From positions 1-64,000 of the forward strand of contig NZ_LLWE01000040.1 of NCBI RefSeq assembly GCF_001562055.1: 64,000 nucleotides of DNA. The letters run 5' to 3'. This document shows, one piece after another, positions 1 through 64,000 of this stretch. The notes beneath the pieces were generated by a model. That model did not search any database. It was not told the origin of the DNA and saw only the letters and a program-made list of their open reading frames with translations. A program made the position numbers and the translations under genes. Origin of the DNA: Polycladidibacter stylochi. Lineage in GTDB: Bacteria; Pseudomonadota; Alphaproteobacteria; Rhizobiales; Stappiaceae. Numbering within the stretch: the first letter of the stretch is position 1; every line of letters starts with the position of its first letter.

Positions 1-613
1 AATCACCCAGGGAGCAATCAGCGCGTCACAAGTGAGGCCAGCGATAAATGTCTGGCTGTGCCAACGCCCAAACGGGGCTTTATCACAGGCCCGCTCTCCT
101 TTCACAGCCCGCGCACGCTGGCGAACCACATTAGTTTTGACGCAGGTTTCGTCAATAAATACAAGCTTTTCCGGTAGACGCTGCATCAGAGGTTGGCGAC
201 TTTCAAGACACTCGGCTCGCGCGTTGCGAACATGGGGCTTGTCTTGCTCTGCTGCCAGCAGCGTTTTTTTTATATGTGAAGCCAAGACGGCGGAGCGCTT
301 TGGATATGCTGGTATGGTGCACACGCATGCCCTGTGCCATAAAAAGCGCATCACTTAATTCAATTAGCGTAATGTCTCCATCCTGCTCCACAAGCTCCTT
401 GAGAAAGTTGTGATAAGGGGCGAGCTTGCCAGTGCCAACGGGCCGCCCTGTTTGTGCGGGTGCAAGACTTTCTCCCGAACGCACTTTGCGGGCAAGACGC
501 GAGGCCGTTGCTGGAGATATCATGAGCTGGCGCCCTGCCTCGCGCCCACTCATGCAGGACTCAATACACTTGCGAAAACGGTTGCGAAGATCAAGCGAAA
601 GCGGTGATGACAT
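1..613 (-). CDS. IS630-family transposase, in two reading frames, partial
   Basis: This is a DDE transposase that moves the IS by cut-and-paste into TA sites. The first frame (613 to 203) starts with ATG behind a strong AGGAGGAG site and encodes the helix-turn-helix DNA-binding half, with GREAGRQLMISPATASRLAR near residues 24-42. At a run of eight A residues (minus strand, near 265-272) the reading must change frame. The second frame then stays open to base 1 and encodes the start of the catalytic domain, including VFIDET with the first catalytic Asp. The second frame is reached by a +1 (or -2) shift or by transcriptional slippage on the A8 run; a simple inactivating indel is also possible. 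The rest of the catalytic domain is outside the window. Confidence 0.8.
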
Positions 614-702
614 GAGAACTCCTCCTCATGTCAGTGAATCACAAATCGCTCAAAATGCAATCCCTTACGATTCAGGCTAATTGCAAACCGCTTTAGGGCT
701 CC
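1..702 (-). mobile_element. IS630-family insertion sequence, truncated by window edge
   Basis: The element holds an IS630-type transposase read on the minus strand and continues beyond base 1. Its upstream end is placed near 702, where the minus strand begins GGAGCCCTAAAGCGG, which resembles IS630-family terminal repeats as I remember them. A TA dinucleotide, the usual IS630 target, lies just outside. The other end is outside the window, so the inverted repeats cannot be compared. The boundary is inference; the transposase content is secure. Confidence 0.7.
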
Positions 703-986
703 ATTCTATAACTCATATTACCAAGCTATATTGAGTTATAAAAGCGTTTTCTATCACTCACAAAGGAGGCAACGTAACTTCTGAACCTATTTTGAGCAAT
801 TGGGTCCTATGAATACATAGCTCCGATAGTGGCCATAATGTAGAACTTATCATAAACATTATGCCGAAATATCATTGGTCATGCTTTTGCATGCCTGATT
901 ACTTTGTAGCTTGCACAAATTAATCAGGTTAACTTCCTTAAATTAGCAATCCCGAGTTCCTCCCACATCTAGAGGAAATCATAGGG
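703..986. other. Gene-free spacer between two IS remnants
   Basis: I see no credible coding sequence here. The only structure is an imperfectly spaced inverted repeat TATAACTCA (707-715) / TGAGTTATA (732-740) just outside the IS630 end. It could be a relic of another element's terminus or a small hairpin. Confidence 0.5.
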
Positions 987-1106
987 TGGACTGCTCCGGG
1001 AAAAGTGGAGAGCCTTCTGATACTCTAAGATCAGGAGGACTTCATGGGGCGCAAACATTACACGGAAGAGTTTAAGCGGGAAGCAGTGCGGCTGGTGGAA
1101 GTGCAC
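987..1106 (+). mobile_element. IS3-family remnant (left end plus orfA start)
   Basis: The left terminus TGGACTGCTCCGGGAAAAG (from 987) is followed by an AGGAGG site and the start of an IS3 orfA at 1044, whose product begins MGRKHYTEEFKREAVRLVE. This is the conserved N-terminus of the helix-turn-helix OrfA. After 20 or so codons the reading ends at TAA (1107-1109) because the sequence switches abruptly to unrelated DNA carrying TAACGTGACAACACCA. The element is therefore a dead stub cut by a later insertion or deletion event. Confidence 0.75.
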
Positions 1107-1122
1107 TAACGTGACAACACCA
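1107..1122 (+). repeat. 16-bp repeat, left copy (probable IS6-type end)
   Basis: TAACGTGACAACACCA is found here, exactly at the break in the IS3 stub, and again at 12660-12675 behind the broken IS6-family transposase. Its reverse complement begins TGGTGTTGTCACG, similar in style to IS6-family termini, which start GG and carry TGTTG. I infer it is the end of an IS6-type element, leaving one copy on each side of the rhamnose operon. Confidence 0.6.
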
Positions 1123-1180
1123 CAAAAATGTGGAGGAAACTTGGAACTAAGATCCGAGTAAAATCGATTACACAACATAA

Positions 1181-1220
1181 AAATGACTGAAAATGATTGA
1201 CAATGATTGACAATGAAAGA
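1181..1220 (+). promoter_or_regulatory. Four tandem 10-bp repeats, probable RhaR operator
   Basis: Four consecutive decamers lie head to tail: AAATGACTGA, AAATGATTGA, CAATGATTGA, CAATGAAAGA. The period is one helical turn, so all four would present the same DNA face. They overlap the best sigma70-like promoter before rhaR. DeoR-family repressors commonly bind short tandem direct repeats, so I infer this is the operator for the regulator encoded immediately downstream. The repeats are directly visible; the binding partner is inference. Confidence 0.65.
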
Positions 1221-1234
1221 ATATTGGCTATTCT
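1207..1234 (+). promoter_or_regulatory. Predicted sigma70-type promoter of the rha operon
   Basis: TTGACA at 1207-1212 and TATTCT at 1229-1234 are separated by 16 bp. A second TTGACA lies at 1197-1202. The -35 elements sit inside the tandem decamers, so a protein bound there would block polymerase. The leader to the rhaR ATG would be about 15-20 nt and contains a GGTGAGGG ribosome site. Confidence 0.55.
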
Positions 1235-1255
1235 GATCCTATTAGGTGAGGGAAA

Positions 1256-2041
1256 ATGCACGAAATTGAGCGACATCGATTTATTATTGACGCGGTTAAC
1301 GCAGAACCAGTCGTAACCGTTCAAAGTCTGGTTACGAACCTAGGTGTCTCAGAGGCGACAATTCGCCGAGATATCTCGAAGCTTTGCGCTGATGAAAAAA
1401 TTAACCGTGTTCGGGGTGGTGTAGAAGCTTTTGACGCAAGCAACGTGCTTGAGCTGGAGACAAGCCGTCTCAATGAAAGCATTGTAGAAAGAGTAGATGA
1501 GAAAAAGGCCATCGCAAGGGTCGCTGCGTCGCTCTGCAAAGATGGGGATTCCATAATAATAAACGGGGGGTCAACAACCTCATTTATGGTTCATTATCTT
1601 CGAAATTCTACGCTTCGCGTATTATCCAATTCTTTCCCTATAGCAGAATTTCTTATGAAAGAGACAACCAATACGGTGATTATTGCCGGTGGTGTCATTT
1701 ATCGAGATCAGGGTTTGATTCTTTCTCCATATGAAAGTGAAGTCATTCGTAACTTTTCTGCACGCCGTATGTTTATGGGTGCGAAAGGTGTGGGGCCACT
1801 TGGCGTCATGGAGTCTGACCCTCTTATTATTCAAGAAGAGCGCCGGTTAATGGAACGAGCTGAGGAAACTATCCTTTGCATAGACAGTTCCAAATTCTTG
1901 AAACGCTCCAGCATGGTTCAATGTGCTTTGGAGCAAATTCATACCGTTATTACGGATGAAAAGGTTAGCGATGAAGCTGCCCGGCTTGTGGAGGAAGCTG
2001 GGGTCAGATTGATTGCTGCGAAAATTGAGGAGGACAACTAA
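1256..2041 (+). CDS. rhaR: DeoR-family transcriptional regulator of rhamnose catabolism
   Basis: The 261-residue product has an N-terminal DeoR helix-turn-helix (residues about 20-45, with GVSEATIRRDISKL) and a C-terminal sugar-phosphate-sensing domain of the DeoR/ribose-5-phosphate isomerase fold, with the IINGGSTT segment near residue 100. Rhizobial rha operons are controlled by a DeoR-type RhaR, and here the gene is the first of a ten-gene rhamnose operon. It probably represses from the tandem decamers just upstream and is relieved by a phosphorylated rhamnose intermediate. The ATG follows GGTGAGGG. The assignment to rhamnose comes from context; the family is clear from sequence. Confidence 0.85.
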   Translation: MHEIERHRFIIDAVNAEPVVTVQSLVTNLGVSEATIRRDISKLCADEKINRVRGGVEAFDASNVLELETSRLNESIVERVDEKKAIARVAASLCKDGDSIIINGGSTTSFMVHYLRNSTLRVLSNSFPIAEFLMKETTNTVIIAGGVIYRDQGLILSPYESEVIRNFSARRMFMGAKGVGPLGVMESDPLIIQEERRLMERAEETILCIDSSKFLKRSSMVQCALEQIHTVITDEKVSDEAARLVEEAGVRLIAAKIEEDN

Positions 2042-2096
2042 CACCTCAAACAGGTGAATTGTCTTTCGAATTTAGGCATTCTAATGGGAGTTGAAC

Positions 2097-3095
2097 ATGT
2101 CTAAACTAAGTAAGTTATTGGTATCTGGTGTTGCTGCTCTTGCCATGTTGGGTGCAACTGCTGCCTCGGCTGAGACGGTTCGGGTTGGTTTGGTTGCAAA
2201 AGTATTAGGCAATGGCTTCTTTGAAGCTGCAAACCGGGGCGCACTGGAAGCTGCACATGAGCTTGGTGATCTGGAAGTTATTTATACAGGGCCAACTGAT
2301 ACAACTGCTGTTGGCCAAATAAACGTAATTAATTCACTCATCGCACAACGGGTAGATGCAATTGCAATCTCAGCAAATGATACTGACGCATTGGTGCCTG
2401 CATTAAAACGGGCCATGAAAAGAGGCATTAAAGTTGTAAGCTGGGATTCAGGTGTTGCTGCTGAAGGTCGTCATGTGCACCTAAACCCTTCTTCTAATGA
2501 ACTGATTGGTCGGATGAACGTAAAGCTGGCAGCTGACCATGTGAAAGATGGCAAAGGCAAAATTGCTATCCTGTCTGCAACCACAACATCTACCAACCAA
2601 AATATCTGGATTGAGGAGATGAATAAAGCACTGCCAGATTATCCTGGGCTGGAGCTTTTAACTGTTGTGTATGGTGATGATCTTGCAGAAAAAAGTTACC
2701 GCGAAGCCCAAGGCCTCATTCGTAGCTATAAGGATCTCGATGTCATTGTATCTCCAAGCTCTGTAGGTATCGTTGCTGCCTCGCAGGCCGTATCGGATGA
2801 AGGGAAAGTTGGCGAAGTATTTGTTACAGGCCTTGGATTACCTTCGGAAATGGCAGGTCACGTCAAGTCTGGTGCTTCTAAGAGCTTTGCAATATGGAAT
2901 CCTATCGATTTAGGTTATTCAGCTACTTATATTGCCTATGAGTTGGTTAAGGGTAAAGCAAAAGGGGAACCTGGCGAAACAATTTCAATTGGTCGTGTTG
3001 GCTCTGTTACTCTAGACGATCAGCGTTCTGCTGGTATGGCCGAACCGTTTGTTTATGACGCATCCAATGTAGAAGAGTTTGCAGAAATTTTCTAA
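2097..3095 (+). CDS. rhaS: Rhamnose ABC transporter, periplasmic binding protein
   Basis: This 332-residue type I periplasmic binding protein captures rhamnose and delivers it to the RhaP/RhaQ permease. A signal peptide is plain: MSKLSKLL, a hydrophobic core, then ASA before the mature ETVRVG. The ribose-binding-protein fold shows in VGLVAKVLGNGFF, the repeated DAIAIS..D segment and the C-terminal hinge. The ATG at 2097 follows GGGAG at 2086-2090; an in-frame TTG two codons upstream is less likely. Family members are usually 320-340 residues. Order and similarity match rhizobial RhaS. A strong hairpin follows the stop, as is common after binding-protein genes expressed above the rest of their operon. 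Confidence 0.9.
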   Translation: MSKLSKLLVSGVAALAMLGATAASAETVRVGLVAKVLGNGFFEAANRGALEAAHELGDLEVIYTGPTDTTAVGQINVINSLIAQRVDAIAISANDTDALVPALKRAMKRGIKVVSWDSGVAAEGRHVHLNPSSNELIGRMNVKLAADHVKDGKGKIAILSATTTSTNQNIWIEEMNKALPDYPGLELLTVVYGDDLAEKSYREAQGLIRSYKDLDVIVSPSSVGIVAASQAVSDEGKVGEVFVTGLGLPSEMAGHVKSGASKSFAIWNPIDLGYSATYIAYELVKGKAKGEPGETISIGRVGSVTLDDQRSAGMAEPFVYDASNVEEFAEIF

Positions 3096-3108
3096 TTGCG
3101 ATGCTTTC

Positions 3109-3129
3109 GGGCGAGGCTAATCCTCGCCC
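3109..3129 (+). promoter_or_regulatory. Intercistronic hairpin after rhaS
   Basis: GGGCGAGG (3109-3116) pairs perfectly with CCTCGCCC (3122-3129) around a 5-nt loop. No T-run follows, so it is more likely a 3' stabiliser of the rhaS message or a partial attenuator than a full terminator. Confidence 0.6.
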
Positions 3130-3171
3130 GCCCCCCACCTTATAAAAGTATAACCAAAGTTCGGATTTCAA

Positions 3172-4758
3172 ATGTCAATTACAATGGATGTTAGCGCGCC
3201 TGCTACTAGCGGCGTGGCGCGGGCAACCAGCGGTGACGTGCACGCTGATGGTAGAGCGCAAGAAGTCAATAATTGTGTATTGGAAATGCGCGGTATTTCG
3301 AAAACCTTCCCCGGTGTCAAGGCCCTCGATGACATATCGCTCAAGCTTTATCCAGGTTCAGTGACGGCACTGATTGGTGAAAATGGTGCAGGTAAATCTA
3401 CACTCGTTAAAATTCTCACTGGTGTTTACCAATTTGATCAAGGTGAGATCTTTCTTGAAGGTAAGTCGCAACGCTTTGTAAGTGCACTTGATGCAACGAA
3501 TGCCGGTGTGACGGCAATCCATCAAGAAACTGTCTTGTTTGACGAGTTGAGCGTTGCTGAAAATATTTTTCTTGGTCAAGAGCCACGTACACGTTTGGGT
3601 TTTATTGATTGGCCAACAATGGAAGCGAATGCGGCTGCAGTATTGAAGAAAATCGATGCAGATATGAGCCCTAAGACGATCCTTAAAGATCTTACAATTG
3701 GCCATAAGCATATGGTTGCCATTGCTAGGGCGTTATCGACTGATGCTAGAATTGTCATCATGGATGAACCTACTGCTGCCCTTTCTAGTAAGGAGGCAGA
3801 AGAACTTTATGAGTTGGTTGATTGGCTCAAGAGCGAAGGGAAATCAATACTTTTCATTTCGCATAAGTTCGAGGATGTGTTCCGTATTGCTGACCGCTAC
3901 ACAGTTTTCCGAGACGGCCAACTTGTTGGAGCTGGATTACTAGCTGATGTAGAACGCCCAGATCTTGTTAAAATGATGGTAGGTCGTGCGGTTGATCGTG
4001 CATTCCCGAAAAACAATACGCCGGGTACTGACGTGGTCATGAAGGTGGATAATTACTGCCACCCAACAGAGTTCGATAGCATTAGCTTCGAGTTAAAGCG
4101 CGGTGAAATTCTTGGTGTCTACGGCTTGGTTGGTGCGGGACGAACAGAAGTAGCACAAGCTCTATTTGGCGCAACAACTCCTTCTAACGGGACCCTAGAA
4201 CTTGAAGGGGAGGCGGTGGAGATCCGCTCATTTGATCAGGCAATTAGTAAAGGCTTGGTCTACGTTCCAGAAGATCGAGGCAAGCAAGGCGTTACGCTGG
4301 AAATGAGTATTGCCGAAAATATTGGAATGGCCTCCTTAAAGCCGACCAGTAAAAAAGGCTTTCTCGATCTTGCGCGTGAGTTTGAAATGGCACGTAAGTA
4401 TGCAGACCGCCTCGACTTAAGGGCTGCAGCACTCGACCAGCCTGTTGGCTCTCTTTCAGGTGGTAACCAGCAAAAAGTGGTCATCGGAAAGTGGTTGGCT
4501 ACCTTGCCCAAGGTCATCATTTTGGATGAACCAACAAAAGGGATTGATATTGGGTCGAAAGCGGCGGTGCACGGGTTCATGAGTGAACTTGCTGAAGAGG
4601 GCCTATCGGTAATGATGATTTCTTCAGAGCTCCCCGAAATTCTTGGCATGTCTGATCGCATTCTTGTCATGCGGGATGGTCTCATTGTTGGAGAATTTGA
4701 CCGTGCAGATGCGACACCTGAAAAACTTGTCAACCTGGCAACCGGCAACACGCAATGA
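3172..4758 (+). CDS. rhaT: Rhamnose ABC transporter, double ATP-binding subunit
   Basis: The 528-residue cytoplasmic ATPase has two tandem ABC domains, as in sugar importers of the RbsA/XylG class. The first domain has a good Walker A (GENGAGKST, residues 69-77), a variant signature LTIGHKH and Walker B IVIMDEP. The second has a degenerate Walker A (GLVGAGRTE) but an intact signature LSGGNQQK (about residue 427) and IILDEPT, the asymmetry typical of this class. A roughly 30-residue Ser/Ala/Gly-rich N-terminal tail precedes the first domain. It energises uptake through RhaP and RhaQ encoded directly downstream. Confidence 0.92.
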   Translation: MSITMDVSAPATSGVARATSGDVHADGRAQEVNNCVLEMRGISKTFPGVKALDDISLKLYPGSVTALIGENGAGKSTLVKILTGVYQFDQGEIFLEGKSQRFVSALDATNAGVTAIHQETVLFDELSVAENIFLGQEPRTRLGFIDWPTMEANAAAVLKKIDADMSPKTILKDLTIGHKHMVAIARALSTDARIVIMDEPTAALSSKEAEELYELVDWLKSEGKSILFISHKFEDVFRIADRYTVFRDGQLVGAGLLADVERPDLVKMMVGRAVDRAFPKNNTPGTDVVMKVDNYCHPTEFDSISFELKRGEILGVYGLVGAGRTEVAQALFGATTPSNGTLELEGEAVEIRSFDQAISKGLVYVPEDRGKQGVTLEMSIAENIGMASLKPTSKKGFLDLAREFEMARKYADRLDLRAAALDQPVGSLSGGNQQKVVIGKWLATLPKVIILDEPTKGIDIGSKAAVHGFMSELAEEGLSVMMISSELPEILGMSDRILVMRDGLIVGEFDRADATPEKLVNLATGNTQ

Positions 4759-4775
4759 TCAGGCGGTAGAAACTC

Positions 4776-5759
4776 ATGTTGAACTCAATACTAAAAAAAC
4801 GCGAATACTTATTAGCAGCTATCATCCTTACGATGATAATCGCTATTTCCTTCCGCTCGCCAAGCTTTTTGCAATTGCCAAACATGTTGGCAACACTAAA
4901 TGACACATCAATATTGATGATGCTGGCATGTGCGCAAATGTTTGTCATTTTGACGCGCTGTATCGACCTTTCAGTGGGTGCAAATATCGCGCTGACAGGA
5001 ATGGTTGTTGCAATGCTGAACTCGGCTTCGCCAGAGCTGCCAGTTGTTGTTTTGGTTGTGATAGCTCTTGGTCTGGGCCTTATTCTCGGTGCAATTAATG
5101 GCTTCTTTGTATGGAAGTTTGATATTCCGCCAATTGTTGTAACACTTGGTACGATGGCTATTTATCGCGGACTTGTCTTTGTACTTGCTGATGGTAGCTG
5201 GATAAACGCCCACCAAATGTCTGAAAGCTTTCTTGGTTTCCCAAGAGCAAATATCTTTGGCGTACAACTGTTAACCTGGTGTGGACTGCTGGTGGTAGCT
5301 GGCATGTATGCACTGTCCAGATACTCCCGCCTTGGTCGCCAGTTCTACGCTATTGGTGATAATCCAAACGCTGCTGTGTATATGGGCATTTCGGTTGGGA
5401 AAGTTAAATTCAAGGCTTTCTGCCTTTCCGGAATGATTGCAGGGCTTTGCGGGTACTTCTGGGTGAGCCGATATGCTGTGGCTTATGTTGACATTGCCGC
5501 CGGGTTTGAACTGCAGACCGTTGCTGCCTGTGTGATTGGTGGCGTGTCCATCGCTGGCGCTATTGGTAACATTGGTGGTGCTATTCTTGGGGCTCTATTC
5601 CTTGGTGTCGTTAACAACGCTCTTCCAGTAATTGACATCTCACCTTTCTGGCAAATGAGCATTTCCGGCACAGTAATTATTCTCGCAGTCGTGTTTAACG
5701 CCCAGTCTGAACGCAAAACGGGCCGTACAATCTTGAAATTGAAAGGAACTGAGGCATGA
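4776..5759 (+). CDS. rhaP: Rhamnose ABC transporter, permease subunit 1
   Basis: This 327-residue inner-membrane permease of the RbsC/AraH family is almost entirely hydrophobic, with 8-10 predicted transmembrane segments. Family signatures are present: ILTRCIDLSVGANIALTG in the first third, the IYRGL segment, and AACVIGGVSIAGAIGNIGGA near residue 260, which is the EAA-like coupling region. Its final four bases overlap the start of the second permease (ATGA), so the two are translationally coupled and likely form a heterodimeric channel. Confidence 0.9.
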   Translation: MLNSILKKREYLLAAIILTMIIAISFRSPSFLQLPNMLATLNDTSILMMLACAQMFVILTRCIDLSVGANIALTGMVVAMLNSASPELPVVVLVVIALGLGLILGAINGFFVWKFDIPPIVVTLGTMAIYRGLVFVLADGSWINAHQMSESFLGFPRANIFGVQLLTWCGLLVVAGMYALSRYSRLGRQFYAIGDNPNAAVYMGISVGKVKFKAFCLSGMIAGLCGYFWVSRYAVAYVDIAAGFELQTVAACVIGGVSIAGAIGNIGGAILGALFLGVVNNALPVIDISPFWQMSISGTVIILAVVFNAQSERKTGRTILKLKGTEA

Positions 5760-6778
5760 GCATAGCTTTCTCTAATGTGCGCCGCCGCGGTGCCGAAATA
5801 CCCAATAAACTAGAGATGACAATGATGGGTCGTCTGGCGCGTTGGGAAACTCTTCTGGTTTGTGTTGTGGCATTGGTATTCTTTCTAAACACCATAGCAT
5901 CACCTTATTTCCTAGATGTTTGGAATCTTTCAGACGCCACCTACAACTTCATTGAAAAAGCTATTATTGCGTTTGCCGTGGCACTGGTTATCATTTCCGG
6001 CGAAATTGATCTCTCAGTTGCAGCCAACATTGCATTATCCTCCACGATAATGGGGGCTGTTGCCACGGCAGGCTACGATACACCGATAATTGTCGGTGCA
6101 GGCTTACTTACCAGCTTAGCCTGCGGTGCATTTAACGGTTTTCTTGTAGCCAAAGTTGGTTTGCACTCTATCATTGTAACCATTGCAACGATGAGCCTTT
6201 TCCGCGGGATTAGTTACATCATCCTTGGTGATACTGTCTACAAAAATTACCCAGATAGTTTTGCTTGGTTTGGTCAGGGTTACTTGTTTGATGCCTTCAC
6301 CGTAGAAATGGCTTTCTTTATCGTCATTGCTGTATTCTTTTGGATGCTGTTGCATAAAACTGTCTTTGGTCGTCAAGTCTATGTCATTGGCAATAACAAG
6401 ACATGCGCAGCATTTTCCGGAATAAAGGTACAGCGTGTAAAATTTAGCCTCTTCTTGCTAAGTGGCCTTGCTTCAGGGGTTGCAGCAGTACTTCTCACCT
6501 CACGGCTTGGCTCTACCCGTCCTTCAATCGCACTGGGCTGGGAGCTAGAAGTGGTAACCATGGTTGTTCTTGGTGGTGTGAGCATTCTCGGTGGTTCAGG
6601 TACTATTCTTGGTGTCATACTGGCTTCCGTTTTGATGGGTTTGGTGACTTTTGGCCTCGGACTGCTCAATGTTCCAGGTATTGTCATGACCATCTTCACT
6701 GGCTGCCTTTTGATCGCGGTAATTGTTTTGCCCCGTATCACTAAGCTTATTATGAGCCACTCCAAAAAAACGAAATAA
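5756..6778 (+). CDS. rhaQ: Rhamnose ABC transporter, permease subunit 2
   Basis: This 340-residue permease is a paralogue of the preceding gene product. It shows IISGEIDLSVAANIALSS, SLFRGISYIILG and VVLGGVSILGGSGTILGV at the equivalent positions. An N-terminal hydrophilic stretch of about 25 residues precedes the first membrane helix. The ATG overlaps the rhaP stop by four bases. With RhaS, RhaT and RhaP it makes a complete rhamnose importer of the rhizobial type. Confidence 0.9.
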   Translation: MSIAFSNVRRRGAEIPNKLEMTMMGRLARWETLLVCVVALVFFLNTIASPYFLDVWNLSDATYNFIEKAIIAFAVALVIISGEIDLSVAANIALSSTIMGAVATAGYDTPIIVGAGLLTSLACGAFNGFLVAKVGLHSIIVTIATMSLFRGISYIILGDTVYKNYPDSFAWFGQGYLFDAFTVEMAFFIVIAVFFWMLLHKTVFGRQVYVIGNNKTCAAFSGIKVQRVKFSLFLLSGLASGVAAVLLTSRLGSTRPSIALGWELEVVTMVVLGGVSILGGSGTILGVILASVLMGLVTFGLGLLNVPGIVMTIFTGCLLIAVIVLPRITKLIMSHSKKTK

Positions 6779-6834
6779 AACAAAACGGCAAGGCCAATGA
6801 GGCTCTTCTATGGCCTGCCATGCTCTAACCAGAA

Positions 6835-7164
6835 ATGTTCAAGATCATGTCGAATAAAGTAGCCTTCAAAATGAAGCTAAAACCCGGCCATGTTGATGAA
6901 TATAAACGCAGGCATGATGCCCTGTGGCCGGAATTAAAAGAACTCTTCGCACAAAATGGAATTACTGATTACACCATCCATTTTGACCCAGAAACAAACT
7001 TACTTTTTGGAATTCACAGTAGTGACGGCCGCCAAGGGGCACAAGACCTTGGCACTAATCCCGTTGTTCAAAAGTGGTGGGCCTTTATGGCCGATATAAT
7101 GGAAACCAATAACGACAACTCTCCAGTAACAATCCCCCTCCAAGAAGTTTTCTACTTAAAGTAA
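6835..7164 (+). CDS. rhaM: L-rhamnose mutarotase
   Basis: The 109-residue protein belongs to the RhaM/RhaU (YiiL) family, which interconverts the anomers of L-rhamnose so that the isomerase receives its preferred form. The diagnostic stretches are visible: YKRRHDALWPEL with the catalytic His, a central WW pair (VVQKWWAFM), and the C-terminal NDNSPVTIPLQEVFYL. Usual length is 104-106 residues. Starting at the internal ATG (6847, MSNKVAF) would give 105 residues and may be the real start; neither ATG has a clear ribosome site. It lies between transporter and catabolic genes, as in Rhizobium (rhaU). Confidence 0.9.
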   Translation: MFKIMSNKVAFKMKLKPGHVDEYKRRHDALWPELKELFAQNGITDYTIHFDPETNLLFGIHSSDGRQGAQDLGTNPVVQKWWAFMADIMETNNDNSPVTIPLQEVFYLK

Positions 7165-7217
7165 CAGGTAATTGTCACGGAAATTAATGTAATTTATCGT
7201 GACGGAAAAGGTTAGAA

Positions 7218-8045
7218 ATGAAAATGGATGCTTTACCAGATCAAGCAGTTAATGAGATTAAGAAAGTAGTTGAAGTTGCCGGATACTTGTGGCAACGCGA
7301 ATGGGCAGAGCGTAACGGCGGTAATATTTCCGTTGATCTTACGGAATACTTCGAAAAAACTACTATTGACTCCTCCAAGTTGCCGCATAATCTACTTTCT
7401 ATTGTTGGTGAAGGAGCTGGTTTTCCAAAAGATAGCGCCGGGCATATCTTTTTTGTAAAGGGTGGTGGTGAGCGCATTCGCGAACTGGCTGACCCCCAAA
7501 TAGCTGGCTGCGTCTTGATGATCGATGAAGAAGCAAAAGGTTACTATCTGCTTTGGGGAGGGCGCGGAAAGAGCGACTACAAACCCACCAGCGAATTTAT
7601 TTCACATGTTGAAATTCATATGGATAAGCAACGCGCTGGCTCTAGTCACCGCTGTGTAGTTCACACGCATCCGCTGGACCTGATTGCTTTGTCCCATCAT
7701 CCTAAATGTGCCGCTGATGAGGAGCTTTACACGCATGTTTGCTGGCAAATGCTGCCGGAGGTACGCGCTTTCATTCCAAAAGGAATTGGGATTGTGCCGT
7801 ACTGCATGCCAGGTAGCCAGACTATTGCAGAAGGTACAGTGCAAAAACTACGCAAACATGATGTGGCTATATGGGAAAAGCACGGTGCCGTTGCAACAGG
7901 TATAGATGCCCATGAGGCCTTTGATTACATAGATGTCGCTAATAAAGGGGCCAAACTATACTTGCAATGTCTTGCAAGCGGATACGAGCCACAAGGCGTA
8001 TCAGAAAAAGATATGCAGGACTTGAAAGAGACCTTCAATCTCTGA
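7218..8045 (+). CDS. rhaD: Rhamnulose-1-phosphate aldolase
   Basis: This 275-residue zinc-dependent class II aldolase cleaves L-rhamnulose-1-phosphate to dihydroxyacetone phosphate and L-lactaldehyde. It aligns by eye with enterobacterial RhaD: ERNGGNISV near residue 32, the acidic catalytic position in TSEF (Glu about 126), zinc-binding HTH (His149, His151) and the third ligand in EKHG (His222). This differs from the two-domain aldolase-dehydrogenase that many rhizobia use, so the operon mixes a rhizobial transporter with an enterobacterial-style aldolase. A 58-bp gap with a hairpin leads to the kinase gene. Confidence 0.92.
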   Translation: MKMDALPDQAVNEIKKVVEVAGYLWQREWAERNGGNISVDLTEYFEKTTIDSSKLPHNLLSIVGEGAGFPKDSAGHIFFVKGGGERIRELADPQIAGCVLMIDEEAKGYYLLWGGRGKSDYKPTSEFISHVEIHMDKQRAGSSHRCVVHTHPLDLIALSHHPKCAADEELYTHVCWQMLPEVRAFIPKGIGIVPYCMPGSQTIAEGTVQKLRKHDVAIWEKHGAVATGIDAHEAFDYIDVANKGAKLYLQCLASGYEPQGVSEKDMQDLKETFNL

Positions 8046-8055
8046 CTTACCAAAT

Positions 8056-8078
8056 GGGAGCGTGCTTTTAGTGCTCCC
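8056..8078 (+). promoter_or_regulatory. Intercistronic hairpin before the kinase gene
   Basis: GGGAGC (8056-8061) pairs with GCTCCC (8073-8078), extended by two G-U pairs. No T-run follows. It ends shortly before the kinase ribosome site and may tune processing or translation. Confidence 0.45.
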
Positions 8079-8103
8079 TCACATCTCATTGAGGAATGAT
8101 TAC

Positions 8104-9543
8104 ATGATGAAACAACTCATCACTGTAGATCTGGGCGCCTCGAGTGGGCGCGTGATGCTTGGCACCTTCAACGGTAGTCATATTGAGCTGAAGGAATGGC
8201 ATCGTTTTGATAGTTACCACTTGGTCAATGGCTCTCACTGTGAGTGGGATATTGAACTGATCAATCGGGAAATTCGCCATGGTATTGACCTTCTGTTAGA
8301 TGCAGGCATTATCCCGGATGCAATAGGAATTGATACATGGGGTGTCGATTTTGTGTTGACCGATGCCCAGGGCCAGCAAATTGGCAAAGCGGTCTCTTAC
8401 CGCGACAGCCGCACCCAAGGTGTCATGGAGCAGGTATTAAGCGAACTCGGTGCAGAGCGCATTTACAGCGCAACCGGTATCCAGTTCATGCCTTTCAATA
8501 CCATTTTCCAGCTTAAAGCACTTATTGATGAGCAGCCTGACTGGCTGGACAAAGTGAGTTGCCTACAGTTCATACCAGACTACTTAGGCTATTTATTAAC
8601 TGGTGAAAAAAACTGCGAGTACACCAATGCCACGACCTCGCAGCTCTTGAATTGCCGAAGTCGCGATTGGGACACTAGTCTTCTGGAAGAGCTAAATATC
8701 CCAAAATCTTGGTTTTTACCGGTTTCGCCAACAAACCGTGCAATTGGTACTTATGATGTTCATGGTTTATCAATACCGGTAATTTCTATTGCTAGTCATG
8801 ATACGGCCTCCGCTGTAGCGGCTGTTCCATTTCGTGACCCAAGTGCAGCATTTATCAGCTCAGGGACCTGGTCGCTGATTGGTATCGAGGAAGAAGAGGC
8901 CCTCAGTACTGAAAGCGCCCGACAGCTGAATGTGGCGAATGAAGGTGGTGTCGAGAAGTTCAGGGTATTGAAAAATGTCTCTGGTCTCTGGTTTGCTCAA
9001 AAAGTACGAGAAGAGCTGAAGATTTCAAGCTTTTCCGAACTTGTTCAGCTTGCAGAAGCTGCTCCGGCATTTACCTGCTTTATTGATACAAATGAACCAC
9101 GCTTCCTAAACCCGACGTCCATGCAAGAGGAAATAAAGACCTATCTTCGCGAGACTGGTCAGCAAGTGCCAGAAGATGCGGGTACACTTGTGCGCGCCAT
9201 ATTTGAAAGCCTTGCATTGCTGTACAGCGAGGTTGTTGAAGATATGGAAAGCTTAAGGGGCGGTGCCATTCCCTGTATCAACATCGTTGGTGGGGGCTGT
9301 CAAAACCAACTTTTAAATCAGCTATGCGCTGATGCTTGCAAGCGGGAAGTGTTTGCAGGGCCAATAGAAGCCTCAGCAATTGGCAATTTAGTTTGCCAAT
9401 TAATAGCACTGGGGGCTGTTGAAGATCTTAAAGCGGCGCGTTCTTTGATTGCAAACAGCTTCCCCGTAACTCAATTCAACCCACGTGCTGACAATAATTT
9501 TTATGCATTCCAACAGCACGCAAATTCAATTCGTCAAAACTGA
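8104..9543 (+). CDS. rhaB: L-rhamnulokinase
   Basis: The 479-residue FGGY-family carbohydrate kinase phosphorylates L-rhamnulose at O1 (called RhaK in rhizobia). The N-terminal phosphate-binding loop is LITVDLGASSGRVMLG; GIDTWGVDFVL and the ISSGTWSLIG segment (about residue 255) are characteristic of rhamnulokinases. The C-terminal adenosine-binding NIVGGGCQNQLLNQLCAD is also present. The ATG at 8104 follows GAGGAA (8091-8096) with correct spacing and gives a normal family length; the upstream in-frame extension begins inside the hairpin and is unlikely. In Rhizobium leguminosarum the kinase is also needed for rhamnose uptake. Confidence 0.93.
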   Translation: MMKQLITVDLGASSGRVMLGTFNGSHIELKEWHRFDSYHLVNGSHCEWDIELINREIRHGIDLLLDAGIIPDAIGIDTWGVDFVLTDAQGQQIGKAVSYRDSRTQGVMEQVLSELGAERIYSATGIQFMPFNTIFQLKALIDEQPDWLDKVSCLQFIPDYLGYLLTGEKNCEYTNATTSQLLNCRSRDWDTSLLEELNIPKSWFLPVSPTNRAIGTYDVHGLSIPVISIASHDTASAVAAVPFRDPSAAFISSGTWSLIGIEEEEALSTESARQLNVANEGGVEKFRVLKNVSGLWFAQKVREELKISSFSELVQLAEAAPAFTCFIDTNEPRFLNPTSMQEEIKTYLRETGQQVPEDAGTLVRAIFESLALLYSEVVEDMESLRGGAIPCINIVGGGCQNQLLNQLCADACKREVFAGPIEASAIGNLVCQLIALGAVEDLKAARSLIANSFPVTQFNPRADNNFYAFQQHANSIRQN

Positions 9544-9560
9544 TCGATCGGGAGTAGATC

Positions 9561-10829
9561 ATGGCTAATAACCTAAAAAATATTGAACAAGCCTATGAGC
9601 TGGCAAAAGCACGCTATGCAGAGTTAGGTGTAGATGTGGAAGCAGCCATTAAGGCAGCAGATGAAACGCCGATTTCCTTACATTGCTGGCAAGGGGATGA
9701 TGTTGGCGGCTTTGAGAACCCAGAGGGGGATCTCTCCGGTGGCATTCAGGTAACTGGTAGCTATCCTGGTAAAGCCCGCAGTCCAGAAGAGCTTCGCGCA
9801 GATATTGATATGGCCATGAGCCTTATCCCTGGTAAGCAGCGCCTAAATTTACACGCGCTTTATTTGGAAAGCGAGGGGTTTGTTGACCGTGACCAAATTG
9901 AACCCGAGCACTTTGCTAACTGGGTCAACTGGGCTAAAGGCAAGGGCATTGGATTGGACTTCAACCCGTCTTTGTTTTCTCACCCTAAAAGTGCAGATGG
10001 CATGACATTAACGCACCCTGATGCAGATGTACGGGCTTTTTGGGTTGAGCACTGCAAGCGCTCACGCAAGGTTTCTGAGTACTTCGGTAAAGAGCTCGGC
10101 ACTCCTTCTGTTATGAATATCTGGATACCTGATGGTTCTAAGGATTATCCGGCTGACCGTTTGGGTTCCCGCTCGCGTCTTGTTGAATCTCTCGATGAAA
10201 TCTTGAAGGAAGATATTTCCCGCGAGTTTCATAAGGACGCTGTAGAAAGTAAGCTGTTTGGTATTGGAGCTGAAGCTTATACAGCTGGTTCCAACGAGTT
10301 TTATTTGGGGTATGCAGCAACTCGTAAGATTTTGCTCTGTCTTGATGCAGGACACTTCCACCCAACCGAAGTAATTTCCGACAAGATATCTGCTGTTTCT
10401 TTGTTCGTGGATGAAATGCTATTGCACGTTAGTCGCCCGATGCGTTGGGATAGTGATCATATCGTACTACTCGATGATGAAACGCAAGCAATTGCGAATG
10501 AAATTGTTCGTTGCGGTCTGGTTAACCGTGTCAATATCGGTCTTGATTTCTTTGATGCTTCTGTCAACCGCATTGGGGCCTGGGTTCTCGGCACACGTAA
10601 TATGCGTAAAGCACTGTTGAAGGCATTCTTAGAGCCAACTGAGCAACTGAAAAAAGCCGAACTTGAAGGCAACAATACCAAACGCCTGACATTGATGGAA
10701 GAGCTTAAAGTTATGCCTTGGAGCTCGGTTTGGGATTATTACTGCATGCAAAATGGCATGCCAGGTGGCATCGAGTGGTTGCAGACGGTTGAAACCTACG
10801 AAACGGATGTATTGTCAAAACGCGCATAG
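9561..10829 (+). CDS. rhaA: L-rhamnose isomerase
   Basis: This 422-residue Mn/Zn-dependent TIM-barrel enzyme converts L-rhamnose to L-rhamnulose (RhaI in rhizobia). Length matches E. coli RhaA (419). Recognisable stretches include [14 protein letters not shown] near residue 40, [33 protein letters not shown] and [12 protein letters not shown] with metal-binding acidic and His residues, and the C-terminal MPGGIEWL. The start follows GGGAG. It sits 17 bp after the kinase gene. Confidence 0.95.
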
Positions 10830-10860
10830 TTACACAAGCGCTTAGAGACAAGCAACTTAT

Positions 10861-10889
10861 GTGGCTGGCAGCTCATGACGCCAGCCCAC
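10861..10889 (+). promoter_or_regulatory. Intercistronic hairpin after rhaA
   Basis: GTGGCTGGC (10861-10869) pairs with GCCAGCCCAC (10880-10889) with one bulged base. No T-run follows. It lies in the 133-bp gap before the reductase gene and is probably a message-processing or stability element. Confidence 0.45.
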
Positions 10890-10962
10890 CCAAAACAAAA
10901 CCGGCGCAAAGACCGGAAGCTCAGATCCCCATATATTTAGATAGTGATCACAGGAGAAACAC

Positions 10963-12111
10963 ATGGCATTCGCTCTTAAAATTCCTCGTATTACCTTGAT
11001 GGGAGAAGGCGCAGTTGCAGATTCGGTTGCGCAACTCAAATCATTTGGTGTTAAAAAGGCGCTTGTTGTATCCGATAGTGCTTTGGTAAAGCTCGGCTTA
11101 TTAAACAGCCTCGAAGCTGCCCTAAAAGACAATGGCATTGAATGGGCACTGTTTGACAAACTTACCCCCAATCCAACGGCCTCTCAAGTCCGCGAGGGGA
11201 CTGCTTTCTACCAAGCGGAAGGCTGTGATTGTTTCGTCGGCATTGGTGGTGGTAGCTCTATCGATGCGGCCAAAGCTATTCGCATTATGGTAAGCAATCC
11301 TGGCGATATCACCGATTACTGCGGTGTTGAAAAGGTTCTAAATCCTGGTGTTCCATTTGTAGCTATTGGGACTACCGCTGGTACTGCTGCTGAAATGACC
11401 TCTAATTCAGTCATTATCGATGAAGAAAACCAAGTCAAAATGGTGATCATTGATAATACTCAAATGCCGGATGTTGCTGTAAACGACCCTGAGTTGATGA
11501 CAGGCCTACCGGCAGATGTTACCGCTGCAACTGGTATGGATGCTCTAACACATGCAGTCGAAGCCTATGTTACTCCAGGTGCGCACCCGTTAACGGACCA
11601 TAGTGCACTTGAATCGATCCGCCTGATTGGAAAGTGGCTTCCTGTGGCTGTGAAAGATGGCAAAAACATTGAGGCGCGCGCGAACATGGCTTATGGCCAG
11701 TATCTAGCTGGTATGGCGTTTAACAGTGCTGGCCTTGGTTTAGTACATGCCATGGCACATCAGCCCGGTGCAACTCATAACCTGCCGCACGGGGTTTGTA
11801 ATGCGATCCTTTTACCGATTGTTTGTGAGTTTAATGCTGTCAGCAGGCCAGAGCGCTTTAAAGATGTTGCCGCGGCTCTTGGTGGCGATGTTTCTGGCCT
11901 TTCTGCACAAAAAGGTGCCGAGCTATGCTTGCAACTCATCCGTCAACTATCTGAAACAGTAGGTATTCCGAGTGGGTTTAAAGAACTTGGTATTAACGAA
12001 GATGTAATTAATAGTTGGTCTTCGAAAGCTATGGAAGATCCATGCCTACCTGGAAACCCAAGAGAGCCAAGTCTTGAAGAAGTAAAAGAGCTATTTGCTA
12101 AAGCGCTTTAA
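10963..12111 (+). CDS. fucO: Lactaldehyde reductase (iron-dependent alcohol dehydrogenase)
   Basis: The 382-residue product is a group III iron-activated alcohol dehydrogenase, the same length as E. coli FucO. It has the NAD-binding GIGGGSSIDAAKAI, the TTAGTAAEMTSNSVI segment, the metal-ligand helix GMDALTHAVEAYVTPGAHP (Asp, His) and GLGLVHAMAHQPGA..NLPHGVCNA with the other two His ligands. In this operon it would reduce L-lactaldehyde made by RhaD to 1,2-propanediol, regenerating NAD+. The start follows AGGAGA. No lactaldehyde dehydrogenase gene is present in the operon. Confidence 0.88.
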   Translation: MAFALKIPRITLMGEGAVADSVAQLKSFGVKKALVVSDSALVKLGLLNSLEAALKDNGIEWALFDKLTPNPTASQVREGTAFYQAEGCDCFVGIGGGSSIDAAKAIRIMVSNPGDITDYCGVEKVLNPGVPFVAIGTTAGTAAEMTSNSVIIDEENQVKMVIIDNTQMPDVAVNDPELMTGLPADVTAATGMDALTHAVEAYVTPGAHPLTDHSALESIRLIGKWLPVAVKDGKNIEARANMAYGQYLAGMAFNSAGLGLVHAMAHQPGATHNLPHGVCNAILLPIVCEFNAVSRPERFKDVAAALGGDVSGLSAQKGAELCLQLIRQLSETVGIPSGFKELGINEDVINSWSSKAMEDPCLPGNPREPSLEEVKELFAKAL

Positions 12112-12122
12112 ACTGACTTTTT

Positions 12123-12151
12123 GCCACAAGCACCAATATGGTGCCTGTGGC
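12123..12151 (+). terminator. Hairpin ending the rha operon
   Basis: GCCACAAGCACC (12123-12134) pairs with GGTGCCTGTGGC (12140-12151) around the loop AATAT, with a single A-C mismatch. It stands 12 nt behind the fucO stop. There is no clean T-run, so it may be a processing or Rho-assisted end rather than a strong intrinsic terminator. Confidence 0.5.
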
Positions 12152-12163
12152 ACCCTTGTTCCC

Positions 12164-12609
12164 GTTAAGTTGACGACACAAAGCGCGACTATCTTTGGTG
12201 CACCATCGATCAGGATGGTTATATTCTCGATAAAGTCCTACACTATCGGTGTAATAGCGAAGCTGACAAATATTTATTTGCCCGCCGTTTACAGAAACAA
12301 GCTGTCGCTCCCAAACGAATAGTTATCGACAAACTTGGGTCTTACGGCGCAGCGAAACGCAAGGTCATGCCTGATGTGGAGCACTGGTCACACAAAGGCC
12401 TTAACAACCGTGCAGAGAACTCGCATTTGCCCTTGCGAAAACGAGAGCGAGCTATGCAAAGGTTTAAGTCGACGGGCCAACTGCAAAGATTTCTCACCGG
12501 CTTTTCTGGCATGCGTAACCTCTACGTCGTGCCCCGCGAGCAACGGTGTGCAAACAACATCCGAAAGCACCGCCTCAACAGTTTTGCAAGTGGAATCAGG
12601 CCGCAATGA
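12164..12609 (+). pseudogene. IS6-family transposase remnant
   Basis: This is the C-terminal two thirds of an IS6/IS26-type DDE transposase. It reads DYLWCTIDQDGYILDK with the first catalytic Asp, IVIDKLGSYG with the second, and NRAENSHLPLRKRER with the Glu, then MRNLYVVPREQ and stops at 12609. The N-terminal helix-turn-helix part is missing. Near 12170 the frame is broken: restoring one A after GTTAAG would give VKIDDTKRDYLW, the expected motif, so a one-base deletion is likely. It cannot make an active transposase. The 16-bp repeat at 12660 probably marks the element's end. Confidence 0.85.
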
Positions 12610-12659
12610 TCGATGTCTGAATTGTGCCTGGAGGAAGGCTTTTGCGATCAAGATCAGGT

Positions 12660-12675
12660 TAACGTGACAACACCA
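12660..12675 (+). repeat. 16-bp repeat, right copy (probable IS6-type end)
   Basis: TAACGTGACAACACCA, identical to 1107-1122 and in the same orientation. It lies 50 bp after the broken IS6-family transposase, where the terminal inverted repeat of such an element should be. The homology between the two copies ends immediately after these 16 bases. Confidence 0.6.
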
Positions 12676-12773
12676 AAAAATCATCACATTATAGCTTCAT
12701 GCGTTTGCCCTGGTCTTGCACCCAGCATAAACTACTTTAAAAGTATTCTAAATGATGCAAGAGGGAGTTTACT

Positions 12774-13685
12774 ATGGGCGTACGCGGTGGGCCAATTCCG
12801 GCAAATATTGCGCAAAAGAAGCAAGAAGTAACAAATTGGTTTGAATCCTTACGCGATCAAATCTGCCTGGCCTTCGAGCAACTGGAAGATAGCCTTGCCA
12901 GTGAAAACGGTCCCAACGCCGAACATCCGGCGGGACGCTTTGTACGCACACCGTGGCAGCGCACAGACCACAGCGGGGCAAAAGGCGGCGGCGGCGTCAT
13001 GTCCATGATGCATGGCCGGGTCTTTGAAAAAGTCGGCGTCCATGTCTCCACCGTTCACGGCGAGTTCTCCCCCGAGTTTCGTGGCCAAATCCCCGGCGCA
13101 GAAGAAGACCCGCGCTTTTGGGCTTCCGGCATTTCGCTCATTGCCCACTTGCACAACCCCCATGTCCCTGCCGTTCATATGAACACCCGCATGGTCGTCA
13201 CCTCGCGCCAGTGGTTTGGCGGGGGGGCTGACTTAACACCGGTGCTAGACAACCGCCGCACACAACAAGACCCCGACAGCATCGCCTTTCATGCCGCCAT
13301 GGAACAAGCCTGCCAAGGACATAAAGGGGCAGACTACCCCCACTATAAAAAATGGTGCGATGACTATTTCTACCTGCCTCACCGCGAAGAACCCCGCGGT
13401 ATTGGCGGTATTTTTTACGATTATCACAACAGCGGTGACTTCGACGCCGACCTCGCCTTCACCAAGTCCGTCGGCCGAGCATTTTTAAATATCTACCCGC
13501 AACTGGTACGTGCCAACTACCTCAAGCAATGGACAGAGAAAGAGCGTGAAGAGCAGCTGGTCCGTCGTGGTCGCTATGTGGAATATAATCTGCTTTACGA
13601 TCGTGGCACCATTTTTGGTCTGAAAACCGGAGGGAATGTCGCCTCGATCCTCTCTTCCATGCCCCCCGTGGTCAAATGGCCGTAA
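12774..13685 (+). CDS. hemF: Oxygen-dependent coproporphyrinogen III oxidase
   Basis: The 303-residue enzyme decarboxylates coproporphyrinogen III to protoporphyrinogen IX with O2 in haem synthesis. Highly conserved stretches are visible: [55 protein letters not shown] and the C-terminal [25 protein letters not shown]. It is a little longer than the usual 285-300 residues. The ATG follows AGAGGGAG. It is a housekeeping gene that marks the right border of the transferred-looking rha region, and its codon use is richer in GC than the operon before it. Confidence 0.96.
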
Positions 13686-13720
13686 TTCCAGCATTAACTA
13701 GCCCATAACCCAATAAAAAA

Positions 13721-13758
13721 AGCCCTCCCGATACACGAAAATCGAGAGGGCTATCTTT
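13721..13758 (+). terminator. Bidirectional terminator between hemF and Tim44-like gene
   Basis: AGCCCTC..CGAT pairs with ATCG..GAGGGCT (13721-13752) with an A-rich stretch on the left and T-rich TATCTTTTA on the right. Genes on both sides point toward it, so it can end both transcripts. Confidence 0.85.
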
Positions 13759-13777
13759 TATAGTGAGTGACCTAAGC

Positions 13778-14821
13778 TTAGACCTGTTGAATAGCGGAAA
13801 GCTTCCAAGGTTGGCCGGCTTGACGAATAAACGTCCACACTTCGGTCACTTCCTCGGCCATATCCGGGTTGCCCTCAACGACCTTATTGGTCGCCCGCTC
13901 GCGCATCACATCAATAGAGGAATAGCGCATCGCAACCGTAGCATACTCATCACTGCCTTCACGCCAGCTCTCCGACAGATCACCTTGCAATAGCTTGATC
14001 TCGCGCACTTCGTTAATCAAACCTTTTGAGGCCGATTGCCCAAGGTCCTCGGCGAAAAAGCCCATCATCTCCGGTGTGGTGATAGCACGAATAGCAGCGT
14101 AATCTTCTTTGCCATAGGCCGTCCAAATTTTGGTCAGCAGCTCTTCGAAACTGTCAAAGTCCGAAGCCTGTAGCCCAAGTTCGTCATCTGCTTTACTCGC
14201 AAATCCGGCAGTTTGTTGCGCGGCGCTACCATAACTACCACTATTGGGAACCGAACCGTGCCCCCGCTGAGCATCAGCCCCCTGATTGCCACCCTTGAAC
14301 ATATCAAACTGGCTCACGTTGTCAGAGCCCTGCCCGCCATAATTTTGGCCACCATAGCTCTGTCCAGCATGACCCGCCGCCGCTTGCGGCTGCTGACGCC
14401 GTCGCAAAAAGCCCATTACCATCTTTACGACAAAGAACAGTATCGCGCCTTGTACCAGCAACCCGAGGAAGCCGCCAAAGCCTCCGATACCGTTACCCAT
14501 CAGCATACCGATCAAACCGCCCAGCGCCAAACCGCCCAGCATCGAGCCCATAAACCCGCCACCAAAAAAACCACGTTTCTGATTGGTCGCGCTATTCGCA
14601 AAACCTTGCTTTTGGCCTTGCTGGGTATTGGGTGTCATTGTCCGGTTCAAAGGCGCAGTTTTCGGTGCTGTGCGTGTTGCCTTCGGAGCCGAGAACGTAC
14701 GCGCCCCGCGTGAGCCGCCGCCAAAGCCACGCTTCGCCTCGGCAAAGTCAGTCGTAATAAACGCCAGCCCGAAAACCAGAACCATTAAGGTTAGCAGTTT
14801 GGGAAACTTTGATAATCCTGT
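13778..14821 (-). CDS. Tim44-like domain protein
   Basis: The 347-residue product has an N-terminal hydrophobic signal or anchor ending AEA, a Gly/Ser-rich segment (RGFGGGSRGARTF), a second strongly hydrophobic Gly-rich membrane region (about residues 95-150), a low-complexity QNYGGQG linker, and a C-terminal Tim44/mitochondrial L45-like domain (about 215-345, ELLTKIWTAYGKEDYAAIRAITTPEM). Alphaproteobacterial Tim44 homologues sit at the inner membrane; their role is not settled. The ATG at 14821 gives a sensible signal sequence; a GTG at 14902 would add 27 basic residues. It is transcribed toward hemF and ends at a shared terminator. Confidence 0.8.
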   Translation of the reverse strand, partial: TGLSKFPKLLTLMVLVFGLAFITTDFAEAKRGFGGGSRGARTFSAPKATRTAPKTAPLNRTMTPNTQQGQKQGFANSATNQKRGFFGGGFMGSMLGGLALGGLIGMLMGNGIGGFGGFLGLLVQGAILFFVVKMVMGFLRRRQQPQAAAGHAGQSYGGQNYGGQGSDNVSQFDMFKGGNQGADAQRGHGSVPNSGSYGSAAQQTAGFASKADDELGLQASDFDSFEELLTKIWTAYGKEDYAAIRAITTPEMMGFFAEDLGQSASKGLINEVREIKLLQGDLSESWREGSDEYATVAMRYSSIDVMRERATNKVVEGNPDMAEEVTEVWTFIRQAGQPWKLSAIQQV

Positions 14822-15013
14822 CATATCCAGTCCAATATGTTGTTTGGCAGCCTGCATAACCGATCTACGGCGTGACGCGAACACACTCTTGGGCTTTTGC
14901 ACGGCTTAGAACTCTTCAACCCATGCATATGGGGTGGTTCAAAGCTGTTTAAACCCTACGAAGCAATTAAAATTCTCAATAAACAACAATGTCACTTCCC
15001 AATTAAGGTGTTT

Positions 15014-15445
15014 TTACGCGCAGCGCCCCTGTAAACAGGCGCGTTGATACCCGCCATTGGCAATATTGCGGCATAGTGAGTGCCACTCGCAGCCAGAGCA
15101 AGCTTCCTGAAAAACACCTTCACAAAATGCACGGCGCAGCTGCACCACCTTTTGTGCATCAAACTCGATTATAGCGCCCACCAGCAACTCTTGCCCCAAC
15201 ACTTGCCCCGCAAGAGCCAGTGCCTTTTTATCGCGCTCAAGAACCGATGTATTATGACAGTGCGGCATGTCTTCTTCTTGCAGCAAAGGAGTACAGATAC
15301 AATCCGGCCCCGCAACCAGTTTCACCGCCTTCCCCGCATTTAGTGCCGACACAATCCGGTGGTAATTGCGGGTAAAACGTGGTGAATACCCCTTGCCCTC
15401 AAAGGTTAAGATGCACAATAAATGGTGCCCGCGCAGCTCAATCAT
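15014..15445 (-). CDS. DUF1284 family cysteine-rich protein
   Basis: The 143-residue protein begins IELRGHHLLCILTF, the hallmark of DUF1284. It contains about eleven cysteines, including DCICTP, MPHCH and a C-terminal cluster CSGCEWHSLC ending CLQGRC. This suggests metal or iron-sulphur binding, but no function is established for the family. Its ATG overlaps the end of the upstream CCA-adding enzyme gene by four bases (ATGA), so the two are co-translated. It is not a chance ORF because the family motif and the coupling both support it. Confidence 0.8.
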   Translation of the reverse strand: MIELRGHHLLCILTFEGKGYSPRFTRNYHRIVSALNAGKAVKLVAGPDCICTPLLQEEDMPHCHNTSVLERDKKALALAGQVLGQELLVGAIIEFDAQKVVQLRRAFCEGVFQEACSGCEWHSLCRNIANGGYQRACLQGRCA

Positions 15446-16752
15446 GCGCGCCGCTCGCTATCTTCTATCGTTGGTGATTGAGCCTCTGCCACTTGCTCCG
15501 CAATATAATCCATCGCTATTTTCAACAGTACCGGTCGTTCAAGTTGGAAATCGCTGGCAATCCATTGCGCTTTGGCAGCAGCAAGCGCCTGCCCCATCAC
15601 AGCGCCACCTTGCACACCACAATCAATCAGATCCTTGCCACAAAGCGGCATAACAGGCACATCCCATTGCCAACAAAGCGCCAGCAACTCTTCCAAGTGC
15701 GCGAATTCACCCTCACCTTGTAACCCCGTCTTGCCTGCGAACACCACACCAAGCAGCAACCCGTCTGCCACCGCCGCCCGCTTGTAATCCAAAAGCGCAG
15801 CCCGGACATTCTGGGCAACGGGTAAACCATCCTCGAAATAGCCCGCCAGTTCCATGCTCTGTTGCACTTGCAGCGTTTGCGCATTGGAAAGCCGCAGTTT
15901 CGACTTTGCTAAGGCTTGCCGCCGGTCTTGCAGCACACCATTCATAAGAAGAGCCGCAACAGCACCCAAACCCCGTGATTGTCCGCAATTGGTTTTCGCA
16001 GCCATTTGCAAAAAGTCACCGCAACGCTCAACAGCCACGTGTTGCCCCATTATGAGCTCAAGCACGTTTGTTTCCTGCATTAATGCCAGTGCTTCCACGG
16101 CACCATTAGCCTCAAGCATGAGCAGCAGTTCACGGGTAATTCGTTCTTCAGAAATTTGTGCCAAACCGCCATAGTGCGCACCAATCGCCGCCATAGCAGC
16201 TTCATCCGGAGCACCAACAGCAAATCGGGCAAAAAACCGGAAATAGCGCAGAATGCGTAAGTAATCCTCGCGAATACGCGCACCTGCATCTCCGATAAAG
16301 CGCAGGCGGCGCGCTAAACAGTCGTCCAACCCGCCCAGCGGATCAAACAATACCCCGTGTCGGTCCACATATAACGCATTCATGGTAAAATCACGCCGCT
16401 GGGCATCGCGCACCCAATCACGGCCAAAGCGAACGACCGCATGGCGTCCGTTGGTTTCAACATCCTCGCGCAGGCTGGTCACTTCAATCGGCGTGCCCCC
16501 AATCACCAGCGTAACAGTGCCATGGTCAATCCCGGTCGCAATGGCTTTAACCCCTGCCGCTTGCGCTCGTGCAAGGGTCTGCTGCGGCAAAGCTGTACAG
16601 GCAATATCAATATCGGCAACCGGCACACCCAGTAAGGCGTTGCGCACAGTCCCACCCACAGCGCGGGCCGTATCGCCCTCTTGCTCTAGAATGTCAAAAG
16701 CCGCCTGTACATTATCGCCCATTAGCCATGCGCAATTATCGAGTTTGTCCAT
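15442..16752 (-). CDS. cca: CCA tRNA nucleotidyltransferase / poly(A) polymerase family
   Basis: The 436-residue class II nucleotidyltransferase adds or repairs the 3' CCA of tRNAs. The head domain carries AVGGTVRNALLG and the catalytic metal-binding DIDIAC, followed by GTVTLVIGGTPIEVTSLRED and the RRDFTMNALYVD motif; the neck has RIREDYLRILRYFRFFARF. A long C-terminal helical body follows. In many alphaproteobacteria this gene pairs with a CoA-type Nudix gene and a DUF6111 gene exactly as here. Some class II members are poly(A) polymerases, which cannot be excluded. Confidence 0.93.
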   Translation of the reverse strand: MDKLDNCAWLMGDNVQAAFDILEQEGDTARAVGGTVRNALLGVPVADIDIACTALPQQTLARAQAAGVKAIATGIDHGTVTLVIGGTPIEVTSLREDVETNGRHAVVRFGRDWVRDAQRRDFTMNALYVDRHGVLFDPLGGLDDCLARRLRFIGDAGARIREDYLRILRYFRFFARFAVGAPDEAAMAAIGAHYGGLAQISEERITRELLLMLEANGAVEALALMQETNVLELIMGQHVAVERCGDFLQMAAKTNCGQSRGLGAVAALLMNGVLQDRRQALAKSKLRLSNAQTLQVQQSMELAGYFEDGLPVAQNVRAALLDYKRAAVADGLLLGVVFAGKTGLQGEGEFAHLEELLALCWQWDVPVMPLCGKDLIDCGVQGGAVMGQALAAAKAQWIASDFQLERPVLLKIAMDYIAEQVAEAQSPTIEDSERRA

Positions 16753-16807
16753 GTAGTTTCCATCAAAGCGTTAACTGCGCCCGTCATGGCGAGCCTGGCG
16801 CTTTCTG

Positions 16808-17086
16808 TCAATCTGGTGTGCGCTCAAATCCACCAGGGATAAAACGACCATCTTCCATGTGAGCTGGCACATATTGCGAACCTTCAGGTGCATCTCCAAG
16901 TATTGCCATCGCCACAAAGCTTAAAACAGCAAGGCTTAAGCCCAAAATAGCCAGCCGACCAAACGGCCCTTCACGAAATTTCTTATCCTCTTGACCTTTT
17001 TTTGTCAGCCAGAACCAGAACCCGTAGGCAATAAACGGAATAAGAAATAACAACAGGTTAGTTAGTATCACACGCAGCATCGACAA
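16808..17086 (-). CDS. DUF6111 family small membrane protein
   Basis: The 92-residue protein has two predicted transmembrane helices (residues about 6-28 and 48-65) with a basic cytoplasmic loop KKGQEDKKFREGPFGR between, and a C-terminal tail ending HMEDGRFIPGGFERTPD. That GDRF/GRFIPGGF-like ending is characteristic of this small family in Hyphomicrobiales. Function is unknown. The start overlaps the end of the upstream Nudix gene by 29 bp; starting at Met3 shortens the overlap. It lies between Nudix and cca genes in one transcription unit. Confidence 0.75.
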   Translation of the reverse strand: MSMLRVILTNLLLFLIPFIAYGFWFWLTKKGQEDKKFREGPFGRLAILGLSLAVLSFVAMAILGDAPEGSQYVPAHMEDGRFIPGGFERTPD

Positions 17087-17792
17087 ATACCGTTTGTTGA
17101 AACAGCCGAAGAATTCCAGCAGTTACACCCCAAATATAGTGGTCTTCATAGGGCATAGTATAGAAATACCGCTCTTTCCCCTCAAAAACCCGCGATCCTT
17201 TTATATGGTGCGCCTCATTCATTAAAAAAGAAAGCGGCACTTCAAATACATAATCCACTTCGTCCGGATTTGCTGTAATCTTCGCATCCCTATCAATATG
17301 CGCAATAACAGGCGATACTGCAAAACCCGAGCCACTATAATACGTCCCCAATTGCCCTAGCACCCGCAAGCAGTCGGGAGCTATCCCCACCTCCTCATGG
17401 GTTTCGCGCAAGGCAGCGGCCACAGCACTCGCATCCTCTGCATCAATTTTACCACCCGGCAAAGCAACCTGTCCGGCATGGGTGCGCAAATGGTCCCGTC
17501 GCTTTGTTAACAATACCATTAGTCCGGCAGGGCGCGGCACAAGCCCGATTAAAACAGCAGCTGGTTTAAAGCGTAGTTTGGGTTTTAACGAGCGCGGCGT
17601 GAGCCCAGCATGCGCCGATATGGCCGCATCAATTGCCGGAGAAAAATCAGGATTCAGCACATGATCTCCCCCAACAGGTAATGGGGTCCGCAAAAGCCGC
17701 GCCGCAATTGCCGCCTCCACACAGCTGAGCTCCCGCATGGCACGAGCGGTCTTGTCTAGGTTTCCATTGCCGATCATAAAATGCTGGCTCAT
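17058..17792 (-). CDS. CoA pyrophosphatase-type Nudix hydrolase
   Basis: The 244-residue product has the UPF0035 signature LLTKRRDHLRTHAGQVALPGG directly followed by the Nudix box (GGKIDAED...ALRETHEEVGI, about residues 120-145). Together these mark hydrolases that cleave CoA and its derivatives to phosphopantetheine and 3',5'-ADP (NudL, NUDT7/8). The N-terminal 75 residues are a family-typical extension. The ATG follows AGAAGG. It is the first gene of the Nudix-DUF6111-cca-DUF1284 unit. Confidence 0.88.
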   Translation of the reverse strand: MSQHFMIGNGNLDKTARAMRELSCVEAAIAARLLRTPLPVGGDHVLNPDFSPAIDAAISAHAGLTPRSLKPKLRFKPAAVLIGLVPRPAGLMVLLTKRRDHLRTHAGQVALPGGKIDAEDASAVAAALRETHEEVGIAPDCLRVLGQLGTYYSGSGFAVSPVIAHIDRDAKITANPDEVDYVFEVPLSFLMNEAHHIKGSRVFEGKERYFYTMPYEDHYIWGVTAGILRLFQQTVFVDAACDTN

Positions 17793-17849
17793 TTGGGCCT
17801 TCTTGTTACTTCTATCAAAATTACGCAGTTCTCACTAATTTAAAAAGCG

Positions 17850-18467
17850 CTAAGTTGCATCATCCGCCAACAGGGAGGGAGGAACGACAAAACGCAATCC
17901 CATGCTACGCACCACAGTTTCCGCAACGCCATTTTCATCACAAACCTCCTCCAAGAACTGGCAAAGGTCCATTGTCAGGGTCCGTGTCAACACCGCTTCC
18001 AGATTATGGCGTAGCTGAACAAAAACCAAAAAACCACCGGAAACAGTATCATGGGCAAACCGCAATTTATGCTCTGCCCCAACCTCTACCATCTCACCTT
18101 GATTGGTGCGCAAGGTAATGCGTTGTTGACCCGTAATGCTATCCACCACCATTTCAACCGCTAAAAAAGCCGCCAGCTCTACCTCTATCGCCACTTTTTC
18201 AACCGGTGTAACCAGGTAGTGTTGTTTTTGCGTACCTTCGCCCTCGGCCATTAACACTTGTGCAAACAACCGCACCAGCTCCCTACGCTGTATGGCACTG
18301 CCCATATAATGCCAACTGCCATCACGCTTGATAACCATGGGCAGCGCACCACAAAAGGGCGGATCCCATAAGTGCACCGGTGCCGGCTTAAAGCCCGCTT
18401 CCTGTTGCTGCCGCATCAAAGCTTTCAAGCCCTCTGGCATTGTATTTTCCAGCGGTTGTTCTGGCAC
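17850..18467 (-). CDS. DUF1285 family protein
   Basis: The 205-residue protein matches DUF1285: the PPFCGALPMVIKRDGSWHYMGSAIQRRELVRLFAQVL block (residues about 36-75) and YLVTPVEKVAIEVELAAFLAVEM. DUF1285 proteins are compact two-domain beta-rich proteins suspected of ligand sensing; no activity is established. The GTG start at 18467 is preferred because GGGGAGG lies four bases upstream; an ATG nine codons later lacks such a site. Transcribed in the same direction as the Nudix gene but with a 57-bp gap. Confidence 0.8.
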   Translation of the reverse strand: MPEQPLENTMPEGLKALMRQQQEAGFKPAPVHLWDPPFCGALPMVIKRDGSWHYMGSAIQRRELVRLFAQVLMAEGEGTQKQHYLVTPVEKVAIEVELAAFLAVEMVVDSITGQQRITLRTNQGEMVEVGAEHKLRFAHDTVSGGFLVFVQLRHNLEAVLTRTLTMDLCQFLEEVCDENGVAETVVRSMGLRFVVPPSLLADDAT

Positions 18468-18819
18468 AAAACCTCCCCATTATGACCAAGCATTAGCAAA
18501 TGTCAGAGTTTAAAAACATTTAATCCGCATGTAGGTCACCTTCTGAACACACGTATAATAAAGACAAATAAACACACGAACCCATGATTATATACTGGAA
18601 ATTATTACGAGATAGACCCACCATCATATATTGGCACATATAACAATATGACAAGGATATTACCATAATCTACTATTTATCAAAGGATCCTAACTCTTTG
18701 GCAATAAGCTTTCCTCTAAGCTGCCTCATAATGAACATACCACGATCAATAGTATTTATTGATATTGCACCATGTTGAGCGCCCCTTGAGTGCCCAGTAA
18801 GCTAAAGCGAGCGAAACCC
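18468..18819. other. AT-rich divergent intergenic region
   Basis: About 350 bp separate the DUF1285 gene (minus) from the MoxR operon (plus). The sequence is clearly richer in A and T than both flanks and must contain both promoters. I see several TATAAT-like hexamers but no pair with a convincing -35, and no ORF or hairpin I would defend. Confidence 0.5.
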
Positions 18820-19854
18820 ATGAACATACCTGGCCAAGGTACAACATCTTCCGAGCCAATCCACCCCGACGATATCGTCAAACAGGCGGAAATGGCCAGC
18901 GACAGGCTGCAAGAAGTAACAGGCGAAATCGCTGCAACTATCTTTGGTCAAGAACAGGTGGTCGAACAAGCGCTCATTACCATCCTTGCAGGCGGTCACG
19001 GTTTGCTGGTTGGGGTACCTGGCCTTGCCAAAACCAAGCTGGTCGAAACACTAGGCATTGTTTTGGGGCTCAACACGGGACGTATTCAATTCACACCGGA
19101 TTTAATGCCCGCCGATATCCTAGGCTCTGAGGTGTTGGAAGAAAGCGAAAGCGGCAAGCGCCATTTCCGTTTTTTACAAGGGCCGGTATTCACCCAGCTA
19201 CTCATGGCCGACGAGATCAACCGCGCCAGCCCGCGCACCCAATCGGCCCTCTTGCAAGCCATGCAAGAGTATCATGTCACCATTGCGGGGCAGCATCACA
19301 CCTTACCAAGCCCCTTTCATGTACTTGCCACCCAGAACCCGCTGGAACAAGAAGGAACCTACCCTCTCCCCGAAGCCCAGCTCGATCGTTTTTTAATGCA
19401 AATAGATGTCCACTACCCGGATTTTGAAGCCGAAAAACAAATTTTGCTAGATACAACAAGTGCCGCCCCAAAAGCCGCAAGGGCAGTCCTTAACATCGAA
19501 GAACTACAACACATGCAACGATTGCTGCGTCACATTCCCGTCAGCAACAGTGTTATGGATGCCATTTTGCATCTGGTGCGCAGCGCAAGGCCAGACCAGG
19601 CAGCAGAAGGGGCAAGCTTACATAAGTCCATAGCTTGGGGGCCGGGGCCACGTGCAAGTCAGGCCCTCATGCTCACTGTGCGCGCAAGGGCCTTACTGCA
19701 AAAGCGTCTGGCCCCAAGTATCGAAGACGTCTTAGCCTTGGCCGAGCCGGTTCTCAAGCACCGCATGGCCCTGTCATTTACAGCAAAAGCTGAAGGCGTT
19801 GAGCTATCAACCCTGCTGGACGAACTTAAAAAACCGCTCTTAGCCCCTGTTTAA
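18820..19854 (+). CDS. MoxR-family AAA+ ATPase
   Basis: The 344-residue AAA+ chaperone-like ATPase has Walker A GVPGLAKTKLVE (about residues 68-79), Walker B LLMADEINRASPRTQSALLQAMQE, sensor 1 LATQNPLEQEGTYPLPEAQLDRF, and the C-terminal lid PGPRASQAL. MoxR proteins help activate or insert partners, usually those with VWA or DUF58 domains. The ATG at 18820 gives standard length; an upstream GTG at 18790 adds ten basic residues. It leads a compact operon with DUF58, DUF4159 and a second large membrane protein, a block conserved in many alphaproteobacteria. Confidence 0.9.
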   Translation: MNIPGQGTTSSEPIHPDDIVKQAEMASDRLQEVTGEIAATIFGQEQVVEQALITILAGGHGLLVGVPGLAKTKLVETLGIVLGLNTGRIQFTPDLMPADILGSEVLEESESGKRHFRFLQGPVFTQLLMADEINRASPRTQSALLQAMQEYHVTIAGQHHTLPSPFHVLATQNPLEQEGTYPLPEAQLDRFLMQIDVHYPDFEAEKQILLDTTSAAPKAARAVLNIEELQHMQRLLRHIPVSNSVMDAILHLVRSARPDQAAEGASLHKSIAWGPGPRASQALMLTVRARALLQKRLAPSIEDVLALAEPVLKHRMALSFTAKAEGVELSTLLDELKKPLLAPV

Positions 19855-19905
19855 CCCAATTGTACTGGCACCACTCCTTCGATAAGTTGAAAGCGCAATA
19901 AACCC

Positions 19906-20838
19906 ATGCCATTCCTTTCTGCCAGTTCAGCAAAAGCACAGCAAGGCGATCGCTACGACAATTTCGCTGCCCACACCATCAATGCTCAACAGCTGGCAGC
20001 ACGTCTGCCAGACCTGCTCATTAAGGCGCAAAAAATAGCAGCAACGCTGACCGCTGGCTGGCATGGTCGCCGCCGCTCGGGACCGGGCGAAACCTTCTGG
20101 CAATTCCGCCCCTTTATGGCAGGAGAAGCTGCCAACAGCATTGATTGGCGTCGCTCGGCCCGCGATAACCATTATTACGTGCGCGAAAAAGAGTGGGAAG
20201 CCGCACAAACCCTGTGGGTCTGGCCAGACCTCACCCCCTCGATGGCCTACACCTCCTCAAAACAGCACATGGACAAAGCCTCACGCGCCATTGTACTTGC
20301 GCTTGCGCTAGCCCAATGCGCCGCCCGCAGCGGCGAGCGGGTCGGTATTCCAAGGCTCACGAGTGCAAAAACCGGACACAGCGCCGCTCAAAATCTGGCA
20401 CAGGCTTTAATGCGCACCCTGCAAAACAGCACAGATAATCAACGTCAGGCCCTTCCCGAAACCGGTATGATGAAACCACAAAGCCAATGCGTCATCATTT
20501 CAGACTTTCTTGACCCCGTTGCGCAAACACAAACATGGCTACATGCGACTGTTGCCAAAGGTGTTAAGGGCCATCTGCTACAATTGTTAGACCCAGCCGA
20601 AGAACAATTCCCGTTCGCAGGTAGAACAGAGTTCACCGATCCCGAAACCGGCACCCGCCTGTTATCAGGCAAGGCCCAAAACTGGCAACAAGCCTATCAA
20701 GAACAAATCACCCGGCATAAACAGCAGTTAAGGCAACTTTGCACGCGCTCTGGTTGGGCCTATACACTACACCACACCAACACCAGCGCCAGCACGCCCA
20801 TGCTATCTTTGTTCGCCCAACTGCAACAAAACACGTAA
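19906..20838 (+). CDS. DUF58 domain protein
   Basis: The 310-residue product contains the DUF58 signature: HGRRRSGPGETFWQFRPFMAGEAANSIDWRRSAR (about residues 50-83), followed by a VWA-like fold with WVWPDLTPSM and VIISDFLDP at the metal-site positions. DUF58 proteins are the usual partners of MoxR ATPases. No signal peptide or membrane helix is seen, so it is probably cytoplasmic or peripheral. Its ribosome site is weak. It is 51 bp after moxR, and 38 bp before the GTG of the next gene. Confidence 0.88.
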   Translation: MPFLSASSAKAQQGDRYDNFAAHTINAQQLAARLPDLLIKAQKIAATLTAGWHGRRRSGPGETFWQFRPFMAGEAANSIDWRRSARDNHYYVREKEWEAAQTLWVWPDLTPSMAYTSSKQHMDKASRAIVLALALAQCAARSGERVGIPRLTSAKTGHSAAQNLAQALMRTLQNSTDNQRQALPETGMMKPQSQCVIISDFLDPVAQTQTWLHATVAKGVKGHLLQLLDPAEEQFPFAGRTEFTDPETGTRLLSGKAQNWQQAYQEQITRHKQQLRQLCTRSGWAYTLHHTNTSASTPMLSLFAQLQQNT

Positions 20839-20876
20839 CCAAAACCCAAACACAGAAGAACAGGAGCTATAACAAA

Positions 20877-23714
20877 GTGTTAGCCTCATTATTACCCATC
20901 AGTTTCACCAGTTACTGGGTACTAAGTGCTTTCATTGTGTTACCTGCCCTGTGGTGGGTGTTGAAAGCAGTACCGCCACTCCCAAAGCAAGAGAGTTTCC
21001 CCCCCCTACGCCTTCTGGCAAGCCTGAGAAAAACCGAGGAAACTCCCGCCAAAACTCCTTGGTGGTTGCTATTGTTGCGATTAACCATCGCCGCGCTCAT
21101 CATCCTTGCCTGTGCCGGTCCTATTTGGCAGCCATTACCTCCAATGAACACCGCGAGTAAAGGTCCGCTTTGGCTACTGCTCGATAACAGCTGGGATGCC
21201 GAGCCAAACTGGCCACAGTTTCAAAGCACCGCGAACGCTCTCATTTCTCAGGCAGCCGCTGAAAATCGCCGTATTCTTCTCGTTCCCCTTGCCAATACCC
21301 AAACCACAGGCCTTGCCTTGCAAGACGCCCAAAGCACCCGTGAAAAGCTCAAAGCCCTTACCCCATACAGCTGGAATGCCGCCCTTGAGAATTGGCAGGG
21401 ACCATTGGCAAGCGAGGCGAAAACAACACCGCCCGCCGCCATCTACTGGCTAGCAACGCCCACACAAAAGCGGGGGGATGAACAGCTTTACGCGCAACTT
21501 AAAGCACTTACCCCAAGCAGCCTAACCATTTACACGCCGCAAAACGCGCCAATGGCGCTCACCAAAGCCATCAATACAGCCAATGCCCTCAGCATCACAG
21601 CCTTGCGCATGCAAATGCCCACCCAATCACTCACACAACAACGCACAACCCTTTATGCCTATGATAAAAAAGGGCACAGGTTAACCAGCGCTCCCCTTGT
21701 GTTCGAAAGCGGTGAAACAACGGCAACAGCACAGATTAAAGTGCCGGTTGAGCTCCGTAACGATATTGAACATATAACAATTGCACATCAAAACACCGCG
21801 GCAACAACGTATGTTCAAGACTATTCACAACAGCGCAAACGCCTCGCAATTTTCTCCGGAACTTTTGGTAATAGCCCGCAACCATTATTGTCACCAGAGC
21901 ATTATCTAACCAAAGCATTAGCGCCAAATAGCGAAATCGTAACCAGCCGTGTCAACAACCTCCCCGGTGCAATCGACGATGTGCTCTCAAAAGGCATTTC
22001 GGTTTTAATTTTGGCTGATGTTGGCAATTTACCTCCCAACGCTCATAATAGCCTAAAAGGATGGGTGCAACGTGGCGGCACCCTACTACGCTTTGCAGGT
22101 CCACGGCTGGCAAGCGATGCCGATGATCTAATCCCAGTACAATTACGCCATGGCGGACGCATGCTTGGCGGTAGCCTCACATGGAGCAAACCGCAATCAC
22201 TCGCATCTTTCAATAGAAACGGTATCTTCGCTCCCCTCACACTGCCGCAGGACATCACAGTCACTGAGCAAGTACTGGCAGAACCGGGCCCGTCATTGAC
22301 GCAAAAAACTCTGGCCTCCTTGGCCGATGGCACCCCTCTGGTCACCAGCAGTCCCATGGGCAACGGACGTTTGATCCTGTTTCACACCACAGCAGATACC
22401 AGCTGGTCCAACCTGCCCCTTTCCGGTAGTTTTGTTGCCATGCTTGGGCAAATCGTTAAAACCAGTGGCACCATACCATCAACCGCAAACAGTGGTGCAC
22501 AGCAACAAAGCTTATCTGGCAACAAAGCAGCACCAACGAGCAACCAAAACCAGTTTATCCGCGCTCAAAAGCTTGTTACGTACCAAGGTAAACTTCGCCT
22601 TCCAGCCAGCGAGCCAACACCTGTGACTGTGCGCCAACTGCAAACCCAAAGCGCTTCACACACCATGCCCCCCGGCCTCTATGGCAACAATACCTATCAA
22701 AAGGCCGTCAATTTGTATGAAGGTGCAACCGCGCTGTTACCCAGCGCATTGGCAACCACACCAAACTCAAAACCCTTTCCTTCACAAAATGCCCTTCCAT
22801 TACAAGGTTGGCTGTTGGCGCTTGCCCTGTTGCTTTTGTGTATTGATAGCTTAATAACGCTGTGGCCAAACTGGCAACGTTTTTCCAAAGCAGCGCTACC
22901 AATACTCGTTTTCATGCTTTTGCTTTTACCCGCCCCCTGGCAAACACCTGCAAACGCCAACGAACAAAACGATACTTTCGCACTCGATGCCACGCTGGAT
23001 TCCCGCTTGGCTTTTGTAAAAAGCGGCGATGATACGTTGGATGCAACCAGTCGTGCCGGACTGTATGGCCTGACCCGCATTCTCACCCGCCGCACCGCAC
23101 TAGAGCCGGAGGCGCCCGTTGGAGTAGATTTAGAGCGAGATGAACTGGCCTTTTTCTCGTTCCTCTATTGGCCGGTAACTGAGAACGCACCCATACCCAG
23201 TGCGCAAGCCATGTCGCGTATATCCACCTTTATGAATGCCGGTGGTACCATTTTATTCGACACCCGCGATCAAGGCAGCTCGTTCCAAGGCGCGGCCCGT
23301 ACACCGGCGCAGCTCAAACTACAACAAATCCTTAGCACTCTGGATATTCCCCCCCTCGCCCCCGTGGCACAAGGTCATGTCCTCACCAAAACCTTTTATT
23401 TGCTCGATAATTTCCCCGGTCGCTTTACCGGCAGCCCCCTATGGGGCGAAGCCACCGCACAGGCTACAGCAAACACCACAAACAGCGGCAATGCAGATGG
23501 TGTCTCGGCCCTGCTCATCACCGCCAACGACATGGCAGGGGCTTGGGCAATGAACAATGATGGCAGCTATATGTTCCCAACAGTGCCAAACGATCCCATT
23601 CAGCGCGAGCTTGCCTATCGCGTTGGCGTGAATATTGTCATCTACACCATGACAGGGAACTACAAAGCCGATCAAGTTCATATTCCCGCGCTGTTACAGC
23701 GTCTCGGGCATTAA
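20877..23714 (+). CDS. DUF4159 domain membrane protein with BatA-like N-terminus
   Basis: The 945-residue protein starts with two membrane helices in the BatA/aerotolerance style (VLSAFIVLPALWWVLKAVPPLP, then LLLLRLTIAALIILACAGPIW), then a large extracytoplasmic part with a VWA-like start (WLLLDNSWD) and a class I amidotransferase-like segment (SVLILADVGNLP, GWVQRGGTLLRFAGPRL). Two more helices near residues 640-690 precede the C-terminal DUF4159 domain (about 715-940, ELAFFSFLYWPVT, MNAGGTILFDTRD, ELAYRVGVNIVIYTMTGNYKADQVH). The GTG at 20877 follows AGGAG; an open stretch upstream overlaps the DUF58 gene and is not used. Function is unknown. Confidence 0.85.
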   Translation: MLASLLPISFTSYWVLSAFIVLPALWWVLKAVPPLPKQESFPPLRLLASLRKTEETPAKTPWWLLLLRLTIAALIILACAGPIWQPLPPMNTASKGPLWLLLDNSWDAEPNWPQFQSTANALISQAAAENRRILLVPLANTQTTGLALQDAQSTREKLKALTPYSWNAALENWQGPLASEAKTTPPAAIYWLATPTQKRGDEQLYAQLKALTPSSLTIYTPQNAPMALTKAINTANALSITALRMQMPTQSLTQQRTTLYAYDKKGHRLTSAPLVFESGETTATAQIKVPVELRNDIEHITIAHQNTAATTYVQDYSQQRKRLAIFSGTFGNSPQPLLSPEHYLTKALAPNSEIVTSRVNNLPGAIDDVLSKGISVLILADVGNLPPNAHNSLKGWVQRGGTLLRFAGPRLASDADDLIPVQLRHGGRMLGGSLTWSKPQSLASFNRNGIFAPLTLPQDITVTEQVLAEPGPSLTQKTLASLADGTPLVTSSPMGNGRLILFHTTADTSWSNLPLSGSFVAMLGQIVKTSGTIPSTANSGAQQQSLSGNKAAPTSNQNQFIRAQKLVTYQGKLRLPASEPTPVTVRQLQTQSASHTMPPGLYGNNTYQKAVNLYEGATALLPSALATTPNSKPFPSQNALPLQGWLLALALLLLCIDSLITLWPNWQRFSKAALPILVFMLLLLPAPWQTPANANEQNDTFALDATLDSRLAFVKSGDDTLDATSRAGLYGLTRILTRRTALEPEAPVGVDLERDELAFFSFLYWPVTENAPIPSAQAMSRISTFMNAGGTILFDTRDQGSSFQGAARTPAQLKLQQILSTLDIPPLAPVAQGHVLTKTFYLLDNFPGRFTGSPLWGEATAQATANTTNSGNADGVSALLITANDMAGAWAMNNDGSYMFPTVPNDPIQRELAYRVGVNIVIYTMTGNYKADQVHIPALLQRLGH

Positions 23715-23727
23715 AGGGGGAAATGAT

Positions 23728-25830
23728 ATGGAATGGACGCTCACTTTCGCCCCTCTCCTTAGCCCGCAACTTCTTTGGCCCCTCGTAGCCAGCGCCGCCC
23801 TGATAGCACTACTTGTGCTCATCACCCGCCGCGCAGCAGGCCTATGGCGTGTACTGGCGCTACTGGCACTCACCCTTACTCTGTTCAATCCAGCATTGGA
23901 AAACCGCGAGACGAAACCGCTCAAAAGCGTTGTTGCACTCATAACCGATGCCAGCGCCAGCCAACAGCTTTCCAGCCGCGAACAGCAAACCGAAACCACC
24001 CGTAAAGCTTTACTCTCCCGGTTGCAGGCGCTCCCCGATCTGGAAATCCGTCAAGCAACTCTAGAGCCAGGCACCAGCAGTGCGAACAATGGCACCCGCC
24101 TGTTTTCAACGCTCAAGCAACAGCTTGAGGATGTACCGGAAAATCGTATTGCCGGAGCTATCCTTATCACCGACGGCCAAGTGCACGATGTCCCGACTTC
24201 AATAAAAGAGCTGGGCTTTAACGCACCGGTGCACAGTTTCATTACCGGCCAGAAAAACGATTTCGACCGCCGTATTGAAGTAACTGCCGCGCCGCGCTTT
24301 GCTTTGGTTGGCTCGAGCCAGCAAATCAAGGTCACCATGCATGGCGAAGGCACCCCACCCCTAGGCGAACCCGCCCAAGCCCGCCTGATACTGCGCCAAA
24401 ATGGCGAAGAAATCAGCAATGCCACCATTAACACCGGCACTACTCTCACCCTTCCGGTCGAAATCCTTCATGCAGGTGAGAACATCTTCGAGCTGGAGGT
24501 GGAAAGCAGCAAAAACGAGCTGACCCCGCTCAACAACCGCGCCTTGGTAACAATCGAGGGCATTCGCGAAAACCTGCGTGTGCTGCTTGTTTCCGGCTCA
24601 CCGCACGCGGGCGAGCGCACATGGCGCAACCTTTTAAAGTCCGATGCCGCTGTAGATCTGGTCCACTTCACCATCCTGCGCCCGCCAGAAAAGCAAGACA
24701 GCACCCCCATCAACCAGCTTTCGCTTATTGCCTTTCCTACCCGTGAGCTGTTCTCGCTCAAAATCAACGAGTTCGATCTGATTATTTTTGATCGCTACGA
24801 GCGCCGTGGCGTTTTACCCTCACTATATTTCGAGAATATAGCCGAATACGTCAAACAGGGCGGCGCAGTACTGCTAGCAACAGGGCCAGATTACGCCAGC
24901 CGTAAATCACTTTATAAAACACCGCTAAAAGCCATTTTACCTGCCGCCCCCACTGGAGAGATTTTCGAGCAGCCCTTTAAACCGCAACTCACCAAAGTAG
25001 GCGAGCGCCATCCCGTCACCCGCAACCTGCCCGGCGCACCCTTTGTCATTGAAGGACAAAAAAGTCATGAGCAGCCAGAGTGGTCGCGCTGGTTCCGGCA
25101 AATCGGTGCCACGGTCAAACAAGGGGATGCTATTATGAGCGGAGCTGAAGGCCAGCCACTCCTCATCCTCTCGCGCGTGGAAAAAGGCCGCGTGGCCACG
25201 CTGTTGTCAGACCATGTCTGGCTTTGGGCACGTGGGTTTGAGGGCGGCGGCCCCCACCTACCCTTACTTCGCCGCCTTGCCCACTGGCTGATGCAAGAAC
25301 CGGATCTAGATGAAGAAACACTCCGTTTAACGGTAGATGGCGAACAGATAATCGCCCAAAGACAAACCCTAAAAACCGAACTGCCACCGCTTACAATAAC
25401 AACGCCAAAAGGGGACGAGCGAAAGGCAGAGCTACAACAAAACAGTAACGGTACATGGCAGGCGCAGTTAGCAATAAGCCAACCCGGTCTTTATAAAGCG
25501 GTTAATGGCCAACTCACTGCCATGGTGCATGTGGGCCCGCCCAACCCGCTGGAATATAAAGAGGTTATCGCCACCCAAAACAAACTCGCCCCGATTATAA
25601 GCGCCAGTGGTGGTGCGCAAATCAATATTTCTGAAGTGGGCGAGAGCCTGCCCACCCTCACAATGGTACAGGGCAATCAATTCACCGCCAATGGCCGTTG
25701 GCTGGGCCTAAAAAAAACCGATGCCAGCGAACTGCTCGGCATCAAACGCCTGCCCCTCACTACCGGATTTTTCATCCTAACCTTACTTCTAGGGCTGGTC
25801 ACATTCATGTGGTATCGCGAGGGGCGGTAA
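23728..25830 (+). CDS. Large membrane protein with VWA/amidotransferase-like periplasmic region
   Basis: The 700-residue protein has two N-terminal helices (residues about 13-30 and 37-55), a VWA-like domain (VVALITDASASQQL, GAILITDGQVHDVP), a beta-rich region with CARDB-like repeats, a class I glutamine-amidotransferase-like domain (LRVLLVSGSPHAGERTWRNLL, FDLIIFDRYERRG, QGGAVLLATGPDYA) and one C-terminal helix (TTGFFILTLLLGLVTFMWY). The catalytic Cys of true amidotransferases is not evident, so it is probably a binding fold. GGGGG precedes the ATG and the gene starts 13 bp after the DUF4159 stop. It completes the MoxR operon; its role is unknown. Confidence 0.82.
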   Translation: MEWTLTFAPLLSPQLLWPLVASAALIALLVLITRRAAGLWRVLALLALTLTLFNPALENRETKPLKSVVALITDASASQQLSSREQQTETTRKALLSRLQALPDLEIRQATLEPGTSSANNGTRLFSTLKQQLEDVPENRIAGAILITDGQVHDVPTSIKELGFNAPVHSFITGQKNDFDRRIEVTAAPRFALVGSSQQIKVTMHGEGTPPLGEPAQARLILRQNGEEISNATINTGTTLTLPVEILHAGENIFELEVESSKNELTPLNNRALVTIEGIRENLRVLLVSGSPHAGERTWRNLLKSDAAVDLVHFTILRPPEKQDSTPINQLSLIAFPTRELFSLKINEFDLIIFDRYERRGVLPSLYFENIAEYVKQGGAVLLATGPDYASRKSLYKTPLKAILPAAPTGEIFEQPFKPQLTKVGERHPVTRNLPGAPFVIEGQKSHEQPEWSRWFRQIGATVKQGDAIMSGAEGQPLLILSRVEKGRVATLLSDHVWLWARGFEGGGPHLPLLRRLAHWLMQEPDLDEETLRLTVDGEQIIAQRQTLKTELPPLTITTPKGDERKAELQQNSNGTWQAQLAISQPGLYKAVNGQLTAMVHVGPPNPLEYKEVIATQNKLAPIISASGGAQINISEVGESLPTLTMVQGNQFTANGRWLGLKKTDASELLGIKRLPLTTGFFILTLLLGLVTFMWYREGR

Positions 25831-25998
25831 ATGGCTTTAAAATGGCCATGTTTAAGGGAATACGATTTGCATTGCCAAAAGCCTAAAAATGGGGCATACG
25901 CAACATGAAAACGGCTCTACATCGTATCCGTATTTAAGACCCTAGCAAGGGCCGTAGCATCAATAGACGATGACAAATCCTGATGTTACGCAGCTAAT
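25831..25998 (+). other. Untranslated stretch before the MoxR-operon terminator
   Basis: About 170 nt lie between the last stop of the MoxR operon and its terminator. The stretch has no credible ORF. It contains a short inverted repeat ATGGC..GCCAT directly after the stop. It is either a long 3' UTR or a small RNA sharing the terminator; I cannot separate these from sequence alone. Confidence 0.3.
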
Positions 25999-26031
25999 GG
26001 CCCTCTCAGGAGGGCCTTTGTCATTTTTTGA
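25999..26031 (+). terminator. Intrinsic terminator of the MoxR operon
   Basis: GGCCCTC (25999-26005), loop TCAG, GAGGGCC (26010-26016), then TTTGTCATTTTTT. A perfect seven-pair stem with a T-rich tail. Confidence 0.9.
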
Positions 26032-26090
26032 GACCTTAAAGATAGTTTTTTAGTTTTATAAGACCCAAGCCAGTGACTCATTAACCGTAT

Positions 26091-26591
26091 TCACCCAACT
26101 TTTACCTTACGCACCTTGCCCTGCGGAATAGGGCCGCCATTTGGCAAGTGCACCAGTATCCGGTTCGGGTCCACAGGTCCGCCTAGGCCAATTTGGCCAA
26201 TAGGAACCTGTGCGTAGCCATGCGGGCCATAATAGGCATAATCGCCCACCAGCAAAACCGCACTCACACCACGTTCCTTTGCAGCCATATGGGCCGTATG
26301 CAACAAAGCCCGCCCAAGCCCCTTGCTTTTATAGGGCGGACGCACCGCTAACGGCCCCAGTAACATGGCTGCTTGCTCGCCAATCGTAATGGGTGTTAAC
26401 CGCACTGATCCGGCAATCTCGCCATGAATAAGACCTGTAAAGCTAAGCTGCATGTCGCAAGCAACGCCCTCGCGCAACCGCGCTGCTGTGCGCACAAACC
26501 GGCCAGGACCAAATGCTTCCTCTTGAATATGCTCAATAGCAACTGCGTCCTGCGCTTCTTCCGCGCGTATAAACCAACATGGATTTTTCAT
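26091..26591 (-). CDS. GNAT-family N-acetyltransferase
   Basis: The 166-residue GNAT-fold protein has the acetyl-CoA pyrophosphate-binding motif in KSKGLGRALLHTAHMAAKERG and the preceding beta-4 strand AAMLLGPLAVRPPYK. The YYGPHGY segment near the C-terminus is typical of the YhbS-like subfamily of predicted acetyltransferases. The substrate is unknown. The ATG at 26591 follows AGGTC; an upstream ATG at 26630 would add 13 residues outside the domain. The transcript may start beyond the paired-stem element near 26.7 kb. Confidence 0.82.
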   Translation of the reverse strand: MKNPCWFIRAEEAQDAVAIEHIQEEAFGPGRFVRTAARLREGVACDMQLSFTGLIHGEIAGSVRLTPITIGEQAAMLLGPLAVRPPYKSKGLGRALLHTAHMAAKERGVSAVLLVGDYAYYGPHGYAQVPIGQIGLGGPVDPNRILVHLPNGGPIPQGKVRKVKVG

Positions 26592-26951
26592 AAAGCTGAC
26601 CTGGAAATAATAATCAGAGGACACCATCACTCTGACCAGGTCGTTCGCAGCTAGGAAGTGCGAGGCGAGGACACAAGATCAAAACGACGGCACAAAGCAC
26701 CACGCGAGAGCTTATCTCGCGCGCTCATTCGTCGTCGTTGTTCAAAGTGTTTGCTCAACTCTCGATCCTTTAAATATGCCAGTTGGAACCATGCCAACTC
26801 GGCATTTCTACGCAATGCTGCATATCACAGCTCCAAGTAGAGGTAAAGCGGCATTACAAACAGGCGCTTTAGTTTCACTCACCAACACTTAAGTATCCCT
26901 CAATTTCTTTAGTACACGCTTGAAACGATATTTCACTGTAACTATAATCAC
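26592..26951. other. Gene-free spacer with paired stems
   Basis: This 360-bp stretch separates the GNAT gene from the end of a Nudix gene, both on the minus strand. A 60-codon + strand ORF (26658-26840) exists but has an arginine-rich, low-quality product and no ribosome site, so I do not call it. The only structure is the nested pair of stems at 26683-26739. Confidence 0.5.
26683..26739 (-). ncRNA. Candidate structured RNA or leader, nested stems
   Basis: The outer stem is AACGACG (26683-26689) with CGTCGTT (26733-26739). The inner stem is CGCGAGA (26703-26709) with TCTCGCG (26715-26721) around a five-base loop. Both are perfect. It lies about 90 nt upstream of the GNAT start on the minus strand, so it could be a 5' leader of that gene or a free small RNA. 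The pairing is seen; the role is inference. Confidence 0.35.
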
Positions 26952-27425
26952 TTACCATATGCTATCATAGGGGCCATCCCCTGCCAGTTCCAACAAACGC
27001 TGTTGTGTCGCTCGCGTAATTCCCTTTGGCAAAGCATTCAATGCAAAAAAGCCTGTCTCGGCTATTTCTTTAGAAGGGCGCTGCCATGTCGAATCAATGG
27101 CGACGTTATTAGCTTGATATAAAGCCACATGATCCCGCCCTGTCCCTCTACGATTATTGAGGTAAACCGCTTTCAATTGTAGTGGTTCGTCCGTAATGGC
27201 TCCGCATTCCTCAAATAGCTCTCGCCGTGCGGCATCTTGAAGGCACTCTCCAAGGTCCACCCCGCCACCGGGCAGATACCAACCTGTCAAATAAGTATGG
27301 CGCACCAGTAACACTTCGCCATTTTGATTAAACGCGGCAATGCGTACACCAAGTGTCATCGCCCGCCTCAAAAGCGCAAGGCTTTGTACCACTTTGGTTA
27401 TCAAGCGCCCCCATATTCCTGCCAA
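26952..27425 (-). CDS. Nudix hydrolase
   Basis: The 157-residue protein carries a good Nudix box, LPGGGVDLGECLQDAARRELFEECGAI (residues about 70-96), with the catalytic REL.EE core. The rest of the fold is a small alpha/beta Nudix domain with few additions. The N-terminal helix is somewhat hydrophobic. The nucleotide substrate cannot be told from sequence. It is divergent from the metallophosphoesterase gene, with about 150 bp between starts. Confidence 0.85.
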   Translation of the reverse strand: MAGIWGRLITKVVQSLALLRRAMTLGVRIAAFNQNGEVLLVRHTYLTGWYLPGGGVDLGECLQDAARRELFEECGAITDEPLQLKAVYLNNRRGTGRDHVALYQANNVAIDSTWQRPSKEIAETGFFALNALPKGITRATQQRLLELAGDGPYDSIW

Positions 27426-27577
27426 TTTCTACCCCCAATTCTCATTGTAAAAAACGATAGCCACCCCTGAAACAAAGCAGGCCAGCACCCATATATGCAT
27501 CCTATTATTTTTGTGCATTAAAAAATACTCGTCTTTAAAAGGCTTGACCCGATCATTGAACTGGCAATGATGCCTTT

Positions 27578-28489
27578 ATGTTTACGCTCGCCCATTTTTC
27601 CGATCCGCATCTAGCTCCACTGCCTCCAGTAAAAGCACGTCAGCTGTTCTCCAAGCGCGTGTTGGGCTATCTCAATTGGAAGCGCAACCGTGGGCGCAAA
27701 CTCACCACTTCGTATTTAGAGGCGCTAATCGCCGACATGCTGGCCCAAAAGCCCGAACATCTCGCATTAACGGGTGATTTGGTAAATATTGCCCTGCCTG
27801 AAGAGTACATCACCGCCAAGCATTGGTTACAATCTATTGCAACGGGCGATATGCTCACCGTTGTCCCGGGCAATCACGATGCTTATGTCCCTGGTGCGCT
27901 GGCAAAAGCAACAGAGCACTGGGCACCCTATATGCGTTCTGATGGTCAAAACCAGCAAACGGCCCCGGTGTTTCCACTCATGCGCCAGCGAGGGCCGCTT
28001 GCCATCATCGGCTTATGTTCGGCCAAAGCGACCGCACCGTTTATGGCCAGCGGGCATATTTCCAAAGCACAGCTCACGGCTCTGCCACATTACCTGCAAG
28101 ACGCCAAAGCACGCGGTTTGTTTCGGGTGGTTATGCTGCACCATCCCCCACTGAAAAACGCCACCAGCATACACAAACGCTTACGTCATGCAGAAAAACT
28201 CCAGGAAATCCTTGCCCGCGATGGCGCAGAACTGATCCTGCACGGCCACACCCACTATGACACGCAAATGTCACTGCAAGGGCCGAACGGCCCCATTCCG
28301 GTTATGTGCGTTCCATCTGCCTCCAACGGGCCGGGGGCGCATAAACCGGCTTGCGGTTATAATCTCTATCAAGTAAGTGGTAGCGCTTCTTCATCGTGGC
28401 AGTGCCAACTCATCAAGCGCAGATATCATACACAAAGCCAGGCCATAACAACCCAAGAGGAAATTGCACTTAATATACCAATGGGTTAA
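27578..28489 (+). CDS. Calcineurin-like metallophosphoesterase
   Basis: The 303-residue phosphoesterase shows the full metal-site series: FSDPHL (residues 8-13), LTGDLVN, PGNHDAY, MLHHPP and LHGHTHYD. These are the dinuclear-metal ligands of the family that includes cyclic-nucleotide and UDP-diacylglucosamine phosphodiesterases. The closest group appears to be the CpdA-like/ICC class, but substrate is uncertain. No signal peptide is seen, so it is cytoplasmic. It converges with the next gene, leaving four bases between stop codons. Confidence 0.88.
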   Translation: MFTLAHFSDPHLAPLPPVKARQLFSKRVLGYLNWKRNRGRKLTTSYLEALIADMLAQKPEHLALTGDLVNIALPEEYITAKHWLQSIATGDMLTVVPGNHDAYVPGALAKATEHWAPYMRSDGQNQQTAPVFPLMRQRGPLAIIGLCSAKATAPFMASGHISKAQLTALPHYLQDAKARGLFRVVMLHHPPLKNATSIHKRLRHAEKLQEILARDGAELILHGHTHYDTQMSLQGPNGPIPVMCVPSASNGPGAHKPACGYNLYQVSGSASSSWQCQLIKRRYHTQSQAITTQEEIALNIPMG

Positions 28490-28493
28490 AAAA

Positions 28494-29141
28494 TTATTGA
28501 GCGCCGAAGTAAAACAGTACAGCCACAGCTAATCCCAATGCTCCAGTAACAAAACCAATCAAAAAAGAAGATAATCCAAAACCCATTCTTTCAAGTTTCT
28601 CTTCTCTTGGCTTCTTCTGTTTTTGGGCAACCTTCTCGGGCAATACAGCTTGTGCCTGCGGGCTTGGCTTCTCCTCTTCCTGCTCTTGCACCAAAACACC
28701 GCGCATTTTTGCAAGCAACACATCACTATCCAACATACGCTCGCGCTCAATTATGCGCTGCGCAATATAGTGGGTTATGCAATCGGCCATATCATCCAGA
28801 TTACCACTTTCTAGCAAAACAACGCGTCCTAGTCGGGTATCCTTCACAAACCGGTAAGTACTATGGTTGCGTGCCATCACCACGTGGGCGGTCATATCAA
28901 TCCACAAACGCGGCTGGCTTCCCCCCATTATTTTTAGGGCAAACTGCTGGTCATTCTCGGGGATTTCCCGAAAAACATCCTGTAGCTCTTCGCTTAAAAG
29001 TTCCAGTCGGGTGCGTTCATTTTCCTGCAAATCCAGCACCGCATCACTTTGCTCCATTTCCTTAACGCGCACGCTGCGAATAGCCTCGCGTAAAGAGCGT
29101 ACTTTAGCATGCGGAACAACATTATCCCGATGGTCAGACAT
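28494..29141 (-). CDS. Unrecognised tail-anchored protein
   Basis: I do not recognise this 215-residue protein. Residues 1-60 are charged and helix-forming (VRSLREAIRSVRVKEMEQSD), residues about 60-150 look like a compact mixed fold (FALKIMGGSQPRLWIDMTAHVVMARN), then comes a Glu/Lys/Gln-rich linker, and the last 25 residues form one membrane helix followed by GAQ. The layout is that of a C-tail-anchored inner-membrane protein facing the cytoplasm. The ATG at 29141 follows GGAG with good spacing and is preferred to one four codons earlier. It lies downstream of flhA with its own spacer, so a link with flagella is only positional. Confidence 0.6.
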   Translation of the reverse strand: MSDHRDNVVPHAKVRSLREAIRSVRVKEMEQSDAVLDLQENERTRLELLSEELQDVFREIPENDQQFALKIMGGSQPRLWIDMTAHVVMARNHSTYRFVKDTRLGRVVLLESGNLDDMADCITHYIAQRIIERERMLDSDVLLAKMRGVLVQEQEEEKPSPQAQAVLPEKVAQKQKKPREEKLERMGFGLSSFLIGFVTGALGLAVAVLFYFGAQ

Positions 29142-29504
29142 TAAAAACTCCAAAAGGTCAAACGCCCCGATAGCCCGTCACCCATTACAAAAGGCGTATC
29201 TTCAAAAAATGCCGACTTTCAAGTAAATCTGGCTTGAAAGCAAAAAGGCAACACACCCATCAATTATACAGGCCGGCTACATCTACAACGGATGCAAACT
29301 CACTATAAAACGATCGCATTTACGAGAGCACCGTAAATTGCAAAACAATTACTTAAGGCAACTATAAACTTTTTACGCAAAAAGTATTCCTTTGCGCCAC
29401 GTCATCCACTAACAACTATTGTTGCATGGTTAAAAAAGTCTACCCTATTCTAGGGTGCGTTTAAATTAATTTATAGCAACACCACTAATTCCCACGAAAA
29501 CCAA
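29142..29504. other. Intergenic region downstream of flhA
   Basis: About 360 bp. It holds the flhA terminator at 29432-29456 and, by position, the promoter of the tail-anchored protein gene. I see no ORF worth calling. Confidence 0.5.
29432..29456 (-). terminator. Intrinsic terminator of flhA
   Basis: On the minus strand ACCCTA (29456-29451), loop GAA, TAGGGT (29447-29442) is followed within three bases by six T residues. It lies about 50 nt past the flhA stop and ends the flbD-flhA transcript. Confidence 0.75.
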
Positions 29505-31682
29505 TTAAATACTCGTTATGGTTTTCAGTTTGGCTTTTGGGTGAACTTCGTTCTGGCTCATAACAAATGTTTGGGGCCGGAATCGCTCTACAATGGATCG
29601 CACAAACGGGCGTGATTGCGCCGAGCACAACAGTACCGGCACCTCGCCTTGTGCGCTGGCTTGTTCAAAAGCATCGCGCACCAGCATCACAAACTCTTGC
29701 AGTTGAGAGGGAGGCATAGCCAACACTTTTTCCTCACCCTCGCCCACGGTCGATTCAATAAACGCGCTTTCCCACTCTGCACTTAAACTAATCAGTGGCA
29801 AATACCCGTTGGGCGATTGGTTGGCAGCACATATTTGCCGTGCCAGCCGTGTGCGCACATGCTCGGCAATCTGGTTGGGGCTGCGATATGAGCCAATGGC
29901 ATCGGCAATACCTTCCAATACCGTTCCCAAATCACGAATAGAAACCCGCTCCTCAAGAAGTGCCTGCAAGACCCGCTGGATACCGGAGATAGAAATTTGA
30001 GCCGGAACCAAGTCTTCTACCAGTTTCGCTTGTTCTTCGCGCAGCTCCTTGAGCAGCAGCTGTACATCCGCATAGGTCAACAACTCGGAAATATTCGCCT
30101 TAATAATTTCGGTTAAATGGGTCGAAAGCACCGTCGCCGGATCCACCACCGTATAGCCCAACAAACTGGCATCCTCGCGGTGTTGTGGTTCCAGCCATGT
30201 AGCAGGTAGGCCAAAGGTCGGTTCTTTTGTTTGTACCCCTGGCAGCTGAACCTCTCCTCCTGTTGGGTCCATCGCCATAAATTGCCCGGGGTATAAGGTG
30301 CCGCGCCCGCTTTCCACCTCTTTAATCTTGATTATATATTCATTGGGCTGCAACTGAATGTTATCCAGCAGCCGAACCGATGGCATAATAATGCCCATAT
30401 CTGCCGCCACCTGACGGCGCAGCGCTTTAATCTGTGCGGTAACCTGGTCCGTTTCCTCCGCATTGCGCCCGTTTATAATCGGCAGCAACGCATACCCAAG
30501 TTCAATACGCAAAACATCCATTTTCAAGCTATCTGCAATAGGCGCTTCCGGTGGCGGCTTGGGCTTGTCGGCAATTGCTTTTTCCGCCACTTCTTTTGCT
30601 TTTTCCGCCATTTGCTCCTTGGTTACCTTACGCGCAAAATAAGCGGCCCCGCCAGCAAGCGCCAAAAACGGCACCATGGGAATACCGGGTAATAGCGACA
30701 GTACAACCATCACAAACGCCGACATGCCCAGCGCCTTGGGATAACCGGTAAACTGCTTCATCAACTCACGGTCGGCAGAGCCTTGCAAGCCAGCCTTGGA
30801 AACCAGAATACCGGCAGCGGTTGAAACAATAAGCGCTGGAATTTGCGAAACCAGTCCATCACCGATGGTCAAAAGCGTGTAGTTTTGCGCCGCATCGCTA
30901 AAGCTCAACCCCTTTTGCGCCACCCCAATAATCATGCCGGCAATAATATTGATGAAGGTAATCATCAAACCGGCAATGGCATCACCGCGCACAAACTTGT
31001 TGGCACCATCCATAGCACCAAAAAAAGTAGACTCCGCCTCAAGCTCTTGCCGCCGTGCCCGCGCCTGTTTTTCATTAATCAATCCGGCAGAAAGGTCGGC
31101 ATCAATCGCCATCTGTTTACCGGGCATAGCATCCAGCGTAAAGCGGGCAGAAACTTCCGCAATCCGCCCCGAACCCTTGGTGATAACAATAAAATTAACA
31201 ATCACCAGAATGGCAAAAACAATAATCCCGATAACAAAGTTGCCCCCCATGACAAAGCTGCCAAAAGCGGCAATCACACTCCCGGCGGCCTCTGGCCCTT
31301 CATGCCCATGACTTAAAATCAAACGGGTCGAAGCCATATTGAGCGCCAGCCGCAACATAGTGGCAATCAGCAAAACAGTCGGAAAAGATGAGAACTCCAA
31401 AGGCTTATGGGTAAACAGGCCTGTCATCAAAATCATGACAGAAAAAATGATTGAAACCGCTAAAAACAAATCCAGCATTATGGCCGGCATCGGCATGATG
31501 AGCATCACAAGGATAACCATCACCCCAAAGGCCAAACCCAGATCGCCATTTTTGATATGGTCAATAAATTCGTTGAGCGCACCGCCGGCACGCCCGGAAC
31601 GGGCCGTGCCATCCGGCAAGCCATCAGCAGCACCATTAGCCCCTGCTTGTAGCTCTTGCCCCTCGACCTCACTCATGACCAT
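29505..31682 (-). CDS. flhA: Flagellar biosynthesis protein FlhA
   Basis: The 725-residue FlhA is the central membrane component of the flagellar type III export gate. The N-terminal half has eight predicted membrane helices and the FHIPEP-family signature region (STRLILSHGHEGPEAAGSVIAAFGSFVMGGNFVIGI), with GSGRIAEVSARFTLDAMPGKQMAIDADLSAGLI. The C-terminal half is the cytosolic nonameric ring that docks substrates (DVLRIELGYALLPI onward). It is slightly longer than the usual 690-700 residues because of a Gly/Ala-rich N-terminal tail of about 35 residues. Either of the two nearby ATGs could be the start. It is last in the flagellar run led by fliF. Confidence 0.96.
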   Translation of the reverse strand: MVMSEVEGQELQAGANGAADGLPDGTARSGRAGGALNEFIDHIKNGDLGLAFGVMVILVMLIMPMPAIMLDLFLAVSIIFSVMILMTGLFTHKPLEFSSFPTVLLIATMLRLALNMASTRLILSHGHEGPEAAGSVIAAFGSFVMGGNFVIGIIVFAILVIVNFIVITKGSGRIAEVSARFTLDAMPGKQMAIDADLSAGLINEKQARARRQELEAESTFFGAMDGANKFVRGDAIAGLMITFINIIAGMIIGVAQKGLSFSDAAQNYTLLTIGDGLVSQIPALIVSTAAGILVSKAGLQGSADRELMKQFTGYPKALGMSAFVMVVLSLLPGIPMVPFLALAGGAAYFARKVTKEQMAEKAKEVAEKAIADKPKPPPEAPIADSLKMDVLRIELGYALLPIINGRNAEETDQVTAQIKALRRQVAADMGIIMPSVRLLDNIQLQPNEYIIKIKEVESGRGTLYPGQFMAMDPTGGEVQLPGVQTKEPTFGLPATWLEPQHREDASLLGYTVVDPATVLSTHLTEIIKANISELLTYADVQLLLKELREEQAKLVEDLVPAQISISGIQRVLQALLEERVSIRDLGTVLEGIADAIGSYRSPNQIAEHVRTRLARQICAANQSPNGYLPLISLSAEWESAFIESTVGEGEEKVLAMPPSQLQEFVMLVRDAFEQASAQGEVPVLLCSAQSRPFVRSIVERFRPQTFVMSQNEVHPKAKLKTITSI

Positions 31683-31747
31683 CTAACCCCAAGTTCAAAT
31701 GCCCTTTTTCACAAAACACATGCATTCAGCCAAGCCAACGCCAATGC

Positions 31748-33133
31748 CTACGGCGCACGAATGGCAGCTGGTGCTTCTCGGCGGCTTTCCCCTGGCTGCG
31801 CCACCTCAACCCCTTCCTGCACATAAAGGTTCAGCTTATTGCGTAAGGTTCGTATTGAAATGCCAAGTATTTTGGCAGCATGCGTACGATTGCCAAGACA
31901 ATGGTCAAGTGTGTCTAAAATCAAATCCCGTTCCACATCCGCAACGCGCCGCCCAACCATCGAGCGGGCCATGGCTTCAGCTGTACTGGCAGCAACAGCA
32001 ACTGCATTCGAAGCCGCGCACGGTTTTACCGGCGCACCATCCGGCATTAAAATGGCGTCAACACCAATCTCGCCGTTTTGCGCCAGCAGTAATGCCCGGT
32101 GCATGGTGTTTTCCAACTCCCGCACGTTGCCCTTCCACGGGTTGCTTTGCAAAACCGCTTCCGCCTCTTTGCTAATGGCTAAAGGCTGCATACCGTTAGC
32201 CTTGGCATAAATCCCAACAAAGTGCTGCGCTAAGGCGGCAATGTCTTTTGGTCTTTGCCTTAAGGGCGGTAAATGCAAATTCACCACATTCAAGCGGTAT
32301 AAAAGGTCTTCACGAAAGGTCCCTTCTTTCACCGCTTCACTCAAATTACGGTTCGTTGTCGCCAAAATACGAATATTCACAGGAACCGGCTTGCTGCCAC
32401 CAACGCGGTCCACAACCCGCTCTTGCAGCACACGCAACAACTTGGCCTGCAAGCGTACATCCATCTCGGAAATCTCGTCCAGCAGCAAAGTACCGCCATT
32501 GGCCTCTTCAAACTTGCCAATGCGCCGCGCCACCGCACCGGTAAACGCCCCTTTTTCATGGCCAAACAATTCGCTTTCCAGCAAATGTTCGGGTATGGCG
32601 GCGCAATTAATCGAAACAAAACTGTTCCCTGCCCGCCGCGACTGGTTATGAACAAAGCGCGCAATTACTTCTTTACCGGAACCAGACTCACCACTAATCA
32701 AAACCGAGGCATCCGAAGGAGCAATTTGCTTTGCCAAAGCCACAACGGCGCTCATCGCCTCGTCACGATAAACCATATCGCTTTGGTCTTGACTAACGGC
32801 TGCCAGCACGGCTGCAATCAATTCTGGATCAGGCGGCAGAGGAATATATTCTTTCGCACCCGCCCGTATGGCATTCACAGCAGCACTTGCATCTGTATTG
32901 CCAATACCACAGGCCACAATCGGCACAGCCATGCGCTCTGCTTCCATGCCCAAAACCAGCTTGCCAATATCCTCGCGCACATCCACCATTAACAAGTCGG
33001 CCCCGTGGGCACGCAGGGCCTTCATAGCACGCAAACCGTCACTCGCATGGGTCACACTTGCCCCGCGCTCCATGGCAATTTTGCTCGCACTTGTCAGCTG
33101 CCCGTCAAGTCTACCAACAATTAACAGCCGCAT
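31748..33133 (-). CDS. flbD: FlbD-type sigma54-dependent flagellar regulator
   Basis: The 461-residue protein has an N-terminal receiver-like domain (residues 1-115), a sigma54-activating AAA+ domain and a C-terminal Fis helix-turn-helix. The phosphoacceptor-like Asp is in LLMVDV, but the N-terminal acidic pair is weak (IVGRLDG), as in Caulobacter FlbD. The AAA+ part shows GESGSGKEV, GAFTGA (the sigma54-contact loop) and TLLLDEISEM. The HTH is LGNRTHAAKILGISIRTLRNKLNLY. In Caulobacter FlbD switches flagellar genes between early and late classes. It lies directly behind fliN, as in that genus. Confidence 0.9.
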   Translation of the reverse strand: MRLLIVGRLDGQLTSASKIAMERGASVTHASDGLRAMKALRAHGADLLMVDVREDIGKLVLGMEAERMAVPIVACGIGNTDASAAVNAIRAGAKEYIPLPPDPELIAAVLAAVSQDQSDMVYRDEAMSAVVALAKQIAPSDASVLISGESGSGKEVIARFVHNQSRRAGNSFVSINCAAIPEHLLESELFGHEKGAFTGAVARRIGKFEEANGGTLLLDEISEMDVRLQAKLLRVLQERVVDRVGGSKPVPVNIRILATTNRNLSEAVKEGTFREDLLYRLNVVNLHLPPLRQRPKDIAALAQHFVGIYAKANGMQPLAISKEAEAVLQSNPWKGNVRELENTMHRALLLAQNGEIGVDAILMPDGAPVKPCAASNAVAVAASTAEAMARSMVGRRVADVERDLILDTLDHCLGNRTHAAKILGISIRTLRNKLNLYVQEGVEVAQPGESRREAPAAIRAP

Positions 33134-33171
33134 CTCTCACCCTTCCCCATGCCAAAACCGGTCCTTGCTCG

Positions 33172-33516
33172 CTACTTGTCGGATTTAATAATCTCGGTCA
33201 TGGTCACACCGAGTTTTTCTTCCACCAAAACAACTTCACCCCGGGCCACCAGCCGGTCATTAATAAAAATGTCTATGGCCTCACCCACTTTACGATCCAG
33301 CTCCATCACGACCCCTTCGTCAAGCCGAAGCAAGTCGGATACCTTCATTTTCGAGTGCCCTAAAATGGCTGAAATTTGTACCGGTACGTCAAATACGGCT
33401 TCAAGGTCCGCAGCATTTTTCGTCGTAGGAATTTCGTCTTCAAACATTTTGCCAGGGCGGCTACCGCCTTCAAGCTCATGGAAAACCACACCATGTTCCA
33501 GATCATCCCCGCTCAT
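33172..33516 (-). CDS. fliN: Flagellar motor switch protein FliN
   Basis: The 114-residue FliN forms the lower C-ring with FliM and binds CheY-P and FliH. The SpoA (C-ring) domain occupies residues about 40-112: FDVPVQISAILGHSKMKVSDLLRLDEGVVMELDRKVGEAIDIFINDRLVARGEVVLVEEKLGVTMTEI in substance, with the hallmark G..ID..VN. and ARGEVV. The ATG overlaps the fliH stop (ATGA), so translation is coupled. Confidence 0.94.
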   Translation of the reverse strand: MSGDDLEHGVVFHELEGGSRPGKMFEDEIPTTKNAADLEAVFDVPVQISAILGHSKMKVSDLLRLDEGVVMELDRKVGEAIDIFINDRLVARGEVVLVEEKLGVTMTEIIKSDK

Positions 33517-34229
33517 AACTGCTCCTCATCATGGCCGGGTATGCTTTGGCTCATCGCCCCGTCCGTATCCCCGTTACTTCGTGCTTCAAAATAATTGGCT
33601 ATAGCTTTTTCTATCTTGGCAAGGTTCATCGCCATATCACGGTTAATGCCGCCCTCGGGCCACTCAATACGGCAGTTGCCTTGTTGCATACCCTCAACGC
33701 CAAGCACCTGTAAGCGCCCCTCAAAGCTGTGTCGTGCCACCAGTTGATCGGTAACCTGCGCCAACTCCTCGGCATCTTCTTGAGGTAACATCACCACCAG
33801 CGAAGGTGTTTTGCGTAAAGGTGCCAAACATGCAGTTAAAAGGGCAACCACTTCCCCAATAGGTTCACGTGCGACCAGGTGCTCGCATAACTTTCGCGCC
33901 ACAACAATGCTCAGTTCTGCGGCTCGTTTTTCTTGTGCCAGCAGCTCCGCATCCAGCTGCACCAGGCTTTTGCGCACAATACCCTCAAGCTTGTCAGCAA
34001 GCGCATCCACATGCGCCTTATGTGCCCCGCTAAGCCTCTGCTCCGCTTCACGTTGCCCCTCAGCAAACCCCTCGCTACGCGCCTGCGCCAACAAGGCTTC
34101 GTGTTCCTTTACGCTTATCATCGGCTCGGCAACCACCATCACCGGTTCTTCGTTTATCTCAGGCGCAGAAAAATCTGTATCAAACAAAAATCGCGCAGGA
34201 GTTACGCCCTTACGCAAAACACTCACCAT
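33513..34229 (-). CDS. fliH: FliH-like flagellar export regulator (FlbE type)
   Basis: The 238-residue protein lies where Caulobacter has flbE, a FliH homologue that restrains the FliI export ATPase and links it to FliN. Sequence similarity is weak, as usual for FliH, but the central charged helix (about residues 50-130: HEALLAQARSEGFAEGQREAEQRL, LEGIVRKSLVQLDAELLAQEKRAAEL) and the C-terminal alpha/beta part fit. The start at 34229 (MVSVLRKG) follows GAGGTGG; a longer open stretch upstream begins with an improbable Cys-rich segment. Confidence 0.75.
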   Translation of the reverse strand: MVSVLRKGVTPARFLFDTDFSAPEINEEPVMVVAEPMISVKEHEALLAQARSEGFAEGQREAEQRLSGAHKAHVDALADKLEGIVRKSLVQLDAELLAQEKRAAELSIVVARKLCEHLVAREPIGEVVALLTACLAPLRKTPSLVVMLPQEDAEELAQVTDQLVARHSFEGRLQVLGVEGMQQGNCRIEWPEGGINRDMAMNLAKIEKAIANYFEARSNGDTDGAMSQSIPGHDEEQL

Positions 34230-34289
34230 AACAGCCACCTCGAAACAGCAGGTGGCCCAGCAACAACATCCAATAGGGATAGGCAAGCT

Positions 34290-35354
34290 TTAGTAGACAA
34301 ACTCATCCTCCCCTTTCTTTTTGCTGATAGAAATTTCACCCGAAGCCGCCAGTTCCTTGGCTTTGCCCACCATGGCAGATTGCGCCTCGTCCACCTCGCG
34401 TAAGCGCACAGGCCCAAGTGTTTCCATATCTTCAATCAGCATTTTGGCGGCACGTGCCGACATATTGCTGGTGAAAAATTCAATGGCGATCTCATTGGCA
34501 CCCTTTAGCGCTAAAGCAAGCTTATCCTTCTCGATAGTGCGCAATAAAGTTTGACAACTCGCCGCATCCAGCTTTAACAAATCTTCGAAGGTAAACATCA
34601 TATTACGGATTTTCTGGGCCGACTCGCGGTCATCTTCTTCCAGAGCAGTCAAAAACCGGACTTCCGTTTGCCGATCAAAATTATTGAAAATCTCCGCCAT
34701 AATCTCGTGGCTGTCACGCCGGCTGGTCTGCGAAAGGTTGGACATGAACTCAACGCGTAATGTCTGCTCCACCTTGTTCAAAATATCCTTTTGGATAGAT
34801 TCCATCTTCAGCATACGAGTAACAACTTCGAGCGATAAATCCTCTTGCAACAGCGAAAGCACCCGCGCAGCATGCTCGGGGTGGATTTTTGTCATCACCA
34901 CCGCAATGGTCTGCGGATATTCATTCTTCAAATAATTGGCGAGAATTTGCTCGGGCACATTGGAGAGCTTCTCCCACATATTACGCCCGGCCGGACCGCG
35001 GATTTCCTCCATGATCTGGTTCACCCGATCACCAGGTAAAAACGAGTTCAACAGTCGCTCGGTCACATCAACGTTACCGGTCAGTGCACCATTGGTCGAA
35101 AGCTTCTTTAAAAAATCAACAAACAGCTCCTCCAGCATTGCCGGAGTTACAGGCCCAAGGCTCGCCATAGCCGCCGAGACCTCGCGCACCTCGATCTCGT
35201 CCAGCCCTTCCCAAATACGTTTGCCGTGTTCTTCACCAAGCGCCAGCAATAAAACCGCAGCCCGTTCGGCCCCGCTCAAGCGCCGGTCTTCACCACTGGC
35301 ACTGAGCGTTAATCCACTGCTGCTATTGCTCACATGTTCGCTTTGCGCATCCAT
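34290..35354 (-). CDS. fliG: Flagellar motor switch protein FliG
   Basis: The 354-residue FliG is the torque-generating rotor protein of the C-ring. The three domains can be followed: FliG-N with [24 protein letters not shown], FliG-M with [39 protein letters not shown] (carrying the EHPQ-equivalent EYPQT), and FliG-C with the charged torque helix near [28 protein letters not shown]. The ATG at 35354 stands two bases past the fliF stop region; an ATG at 35384 would overlap fliF by 26 bp. The C-terminus ends in a Lys/Glu tail. Confidence 0.95.
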
Positions 35355-35358
35355 AAAT

Positions 35359-37029
35359 TCAAGCCGCTTCGTTAATCCAGCCACGAACGATGTTCACGGC
35401 TTCCGTTGGCATTTCATCGATCATATCGCCAAGTTCTTGGATTGATTTTGAGTGCAATGCTGCCTGAATACGCGCATCATCCACCCACCCTTCTTTATGC
35501 ATGCTAGCAGTATCAAGAGTACGCTGGGTGGCCCCATCAGCGACACCGCCCCCGTCAACGCTGGTCAGTCCCGCTTCACCTGCCACCTGCCCGCTGGCCG
35601 TCTCCATTTGCGGCCCGGTGAGCAATGCTTGCGGCTCCGCACTCTCGTCGGTACTTAGAATACGTTTCATAAGCGGGTTCACGGCAAACAGCAGCATTAA
35701 CACCGAAATCACCAGCAACACGCCCAGCTCCGCAAGCCGCATGATTTCTTCATGGGTAAAGTCAAACATACCCGGCTCATCATCAAACACATCGCTCGAA
35801 GGTGTTTCGATAAACCGCAGGTTAATAACTTCTACCTTGTCGCCGCGCCGCTCATCATAGCCCACAGCGGTACGCACCAGCTTAGCAATACTATCCAGCT
35901 CCTCTTGCGAGCGCGCCTGGTAAACCTGATCCCCTTCACTATTGGTGACATAAGTACCATCCACCAGCACGGCCACAGAGAGCCGTTCCAAACCACCGGC
36001 TTCGATAACTTCGGTCGATGTACTCTTGGAAATCTCGTAGTTAATGGTTTCATCGCTCACACTCGAGCTATCCTCACGCCCGCTGTTGCCATTGCTACCT
36101 TCAGCATTTGGCAACAGATTGGAAACACTCACAGTGCTATCACGCATACCATTGCGCTGCGCTTCTTCGCGGCTCTGGGAAGAACGCACCACCTGCCCGT
36201 CAGGATCATATGTTTCTTGGGTTTCGGTTTTAGAGTTCAGGTTCAACTCGGCAGCAACACGCACCCGCGCCCTACCGGCACCCACCACATTGTTCAAAAT
36301 ATCTTCAATTTGGGTCCGCATGCGGTTTTCAAGCGCCATGCGCCGCTCATCCATTTTGGCCGAGCCAAGCACACCGTCTTCCTCACCGCTTCCGCTTGCC
36401 AGCAGCGCACCGCGTTCATCCACGATAGAAACATGCGCGGGGTCAAGCCCTTCAACGGCCGATGCCACAAGGTGTTGAATAGAGCGGATCTGCTCGGCAT
36501 CCAGATTACCCCGCACCTTCAGCACAATCGAAGCTGTGGGCGGCTCCCGGTCACGCTGGAACAGTTGCTTTTCCGGTATCACCAGATGCACCCGCGCATT
36601 CGATACCTGGTTAATGGAGCGAATGGTACGCGCCAACTCACCCTCAAGCGCGCGTAACAGGTTTATATTTTGCACAAAGCTCGTGGCTCCCAGAGTATCG
36701 CCACGGTCAAATATCTCGTAGCCGATCCCCCCGCCAGAGGGCAAACCGGATTCAGCCAAACTCATACGGGTTTGATAAACCACCGCTTGCGGCACATACA
36801 CAGCAGAGCCATTGTTACGCAGCTCGTAAGTTGTTCCCGCACCATCCAGCTGCGCCACAATCGCGCTCGTGTCATCAACGGTTAAGTCGGTATACAAAGG
36901 CACCAGCTGCGGCGCGGTCGCCCGCATAATAATAAAAGCAAAAACACCAATAAGTATGGTGGCCATCGCACCCATGGCACCAAGACGCGCAGGACCAAGC
37001 TTTTTAAAAAAATCCAAGAATCCAACCAC
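35359..37029 (-). CDS. fliF: Flagellar MS-ring protein FliF
   Basis: The 556-residue FliF builds the membrane ring on which motor and export gate assemble. Two membrane helices are clear (about residues 17-36 and 442-462), flanking a periplasmic part with ring-building motifs: [56 protein letters not shown] and [28 protein letters not shown]. The C-terminal tail (VRGWI) is the FliG-binding segment. It is the promoter-proximal gene of fliFGH-fliN-flbD-flhA. A perfect CtrA box lies about 140 nt upstream. Confidence 0.96.
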
Positions 37030-37460
37030 GCTCGCCGCCCCCGTGTGTTGCCGTCGTCAAACCTTCTAAAATGTTCGAAATACCCGCGAGTACCCCTACC
37101 CGCGCATTACCTAGGCAGCTTCTGCCGCACCAACTGCTTTGTTACTAGGTAATTTTTGCCTGTTATAAAGTTAATTTATGCTTAACGCACTAATTAAAAT
37201 GACCTAACGAACAGAAAAGTTTCGTTAAACTCTTGACTCAACTTTTCCGTTTAGAATCAAATGCAGTAGAAAAATCATCGGAAAAACTATATTTATCTAA
37301 TAATATCATAGGGGTAACAAAGAGACTCAGCTCAACATTTCAAACGCCTAACGTAAAGTATCCCACCTTGCTTGCCTAAGCCAAAAAGCGCACATTGTGC
37401 ACTAACTAAAACTCTAAAAAATGAGAATTTATAATCTTTTGGCAAGTTCACAAAAGAAAA
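37030..37460. other. fliF upstream region
   Basis: This AT-rich stretch of about 430 bp, with no ORF, separates fliF from the sciP terminator. It carries the CtrA box (37171-37185) and must hold the fliF promoter. A sigma54-like GG-N10-GC pattern lies at 37116-37133 on the minus strand, but the match is poor. Confidence 0.5.
37171..37185 (-). promoter_or_regulatory. CtrA-binding box upstream of fliF
   Basis: TTAA-N7-TTAA is present exactly (TTAATTTATGCTTAA). This is the consensus for the alphaproteobacterial cell-cycle regulator CtrA, which activates fliF in Caulobacter. The site is 142 nt before the fliF ATG. The motif is seen; binding is inference, strengthened by sciP, a CtrA inhibitor, being encoded next door. 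Confidence 0.65.
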
Positions 37461-37482
37461 GGGAGCGATAAGTACCGCTCCC
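37452..37482 (-). terminator. Intrinsic terminator of sciP
   Basis: On the minus strand GGGAGCG (37482-37476), an eight-base loop, CGCTCCC (37467-37461), then TTTTCTTTT. It lies 31 nt past the sciP stop. Confidence 0.85.
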
Positions 37483-37513
37483 AAATCAAATCAATTGCAA
37501 TAATGCATTACCA

Positions 37514-37789
37514 CTAGTTACGGTAGTCCTGCACTTTTGTTGCCCTGAGCCCTGCCAACCCATGCCGGTCTATAGAGCTTTGCCATGACAAATACTCCTC
37601 AACCGTTAGGGTATAGCGCGAACAAGCTTCCTCCAAAGAAAGCAACCCGCCGCGCACAGCAGCTACAACCTCCGCCTTGCGGCGAATAACCCAGCGTTTT
37701 GTCGAAACCGGCGGCAAGTCGGCAATGGTAAGCGGACTGCCATCCGGTCCGATGACATATTTTGCTCGTGAACGTATCTGTTCGGCCAT
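37514..37789 (-). CDS. sciP: CtrA inhibitor SciP (DUF1153)
   Basis: The 91-residue protein matches SciP almost throughout: KYVIGPDGSPLTIADLPP, TKRWVIRRKAEVVAAVRGGL, SLEEACSRYTLTVEEYLSWQ and IDRHGLAGLRATKVQDYR. SciP is a small helix-turn-helix protein that binds DNA and CtrA and blocks CtrA-dependent transcription in the newborn swarmer cell. The start at 37789 gives family length and has a GTGAGAG site; a longer frame to 37843 runs through a hairpin and is not used. It sits between fliF and flgD and has its own terminator. Confidence 0.93.
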   Translation of the reverse strand: MAEQIRSRAKYVIGPDGSPLTIADLPPVSTKRWVIRRKAEVVAAVRGGLLSLEEACSRYTLTVEEYLSWQSSIDRHGLAGLRATKVQDYRN

Positions 37790-37795
37790 TCTACT

Positions 37796-37828
37796 CTCAC
37801 ACAATTCATGACCAAGCTTGTGTGTGAG
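37796..37828 (-). promoter_or_regulatory. Hairpin covering the sciP ribosome-binding site
   Basis: In the message CTCACACA (37828-37821) can pair with TGTGTGAG (37803-37796). The 3' arm includes the GTGAG of the sciP Shine-Dalgarno sequence, seven bases before the ATG. Folding would hide the site, so translation may be controlled. Confidence 0.5.
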
Positions 37829-37843
37829 AATAGCGCAAGGCAC

Positions 37844-37858
37844 TTAAAATTTGCCTAA
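37844..37858 (-). promoter_or_regulatory. Near-consensus CtrA box upstream of sciP
   Basis: On the plus strand TTAA-N7-CTAA, i.e. TTAG-N7-TTAA read toward sciP, one base from the CtrA consensus. It is about 55 nt before the sciP start, a plausible promoter position. CtrA activates sciP in Caulobacter. Confidence 0.4.
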
Positions 37859-37917
37859 GCCTCTCTAAACAATTCAGTAAGATTCGTTACCGAAATTTCT
37901 TGGTGAAATTAACCTTA

Positions 37918-38577
37918 TTAGACACTACTAACACTCGTTAAATTACCAACTGGTACATTAACACCACCAATTTTTAGGTTAACATTACCACTCGTAAAGT
38001 CCACCATATCCACCACACCTTTAATCTGTGTTGGTATCACAACTTTCTTACCGTCACCCGTTGTCTGCGTAATCTTGATTGTGTAATTGCCATCGGCCAC
38101 AGCTGCGCCGCCATCGTTGGTTCCCGGCCATTTATAGCTGCCCTTACCGGTTTTGAGCGCAATGGTTTGGCGCGATATTAAAGCACCTTTACTGTCGTAT
38201 ACCTCAGCCAGCGCATCACCACTTAAGGCCGTTTCATAGCCCCATGTAATGCCATCACTACCTTTAGGCATCGTGTCCCCTAATGCGGTCACTTCTTTAC
38301 CAACATAGTTAACGAACTGACTCGCACTTTGCGTTTTCATTTGCACCAAAAGCTTATCAAGGTTTTTATTAGAGCTAATTTGTTGCTCTACCATGGTGTA
38401 TTGCACCAGTTGATTCGTGAACTGAGTCGCATCCATAGGCTTCAGCGGATCTTGATTTTGCACCTGTGTCGTCAACATATTCATGAACAAGTCGTAACTT
38501 GCTGCTATTTTCTTTTCACTTGCAGCGGTCGTTGTTTGTGTGCCGCCACTTGCAGCCAAATCAGAAATACTAGCCAT
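37918..38577 (-). CDS. flgD: Flagellar hook assembly scaffold FlgD
   Basis: The 219-residue FlgD caps the growing hook and guides FlgE assembly; it is exported and later lost. The conserved N-terminal block is clear (YDLFMNMLTTQVQNQDPLKPMDATQFTNQLVQYTMVEQQ), followed by the FlgD Tudor/FnIII-like pair (VTALGDTM, GALISRQTIALKTGKGSYKWPGTNDGG). It starts 15 bp after fliK, a normal flagellar pairing. Confidence 0.94.
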   Translation of the reverse strand: MASISDLAASGGTQTTTAASEKKIAASYDLFMNMLTTQVQNQDPLKPMDATQFTNQLVQYTMVEQQISSNKNLDKLLVQMKTQSASQFVNYVGKEVTALGDTMPKGSDGITWGYETALSGDALAEVYDSKGALISRQTIALKTGKGSYKWPGTNDGGAAVADGNYTIKITQTTGDGKKVVIPTQIKGVVDMVDFTSGNVNLKIGGVNVPVGNLTSVSSV

Positions 38578-38592
38578 TTTTCACTCTTATAA

Positions 38593-41130
38593 TTACACCA
38601 GTCGGTTCAAACCCGATTGCAAGTTGCTTTCGCGAGGCAACGACCGTGCCACCTCGTCTTTTTCAATCACAGCGCGACGTCCACCTTGCGAGGAAAAGTC
38701 GGTCTGTCCATGCTCACTTTGGCTTTGCGCAAATGCGTTTTGCCGCTCGCCCTGCCCTTGCCCCAATGAAAATTGTAGTTCTGTCTGCCCTTGCCCATAT
38801 CCCGCATCTTGCAAAGCTTTTGCCAATGCCCGCTGGTCACGCATCAAAAAGTCCAGCGTTTCGCTGCGTTCCACAAACATATGCGCTTTCACACGGCCAT
38901 CCTTGGTAAATTCGAGCGAAACATTCACACTGCCCAGTTCTGCCGGATGCAGTTTTATTTCAAAACTGCTCGCCTTACGCTGTAATTGCCGGGTAAATTC
39001 TGGCCAGACCACCTGCGAAATTTGCCTTTCGGCTGCAACCTGCGCCATTTGTGCGCCAACAGTACCATGGCCACTTTGCCCATGACCATGTAAACCAGTC
39101 ACGCCACGGCCAGCAAAATCACCGCTAAACTCTCCCTCGAAAAAGGCATCACCATCCCTCACATCCAATAGGGGGCTATGCGCCTGCAACAGTCCGCTTG
39201 CCTGCCCGGCAATCATACTTGTTGCAAGACCGCCCGCCTGTTGGCGAGACGAAGCAGCGTTACCTTGCCCCGTTTTAGCATCAGAATTTCCACCGCTCTC
39301 GCCCTGCCCCGATAGCTGACGCTGCATAACAGCGCTATCCTCCCCGGCATCAAGCGAATCTGGCGCATTTCCATGCATCAACGCTGCAGGCACGGGCGTA
39401 TTGGGCTGTGCGGTTTGCTTAACAAGCTGCTGGCTCTCTTGCGCTAAATGACTTTTTGCCCCTTGCAGCACAACACTATCTTGGCTGGCCTCTATCACTC
39501 CTTGTGCATCAGGGCGCTGTTGACTGGCATGCGCTTTAATGTGAGTGGCTAAAAACGCGCTCTCACCAGCAAACCTCGGGCTTCTTGATGACAATAAAGG
39601 CTTATCCGCACCCGTTTTTATTCCTTCGCCCAGCTGCTGACGATCAACTTCAACTAGCGGCTCTGTTTTTGCTCGTACCTTAGCCACTTCAGGTATGGCC
39701 AATAGTTCACTCAAACTACGTTGGCCGTTAACTCGCTGGCCATGAACCGCCCCGTTGCCACCATTCACTTCTAAGGCGTTCGCCACGTCAGACACCTGCC
39801 CCATACGACTTTGATTAGCCTGCGGGCTTTGTGTCATTTTCCCTTGCTCCAACAAGGAGGGCAGACTGTTCCCTTGTACGGGCAAACTTACACGCCAATC
39901 GAGCTCCCGTGAAAAACTATGATCAACCTTCCCGGTCTGCGCGTGTACACCGCTCATTTCTAAAGCAATGCCTTGCATGCGATGGCTTTCGTTCATGATC
40001 AAAGAACTGTTACCACGAGGCACAGTTTCAACCGCATCATTTGCTTTTGAAACTTCTAAAGAACCGGGCTTTTCAGCGCGCCCGCTCTGTAAGAGCCCAT
40101 CAACATCAAACATCGATTGCAACGCACCATGTGCATGAATTTCTTTCAGTCCATGATGCGGTAGTACTGGCATTTCAGGTCTTGCGGGCATTTTTGGCAA
40201 AGCTCTTGGTAAAATCGTAGAACCCGCTTCTTGCGCAAACGCAACCAGCTCATCCTGACCCGAAGAGATAACAGAAGCACCATACCCCGTTTTTGATACC
40301 AGCACATTTTGCAGTGTCGCAGTACTTTTCGGAACCGCAACAGCATTTGCCGGCAAACGACCTCCATCATCAACAGCGCTTTGAGTGATGTTCTGTACAT
40401 TTGTCGAGGGTGCCATTTTCGGCGTCCCTTCCGCCAACGGTGATTTCAATCCATTATTCGCCAGTGATGTGAGGCTCAAACTCCGGCCCACCACATCTCG
40501 TCGTTTTTGCATCACATTTGCATCAGTTTTGAAGCCGTTTTGAACACTTTTAAAACCGATAGGTGCAGCACCAGTTACACTATGGTGCAACACAAGCTGT
40601 GCACCATCATCTGCAAGTGCATTAGCGGGCATAAGACCGTTCGCGCCAGTATTGACCGGCGAAAGCAAGGAAATATCATTAACGACTGAAGAAGTATTTT
40701 GGTTATTTTGCAGCAGGTTAACATCAACATTGGCCCATTGACCTGCCATGTGAACCGGCAAATTTGCCGCTTGTTTAATCCCCAAAGTCTGACCACGATT
40801 TATCGCTGGCTCAGTGGTATTAACCTGCGTACTCAGCAGCGCACCAATAAAAGCACTGTTCTCAATGCCATTCTCAACAGGGCTATCAACCTTTTGAGCA
40901 CCATCGACCTTGTCTTCGATAACACTAGAAACTGTTGAATCTAAACTCAAAATCTGCGCAAAACTAGCGCGGTTTTCACCAGAACCGAGACCGCTTACAC
41001 CCCTACTATCAATAGCAGTGTTTTCAAATAGCGCCCCCGCCTCGCCAAGCGGGGATACATCGCCGCTTCCAGCTGTCCGCAGCGCACCACCAGAAATCAA
41101 TGCCAAAAAATGAGCGCTCGTCTGCACCAT
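38593..41130 (-). CDS. fliK: Flagellar hook-length control protein FliK
   Basis: The 845-residue protein is mostly low-complexity Gln/Ser/Ala-rich sequence, as expected of the FliK molecular ruler, with the conserved Flg_hook domain at the C-terminal end (EFTRQLQRKASSFEIKLHPAELGSVNVSLEFTKDGRVKAHMFVERSETLDFLMRD, about residues 700-780) and a Gln/Gly tail GQGQGERQNAFAQSQ. It is about twice the length of enteric FliK, common in alphaproteobacteria. The ATG at 41130 follows AGGGG; the frame continues 31 codons upstream without a better start. It is first in a fliK-flgD unit. Confidence 0.88.
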   Translation of the reverse strand: MVQTSAHFLALISGGALRTAGSGDVSPLGEAGALFENTAIDSRGVSGLGSGENRASFAQILSLDSTVSSVIEDKVDGAQKVDSPVENGIENSAFIGALLSTQVNTTEPAINRGQTLGIKQAANLPVHMAGQWANVDVNLLQNNQNTSSVVNDISLLSPVNTGANGLMPANALADDGAQLVLHHSVTGAAPIGFKSVQNGFKTDANVMQKRRDVVGRSLSLTSLANNGLKSPLAEGTPKMAPSTNVQNITQSAVDDGGRLPANAVAVPKSTATLQNVLVSKTGYGASVISSGQDELVAFAQEAGSTILPRALPKMPARPEMPVLPHHGLKEIHAHGALQSMFDVDGLLQSGRAEKPGSLEVSKANDAVETVPRGNSSLIMNESHRMQGIALEMSGVHAQTGKVDHSFSRELDWRVSLPVQGNSLPSLLEQGKMTQSPQANQSRMGQVSDVANALEVNGGNGAVHGQRVNGQRSLSELLAIPEVAKVRAKTEPLVEVDRQQLGEGIKTGADKPLLSSRSPRFAGESAFLATHIKAHASQQRPDAQGVIEASQDSVVLQGAKSHLAQESQQLVKQTAQPNTPVPAALMHGNAPDSLDAGEDSAVMQRQLSGQGESGGNSDAKTGQGNAASSRQQAGGLATSMIAGQASGLLQAHSPLLDVRDGDAFFEGEFSGDFAGRGVTGLHGHGQSGHGTVGAQMAQVAAERQISQVVWPEFTRQLQRKASSFEIKLHPAELGSVNVSLEFTKDGRVKAHMFVERSETLDFLMRDQRALAKALQDAGYGQGQTELQFSLGQGQGERQNAFAQSQSEHGQTDFSSQGGRRAVIEKDEVARSLPRESNLQSGLNRLV

Positions 41131-41636
41131 AAAAACCCCTGAACCATGACAATCCAACCCAGCCGCGCAATAATGATGGGCCAGGACAAACTTCTCATGC
41201 GTATCAAGCAATTTCCTTGCCAACTACAAAAATATAATAAAATATTGTTTTTATTGATCTTTTTAAAAGGCATTTTAAAATGCGATAAGTCATCTAGGCA
41301 ACTATTGCCCCACAATTAAAACCCTAAGGGAAATTACGGTGCGCAAAAAGTGCTCTCTCTCAACCGACAGGTCAGCAGTTCGCTGGTGCGTAACGATAAT
41401 AAGTCGCAGACGCAATAATTCGGCATGCAAACAACACAGGGGATTGAGAGCAGCAATGTTTTTCGCTATATTCCGCCATGCATGCGCCATTAATCAGCCA
41501 GTCATGCATAATCTCGTTCAGCAATCATCTGAAATCGAGATGAAAAAACAGTAAGTTAATCACCCACGACATATTGTGGACGTAAGGTTGCCCTAAAACA
41601 GCTAAGGTATTCGGCAACTCATCAGGACCTTGAAAT
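41131..41636. other. Divergent fliK / mnmA intergenic region
   Basis: About 500 bp. A perfect 14-bp palindrome GCATTTTAAAATGC lies at 41270-41283 within a T/A-rich tract and could be an operator. Two TTAA halves there are eight, not seven, bases apart, so it is not a standard CtrA box. Overlapping short ORFs on both strands (41302-41554) have no ribosome site or recognisable motif and are not called. Confidence 0.45.
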
Positions 41637-42827
41637 ATGCTAAACAGCCTTGGCCTCCCCGGCCGCCCCGAAGATACTCGCGTAGTCGTTGCCATGTCAG
41701 GTGGCGTAGATTCTTCAGTAGTGGCCGGACTGATGAAACGCCAAGGCTATGATGTTGTTGGTGTTACACTACAATTATACGATCATGGCGCAGCTGTACA
41801 AAAAAAGGGAACATGCTGTGCGGGACAAGATATCCACGACGCACGCCGTGTGGCCGAACGCCTCGGCATCCCGCATTATGTGCTGGATTATGAATCCCGT
41901 TTTCGTGAACAAGTCATCGAACGCTTTGCCGATAGCTATATAAATGGGGAGACACCTATCCCCTGTGTCACCTGCAACCAAACCGTAAAATTCCAGGATC
42001 TTCTTGAAACCGCAAAAGACCTTGGTGCCGACGTTTTGGTCACCGGCCATTATGTGCGAACGAAGGTTATTGGTAATCAACAAGCGCTCTACCGGCCCGT
42101 GGATTTGGACCGCGATCAAAGTTATTTTCTTTTCGCAACCACTCAAGAGCAGCTAGACTTCCTCCGCTTCCCGCTTGGCGGCATGACCAAGCCACAAGTG
42201 CGTGAACTGGCAAGAGAATTTGGCCTAGAAATTGCCAACAAACACGACAGCCAAGATATCTGTTTTGTACCAGAGGGCAAGTACACCGACGTTATTGCAA
42301 AGTTACGCCCCCATGCAGCCGAAGAAGGGGATATTGTACACGTCGACGGCCGCGTTCTTGGCACTCACAAAGGTATCATTCACTATACAATTGGTCAGCG
42401 TCGTGGCATCGGCATCTCTGCCAATGATCCGCTCTATGTTGTGCACCTTGATGCCGATAATCGCCGCGTAATCGTTGGCCCCAAAGAGGCTCTAGCCGCA
42501 CATAAGCTGTTATTACGCGGAGTTAACTGGATTGGCCCGGGAAATCTGGAAGACATCGCCGAAGACGGCATGCACGTCTATGCAAAAGTGCGCTCCACGC
42601 GTCCGCCAACAAAAGCAGTTATCCGCCACAAAGACGGCATCACAACTGTTGAATTAATTGAAGGTGAACAAGGTGTGGCTCCAGGTCAAGCCTGCGTATT
42701 TTTTGAAAACCAAACCGAAGAATCTCGCGTACTTGGAGGTGGATGGATCCAACGTGCCGAAAAAGACGAAGCATCAGAACAAGCGCTTTTCCAGTTGCTT
42801 GGCAAAAGCTGGGAAGCAGCGCACTGA
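41637..42827 (+). CDS. mnmA: tRNA-specific 2-thiouridylase MnmA
   Basis: The 396-residue enzyme adds sulphur to U34 of Lys, Glu and Gln tRNAs. It has the PP-loop ATP-binding SGGVDSSV (residues 20-27), the first catalytic Cys in [12 protein letters not shown] and the second in [11 protein letters not shown], plus the C-terminal beta-barrel [21 protein letters not shown]. Length is at the upper end of the family. An AGGA site precedes the ATG. It stands alone, with a hairpin 54 nt downstream. Confidence 0.96.
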
Positions 42828-43369
42828 CAAACAACTATTCACGCTACAACTGTATATATAGCGTCCAATAGAGCCCTGATATCTGCTCAATGACACATGA
42901 GAAAAATATCATTGAGCAGATTTAATTCATTTCATGGCTTTTCATAAAATATTTATTGAGCAAAATAAATGTTCTTCCCCCCTAAAGGGACCTAGAGTTA
43001 CATTTGCATAATCTTAAACATTGTCACACAATGAAATTATCAGGACGCAATATAAAGACAATTTTAAGTAAAATGTCCTCATAATCTCCAAATGTGCAAA
43101 CCAATCCTTGCAGTATAGTATATATCTTCAAATCAAAAGAACTTCTAGGGTGAAATCAACATCATGTAATATGTATTCGTAGATAAAATATATTATCCCT
43201 ACAATAATAATATAATATCAACGCAACTATTTCAAATATATATATTTTTAATATTATATAATAAATATTTAAATGGCAATATTACGCATGTAATATAAAG
43301 TATTTATACCGATTTAATTATTTAAGCTATATTCTATCATTAAAATTATAGTAAATATTAGAGGTTACA
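42828..43369. other. AT-rich region between mnmA and chemoreceptor gene
   Basis: About 540 bp. From roughly 43000 the sequence is extremely AT-rich with long TATA/ATAAT tracts. No ORF is called. It contains the mnmA hairpin and the chemoreceptor promoter, though so many TATAAT-like hexamers are present that I cannot choose one. Confidence 0.5.
42881..42921 (+). terminator. Long perfect hairpin after mnmA
   Basis: ATCTGCTCAATGA (42881-42893) and TCATTGAGCAGAT (42909-42921) form a perfect 13-bp stem with a 15-nt A-rich loop. TTTAATTCATTTCATGGCTTTT follows, a loosely T-rich tail, so termination is likely but not certain. Confidence 0.6.
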
Positions 43370-45079
43370 ATGATATCTCCATCTAAAGTTACTGTGATTA
43401 CAAAAACCATTTCTCTCATTGTAGTTATAGTACTCATATCCATAGCAATTGTTTGCATAACTACACTACTAACCATAAAGGATAAAATCTCAGATAATAT
43501 TATAGATAGGCAAGATTTAAATATAAAGGTAGCTGCAAAAGCACTTATAAATATTACGCCGAATATGAAAATCAATTACAGTCAAAATACGATCGAGAGT
43601 ATTTACATAGACAAAATACCAGACCTTAGCTCTCATAAACTTATTGATGACATCAGCAATACTATTGGCTCAACAGCCACTATCTTTACATGGGATGAAG
43701 CAGAGCAAGACTTTATCCGAGCCACAACGAATATTCGCAACGCCCAAGGCGATCGAATCCTTGGAACTTTTCTTGGCAAAACAGGTAAAGTATACCCTGT
43801 AATAATAAACGGTAAAAGTTACAGGGGAACGGCCAATATTTTGGGAAAAGCATACTACACAGCTTACCAACCCATAATGAACAATAATAATAATGTCATA
43901 GGCATCTTATATACTGGAATATCATCTACAAAAGCAGACAGACTATTCCAAGAAATAAGAAGTAACCTACTCCTATCAACATCAATAATAACAATTATTA
44001 TTGCTGTATTGTCCTATTTTATTTTTTCAAAAATGCTTTTACCCTTCAAGGTAATGACTCAAAACCTTCATCGCTTGGCTGAAAATGAAAAACTCCAAGG
44101 CCTTTCCTGGACAGAAAGAAATGATGAAGTTGGTGACATGGCACGGGCCGTAACAATACTGGCTCAAAACAACGAAGAGCGTATGCGCCTTGAGAAGGTC
44201 AACCAAAATGAGCATGAAAAACAAGTACAACGCAATCATGATCTTGAACAATTACTATTAGAATTTGAAGGGGAGATGAAAAATTCTTTACAGATAATAG
44301 ACGACAACTCCACTTCTCTCGTTTCCACTGCAAATAATCTTGCAACAATTGCTAATGATAACGCCACCCATGCCAGCAAAACCGAAGAAACGACACAAGA
44401 AGCAGCGAAAAGCGTCCAATCCGTCGCAACTTCGTCAGAAGAACTTGTTGCATCAATAGAAGAAATTAACCGGCAAATAGAAAGCTCAACCAAACTCATT
44501 TCTAAAACCGCTGCAAATGCTTACGAGACCAACCAAAAGGTTGAAGGCCTTGTGCAATCTTCGAATAAAATCAGCCAGGTCATTACGATGATCCAAGATA
44601 TCGCAGAGCAAACCAACCTATTGGCCTTAAACGCAACAATCGAGGCAGCTCGAGCCGGTGAAATGGGGCGTGGCTTTGCTGTTGTGGCAAGTGAAGTTAA
44701 ACAATTAGCAACTCAAACATCCAAAGCTACAGAGGAAATTACTCAGCAAATAATTAGCATGCAGAGCTCTTCGGAAGAAGCGGCCGGATCAATCGGCCAG
44801 ATCACGTCAACTATGGAAAATATCAATGAATTTACGCAGTCTATTGCCGCAGCTGTACAACAACAAGGGCTTGCAACTTCAGAAATAAGTTCAAGTATTC
44901 AGCAAGTTGTCATTTCCGCGCGCCAAATAACATCGGTGATGGGCGATTTATCGTCTTCAACCATAGACACAAAAAGTTCATCTAATATGGTACTGGAAGC
45001 CTCTGAAGCAAGCTCGAACCAAGCACTTAATTTGCGAAAAAAAGTCAGCAGCTTTCTTGAAAATGCCCTTGCAATTTAA
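43370..45079 (+). CDS. Methyl-accepting chemotaxis protein with Cache-type sensor
   Basis: The 569-residue chemoreceptor has a first membrane helix (about 10-32), a periplasmic Cache_3-Cache_2-like domain ([45 protein letters not shown]), a second helix (about 202-225), a HAMP domain ([15 protein letters not shown]) and a C-terminal signalling domain whose tip has [37 protein letters not shown]. No C-terminal NWETF-like pentapeptide is seen. Codon use is strongly AT-biased compared with the flanking genes (many ATA, AAT, TTA), suggesting acquisition or relaxed constraint. GAGG precedes the ATG. The ligand is unknown; related Cache domains bind organic acids. Confidence 0.9.
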
Positions 45080-45086
45080 CAGGTTA

Positions 45087-45132
45087 GTGCGCCTTACGCT
45101 TAAATAATAAAGAACACACGCATAAGGCGCAC
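45087..45132 (+). terminator. Hairpin after the chemoreceptor gene
   Basis: GTGCGCCTTA (45087-45096) pairs perfectly with TAAGGCGCAC (45123-45132), extended by two pairs after one mismatch, with a loop of about 20 nt. There is no T-run. It begins seven bases past the stop and is probably a transcript end or stabiliser. Confidence 0.5.
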
Positions 45133-45212
45133 GAATAATAACTACCACTTAATTCCCAAATCTAATTGACTGGTTTATAAACATCCCAACAAATAATAAA
45201 GAGCTTGGTAAA

Positions 45213-45560
45213 ATGATTGAACGACAAGAAACCAACAAACGCATGAGCAAAATTGTCAAGCATAATGGAACTGTTTATCTATGCGGACAAGTTGGTAACC
45301 GCGGCGACAACATGACAGAGCAAACAACAGAATGCCTGCGCCGCATCGATGAATTACTCGCCCAAGCTGGCAGCAACAAAGAGCAAATTCTCCAAGCAAT
45401 CGTTTGGGTTGCAGACATGAACGAATTCCAGCAAATGAATGAAGTATGGGATGCTTGGGTACCGGAAGGACATGCACCAGCAAGAGCATGTGGTGAGGCA
45501 AAGCTCGCCTCTCCAGAACTTAAGGTAGAAATTATCATCACAGCAGCATACAACGCTTAG
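45213..45560 (+). CDS. RidA/YjgF-family protein
   Basis: The 115-residue protein has the YjgF/RidA fold: VYLCGQVGNRGDNMTEQTTECLRRIDELLAQAGSNKEQILQAIVWVADMNEFQQMNEVWDAWVPEGHAPARACGEAKLASPELKVEIIITA in substance. The Arg that binds the imine substrate is present in HAPARACGEA, but the usual V-E around it is altered. RidA members hydrolyse reactive enamines and imines from PLP enzymes; this one belongs to the broader YoaB/Rid4-7 side rather than canonical RidA, so the substrate is open. It is monocistronic with a strong terminator. Confidence 0.85.
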   Translation: MIERQETNKRMSKIVKHNGTVYLCGQVGNRGDNMTEQTTECLRRIDELLAQAGSNKEQILQAIVWVADMNEFQQMNEVWDAWVPEGHAPARACGEAKLASPELKVEIIITAAYNA

Positions 45561-45591
45561 TCTTAAAAGCTATTATTGAACTCCAGTAAAA

Positions 45592-45623
45592 GCAATGGGC
45601 CGCAGTAAACTGCGACCCATTGC
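45592..45623 (+). terminator. Terminator hairpin after the RidA-family gene
   Basis: GCAATGGG-C-CGCAGT pairs with ACTGCG-A-CCCATTGC, 14 pairs interrupted by one C/A mismatch. A T-rich TATATC follows. It lies 31 nt past the stop and just before a second, independent hairpin facing torA. Confidence 0.75.
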
Positions 45624-45645
45624 TATATCAAGTGATATGAGCTCA

Positions 45646-45677
45646 TTAACAGTGCCAGCTTACGCTGGCACTGTTAA
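45646..45677 (-). terminator. Terminator hairpin of torCDA
   Basis: TTAACAGTGCCAGC (45646-45659) and GCTGGCACTGTTAA (45664-45677) form a perfect 14-bp stem with a four-base loop. It begins six bases past the torA stop on the minus strand. The T-run is weak, but stem strength and position support a transcript end. Confidence 0.75.
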
Positions 45678-45683
45678 ATTCAC

Positions 45684-48143
45684 TTATGCGCCTTTAGGGG
45701 CATCAAAGGCTGTAACAGCAGGAGCTTCACCTTCAAACTTCGCAATTTCCACCAAACAGCTATTTGCTGTAGATGCTTGTGTCAGTTTTGAAGTTGTCTT
45801 GTCATGAGTAACCATGTTGGCGTGACCGTATTTACAACGGCTACCAACTTTACCTGGCTCTTCAGGGTCAAACCATCCACCTTCACGCAGGCGAATAACA
45901 CCGGCACGCAAGTCTTTGGTTACATAAGCACCGGCAAGTGTTTCACCGCGATCATTGAACACACGTACAACATCGCCGTCATTAATACCGCGTGCTTGCG
46001 CATCTTCTTCAGACATCCAAACTGGCTCACGATCAGCAACCACATAGTTTTCACGGGTTGAGATGTTGTTTGTTTGGCTGTGAATACGCTCAACAGGGTG
46101 CGGGCTTAGCATGTGAAGTGGGTACTTCTCTGCCTTTTTAGAACCCAGCCATTCAATTGGTTCAAACCATGTTGCATGACCCTTACAATCGTCATAGCCC
46201 ATGTCATCAATTGTCTTGGAGAAGATTTCAACCAGACCAGATGGCGTACCAAGAGGCTCAAGAAGCGGATCTTCACGGAAATCACCATGACGAACCCATT
46301 GCTTGGCTTCTTCGGTAGTTGGGAATTCGATGTAATTGGTTTTGTTAGACCAGAACTCTTCGAAGGTTGGCATATCAAGGCCTTTTGCCTTACCTTGTGC
46401 CAGCGCCTTACCATAAAGCTCTTCAAGCCACTCCATCTCGCTCTTACCTTCAAGGTAAGTATCACCAAAGCCAAGGCGGTCTGCCAATCCTTGGTAGATA
46501 TCAAGATCGTTTTTGGATTCGAACTGAGGATCTACAACTTTATGCATTGGGAACAGGTATTTACCTGAGGCACCACCACCCATTTCCATATCATTACGTT
46601 CGTAAGGTGTTGTTGCAGGCAGAACGATATCCGCATGTTTGGCAGATGCTGTCCAGAATGGATCCTGAATAATAATTGTTTCAGGACGTGACCATGCTTC
46701 CAGTGTCTTGTTACGGTCATGCATGTAGCTAAGTGGGTTACCACCAGACCAGTAAATCAATTTAACATCTGGGAAGGTAACTTCACGGCCGTTGAACTGA
46801 ATCTTCTCACCTGGGTTAAGCAACGCATCTGGAAGGCGTGCAACAGGAATAGAAGGTGGCATTTTCTTAGGTGGCTTGCCACCAGAAAGACCAGGCACAA
46901 CTGCGTTATTTGCAGAAGGAACACCAGCACATTCGTAGTGGAAGGAGAACCCGAAGCCACCACCTGGAAGACCGATCTGACCAAGCATAGCTGCAAGTGT
47001 TACCATCATCCAGTGAGGTTGCTCACCATGGTCAGCACGCTGCATAGACCAACCACCCATAATCATGGTGCGGCCCTTAGCCATTTCCTTAGCAATAGCC
47101 CGGATTGCATCAGCAGGAATTTCAGAAAGTTCGGCAGCCCATTCAGGTGTTTTAACAACACCGTCTTTCTCGCCCATTACATAGGCTTTGAACTCTTCAT
47201 AGCCAGTTGCAAAGTTTTCGAGGAAGTCGTGGTCGACCTTATCTTCTTTAATCAACTCATGAGCAATTGCCATCATGATAGAAGTATCGGAGCCAGGACG
47301 TGGTGCATGCCAATCGGCTTTCAGATACTTACAAGTCTCGGTGTTGCATGGGTCAATCGAAATGATTGTTTTACCTGCATCACGTAGTTTTGCAAAGTAA
47401 TCAAAAGCTTTGTGGTCAGGGATCAACCAACCCATATTCAAGGTTGAGAATGGATCACAACCCCAAAGCACAATGGTATCGGTTTCGGCCAGAATGGTCT
47501 CAAAACTACTCATTTGCGCATAAACTTCTGGGTTACCCATAATGTGGGTCATCAGAACTTGTGCAGCACCAGTAGAGTAGTCACCAACAGTCTTGGTGTA
47601 ACCACCGTTCATGTTCAACAAGCGATACAAGCCAGAACGACAGTTGTTATAACGACCAACGGACTTCCAGCCCAATGGACCACCAAGGATAGATTCAACA
47701 CCATAAGTGTCTTTGACACGTGTCAGCTCTTTTGCAACAAGGTCAAAAGCTTCTTCCCAGGTTACGCGAACAAAGTCGCCCTTACCACGGTCTTTAGTGC
47801 CAGCTTGAGGGCCATTTTCTAGGAAACCGCGGCGTACCATTGGGTATTTGATACGGCTGGCTGAATATACCATTTCTGGCGTATTTTTAATGTTAGAAGT
47901 TGGCTTAACGTCTTTTTCAAACGGCTTTGCCTCCACAAAGCGGCCATCTTTAACAATCGCACGGAATAGCCCCCAGTGCGCGCCATTATACATTTCTTCT
48001 GTGCCAGAAGCCGCAGCAGCTGCTGCAGAACGCACCAAAAGAGGAGAACCCATAAGGGCAATCGCAGATGTACTCAAAAGAGCAGACAAAAACTGCCGGC
48101 GTGACATAGTTGCGCGTTGAGTAGTCGTGTTGTGAGCGGACAT
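45684..48143 (-). CDS. torA: Trimethylamine-N-oxide / DMSO reductase, molybdenum catalytic subunit
   Basis: The 819-residue periplasmic enzyme reduces TMAO (or DMSO) using a bis-MGD molybdenum cofactor. A twin-arginine signal (MSRRQFLSALL, residues 13-23, cleavage after SAAAAA) shows folded export. The fold has no N-terminal Fe-S motif, as in TorA/DorA. The molybdenum-ligating Ser is in GDYSTGAAQ, and GGPLGWKSVGR, GWSMQRADHGEQPHWM and SQTNNISTRENYVV are close to TorA/DorA sequences. An AGGGAGGG site precedes the ATG. It is last in a C-D-A operon, the order known from Rhodobacter dor genes rather than the torCAD of E. coli. TMAO and DMSO specificity cannot be separated by eye. Confidence 0.94.
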   Translation of the reverse strand: MSAHNTTTQRATMSRRQFLSALLSTSAIALMGSPLLVRSAAAAAASGTEEMYNGAHWGLFRAIVKDGRFVEAKPFEKDVKPTSNIKNTPEMVYSASRIKYPMVRRGFLENGPQAGTKDRGKGDFVRVTWEEAFDLVAKELTRVKDTYGVESILGGPLGWKSVGRYNNCRSGLYRLLNMNGGYTKTVGDYSTGAAQVLMTHIMGNPEVYAQMSSFETILAETDTIVLWGCDPFSTLNMGWLIPDHKAFDYFAKLRDAGKTIISIDPCNTETCKYLKADWHAPRPGSDTSIMMAIAHELIKEDKVDHDFLENFATGYEEFKAYVMGEKDGVVKTPEWAAELSEIPADAIRAIAKEMAKGRTMIMGGWSMQRADHGEQPHWMMVTLAAMLGQIGLPGGGFGFSFHYECAGVPSANNAVVPGLSGGKPPKKMPPSIPVARLPDALLNPGEKIQFNGREVTFPDVKLIYWSGGNPLSYMHDRNKTLEAWSRPETIIIQDPFWTASAKHADIVLPATTPYERNDMEMGGGASGKYLFPMHKVVDPQFESKNDLDIYQGLADRLGFGDTYLEGKSEMEWLEELYGKALAQGKAKGLDMPTFEEFWSNKTNYIEFPTTEEAKQWVRHGDFREDPLLEPLGTPSGLVEIFSKTIDDMGYDDCKGHATWFEPIEWLGSKKAEKYPLHMLSPHPVERIHSQTNNISTRENYVVADREPVWMSEEDAQARGINDGDVVRVFNDRGETLAGAYVTKDLRAGVIRLREGGWFDPEEPGKVGSRCKYGHANMVTHDKTTSKLTQASTANSCLVEIAKFEGEAPAVTAFDAPKGA

Positions 48144-48167
48144 GTGTCCCTCCCTTTCACAATACAG

Positions 48168-48800
48168 TTAGTTGTTTTTTTTCAATGAGCTCAGATCGTG
48201 CTCAACGAAAGCTCGCATTAGGCTGGCACAGGCGGTATAAAAGCCGTCTGGATCATTGGCGTTGCAATCGGCAACAAAGTCACCGAGCCATGGGGTCAGG
48301 TATTTTTCTATGAAATCGACCTGTTGAGGTCTTGTTTCTTGTTGCGACGCGAGCGTCGATAAAAAGCCGAGCATGAGGGCCAGATGGTCCTCTGGCTCGG
48401 AAAAGTTTTCATTGGCAACCAGGTTGTATTGCCGGTAATAATCTGCAATTTCGCTAACGCATGGATGGCTCAGAGTTTGCCGCCCACTCATGTAGTAGGA
48501 AGCGTAAGGTTGAGCCGCACTCATGCGACTTCCCACTAAAAATAGCTGAGCAAAAGCAACGCGCAGATCCATAACATCATCGGCATGATCCTCTCTCTGA
48601 TCCAGATTGAAAATCACCCAGCGCACGGGCTCTTTAAATTGCTCCTGACAGGCCAGATCGTCTAAAAACTGACGAATATCACCTGAACGTATTGAATCAA
48701 TCGTTGCCTGATCCAGCTCGCTAGCAAATAGTCTTGAAAGGAACCGGTAAGCGACTGCCCGGAACAAGTCCTCATCCTGGTGGCGGTTACTGTCTTGCAT
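48168..48800 (-). CDS. torD: TorA-specific chaperone TorD
   Basis: The 210-residue all-helical protein of the TorD/DmsD family binds the twin-arginine signal and apo-TorA so that the molybdenum cofactor is inserted before export. Family features are RFLSRLFASELD near the start, SYYMSGRQTLSHPCVSEIADYYRQ and EPEDHLALMLGFLSTLA, the last being the E-P-D-H signature of TorD-like chaperones. The ATG at 48800 has GGAG at proper distance; one five codons upstream lacks a site. It lies between torC and torA with gaps of 24 and 55 bp. Confidence 0.92.
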   Translation of the reverse strand: MQDSNRHQDEDLFRAVAYRFLSRLFASELDQATIDSIRSGDIRQFLDDLACQEQFKEPVRWVIFNLDQREDHADDVMDLRVAFAQLFLVGSRMSAAQPYASYYMSGRQTLSHPCVSEIADYYRQYNLVANENFSEPEDHLALMLGFLSTLASQQETRPQQVDFIEKYLTPWLGDFVADCNANDPDGFYTACASLMRAFVEHDLSSLKKNN

Positions 48801-48855
48801 TGCTCTTAGCTCCATTCATTGGAAAACGCTATTTTGTTTAGGGGAGAGGGGTGCG

Positions 48856-50013
48856 CTAGTGCGCACCACCTGTATCTGCTGCATGTAACTGGAGATACTT
48901 TTGAACCAACCGGATCTCATCTTTTGTCAGTGCCGTGTAACGGGTCATTGATTTCAGAACGCCGGCCCACTGGTTCGCCTTGAAGTGACCTGGGTCAGGA
49001 GGGCTGTGACATACAGAGCAAGAGCTTTGGTATAGTTCGCTTGTATATCCCCAGAGCTCTTCAGGGTCTTCAAGCATGTTTTTCTTGTCCATAAAGCCGG
49101 TAATGCTGACTTCTTTCCAAGTTTGGCCAGTGTCTTCATTCACAACGCTCTTCACGGTCTCAGTCTGAGAGATGGCATTTTTCCCAAGTGCTGCACTGAA
49201 AATACGCTGTCCCATTTGTGCGTAAATCACTTTTTCCGCACCCTCTTGGCTCCAGCCAGCGACTTTCACTTTGATTTTGTCGCCTTCTTCACCAATGCTT
49301 TCAATCGTAGTGCCGGCAAGAACACGTGCCGCAGGCCGCTTGTCATCTGCTCCTAAATACAATCCGCCATTTTCTAACAATGTCAGCGCAGGCTTGGTGT
49401 AATCCGCAGCAGCAGCATCATCTACGAGCTTTTGATAGGCTTGACGTGTGGCAGCGGACATATCAGGCATTTCGTGCGCAATACCTTTGTGACAATCAAT
49501 ACAGGTACTGCCATCGCCCAGTGCTTTCTTATGCATTTTTTGCGCTTTTGGACGTTGCTGATCAATGTCCATTGTAGTGAAAGCATGACAGCTGCGACAA
49601 GTAGATGAATCGCTCGCTTCCATCCGTGCCCATACGCGCTTGGCAAGTTCTAGGCGATGATCTTCAAATTTTTCTTTCGTATCAATTGTGCCGAGTATTG
49701 TGTGATAGACATCATTCGCTGCGCCGATTTTCCGGAGCATTTTAGGGAAAAATTCTTTTGGCACATGGCAGTCGGAACATTCAGCCCGAACACCTGATGT
49801 ATTTCTGTAGTGAATGGTCTTCTTGTACTCTTCCAGATTGTGACTCATTTCATGACAACTGGTACAGAATTCAAGTTGGTTGGTAGCTTCTAACGCCGTA
49901 TGAAAGGCACCACTAAAGATGATTCCGCCCAAACCACCAACACATAAGATAATAATAAAGGGATAAGGCCGAATACCCCAAAGGTAACCCCATAATCTTC
50001 TAATCATATTCAT
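48856..50013 (-). CDS. torC: Pentahaem c-type cytochrome TorC
   Basis: The 385-residue inner-membrane cytochrome oxidises quinol and passes electrons to TorA. One N-terminal membrane anchor (PYPFIIILCVGGLGGIIFSGAF) is followed by four NapC/NirT-type haem sites at residues 50-54 (CTSCH), 79-83 (CSDCH), 139-143 (CRSCH) and 171-175 (CIDCH), and a fifth in the C-terminal domain (CSVCH, about 335). Five CxxCH sites and the extra C-terminal domain distinguish TorC/DorC from tetrahaem NapC. The second ATG (50007) is better spaced from AGGGG and may be the true start. First gene of the operon. Confidence 0.95.
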   Translation of the reverse strand: MNMIRRLWGYLWGIRPYPFIIILCVGGLGGIIFSGAFHTALEATNQLEFCTSCHEMSHNLEEYKKTIHYRNTSGVRAECSDCHVPKEFFPKMLRKIGAANDVYHTILGTIDTKEKFEDHRLELAKRVWARMEASDSSTCRSCHAFTTMDIDQQRPKAQKMHKKALGDGSTCIDCHKGIAHEMPDMSAATRQAYQKLVDDAAAADYTKPALTLLENGGLYLGADDKRPAARVLAGTTIESIGEEGDKIKVKVAGWSQEGAEKVIYAQMGQRIFSAALGKNAISQTETVKSVVNEDTGQTWKEVSITGFMDKKNMLEDPEELWGYTSELYQSSCSVCHSPPDPGHFKANQWAGVLKSMTRYTALTKDEIRLVQKYLQLHAADTGGAH

Positions 50014-50021
50014 ATCCCCTG

Positions 50022-50057
50022 GCGACTAATGCGAGTTAAGCAATACAGTTTAGTCGC
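50022..50057. promoter_or_regulatory. Inverted repeat in the torC/torT divergent promoter
   Basis: GCGACTAA (50022-50029) and TTAGTCGC (50050-50057) are perfect inverted repeats 20 bp apart, in the 106-bp gap between the torC and torT starts. TorR is encoded nearby, so this is a candidate TorR or other regulator site. It does not match the E. coli tor box CTGTTCATAT. As RNA it could also be a hairpin in the torC leader. Confidence 0.45.
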
Positions 50058-50119
50058 ATTCCAAATTCTGTTATTTCTGATAATCTATCACTGGAATGTA
50101 CGAGATATTTAGGCCAAAC

Positions 50120-51202
50120 ATGAACACAATGATAACTAATGTAATAAGATGTAATACACTAAAATCATTGTGCTTTTTACTTATAAGTACTTACCCCTGC
50201 GCTGCCAAAACCTGGTCTATACGGCAATGGGACCAAATGCTTGATTACACCTCAAATTCAACAATTACCCAATACACACCCCTCGCCCACGCTCAAAAAG
50301 CGTGGAAGATATGCGCATTGTATCCGCACCTGAAAGACAGCTATTGGTTATCCGTAAACTACGGAATGGTGGACCAAGCAAAAATTTTAGGGGTAGAGCT
50401 GATGGTTCATGAAGCTGGTGGCTACTACCAAGTAAAAAAACAAGCAGAACAATTAGAACAATGTGCAAAAAGCAAACCAGATGCCATTGTTATTGGAACC
50501 GTGACATTTAATAGGCATCAAGAACTTATTGATAAGATCTCCAAGCAAATTCCTGTCTTTGGTATTGTAAATCGCATATCTCCTCAAGGAATAAGCGCTA
50601 TGACAGGTGTTGATTGGAATATGATGGGGAAAATGACAGGAAAATTTCTTCAAAGCCTTCATCCCAAAGGCTCCCCGCAAGTGAAAATAGCATGGTTCCC
50701 TGGCGCGGGAAAAGTCGGAATCTCCTCAACAAAACTATCTGCTTTTAAGCAAGAAATTATGCCCTCATCTGCCCGGCTTTCAGTGTCGCGATATGGCGAT
50801 ACCGGCAAGCTGGAGCAACTTACCTTAATTGAAGATGTATTAGATAATTCAACTAATTATGATTACATAGTAGGTACTGGCGTCACAGCGGAGGCAGCAG
50901 TAAGTGCACTACGAGCAAGACATCTTACAAATAAAATCAAAGTTATTTCCGGCTATTTTACCCATAGCGTTTATAGGGGCATACTGCGGGGAAAAATTCT
51001 CGCCTCACCCTCAGACCAACCAGCCTTGCAAGGTAGAATGTCCATTGATCAAGTTGTTCGCTTCTTAGAAAACAAGAGATATGTCAAACACATGGCACCT
51101 GAAATCATTATGATAACGAGCCAGAATATATCAACATTTAACAAGCGAGACTCCTTATCGCCAACATCATTCAAGCCAACATTTCATGTTGCCGCCCCAT
51201 AA
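50120..51202 (+). CDS. torT: Periplasmic TMAO-binding sensor protein TorT
   Basis: The 360-residue type I periplasmic-binding-fold protein binds TMAO and presents it to the sensor TorS. The signal peptide is LKSLCFLLISTYPCAA. TorT features include AWKICALYPHLKDSYWLSVNYGMVDQAKILGV, ALYPHLKDSYW being highly characteristic, MVHEAGGYYQVKKQAEQLEQC and WFPGAGKVG. The start at 50120 follows AGG; an ATG eight codons earlier is possible. It is divergent from torC and 30 bp before torR. Confidence 0.92.
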   Translation: MNTMITNVIRCNTLKSLCFLLISTYPCAAKTWSIRQWDQMLDYTSNSTITQYTPLAHAQKAWKICALYPHLKDSYWLSVNYGMVDQAKILGVELMVHEAGGYYQVKKQAEQLEQCAKSKPDAIVIGTVTFNRHQELIDKISKQIPVFGIVNRISPQGISAMTGVDWNMMGKMTGKFLQSLHPKGSPQVKIAWFPGAGKVGISSTKLSAFKQEIMPSSARLSVSRYGDTGKLEQLTLIEDVLDNSTNYDYIVGTGVTAEAAVSALRARHLTNKIKVISGYFTHSVYRGILRGKILASPSDQPALQGRMSIDQVVRFLENKRYVKHMAPEIIMITSQNISTFNKRDSLSPTSFKPTFHVAAP

Positions 51203-51232
51203 ACATACCAAGCAAAAACAGGTCGCAAACCT

Positions 51233-51958
51233 ATGGCAAATCGTAAAACCCGCATACTAGCAGTAGAAGATGAGCTCGTTTCTCGAAAAAAGCTGGTTGC
51301 TTACCTGCAAAAAGAAAACTTTGAGGTTTTTGAAGCCGAAGACGGCGCTAGCATGCGCAAAATTATGGACGAATATCCGGTAGATTTAGTACTCCTGGAT
51401 ATCAATTTACCCGATGGAGATGGAATTGATCTGGCGCGGCAACTACGTGCCAATTCAAATATTGGCATTATACTTGTGACAGGGCGTACGGACGAAGTTG
51501 ACCGCATAATCGGCATTGAAGTTGGCGCTGATGATTACATAACAAAGCCGTACAATCCCCGTGAATTGCTCGCTCGGATTAAAGCCCTAATCCGGCGGTT
51601 CCCAACCGAGCAAGAAAAGAAAACACAACAAACGGGTGGCGGAATACTTAAGTTTGGCGACTGGCAATTAGATAAGCTACGTCGGCAACTACACGGCACG
51701 AATGGCACAACAATAAAACTCACCAGAGCAGAGTTCGAGCTCCTACAAACTTTTGTAACGCGCCCCGGAATTGTACTAAGCAGAGACACATTGATGGATC
51801 AAATCTATCACCGCCATTGGGCCCCGAGTGATCGCTCAATTGATGTTCTGGTAGGTCGCTTGAGAAAAATCCTTGAAGCAGACCCTAAACAACCAGCACT
51901 CATTGTTACAGCTCACGGAGAAGGCTATGTGTTTGCTGAAAAAGTCTCTTCCATGTAA
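51233..51958 (+). CDS. torR: Response regulator TorR
   Basis: The 241-residue OmpR/PhoB-class regulator has a receiver (residues about 5-118) with acidic pair ED, phosphoacceptor Asp in [15 protein letters not shown] and Lys in [10 protein letters not shown], then a winged helix (about 140-235, [32 protein letters not shown]). It would be phosphorylated by TorS and activate torCDA. Its 3' end overlaps torS, encoded on the other strand, by 34 bp. Confidence 0.93.
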
Positions 51959-54840
51959 AGCGTGAGTATCTGTGAGGCTCGTTCAACTTCTTGGCGGAAA
52001 TGCCCATAGTTTCCGCCTTTCTCAATTTCAAATGCCTTCGATTGAAGTCTTTTTAAGCCTACCGTGCCAGCGGCACTCTTCATTGCATGGGCAAGTTTAA
52101 CCCTGTCATCTTGTGTCTCGGCAGCTTCAAAGCGTGATAATAAACGGCCAATTTCTGTTAGAAAATCTCTAAGGATACTCTCAACGCAAGCATCTCCAAG
52201 TTCTTCACGGTCAATAGCTAGAATATTCCTATCAAGCTCTTCAAAGCGATTTTCTTTGCATCCCAAAACCTTTGGGTTAGGGGCAGCAACTGTTTTTCCC
52301 TGTAAAACCCTATGGATCACATCCACAAGGTCTTGTGGTTCAAAAGGTTTCGCTAAATAACCGTTCATTCCCCTTTCAAGGCAGCGCCGCACCTCTTCAC
52401 CCATTGCATGCGCCGTTAAAGCCACAATAGGAATACTGGCAATAGCCTTATCCTCATGAGAGCGGATCAAACTAGTGGCATCCAAACCATCCATCTCGGG
52501 CATACTAATATCCATCAAGATCAGGTCTGGCTTCTCGCGCACAGCGCTTTCAACGGCCTCAACACCATTTTCCGCAATGATTACGGCATGTCCTTGCTTT
52601 TGCAAAAGCGCTTTCGCAACAAGTCGGTTCGTTTCAATATCTTCTGCAAGCAAGATTTTGAGTGAACCAATGCTTTGCTCTATTGCTGGCGTATATTCTT
52701 TCTTGCCACTCTGGCAGGTTATAAAGGGCAAAGTGAACCAAAAAACACTTCCCTGACCTTCATGGGAAGTAAAGCCGATGTTACCTCCCATACCTTTAAC
52801 CAGACGGTTACAAATGGCCAAACCTAAACCGGTCCCACCATAGCGCCTTGAGGTTGAGTTTTCTGCTTGTGCAAAGGGGTTAAACAGCAATGCCTGCTTT
52901 TCATCGGGAATGCCTATACCACTATCATGAATTTCAAATCGTACCTCGGCCTGATTTTCCTTGTCATTTGTCTGCGATGTGACCTTCAAGCTGACAAAAC
53001 CACTTTCAGTAAACTTAATGGCATTACCCAGCAAATTCGAAAGGACCTGTTGTAAACGTGCAGGGTCTCCGAGGCTGCAGTCTGGTACATTTTCATCTAT
53101 CTGCCCGATAAGCTCCAACTCTTTCTCTTCGGCTTGAGAGCGAAACAAATCTAGCTGTCGCTGAATCACTTGAGGTAATGAGAAGCCAATACTCTCATAG
53201 GCAAGGCGACCTGCTTCAATCTTGGAATAATCAAGTATATCATTCAAAATTCGCAGTAACACATGACCTGAACTGGCAATGGTTGAAACATACTTTTCCT
53301 GCTCTTCATTAAGAGCAGTTGTCTCCAAAAGGTGGGCTGTTCCAAGAACCCCATTCATAGGTGTTCGTATTTCATGCGACATGGTCGCTAGAAAAACTGA
53401 CTTGGCACGATTTGCCGCCTCAGCCTCAATACGCGCCTGCTCTAGACGAACCGTCTCGTTTTCTAGCTGTGCATTCGCAAGCAGTAGCTTCTCTGTCCTC
53501 TCCTCAACCAAACGTTCCAGCTTGTTTTGATAGCCCTTGAGCTTATAGTTTGCTTGAATTTGCTGTTGTTCAAGCCGCCTACGCTCTAGCGCAGTTTGGC
53601 GGAAAACCTCAATCGTTCGCGCCATTGTGCCCAGCTCGTCATTTGTATTGTCACGCACAGAAGCGTGCAGATGACCTTTCGCGAGCGTAAGCATACTCGC
53701 ATGCAGTTTGCTTAACCGGCGCAGCAAGTTCCCTTGCACATAAAACACCATGATCAACGCGGAAATAATCAAAGAAAACAATGCGTAAAAAACCAAGGCA
53801 CTTTGTCCCTGCCGCACGGTCTGATCCGATTTAAAGATCGAATGCTGAATGGTACTATCAGCAAACTGCGAAACTTTGGCAACGCTGCTGGTTAGCGCCT
53901 CTCCCAGCAAACGGCTAGCATTCGTTTTTTCGGTAACAGATTGATTCAATGCAATTATTTGTCCACGTAAGACAAATAGGTTTTCAGGGGAGTCCGCCTC
54001 ACTGTGTTTGCGCAACTCTTCTAAATATCTTTGTGCTCTATCACGCCGGTACGGATCATCCGCATAGCGCAAGCGACGCTCCATGATGACCCAAGAGCGT
54101 GCAAAGTTTCTTTGCATCTCGATGATTGCTGCCGCGTTATCCTCTTGTGAAAGCGAATTTAACAGCTGCCCACCAAGGCTTGCGCGCAAGCGAAGATCGC
54201 TCATCAATTCAAGTTGGTAAAGATTTTCTTCTGTTATTGTATCAAGCGACTCAAACGCCTCTTCTTTTCGTGAAGGCTTATCGATCAAATCATAAACGTG
54301 CGAAAGCCCTGCAACAAGGCGGGTGTCCGCGTTGGAAACGAGCGTTTTTGTCAAAATCAGTGTTTCTTTAGCGGCTTTTAAGGCTTTAGCAAGTTCTCGT
54401 TTAAACAAGCGTTGTTTCGCGATGCGTTGGCGAAGTAACTCAACCTGTTCATTAACCGATTGAAACAGGGCCACCATTGCGCTCTCAGCATCTTGCAACA
54501 CAAACGGGTCTGTTCCCAATAGCCTCAGGTCAGTAAGTAATTGCTCAATTTCCTGTTTGCCAATCGCAAGGCTGGCAGACTGGTTTTCCAAAGTATCAAG
54601 CGTCGTCGCTTGTGCTAGCATAGGTAGTTGCGAAATAACTTGGGAGCTTAATCGGCTAATCTCATGTGCACTAACCAAGGCAGGTAGTGCTTCACCTGTC
54701 ACTTTATCCTGTGTTTTTTGGACCTGCGAAAAACCAAGCCAACCGGTAACAGCACCCATTAAAGCAAAACTGGTGACAGCTAAAAAAGCAAATAATAATC
54801 GGCCTCTAATGCCAAGTGATCGCGTACCCTGAGAATCCAT
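51925..54840 (-). CDS. torS: Hybrid sensor histidine kinase TorS
   Basis: The 971-residue tripartite kinase senses TMAO-loaded TorT and phosphorylates TorR. Domains in order: membrane helix (about 13-33), long helical periplasmic sensor (to about 345), second membrane helix, HAMP, coiled coil, HisKA with [11 protein letters not shown], HATPase with [14 protein letters not shown], receiver with [13 protein letters not shown], and a C-terminal Hpt domain with [14 protein letters not shown]. This layout is that of E. coli TorS (914 residues). It is convergent with torR, sharing 34 bp at the ends. Confidence 0.94.
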
Positions 54841-55553
54841 ATGCTTCTTCTTTTCATTTCCTCTATGACATTACAGTGAAACGCTTTTAAATGTCTTCTT
54901 ATAACAGAAGAGAACTCTCCTAACCCACCATCCAAGTCACAGTGACATATTGCCACAACGCCCCTTAATTCGGTTTTCAAGAGCTCCCCGCCTAAGGAAT
55001 CTGATTAAATAAGCCATTGATTCTGTCATTTACGCATCGTCTTCACAGAACTGCTCAAACAATAAGATAGAGCTATTTATTTGGTCAGTACTATTGACCT
55101 TTTATGAATAATCGAATTGTACATACTATTTATTTTTACGACCAAGTAAATCTTATAAATCCAATGTATTTAAACTCAAAACAAAGAATAAATAAACAAT
55201 CAACTTCACAGCCATGCATTGCTTTTTCCAAATGTTGTCTATTTTTCAACATTCTCCTTCCTATTTTTACATAGTTCAAAAAATATACCACACAAACTCT
55301 AGCGTTTTCATTGAAATTAATTTCGCCAAGCGCATAAACAAGCAACAATCTCTATTAATTATTATCATTATTCTTGACTTGGAAGAATATTCCTTTTACC
55401 CAGAAATCAAAACAAATTGCTATGGATAACTCACCATGCGTGCAATTGCCTAAATTTTAGGCTGGCACACATTTAACGCAGAAAACATTTTCATGCGACA
55501 CATATAACAGTGTGAGCTCTGCCTTAGCATTCAATTAGAACCGGAGGCGTGTA
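54841..55553. other. AT-rich intergenic region upstream of gltB
   Basis: About 710 bp with no gene I can support. Overlapping short ORFs on both strands (55136-55429) are AT-driven and lack ribosome sites. The last 110 bp should hold the gltB promoter and contain the palindrome at 55448-55462. Confidence 0.5.
55448..55462 (+). promoter_or_regulatory. Palindrome upstream of gltB, possible operator
   Basis: GCCTAAATTTTAGGC is a perfect 7-bp inverted repeat around one central base, 92 bp before the gltB start. Size and symmetry suit a dimeric repressor. No known regulator consensus is matched with confidence. Confidence 0.4.
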
Positions 55554-58500
55554 TTGGCACAGGATCGGAAGCAGTTCGGACTTTACGATCACAGCGAAGA
55601 TAAAAGTAGCTGTGGTGTTGGTTTTATCACCCGCAAGTCTGGTGAGCAGACCCATGATGTTCTCGTAAAAGGGCACGAGGCCCTTTGCACTATTCCCCAC
55701 AGGGGGGGGATGAGCGCGGAAGGTGTCGGCGACGGCGCTGGCGTGAACATCGATATTTCTGAAAGCTTCTTCCGAAAACTCACGGGTGTAACAACGTTAA
55801 AATACGGTGAGTTCGGTGTAGGCAACTTCTTCCTGCCAGAAAATAACGACAACTGGCAAAGTGCCGACGCGTTGATCACCGCAGCCATTGAGGAGAACGG
55901 CTGTAAAGTGATCCTCTCGCGCATGGTCGAGGTTGACAATTCGGTTATTCGTCCAGCTGCTATCAAACACATGTTGCCAATCCGCCAGGTGGTTTTCACC
56001 AAACCTGAAGGACAGGACGCCAAAGCGTTTGATCGGACTATCAACGAAATCATGTTGAAGATCGAATCTCAAGCCTACGAAGGTGAAACGCTGAAAGGCT
56101 TGTATCCGCTCTCGCTTTCTGCTCGCACGCAAGTCTATAAAGGCCGTCTGAACTCAGACGAGATCATCCCGTATTTTAAAGACCTCATGGATGAGGATCA
56201 CAAGATCCACACCATGTTCTTTCATACCCGTTTTTCAACCAATACAGAGCCGCAGTCTTCAATGGCGCAGCCGTTCCGCTATATGGCCCACAACGGCGAA
56301 CTCAATACCGATAAAAAGAACCGCCTGTCCGAGGCTGCCATTGCCCAGATGCGTCATAACCGCATCTATACCCCGCATGGTCAGTCCGATAGTGCACGCC
56401 TTGATCAAACGCTACAGCGCCGCCTGATTGAAGACGACCTCGACCTCATAACAGCTGTTGTTGCCATGATGCCGCCCGCGTGGGAAAACGATTCTCGCCT
56501 TTCTGAAGATGTGCGGGTTATGCTGGAATACTTCTCTCTTTACGAAGAGAAGAACGATGGCCCAGCAGCTCTAATCTTCGGTGATGGTAGTGTTGTTGGT
56601 GCCCGCCTCGACCGCCTTGGCCTACGCCCACTACGTTCTGTCGAGACTGGAGATTACCTCTGTGTCATGTCCGAGGCTGGTCAAATCGACTTCCCGGCAG
56701 AAGAGATTTCCCGCCGCGGCCGTATCGAGGCCGGTGGTATGCTCTACTTCGATCATCGCACAGGCAAAAGCTACACCAGCCACGAAGCTCTCGAAATGTT
56801 GGCCAGCCAACATGACTATAAAGCTCTCTTGGAAGAGGCACGCGTTAACCTCAAAGATTTACCTGCACAAGCTGCATCAGTTGAGCTGGCAGATGGTTTC
56901 AGTGACGTTCAACGCGCTGTTGCCTACTCGCTCAATCAGGAAAGCTATAAGTTCCTGATGGACCCAATGATGCAAACAGGCTCAGAGAAGATCTCCGCCA
57001 TGGGTTATGGCGTTGCGATCAACGCCCTATCCGACCAAGAAGGCGGCATGGCTAAATTCTTCTCACAGCGTTTTGCTCAGGTAACAAACCCACCACTAGA
57101 TTCTCTGCGTGAAGCCGATGGTATGACCCTGCGCGTAGCATTGGGTGCCAAACCACACTTCAACAAAGAAAAACAGCGCCAGATCGTTGTGAACAGCCCG
57201 GTATTAAACGCCAGCGAGCTCAACACCATCCGTGCGCAAGATCAGGTGCCGGTTTCGGAAGTTGCCATCCTTTATCAAACTGCTACGAGTGAATGTGCTA
57301 AAGAGCAGCAACAAATATTAGTGAGTGCTGTAGAAAGCGTTTGTGATCAGATTGAAACCGCTGCCCGTGAAAAGGGCGGTATCATCATTCTCTCTGACGC
57401 CAAAGTAGACGCTCAAAACGCACCACTACCCCTAATTCTAATCGCAGCAGCAGCCAACCAGCGCCTTATTGAAAAAGGCTTACGCTTTAAAGCCTCCCTT
57501 ATTGCTGAAAGCGGCCAAATTGCATCTTCGCACCAGGTTGCCACTGCACTCGGTTTCGGCATTTCTGCAATGATGCCGCTTTCTGTTATCGCCCGTGCCA
57601 ATGAAATGGCCGCAGGCAATGCAGAAGAAGCCAAAGCCAATGTGGCGCGCTTTGTTAAAGCCGCCAATAAATCCCTGATGAAAACGATGGGTAAGGTTGG
57701 CCTATGTACTGCTGAAAGCTATATCGGCGGCGAATTCTTCGAGCCAAACTTCTTGGATACGAATGAAAGTGTCCTCGCGCGTTACTTCCCGAATATGAAG
57801 GCAACCGTAGGTGGCGTCGACTTTGCAGCCATTGCCCTGTCCAATGCCCAATGGCACCAGCGTGCCTGTGAAATCAAGGATGCCAAGGAAATCCCGCTTC
57901 TCGGTCTGTTTAAAGAACGTTCAGAAGGTGCGGGCCACTCTTACGGTACCACCGCTGTACGCGGCTTTGTCGAGATGACAGAGGAAGAAATCAAGCTTAA
58001 AGGCTCTGCAGATAAAGACAGTAAACTGGACGAGGAAGACCTTTCCCTTCTGACATTAGGCCGTTTGAAAGATGCCTATGATAGCGGTGCAGAAGCCTAT
58101 CGCAAAACCAGCTTCGAACGCCGCACGCCCGAAGAAATTGACGCCTTCAAAATTACCAAGTCTTACCGCGAATTCTCCCAGTCACTGGCACAAGAACGTG
58201 CCAAGCGTCCGGCCGCTTTGCGCGATGTGCTTTCTTTCCCGGCAGATGTAAACTGGGCAATGACGGCCAAGGAATTTACCGAGGAGTTATTCAGTCACGA
58301 TTTGGTGGGCAACAGCTCGTTCCTCGTGCGTGGTATCGATTGCGATCAAAACGAAGATGGCAGCTTTACCCTACGCTTGTGTGGCCGCGCCAAAGGTCGT
58401 CCGGCGCAGATCAATGGTGCCCGCCTTGATGCGCTCAAAGACGCCATAACCGAAAAGTTTGCCGATCAGTTGGTCGAGCTCAAGAAGGTAGAAAACACGA

Positions 58501-61058
58501 TTACCTTTAAGGCCAGTGATCAGGCACTCTACTACTTCACCAATTTACAAAACGCCAACCCGAGCCTATCCGTTACCGATGTGCAGCCAGCACACGAAGT
58601 AACCGCAACACTGGCCTCCGGCGCTATGAGTCACGGTGCATTGGTTGCCCCAGCGCACGAAGCCGTTGCTCACGGCACCAACATGGCGGGTGCGTTCTCG
58701 AACTCGGGTGAAGGTGGCGAGCACTATTCACGCTATGGCACCATCCGTTCCAGCCGCATCAAACAGCTGGCCTCTGGCCGCTTCGGCGTATGGACCGGTT
58801 ATCTTGCCGATCCGACACTGGAAGAGCTGGAAATTAAAATTGCTCAAGGTGCGAAACCGGGTGAAGGTGGTCAGCTACCAGGGCCGAAAGTGACTGTTGA
58901 AATCGCTGCTGCCCGTGGTGGTACACCGGGTGTGGAGCTCATCAGCCCCCCACCGCACCACGACACCTACTCCATTGAAGATTTGGCGCAGCTCATCCAC
59001 GATGCCAAGGCCGCCCGTGTGCGCGTTATTGTCAAGCTGGTATCTTCAGAAGGCATTGGTACCATCGCCGTTGGCGTTGCCAAAGCAGGCGCAGACGTCA
59101 TCAACATTGCCGGTAATACAGGTGGTACAGGTGCTGCTGCCGTCACCAGCTTGAAAAACACTGGTCGCGCTGCTGAAATCGGTCTGGCCGAAGTACACCA
59201 GGCCCTATGTGCCAACGGTTTGCGTGACAAGGTAATCTTGCGCTGCTCAGGTGCACACCAAGCCGGTTCGGATGTTGTGAAATCGGCTCTTCTCGGTGGC
59301 GACAGCTTCGAATTCGGCACCACCGCACTGATGATGATCAAATGTGTGATGGCGAAAAACTGTAACATCAAATGCCCGGCCGGTATCACAACCAACGCCG
59401 AGGTATTTGAAGGTGACCCGCGCGCACTAGCGCAGTACCTCATCAACATCGCCCACGAAGTGCGCGAAATTCTCGCCCGCCTTGGCTTCAAGTCCTTGCG
59501 TGAAGCGCGGGGCCGCTCCGATTACTTGCATCTGGTTGCCCACGAGCGTTCTATCGGTCAGTTGGACCTACGCCAAATGCTCACCTGCGTGGAAGAGGTC
59601 AAAGTCGACAAGCCTGTCTACTTGGAAGCCAACTTTGATGTTGACGATGAATTACTGAAAGAATTCCGTAAGCAGGTCATCCAGCGCCAGCAAACCGAAG
59701 CTGTGCTCTCCAAAGGCATCAAGCTCAACAACCGCAACAAAACCGTTGGCGGCCAGCTGGCAATCGATATCGAACGCACGCTGCAATACGAGCTTTCCGA
59801 CAAGCAGGCAAACTGCCTGCCAATGGTCTATACAGACGATCGTGGCCGCCGCCTGATCAAACCGGAGACGCTTACCGTCAACACCACCGGCGCAGCAGGC
59901 CAAAGCTACGCGGCTTTCTGTAACTCCGGCATGATCTTCCGCCACGTTGGCACCTGTAACGACGGCGTCGGCAAAGGCGCCTCGGGCGGTAATATTGCCA
60001 TCGTTTCTCCCGGCGGCGGTGACGAAGAAAACGTCCTTATCGGGAACTTCGCCCTGTTTGGTGCCTCCGGTTCCGCCCTTTATGTCGAGGGCGGTGCAGG
60101 CGATCGCTTCGGCGTCCGCAACTCCGGCGCTTCCGCTGTTGTTGAAGGTGTAGGCGACTTCTGCGGCGAATACATGACCAATGGTGCGATTTTGAACCTT
60201 GGCGATTTCGGCAAGGGCTTTTGTAATGGTATGTCCGGCGGCGTAGCCTACCAGTACGATCCCTACGATCAGCTGGAGAAACTCTACAGCGCCGACAGTG
60301 TGAAACTGCACCGCTTGTCCGATGACAACGAGCGCGCGGCAATTCACCGCCTTGCTGTGAAATCACTGCTTGAACGCCATGTAAAATTCACAGGCTCCAA
60401 GAAGGCCCAGTTCCTGCTCGACAACTTCGCAACCGAAGTTGCAAACTTCCGCTTTGCCACCCCGCTGGCACTGGAAACCTACCAGAACTACGAGGCAATC
60501 TTAAAAGCCAAGAGCCGTAAGGAGCTGGTGGAAGAGCTGTCGCAAGCACTCGTTGCCCATCAGACACGTAAGTTCAAGGAAGCTTACCGCGATGGCAAGC
60601 CAATAGCGGGCGGGGCAATTCCAGGTTATGGAGAAACTGATACGGGCCTAATGCACACACTCATCAACAATTACACAGTCTGGCACTGTGCTGAGGATGT
60701 AGTAAAGTCGCGCTATAAAAAGGCAGAGGATCTCGATCAAACGACGATCACGTCTGGTGTGCGTAAACTGATCCTCACCGAGGACTTCGCACTGAACCAA
60801 AAACTGGCAGCATATGCAAGAAAAGCACTGGAAAGTTTTGGTGACGAAGAGCTGGCTGTCATGATCTCCGACAAGCGAATGAAAGACTATAAAACCGCAC
60901 TTTCAAACCGCAATGTCCGCCTCATGGATAGCATCGGCACTTACGGCTGGATCTTGTTACAAGACCGCCAGAATCGTAAGGCCATGGGCGAAATCCCAGA
61001 CTTCGAAATGCTGTTTGCCAAGGCAAGCTCCACGGAATTGGTGAAGCAGATGGTGTGA
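55554..61058 (+). CDS. gltB: Glutamate synthase large subunit, long variant
   Basis: The 1834-residue GltB-type protein should make glutamate from glutamine and 2-oxoglutarate. The N-terminal glutamine amidotransferase domain has its nucleophile at Cys20 after a 19-residue propeptide (SSCGVGF), with HRGGMSAEG and GDGAG. The FMN domain runs from about residue 1020 (LASGAMSHGALV, QGAKPGEGGQLPGPKV, SPPPHHDTYSIEDL, GNTGGTGAAAVTS). The iron-sulphur cysteines are 1264, 1270 and 1274. A GXGXG domain follows (about 1490-1640). The total is about 350 residues longer than usual, with extra sequence before the FMN domain and at the C-terminus. TTG start, with GGAGG six bases before it. The next gene encodes a diflavin reductase, not GltD. 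Confidence 0.88.
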   Translation: MAQDRKQFGLYDHSEDKSSCGVGFITRKSGEQTHDVLVKGHEALCTIPHRGGMSAEGVGDGAGVNIDISESFFRKLTGVTTLKYGEFGVGNFFLPENNDNWQSADALITAAIEENGCKVILSRMVEVDNSVIRPAAIKHMLPIRQVVFTKPEGQDAKAFDRTINEIMLKIESQAYEGETLKGLYPLSLSARTQVYKGRLNSDEIIPYFKDLMDEDHKIHTMFFHTRFSTNTEPQSSMAQPFRYMAHNGELNTDKKNRLSEAAIAQMRHNRIYTPHGQSDSARLDQTLQRRLIEDDLDLITAVVAMMPPAWENDSRLSEDVRVMLEYFSLYEEKNDGPAALIFGDGSVVGARLDRLGLRPLRSVETGDYLCVMSEAGQIDFPAEEISRRGRIEAGGMLYFDHRTGKSYTSHEALEMLASQHDYKALLEEARVNLKDLPAQAASVELADGFSDVQRAVAYSLNQESYKFLMDPMMQTGSEKISAMGYGVAINALSDQEGGMAKFFSQRFAQVTNPPLDSLREADGMTLRVALGAKPHFNKEKQRQIVVNSPVLNASELNTIRAQDQVPVSEVAILYQTATSECAKEQQQILVSAVESVCDQIETAAREKGGIIILSDAKVDAQNAPLPLILIAAAANQRLIEKGLRFKASLIAESGQIASSHQVATALGFGISAMMPLSVIARANEMAAGNAEEAKANVARFVKAANKSLMKTMGKVGLCTAESYIGGEFFEPNFLDTNESVLARYFPNMKATVGGVDFAAIALSNAQWHQRACEIKDAKEIPLLGLFKERSEGAGHSYGTTAVRGFVEMTEEEIKLKGSADKDSKLDEEDLSLLTLGRLKDAYDSGAEAYRKTSFERRTPEEIDAFKITKSYREFSQSLAQERAKRPAALRDVLSFPADVNWAMTAKEFTEELFSHDLVGNSSFLVRGIDCDQNEDGSFTLRLCGRAKGRPAQINGARLDALKDAITEKFADQLVELKKVENTITFKASDQALYYFTNLQNANPSLSVTDVQPAHEVTATLASGAMSHGALVAPAHEAVAHGTNMAGAFSNSGEGGEHYSRYGTIRSSRIKQLASGRFGVWTGYLADPTLEELEIKIAQGAKPGEGGQLPGPKVTVEIAAARGGTPGVELISPPPHHDTYSIEDLAQLIHDAKAARVRVIVKLVSSEGIGTIAVGVAKAGADVINIAGNTGGTGAAAVTSLKNTGRAAEIGLAEVHQALCANGLRDKVILRCSGAHQAGSDVVKSALLGGDSFEFGTTALMMIKCVMAKNCNIKCPAGITTNAEVFEGDPRALAQYLINIAHEVREILARLGFKSLREARGRSDYLHLVAHERSIGQLDLRQMLTCVEEVKVDKPVYLEANFDVDDELLKEFRKQVIQRQQTEAVLSKGIKLNNRNKTVGGQLAIDIERTLQYELSDKQANCLPMVYTDDRGRRLIKPETLTVNTTGAAGQSYAAFCNSGMIFRHVGTCNDGVGKGASGGNIAIVSPGGGDEENVLIGNFALFGASGSALYVEGGAGDRFGVRNSGASAVVEGVGDFCGEYMTNGAILNLGDFGKGFCNGMSGGVAYQYDPYDQLEKLYSADSVKLHRLSDDNERAAIHRLAVKSLLERHVKFTGSKKAQFLLDNFATEVANFRFATPLALETYQNYEAILKAKSRKELVEELSQALVAHQTRKFKEAYRDGKPIAGGAIPGYGETDTGLMHTLINNYTVWHCAEDVVKSRYKKAEDLDQTTITSGVRKLILTEDFALNQKLAAYARKALESFGDEELAVMISDKRMKDYKTALSNRNVRLMDSIGTYGWILLQDRQNRKAMGEIPDFEMLFAKASSTELVKQMV

Positions 61059-61114
61059 GCTCGCAAAGAGCTCCCACCCATCCTTCAAGACAGATCGAGA
61101 CACGGTAACGACCT

Positions 61115-62869
61115 ATGAAACTTCCCTATATTCCAGAAAACGCCCCGTTTTCACCTGAGCAAAAAAACTGGCTCGCAGGCTTTTTCGCCGGCCTTCACAC
61201 CCAGATGGCAGTAAATGACGATGCAGTACAAGAAGGCACTGCAGCACTAAATGTCAATGTTTTATACGGCACCCAAACCGGCAACTCTGAAATGGTGGCC
61301 GAAGAAATTGGCGAAGCCCTCACCGGCGCTGGCATGAGCCCAACAGTGGCATGTCTGGATGACATCGCGCTAGAAGACTTCGCCGCTATGGAACAGGTGC
61401 TCATTGTCATCTCCACCTATGGTGAAGGCGAAATGCCAGACAACGCCCAACTGTTCTGGGATGCCCTTAAAGCCACTGACGCCCCACGCGTTGAAGCCAT
61501 GCGCTTTGCCGTGCTGGCACTTGGTGACACCGGTTACGATGGCTTCTGTGAAGCGGGTAAACAGATGGACCTGCGCTTGGAGCAGTTGGGTGCAAAACGC
61601 CTCTACCCGCGCAAAGACTGTGATGTCGATTTTGAAGCACCAGCTGAAGAGTGGACAAACGGTGTTCTTGAAAAACTGGGCGAACTCAAAGGCACTGGCA
61701 ATGGCGCTGCCCCTACTACGACAGCTGGAACAGCCAAAAAAACCGAGAAATCCAAGTGGTCCCGCAAGAACCCGTATGACGCACCGGTTGATGTTAACCG
61801 CCTGCTCTCTGGCGAGGGCTCAGCCAAGGAAATTCGCCATTACGAAATCGGCCTCGGTGAAGGTGCCCCAACCTATGAAGCCGGTGATGCCCTTGGGGTT
61901 ATTCCAACCAATGATCCGCAATTGGTAGAAGATTGGGCCAAGCGCCTTGATGTTTCTTTAGAGGCTGGTGTAAGTGGCCATGACCGCCCATTGGGTGAGC
62001 TGTTGTTCAGCCACTTCGAAATCTCCACTCCCTCGAACGATTTTGTAAAAGCAGTTGCTGCGAAAGCAGGCGACGATCACCTTTCCCATATCGTTGAGCA
62101 CGGCGACAAAGAAGCCATGGAGAGCTTCCTCTGGTCCAAGGACGCCCTGGATCTGCTACTACTTTACCCGCAAGTAGAGTTCTCTCTGGATGAAATCACC
62201 GGCCTTCTCAAGCCATTGCAACACCGCGCTTACTCGATCTCTTCCAGCTCGAAGTTCGCGACTGACAGCGTACACCTTACCATTGCAACCGTACGCTATG
62301 AAAGCCATGGCCGTAAGCATGGCGGTGTTGCCTCCTCGTTCTTGGCAGATCGTGTGATCGAGAACGGCACAGCAAAAATCTTTGTGGCACCAAACAAATC
62401 GTTCCGCGTACCGCAAAACAACGATGTGCCAATGATCATGGTGGGTCCAGGAACCGGTATTGCCCCGTTCCGCGCCTTCTTACAGGAGCGTCAGGCAATT
62501 GGTGCCAAAGGCATGAACTGGCTGTTCTTCGGCGATCAACATGCCGCCAGCGACTTTATCTACCAAGATGAAATCGAAACCATGCAGCAAAACGGCGTGC
62601 TGTCCCGCCTTGATCTGGCGTTCTCGCGCGATCAGGCTGAAAAAATCTATGTTCAGACCCGCATGATGGAAAACTCCAAGGACCTGTTCGCAGCGTTGGA
62701 AGAAGGCGGTCACTTCTATGTATGCGGTGATGCCAGTCGCATGGCCAAAGATGTCGACAAAGCCCTGCACAGCGTCATAGCAAAAGAAGCCGGTCTCAGC
62801 GAAGACGGCGCTACCGACTATGTCAACAAGCTGAAAAAAGAAAAGCGCTATTTGCGCGATGTCTACTAA
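61115..62869 (+). CDS. CysJ-like NADPH diflavin reductase beside gltB
   Basis: The 584-residue protein resembles the flavoprotein subunit of sulfite reductase. An FMN-binding flavodoxin domain (about residues 48-192: YGTQTGNSEMVAEEIGE, STYGEGEMPDNA) is joined by a Thr/Ala/Lys linker to a ferredoxin-reductase-type FAD domain (HRAYSISSS, HGGVASSFLADR) and an NADPH domain (GPGTGIAPFRAF, WLFFGDQH, YVCGDASRMAKDV). It ends RYLRDVY, like CysJ. A short N-terminal region (residues 1-45) is extra. It starts 56 bp after gltB and ends at a strong terminator; no cysI gene is in the window. I infer it donates NADPH electrons to the GltB-like protein. Confidence 0.88.
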   Translation: MKLPYIPENAPFSPEQKNWLAGFFAGLHTQMAVNDDAVQEGTAALNVNVLYGTQTGNSEMVAEEIGEALTGAGMSPTVACLDDIALEDFAAMEQVLIVISTYGEGEMPDNAQLFWDALKATDAPRVEAMRFAVLALGDTGYDGFCEAGKQMDLRLEQLGAKRLYPRKDCDVDFEAPAEEWTNGVLEKLGELKGTGNGAAPTTTAGTAKKTEKSKWSRKNPYDAPVDVNRLLSGEGSAKEIRHYEIGLGEGAPTYEAGDALGVIPTNDPQLVEDWAKRLDVSLEAGVSGHDRPLGELLFSHFEISTPSNDFVKAVAAKAGDDHLSHIVEHGDKEAMESFLWSKDALDLLLLYPQVEFSLDEITGLLKPLQHRAYSISSSSKFATDSVHLTIATVRYESHGRKHGGVASSFLADRVIENGTAKIFVAPNKSFRVPQNNDVPMIMVGPGTGIAPFRAFLQERQAIGAKGMNWLFFGDQHAASDFIYQDEIETMQQNGVLSRLDLAFSRDQAEKIYVQTRMMENSKDLFAALEEGGHFYVCGDASRMAKDVDKALHSVIAKEAGLSEDGATDYVNKLKKEKRYLRDVY

Positions 62870-62899
62870 GCATCAAGCAAACTGCAACTAAATCTATAT

Positions 62900-62943
62900 G
62901 CCCTCTCGAGCTATTTACGAACTGTTTGAGAGGGCTTTTTTTT
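62900..62943 (+). terminator. Intrinsic terminator after the diflavin reductase gene
   Basis: GCCCTCTC (62900-62907) and GAGAGGGC (62928-62935) form a perfect eight-pair stem followed by eight T residues. The 3' arm and T-run lie inside the last codons of the convergent BatD-like gene, encoding its Lys-rich end. Confidence 0.92.
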
Positions 62944-64000
62944 GACTAAATGCATCAACTGCAACCGCGCTAATAATGAAGGCCAAGCGCCGGAAGATCG
63001 TTTGCCAGCATAAAGAGCCTGCAACATCGTCTCCACAACGCAACTCTTTCGAGCAGCGACATCACGCAACAAAGGCACCTGGAAGGCTTGCCGTTTGCAT
63101 GCGCCATAATCAAGCTGGCGATAGAACAAGCCCATTTGTTTTTCCGCTGTGAAGCCTATGAGATTTGTGTAGGGGCGGAGCTGTCTTGCAAAATACCCTG
63201 CAAGTTTTGATAGCGCCCACATGACTATTAAAACGGCAAAAACCCCCGCGACATAAAACCCAACTTTAAACCAATCGATACCGCCCGCATTCACGCGGTG
63301 GCGAACCAGTTGTTCTTCCTGCCGTTCTTTTTGTGCTGGGTTCCACCAAACCAAGCGTTCACCACCCAGGTCGTACCGTCCGGGCTTTTCAACCGAATAA
63401 ACGAGCGACTGTTGCAGCTGCGCATAACTTTCCCCTCTATAATAGTTAGAGCTTAATTGCGGCTCCGAGCGCAATAAACTTACTCCATCGGGTACATTAG
63501 CAATAAAATCCGGTATCATAACAGCGCTGGTATCATCGGCCTTTATGGTAATAACACGCTCGATTAAATCACCCCGTTGATATCTTTTATCAGCTTTCCA
63601 ACCAGACCAGTCATCATTGATAGAAACTTCTGGCGAAACCAAATAACCTTGACGAGAACCCATTTCACTGGGCTGTTGAATGATCAAGAACCGTTCTGGC
63701 AACTGCGCCTTCACAGCAACTGGCACACCGCTTTCATTAGCAATATGTGCGGTTACAACCACTTCTGGTAGCTGCAAAATACCTTGTTGCCTCGCATAAA
63801 TTTGATAGCTAAGCCATTGGGTTGCATACTGTTTTCCATTCTCTTGACTAAAGCCGTTCGCGGCACCACTTTCTTCTTGCAGTACCAATGCCCCTTCAAT
63901 ATATGGCAAGCGATAATCGAGCCCGCCCATAAAAAAAGAAGGCGTCGCCACTTGAATACGAATATTGATTTGCTGTCCGGGCGCAAACTGTTCATTAGGA
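62911..64000 (-). CDS. BatD-like membrane protein, 5' end outside window
   Basis: The frame is open to the right edge, so at least 363 residues of the C-terminal part are seen. It has beta-rich Ig-like repeats (PPEV-type LQLPEVVVTAHIANESG, GDLIERVITIKADDTSAVMIPDF), the WWNP motif near a single membrane helix (WFKVGFYVAGVFAVLIVMWALSKL), and a cytoplasmic tail ending QTVRK. This is the layout of BatD/aerotolerance proteins, which are usually encoded with MoxR, DUF58 and VWA proteins, presumably just beyond the edge. Transcribed toward the diflavin reductase gene and overlapping its terminator. Confidence 0.75.
   Translation of the reverse strand, partial: PNEQFAPGQQINIRIQVATPSFFMGGLDYRLPYIEGALVLQEESGAANGFSQENGKQYATQWLSYQIYARQQGILQLPEVVVTAHIANESGVPVAVKAQLPERFLIIQQPSEMGSRQGYLVSPEVSINDDWSGWKADKRYQRGDLIERVITIKADDTSAVMIPDFIANVPDGVSLLRSEPQLSSNYYRGESYAQLQQSLVYSVEKPGRYDLGGERLVWWNPAQKERQEEQLVRHRVNAGGIDWFKVGFYVAGVFAVLIVMWALSKLAGYFARQLRPYTNLIGFTAEKQMGLFYRQLDYGACKRQAFQVPLLRDVAARKSCVVETMLQALYAGKRSSGAWPSLLARLQLMHLVKKKPSQTVRK

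Follow-up and report, generated by a model that had tools for sequence, protein, structure and literature searches.

A long glutamate synthase large subunit with an adjoining CysJ-type diflavin reductase: a probable third, diflavin-dependent type of glutamate synthase

Glutamate synthase catalyses the central step of ammonia assimilation. In the window considered here, the whole analysed stretch of 64,000 nucleotides from Polycladidibacter stylochi, a gene for the large subunit of this enzyme (GltB) is followed by a gene for a CysJ-type diflavin reductase rather than by gltD. The question is whether the two proteins work together and, if so, how electrons would enter the synthase. The features of the locus are as follows.

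55554..61058 (+): large subunit of glutamate synthase, long gltB type, the 5' gene of the pair, 1834 aa (ORF, Pfam; no other full-length GltB in the genome)
55611..56825 (+): glutaminase domain, aa 20-424, starting at the catalytic-type Cys20 (PF00310, 1.9e-94)
56913..57743 (+): central domain, aa 454-730 (PF04898, 3.5e-72)
57951..58514 (+): expanded region that precedes the FMN domain, aa ~800-987, borders approximate
58437..59489 (+): FMN / 2-oxoglutarate domain, aa 962-1312 as matched by Pfam (PF01645, 1.5e-105)
59343..59375 (+): predicted Fe-S cluster loop, C1264-x5-C1270-x3-C1274, with one residue fewer than its counterparts in the other synthases of the comparison
59832..60332 (+): GXGXG domain, aa 1427-1593 (PF01493, 2.9e-46)
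60465..61055 (+): helical extension at the C-terminus, aa ~1638-1834, 197 residues, candidate docking module
61115..62869 (+): CysJ-type NADPH-FAD-FMN diflavin reductase, 584 aa (ORF, Pfam, TIGR01931 cysJ below its cut-off)
61259..61648 (+): flavodoxin (FMN) domain, aa 49-178 (PF00258, 3.2e-35)
61760..62341 (+): FAD-binding domain, aa 216-409 (PF00667, 3.3e-24)
62438..62758 (+): NADPH-binding domain, aa 442-548, carrying S-R-D-x3-K-x-Y-V-Q (PF00175, 1.9e-17)
62900..62943 (+): intrinsic terminator closing the pair, overlapping the stop of the convergent ORF 62911-63999(-) (fold z -5.4)

The initial annotation had described a GltB-type gene, a diflavin gene 56 bp further on and a strong terminator, with neither GltD nor CysI in the window, and this description is confirmed. 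The first ORF starts with TTG, with GGAGG six bases 5' of the start, and carries GATase_2, Glu_syn_central, Glu_synthase and GXGXG in that order, that is, the broad glutamate synthase architecture; the second carries all three CysJ-type domains (Flavodoxin_1, FAD_binding_1, NAD_binding_1). The terminator hairpin (62900-62935, followed by eight T) folds at -21.4 kcal/mol, and 0/200 shuffles were equally good; it is absent from the output of the pattern scan because the scan permits loops of 3-8, while the loop of this hairpin is 12. No Rfam family matched over 54700-63500, and the sigma-70-type pattern scan of the locus yielded 3 sites vs 6.2 in shuffles. In the host genome (G000; Pseudovibrio group, 99.98% complete) there is a single full-length GltB, the second PF01645 match covering 42 positions within a 389-aa frame. 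A PF14691 (GltD-type) domain was found nowhere in this genome, and its CysI-like gene lies on a different contig.

Relatives were sought with the GltB C-terminus only, and the best 80 of the 127 found were examined. In all 80 of these loci, from Proteobacteria and Actinomycetota, a diflavin ORF lies directly downstream on the same strand; the count includes the contig-cut loci L096, L106, L109 and L110 and the frame-interrupted L134 and L166. As the loci had been found by the GltB tail alone, the pairing of the genes is not due to chance. The same arrangement was observed on plasmids (217 records matched), where among the 40 matches listed the nine with a long GltB, the only records above 36% identity, all have the diflavin gene downstream. 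It was also observed in 5/5 genomes of the window's genus having a long GltB (two of which recur among the 80 loci) and in 2/2 more distant members of the class; the class-level scan with the tail matched 64 of 385 genomes, three over the full tail and the rest within residues 3-69 of 235. Apart from these two genes, no neighbour family is shared by the set of 80 loci, the largest (36/80) being an enterobacterial flank, in a count that excludes ORFs below 90 aa and hence small ferredoxins. In the clustering behind this count, which chose ORFs greedily, GltB falls into a single family in 76 of the loci and the diflavin protein does so in 70, since reverse-strand or cut ORFs were chosen in the remaining loci; the 80/80 is a direct count. 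Transfer of the two genes as a unit could account for part of the linkage.

The presence of GltD separates the two types of GltB. A PF14691 match within 5 kb was observed for 28/28 ordinary GltBs and for 0/35 long ones, in 35 genome entries representing 34 genomes (G013 and G425 are one record), the positions of GltB and GltD being compared by eye. The long GltB is the sole GltB in 15 of the 35 entries (14 different genomes), and 11 of these 15 (10 of the 14 genomes) contain no PF14691 match anywhere. For Mixta, the genome searched has only the long GltB and no PF14691 match; a paper on Mixta mediterraneensis, by contrast, names gltD among its genes (PMC10927894). In the other 20 of the 35 entries an ordinary GltB with GltD is kept beside the long type, and hence the pair may have a special role there. 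Conserved linkage together with absence of gltD beside the long GltB, the check proposed in the initial annotation, was found in every case examined.

The large subunit retains the residues expected of a glutamate synthase. We compared 85 rows, comprising the 80 loci and five proteins of the window's genus (G012 = L097 and G013 = L092 recur); for the residue check the six cut or interrupted loci named above were dropped, leaving 79. In 79/79 rows the catalytic-type C20 and the glutaminase residues R226, N247, G248, E249 and D279 are invariant, and so are K1101, Q1107, R1121 and E1142. The latter correspond in the alignment to the 2-oxoglutarate residues K972, Q978, R992 and E1013 of Synechocystis. 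The Fe-S loop has the form C-x5-C-x3-C in 85/85 long rows, vs the GltBD-type C-x5-C-x4-C, whose x4 spacing was seen in 31/32 ordinary GltB loci, the remaining locus having no intact motif. A Fisher test of this contrast takes no account of relatedness, and we give it no weight.

Two further regions set the long GltB apart from solved glutamate synthases. The expanded region before the FMN domain is ~146-155 residues longer, the unaligned span at this place being 186-220 aa in long GltBs vs 32-75 residues in solved chains. From aa ~892 it is predicted to be alpha/beta, with ten-residue blocks at pLDDT 66-89, and the Pfam scan of aa 892-1019 gave no family above the gathering cut-off. At the C-terminus, solved synthases align only to aa 1633-1637 and their extensions have 13-53 residues. 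An AlphaFold2 model of aa 1600-1834 is helical throughout (mean pLDDT 87); the tail has no Pfam family, and a Foldseek search of PDB structures with the tail model alone gave a best E of 0.76. In a model of aa 780-1834 (32 rows) the FMN barrel has pLDDT <50 in much of its length, and the 7 Foldseek matches of this model at E <= 0.001 are all known glutamate synthases. The long GltB scores 1031 bits with NCBIfam NF008730, below the cut-off of 1047.

In the GltB tree, calculated by a quick method and with a long-branch warning, 28/28 long rows lie on one side of a branch with SH-aLRT 100. A very long branch separates them from known synthases and they do not group with known NADPH GltBs, while the Synechocystis ferredoxin-dependent enzyme (the one ferredoxin-type row) groups with the NADPH GltBs, away from the long clade. 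In the diflavin tree a separate clade is poorly supported, 43/88 vs one short mycobacterial diflavin. The distances of the two proteins correlate (Mantel r 0.94, N 33, 0/2000 permutations as high).

The diflavin protein is CysJ-like in class, although below the cut-offs of the CysJ models TIGR01931 (621 bits, cut-off 668) and NF008197 (505, cut-off 838); it passes NF004859, sulfite reductase subunit alpha (446.7 vs cut-off 432). The NADPH-site motif [SA]R[DE]x3KxY[VI]Q is present in 83/85 diflavin rows. All 35 different genomes (the 34 and that of Pantoea ananatis) have one diflavin at 54-100% identity to that of the window. In Pantoea and Erwinia the diflavins of the pair are 54-56% identical to the window's, and the second, CysJ-type ones 38-40%. 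These separate true CysJ proteins (75-77% to E. coli) adjoin CysI and CysH, away from the pair, in 3/3 genomes checked (P. ananatis, P. agglomerans, Erwinia persicina). In the host genome the CysI-like gene lies beside a CysH-like gene, with no diflavin gene near it in the 13.5 kb read; its product scores 227 bits with the NirA-type model and 170 and 122 with two NADPH-type models, all below cut-off. Thus, the possibility considered in the initial annotation, that the diflavin protein serves a CysI elsewhere in the genome, did not find support.

Among the enterobacteria, 36 loci from Pantoea, Erwinia and related genera were compared. An arcB-type gene precedes the pair in 36/36, and sspB and/or sspA follow it in 34/36, the two exceptions being the Winslowiella loci L129 and L142 with an ORF of ~2340 aa in place of the ssp genes. 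E. coli gltBD occupies this same arcB / sspB-sspA site. When the surroundings of gltBD in four members of the window's genus were compared with the window's genes, no common site was found, so that the case for replacement in place concerns the enterobacterial loci and does not extend to the window. In some bacteria the pair appears to have taken over from gltBD, and in Pantoea, Erwinia and related genera it now occupies the very site of gltBD.

For P. ananatis, termed biotechnologically important, a 2025 study (PMC12364357) reports glutamate auxotrophy on gltB knockout. According to this study the product of the putative gltB shares 64% identity with an Agrobacterium protein, and a close homologue of E. 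coli GOGAT was not found. In strain LMG 2665, the genome compared here, the long GltB is 63-69% identical to those of three other alphaproteobacterial genera and 30-42% to E. coli, which fits both statements. We infer that the gene knocked out, in strain AJ13355, is of the long type.

Taken together, these observations make it highly probable that the two genes encode an NADPH-dependent glutamate synthase of a third, diflavin-dependent type. We also consider likely, with somewhat less confidence, the wider reading of a third glutamate synthase class, fed directly by a P450-reductase-like flavoprotein with no GltD or ferredoxin and falling outside the NADPH and ferredoxin types compared. It would be a two-gene module crossing phyla. 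In Pantoea, Erwinia and related genera it would have supplanted gltBD at its own site and would be the main ammonia-assimilation enzyme. The long GltB would hydrolyse glutamine at Cys20 and channel the ammonia to its FMN site, where it meets 2-oxoglutarate, and the iminoglutarate would be reduced to glutamate, as in other glutamate synthases. NADPH would supply the electrons, which would travel singly via the FAD and FMN of the diflavin reductase and enter the long GltB at its predicted Fe-S cluster, the diflavin protein thus taking the place of GltD, with its two [4Fe-4S] clusters, or of ferredoxin as the electron source. Docking of the diflavin protein is probably the role of the helical tail together with the expanded region. 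The pair would move between phyla as a unit, displacing gltBD. The new electron-delivery route proposed in the initial annotation is hence supported by the linkage and by the lack of GltD beside the 35 long GltBs, while the cluster type, the electron path between the two proteins and the docking are what we infer.

Among the alternatives, the best surviving, though unlikely, is that the long GltB is ferredoxin- or flavodoxin-dependent and electrons pass from NADPH through the diflavin protein to such a carrier and then to GltB. Diflavin reductases are able to reduce small carriers, and the long GltB lacks a GltD partner; ferredoxin-type synthases exist, as a 2021 review describes (PMC8097209). 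Against this, the two-gene unit is the sole common feature of the loci (among ORFs of 90 aa and more, small ferredoxins being outside the count), and the long GltB does not group with the Synechocystis enzyme, the single ferredoxin-type row. Moreover, the FMN domain of diflavin reductases is itself a one-electron carrier.

It is quite improbable that the long GltB, as a GltB paralogue, uses a different acceptor in another amidotransfer reaction, which the initial annotation had offered as an alternative. The very long branch, the changed Fe-S loop and the 20 of 35 entries with both types of GltB would agree with it; however, the glutamine and 2-oxoglutarate residues are invariant in 79/79 rows, and 14 different genomes have no GltB other than the long type, which in Pantoea, Erwinia and related genera lies where gltBD would be expected. 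The auxotrophy reported for the P. ananatis knockout in PMC12364357 argues in the same direction. That the diflavin protein works for assimilatory sulfite reductase and adjoins gltB through history alone is hardly credible: its class is CysJ-like, and the window's genome encodes a CysI-like protein and has a single diflavin match, but the three enterobacteria have their own CysJ with CysI and CysH, the host enzyme scores highest as NirA-type (below cut-off) and sits with a CysH-like gene with no diflavin gene, and the linkage to GltB is without exception in the loci examined.

The preferred reading, direct feeding by the diflavin protein, suggests a third electron-feeding route into a central nitrogen pathway. 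If it is true, the two low-potential [4Fe-4S] clusters of GltD are not needed to drive a glutamate synthase, and the pair would offer a natural comparison for electron entry into the enzyme. The present 'sulfite reductase' label of the partner gene would be corrected, and the likely electron donor of the P. ananatis glutamate synthase would be named. The 2021 review (PMC8097209) describes synthases that have a GltD-type subunit, others linked to ferredoxin, fused NADH forms, and archaeal ORFs that encode single domains, and the word diflavin is absent from it; among open papers our literature search listed none whose title or abstract deals with a glutamate synthase fed by a diflavin protein.

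Compared with GltBD, the pair has the same domain order of the large subunit, the catalytic-type Cys, the glutaminase and 2-oxoglutarate residues, NADPH as the predicted electron source and a two-gene unit with the reductase downstream. It differs in having a FAD/FMN diflavin reductase instead of GltD (FAD and two [4Fe-4S]), a Fe-S loop shorter by one residue, ~150 extra residues before the FMN domain, a 197-residue helical tail and a deep separate branch. With the ferredoxin-dependent synthases (Synechocystis 1LLW, plants) it shares the catalytic core of the large subunit and the lack of GltD; however, the long GltB has 1834 aa vs 1520, and whereas those enzymes have no NAD(P)H-linked partner gene, here an NADPH flavoprotein gene adjoins in 80/80 loci. 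Finally, the diflavin protein shares the FMN-FAD-NADPH domain order and the NADPH-site motif with the family of CysJ and cytochrome P450 reductase, in which the FMN domain delivers single electrons, and differs from CysJ in that its presumed partner is a glutamate synthase and not CysI.

The gene pair comprises the following elements (positions in the window).

55554-61058, + strand: glutamate synthase large subunit, 1834 aa (ORF)
61115-62869, + strand: diflavin reductase, 584 aa (ORF, 56 bp past the GltB end)
62900-62943, + strand: terminator of the pair, a 12-bp stem and a run of eight T (fold)

The first protein (hereafter, the long GltB) has all four GltB domains in the expected order, and the second is a complete flavodoxin-FAD-NADPH reductase (Pfam). 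The ORFs, the domains and the stem with its T run agree with the initial annotation, which had described a GltB-type gene, a 56-bp spacer, a complete NADPH-FAD-FMN reductase and a closing terminator. By NCBIfam, the long GltB scores slightly under the curated cut-off of the textbook family (1031 vs. 1047 bits), and the diflavin slightly under that of CysJ (621 vs. 668 bits); the diflavin passes the "sulfite reductase subunit alpha" model (446.7, cut-off 432).

Elsewhere in the window (45684-54840) there is a complete-looking tor-type cluster (Pfam), with a molybdopterin reductase, a TorD-like chaperone and a NapC-type cytochrome on one strand, followed by a periplasmic binding protein, an OmpR-type regulator and a TorS-domain hybrid kinase, the 3' ends of the latter two genes overlapping by 34 bases.

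When the species-genome collection was scanned with just the C-terminal 235 aa of the long GltB, 127 relatives were obtained, and in all of the best 80 of these a diflavin ORF lies directly downstream on the same strand. These loci come from Pseudovibrio, Cohaesibacter, Shinella, Ancylobacter, Methylopila, Methylobacillus, Pantoea, Erwinia, Winslowiella, Mixta, Rhodococcus, Mycolicibacterium, Nocardia and others. Apart from the diflavin, no neighbour family is shared across the 80 loci: the largest, the enterobacterial flank, occurs in 36, and the remaining ones recur in at most 34, mostly between relatives. All nine plasmid records listed with a long GltB (Shinella, two; Neorhizobium; Sinorhizobium; Ketogulonicigenium, four; Tsukamurella) also carry the diflavin. 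The linkage, which the initial annotation had left to be checked, is conserved in every case examined. Where annotated, these plasmid genes are labelled "glutamate synthase-related protein" or "glutamate synthase large subunit" and variants of "sulfite reductase"; the other 41 plasmid diflavin matches listed (of 242 records) have at most 45% identity. Among 385 genomes sampled evenly across the class, three have the full GltB tail, and in both newly found members the diflavin adjoins. In two Pantoea assemblies (loci L134 and L166) the long gltB frame is interrupted, by assembly error or decay; the other short ORFs of this gene among the 80 loci are cut at contig ends.

The host genome (3.68 Mb, 99.98% complete) encodes one full-length GltB and has one diflavin match. 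The lack of GltD, noticed at first within the window, extends to this whole genome, where the GltD-type domain PF14691 was not found by a model that gives matches in 9 of 14 control genomes, E. coli among them. Its CysI-like protein is encoded on a different contig from the pair, next to a CysH-like gene; the 13.5 kb read there contain no diflavin. This protein scores 227 bits with NirA-type models and 170 and 122 bits with the two NADPH-type models, all under cut-off. A search for two glutamate dehydrogenase families gave an NAD-GDH-type protein of about 1600 aa and an ELFV dehydrogenase of about 390 aa, both also present in all six relatives searched.

Within the genus, 5 of 16 genomes, the host included, have the long GltB (62-94% identity, nearly full length) and, adjacent by coordinates in all five, the diflavin orthologue (61-95%). 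Three of these (G012, G010, G002) additionally have an ordinary GltB, which is absent from the host and G013, the only two of the 16 without PF14691. In a wider set PF14691 is present in 38 of 41 genomes, the exceptions being the same two and G033 (84% complete). In G010 an IS110-type transposase (L244:4213-5148) is the first large ORF past the downstream end of the pair, which fits a mobile history.

Positions of PF04898 and PF14691 were compared by eye for 35 pair-bearing genome handles (34 genomes). A GltD-type match within 5 kb accompanies 28 of 28 ordinary GltBs and 0 of 35 long ones. Both systems are kept in 20 handles, and the long GltB is the sole one in 15 (14 genomes); eleven of the latter entirely lack PF14691, and four (three Cohaesibacter, one Rhodobacteraceae) have GltD-type domains elsewhere only. 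Each of 35 different genomes (the 34 and P. ananatis LMG 2665) has one diflavin 54-100% identical to that of the window, many having more distant diflavins as well. No PF14691 match was found in the Mixta genome searched, which has the long GltB only, whereas a gene list in PMC10927894 includes gltD for Mixta mediterraneensis; automatic pathway annotation or a strain difference could possibly account for this discrepancy.

In all 36 enterobacterial loci (named Pantoea, Erwinia, Winslowiella, Mixta, two Enterobacter and one other) an arcB-like gene lies upstream of the pair, and in 34 sspB and/or sspA lie downstream, followed, as far as the ORF choice reveals, by rpsI, rplM, zapE, yhcB, degQ and degS; two Winslowiella loci have an ORF of about 2340 aa in place of sspB/sspA. 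This is the position of gltBD in E. coli K-12; within the genus of the window, no such in-place exchange was seen. In P. ananatis, P. agglomerans and Erwinia persicina a true cysJ (75-77% to E. coli) stands with cysI and cysH away from the pair, which speaks against the diflavin being the partner of CysI.

According to Kharchenko et al. 2025 (PMC12364357), neither GOGAT nor GDH of E. coli has a close homologue in P. ananatis AJ13355, the putative gltB of this strain is 64% identical to an Agrobacterium protein, gltB knockout makes it a glutamate auxotroph (citing Hara 2012), and its GDH is expressed at a low level in ammonium- and glucose-rich medium. No word in the main text of that paper starts with gltD, cysJ or sulfite reductase. 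The long GltB of another strain, LMG 2665, is 63-69% identical to those of Shinella, Neorhizobium and Ketogulonicigenium, 60% to that of the window and 30-42% to E. coli GltB; thus, the gene knocked out in AJ13355 is very probably of the long type.

In the GltB tree (61 rows; quick method, unrooted, with long-branch warnings) 28 long GltBs form one side of a branch of extreme length (SH-aLRT 100), opposite the E. coli, Azospirillum, Bacillus, Haladaptatus and alphaproteobacterial GltBs and the ferredoxin-dependent Synechocystis enzyme (Fd-GltS). In the diflavin tree the pair-type proteins cluster at 95/90 with one short mycobacterial diflavin (536 aa, L254:6055-7665, Mycolicibacterium), and do not form a well-supported clade to its exclusion (43/88); the 12 kb surrounding the mycobacterial gene showed no GltB. 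Methylobacillus groups with the Pantoea-Erwinia rows in both trees (84 for GltB, 88/74 for the diflavin), and the GltB and diflavin distances correlate (r 0.94, N 33), matching the expectation of joint transfer.

The glutaminase residues are invariant in all 79 intact long GltB rows, as are the positions aligned with the 2-oxoglutarate residues K972, Q978, R992 and E1013 of the Synechocystis enzyme. The predicted Fe-S cluster loop reads C-x5-C-x3-C in each of the 85 rows and C-x5-C-x4-C in 31 of 32 ordinary GltB loci; the remaining locus does not keep the motif. Between residues ~800 and ~987 the long GltB is 146-155 residues longer than solved synthases, and after the last aligned residue it has 197 residues vs. 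13-53. This tail is predicted to be well folded (AlphaFold, mean pLDDT 87), with no Pfam family and no match among PDB structures (best E 0.76). The NADPH-site motif [SA]R[DE]x3KxY[VI]Q is present in 83 of 85 diflavins.

Judged by its architecture and catalytic residues, the long GltB is a glutamate synthase. The simplest account is that the pair constitutes a diflavin-dependent enzyme. This is supported by the linkage, the absence of GltD, the location at the gltBD site and the auxotrophy reported for P. ananatis, and weakened by the Mixta gltD listing and the poor support for a clade of the pair-type diflavins. The two proteins would dock, and electrons would pass from NADPH through FAD to FMN of the diflavin, then to the predicted Fe-S cluster of GltB, and via the FMN of GltB to iminoglutarate. 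The long GltB fails defining tests of the NADPH-dependent synthase with a GltD subunit (GltBD) as well as of Fd-GltS.
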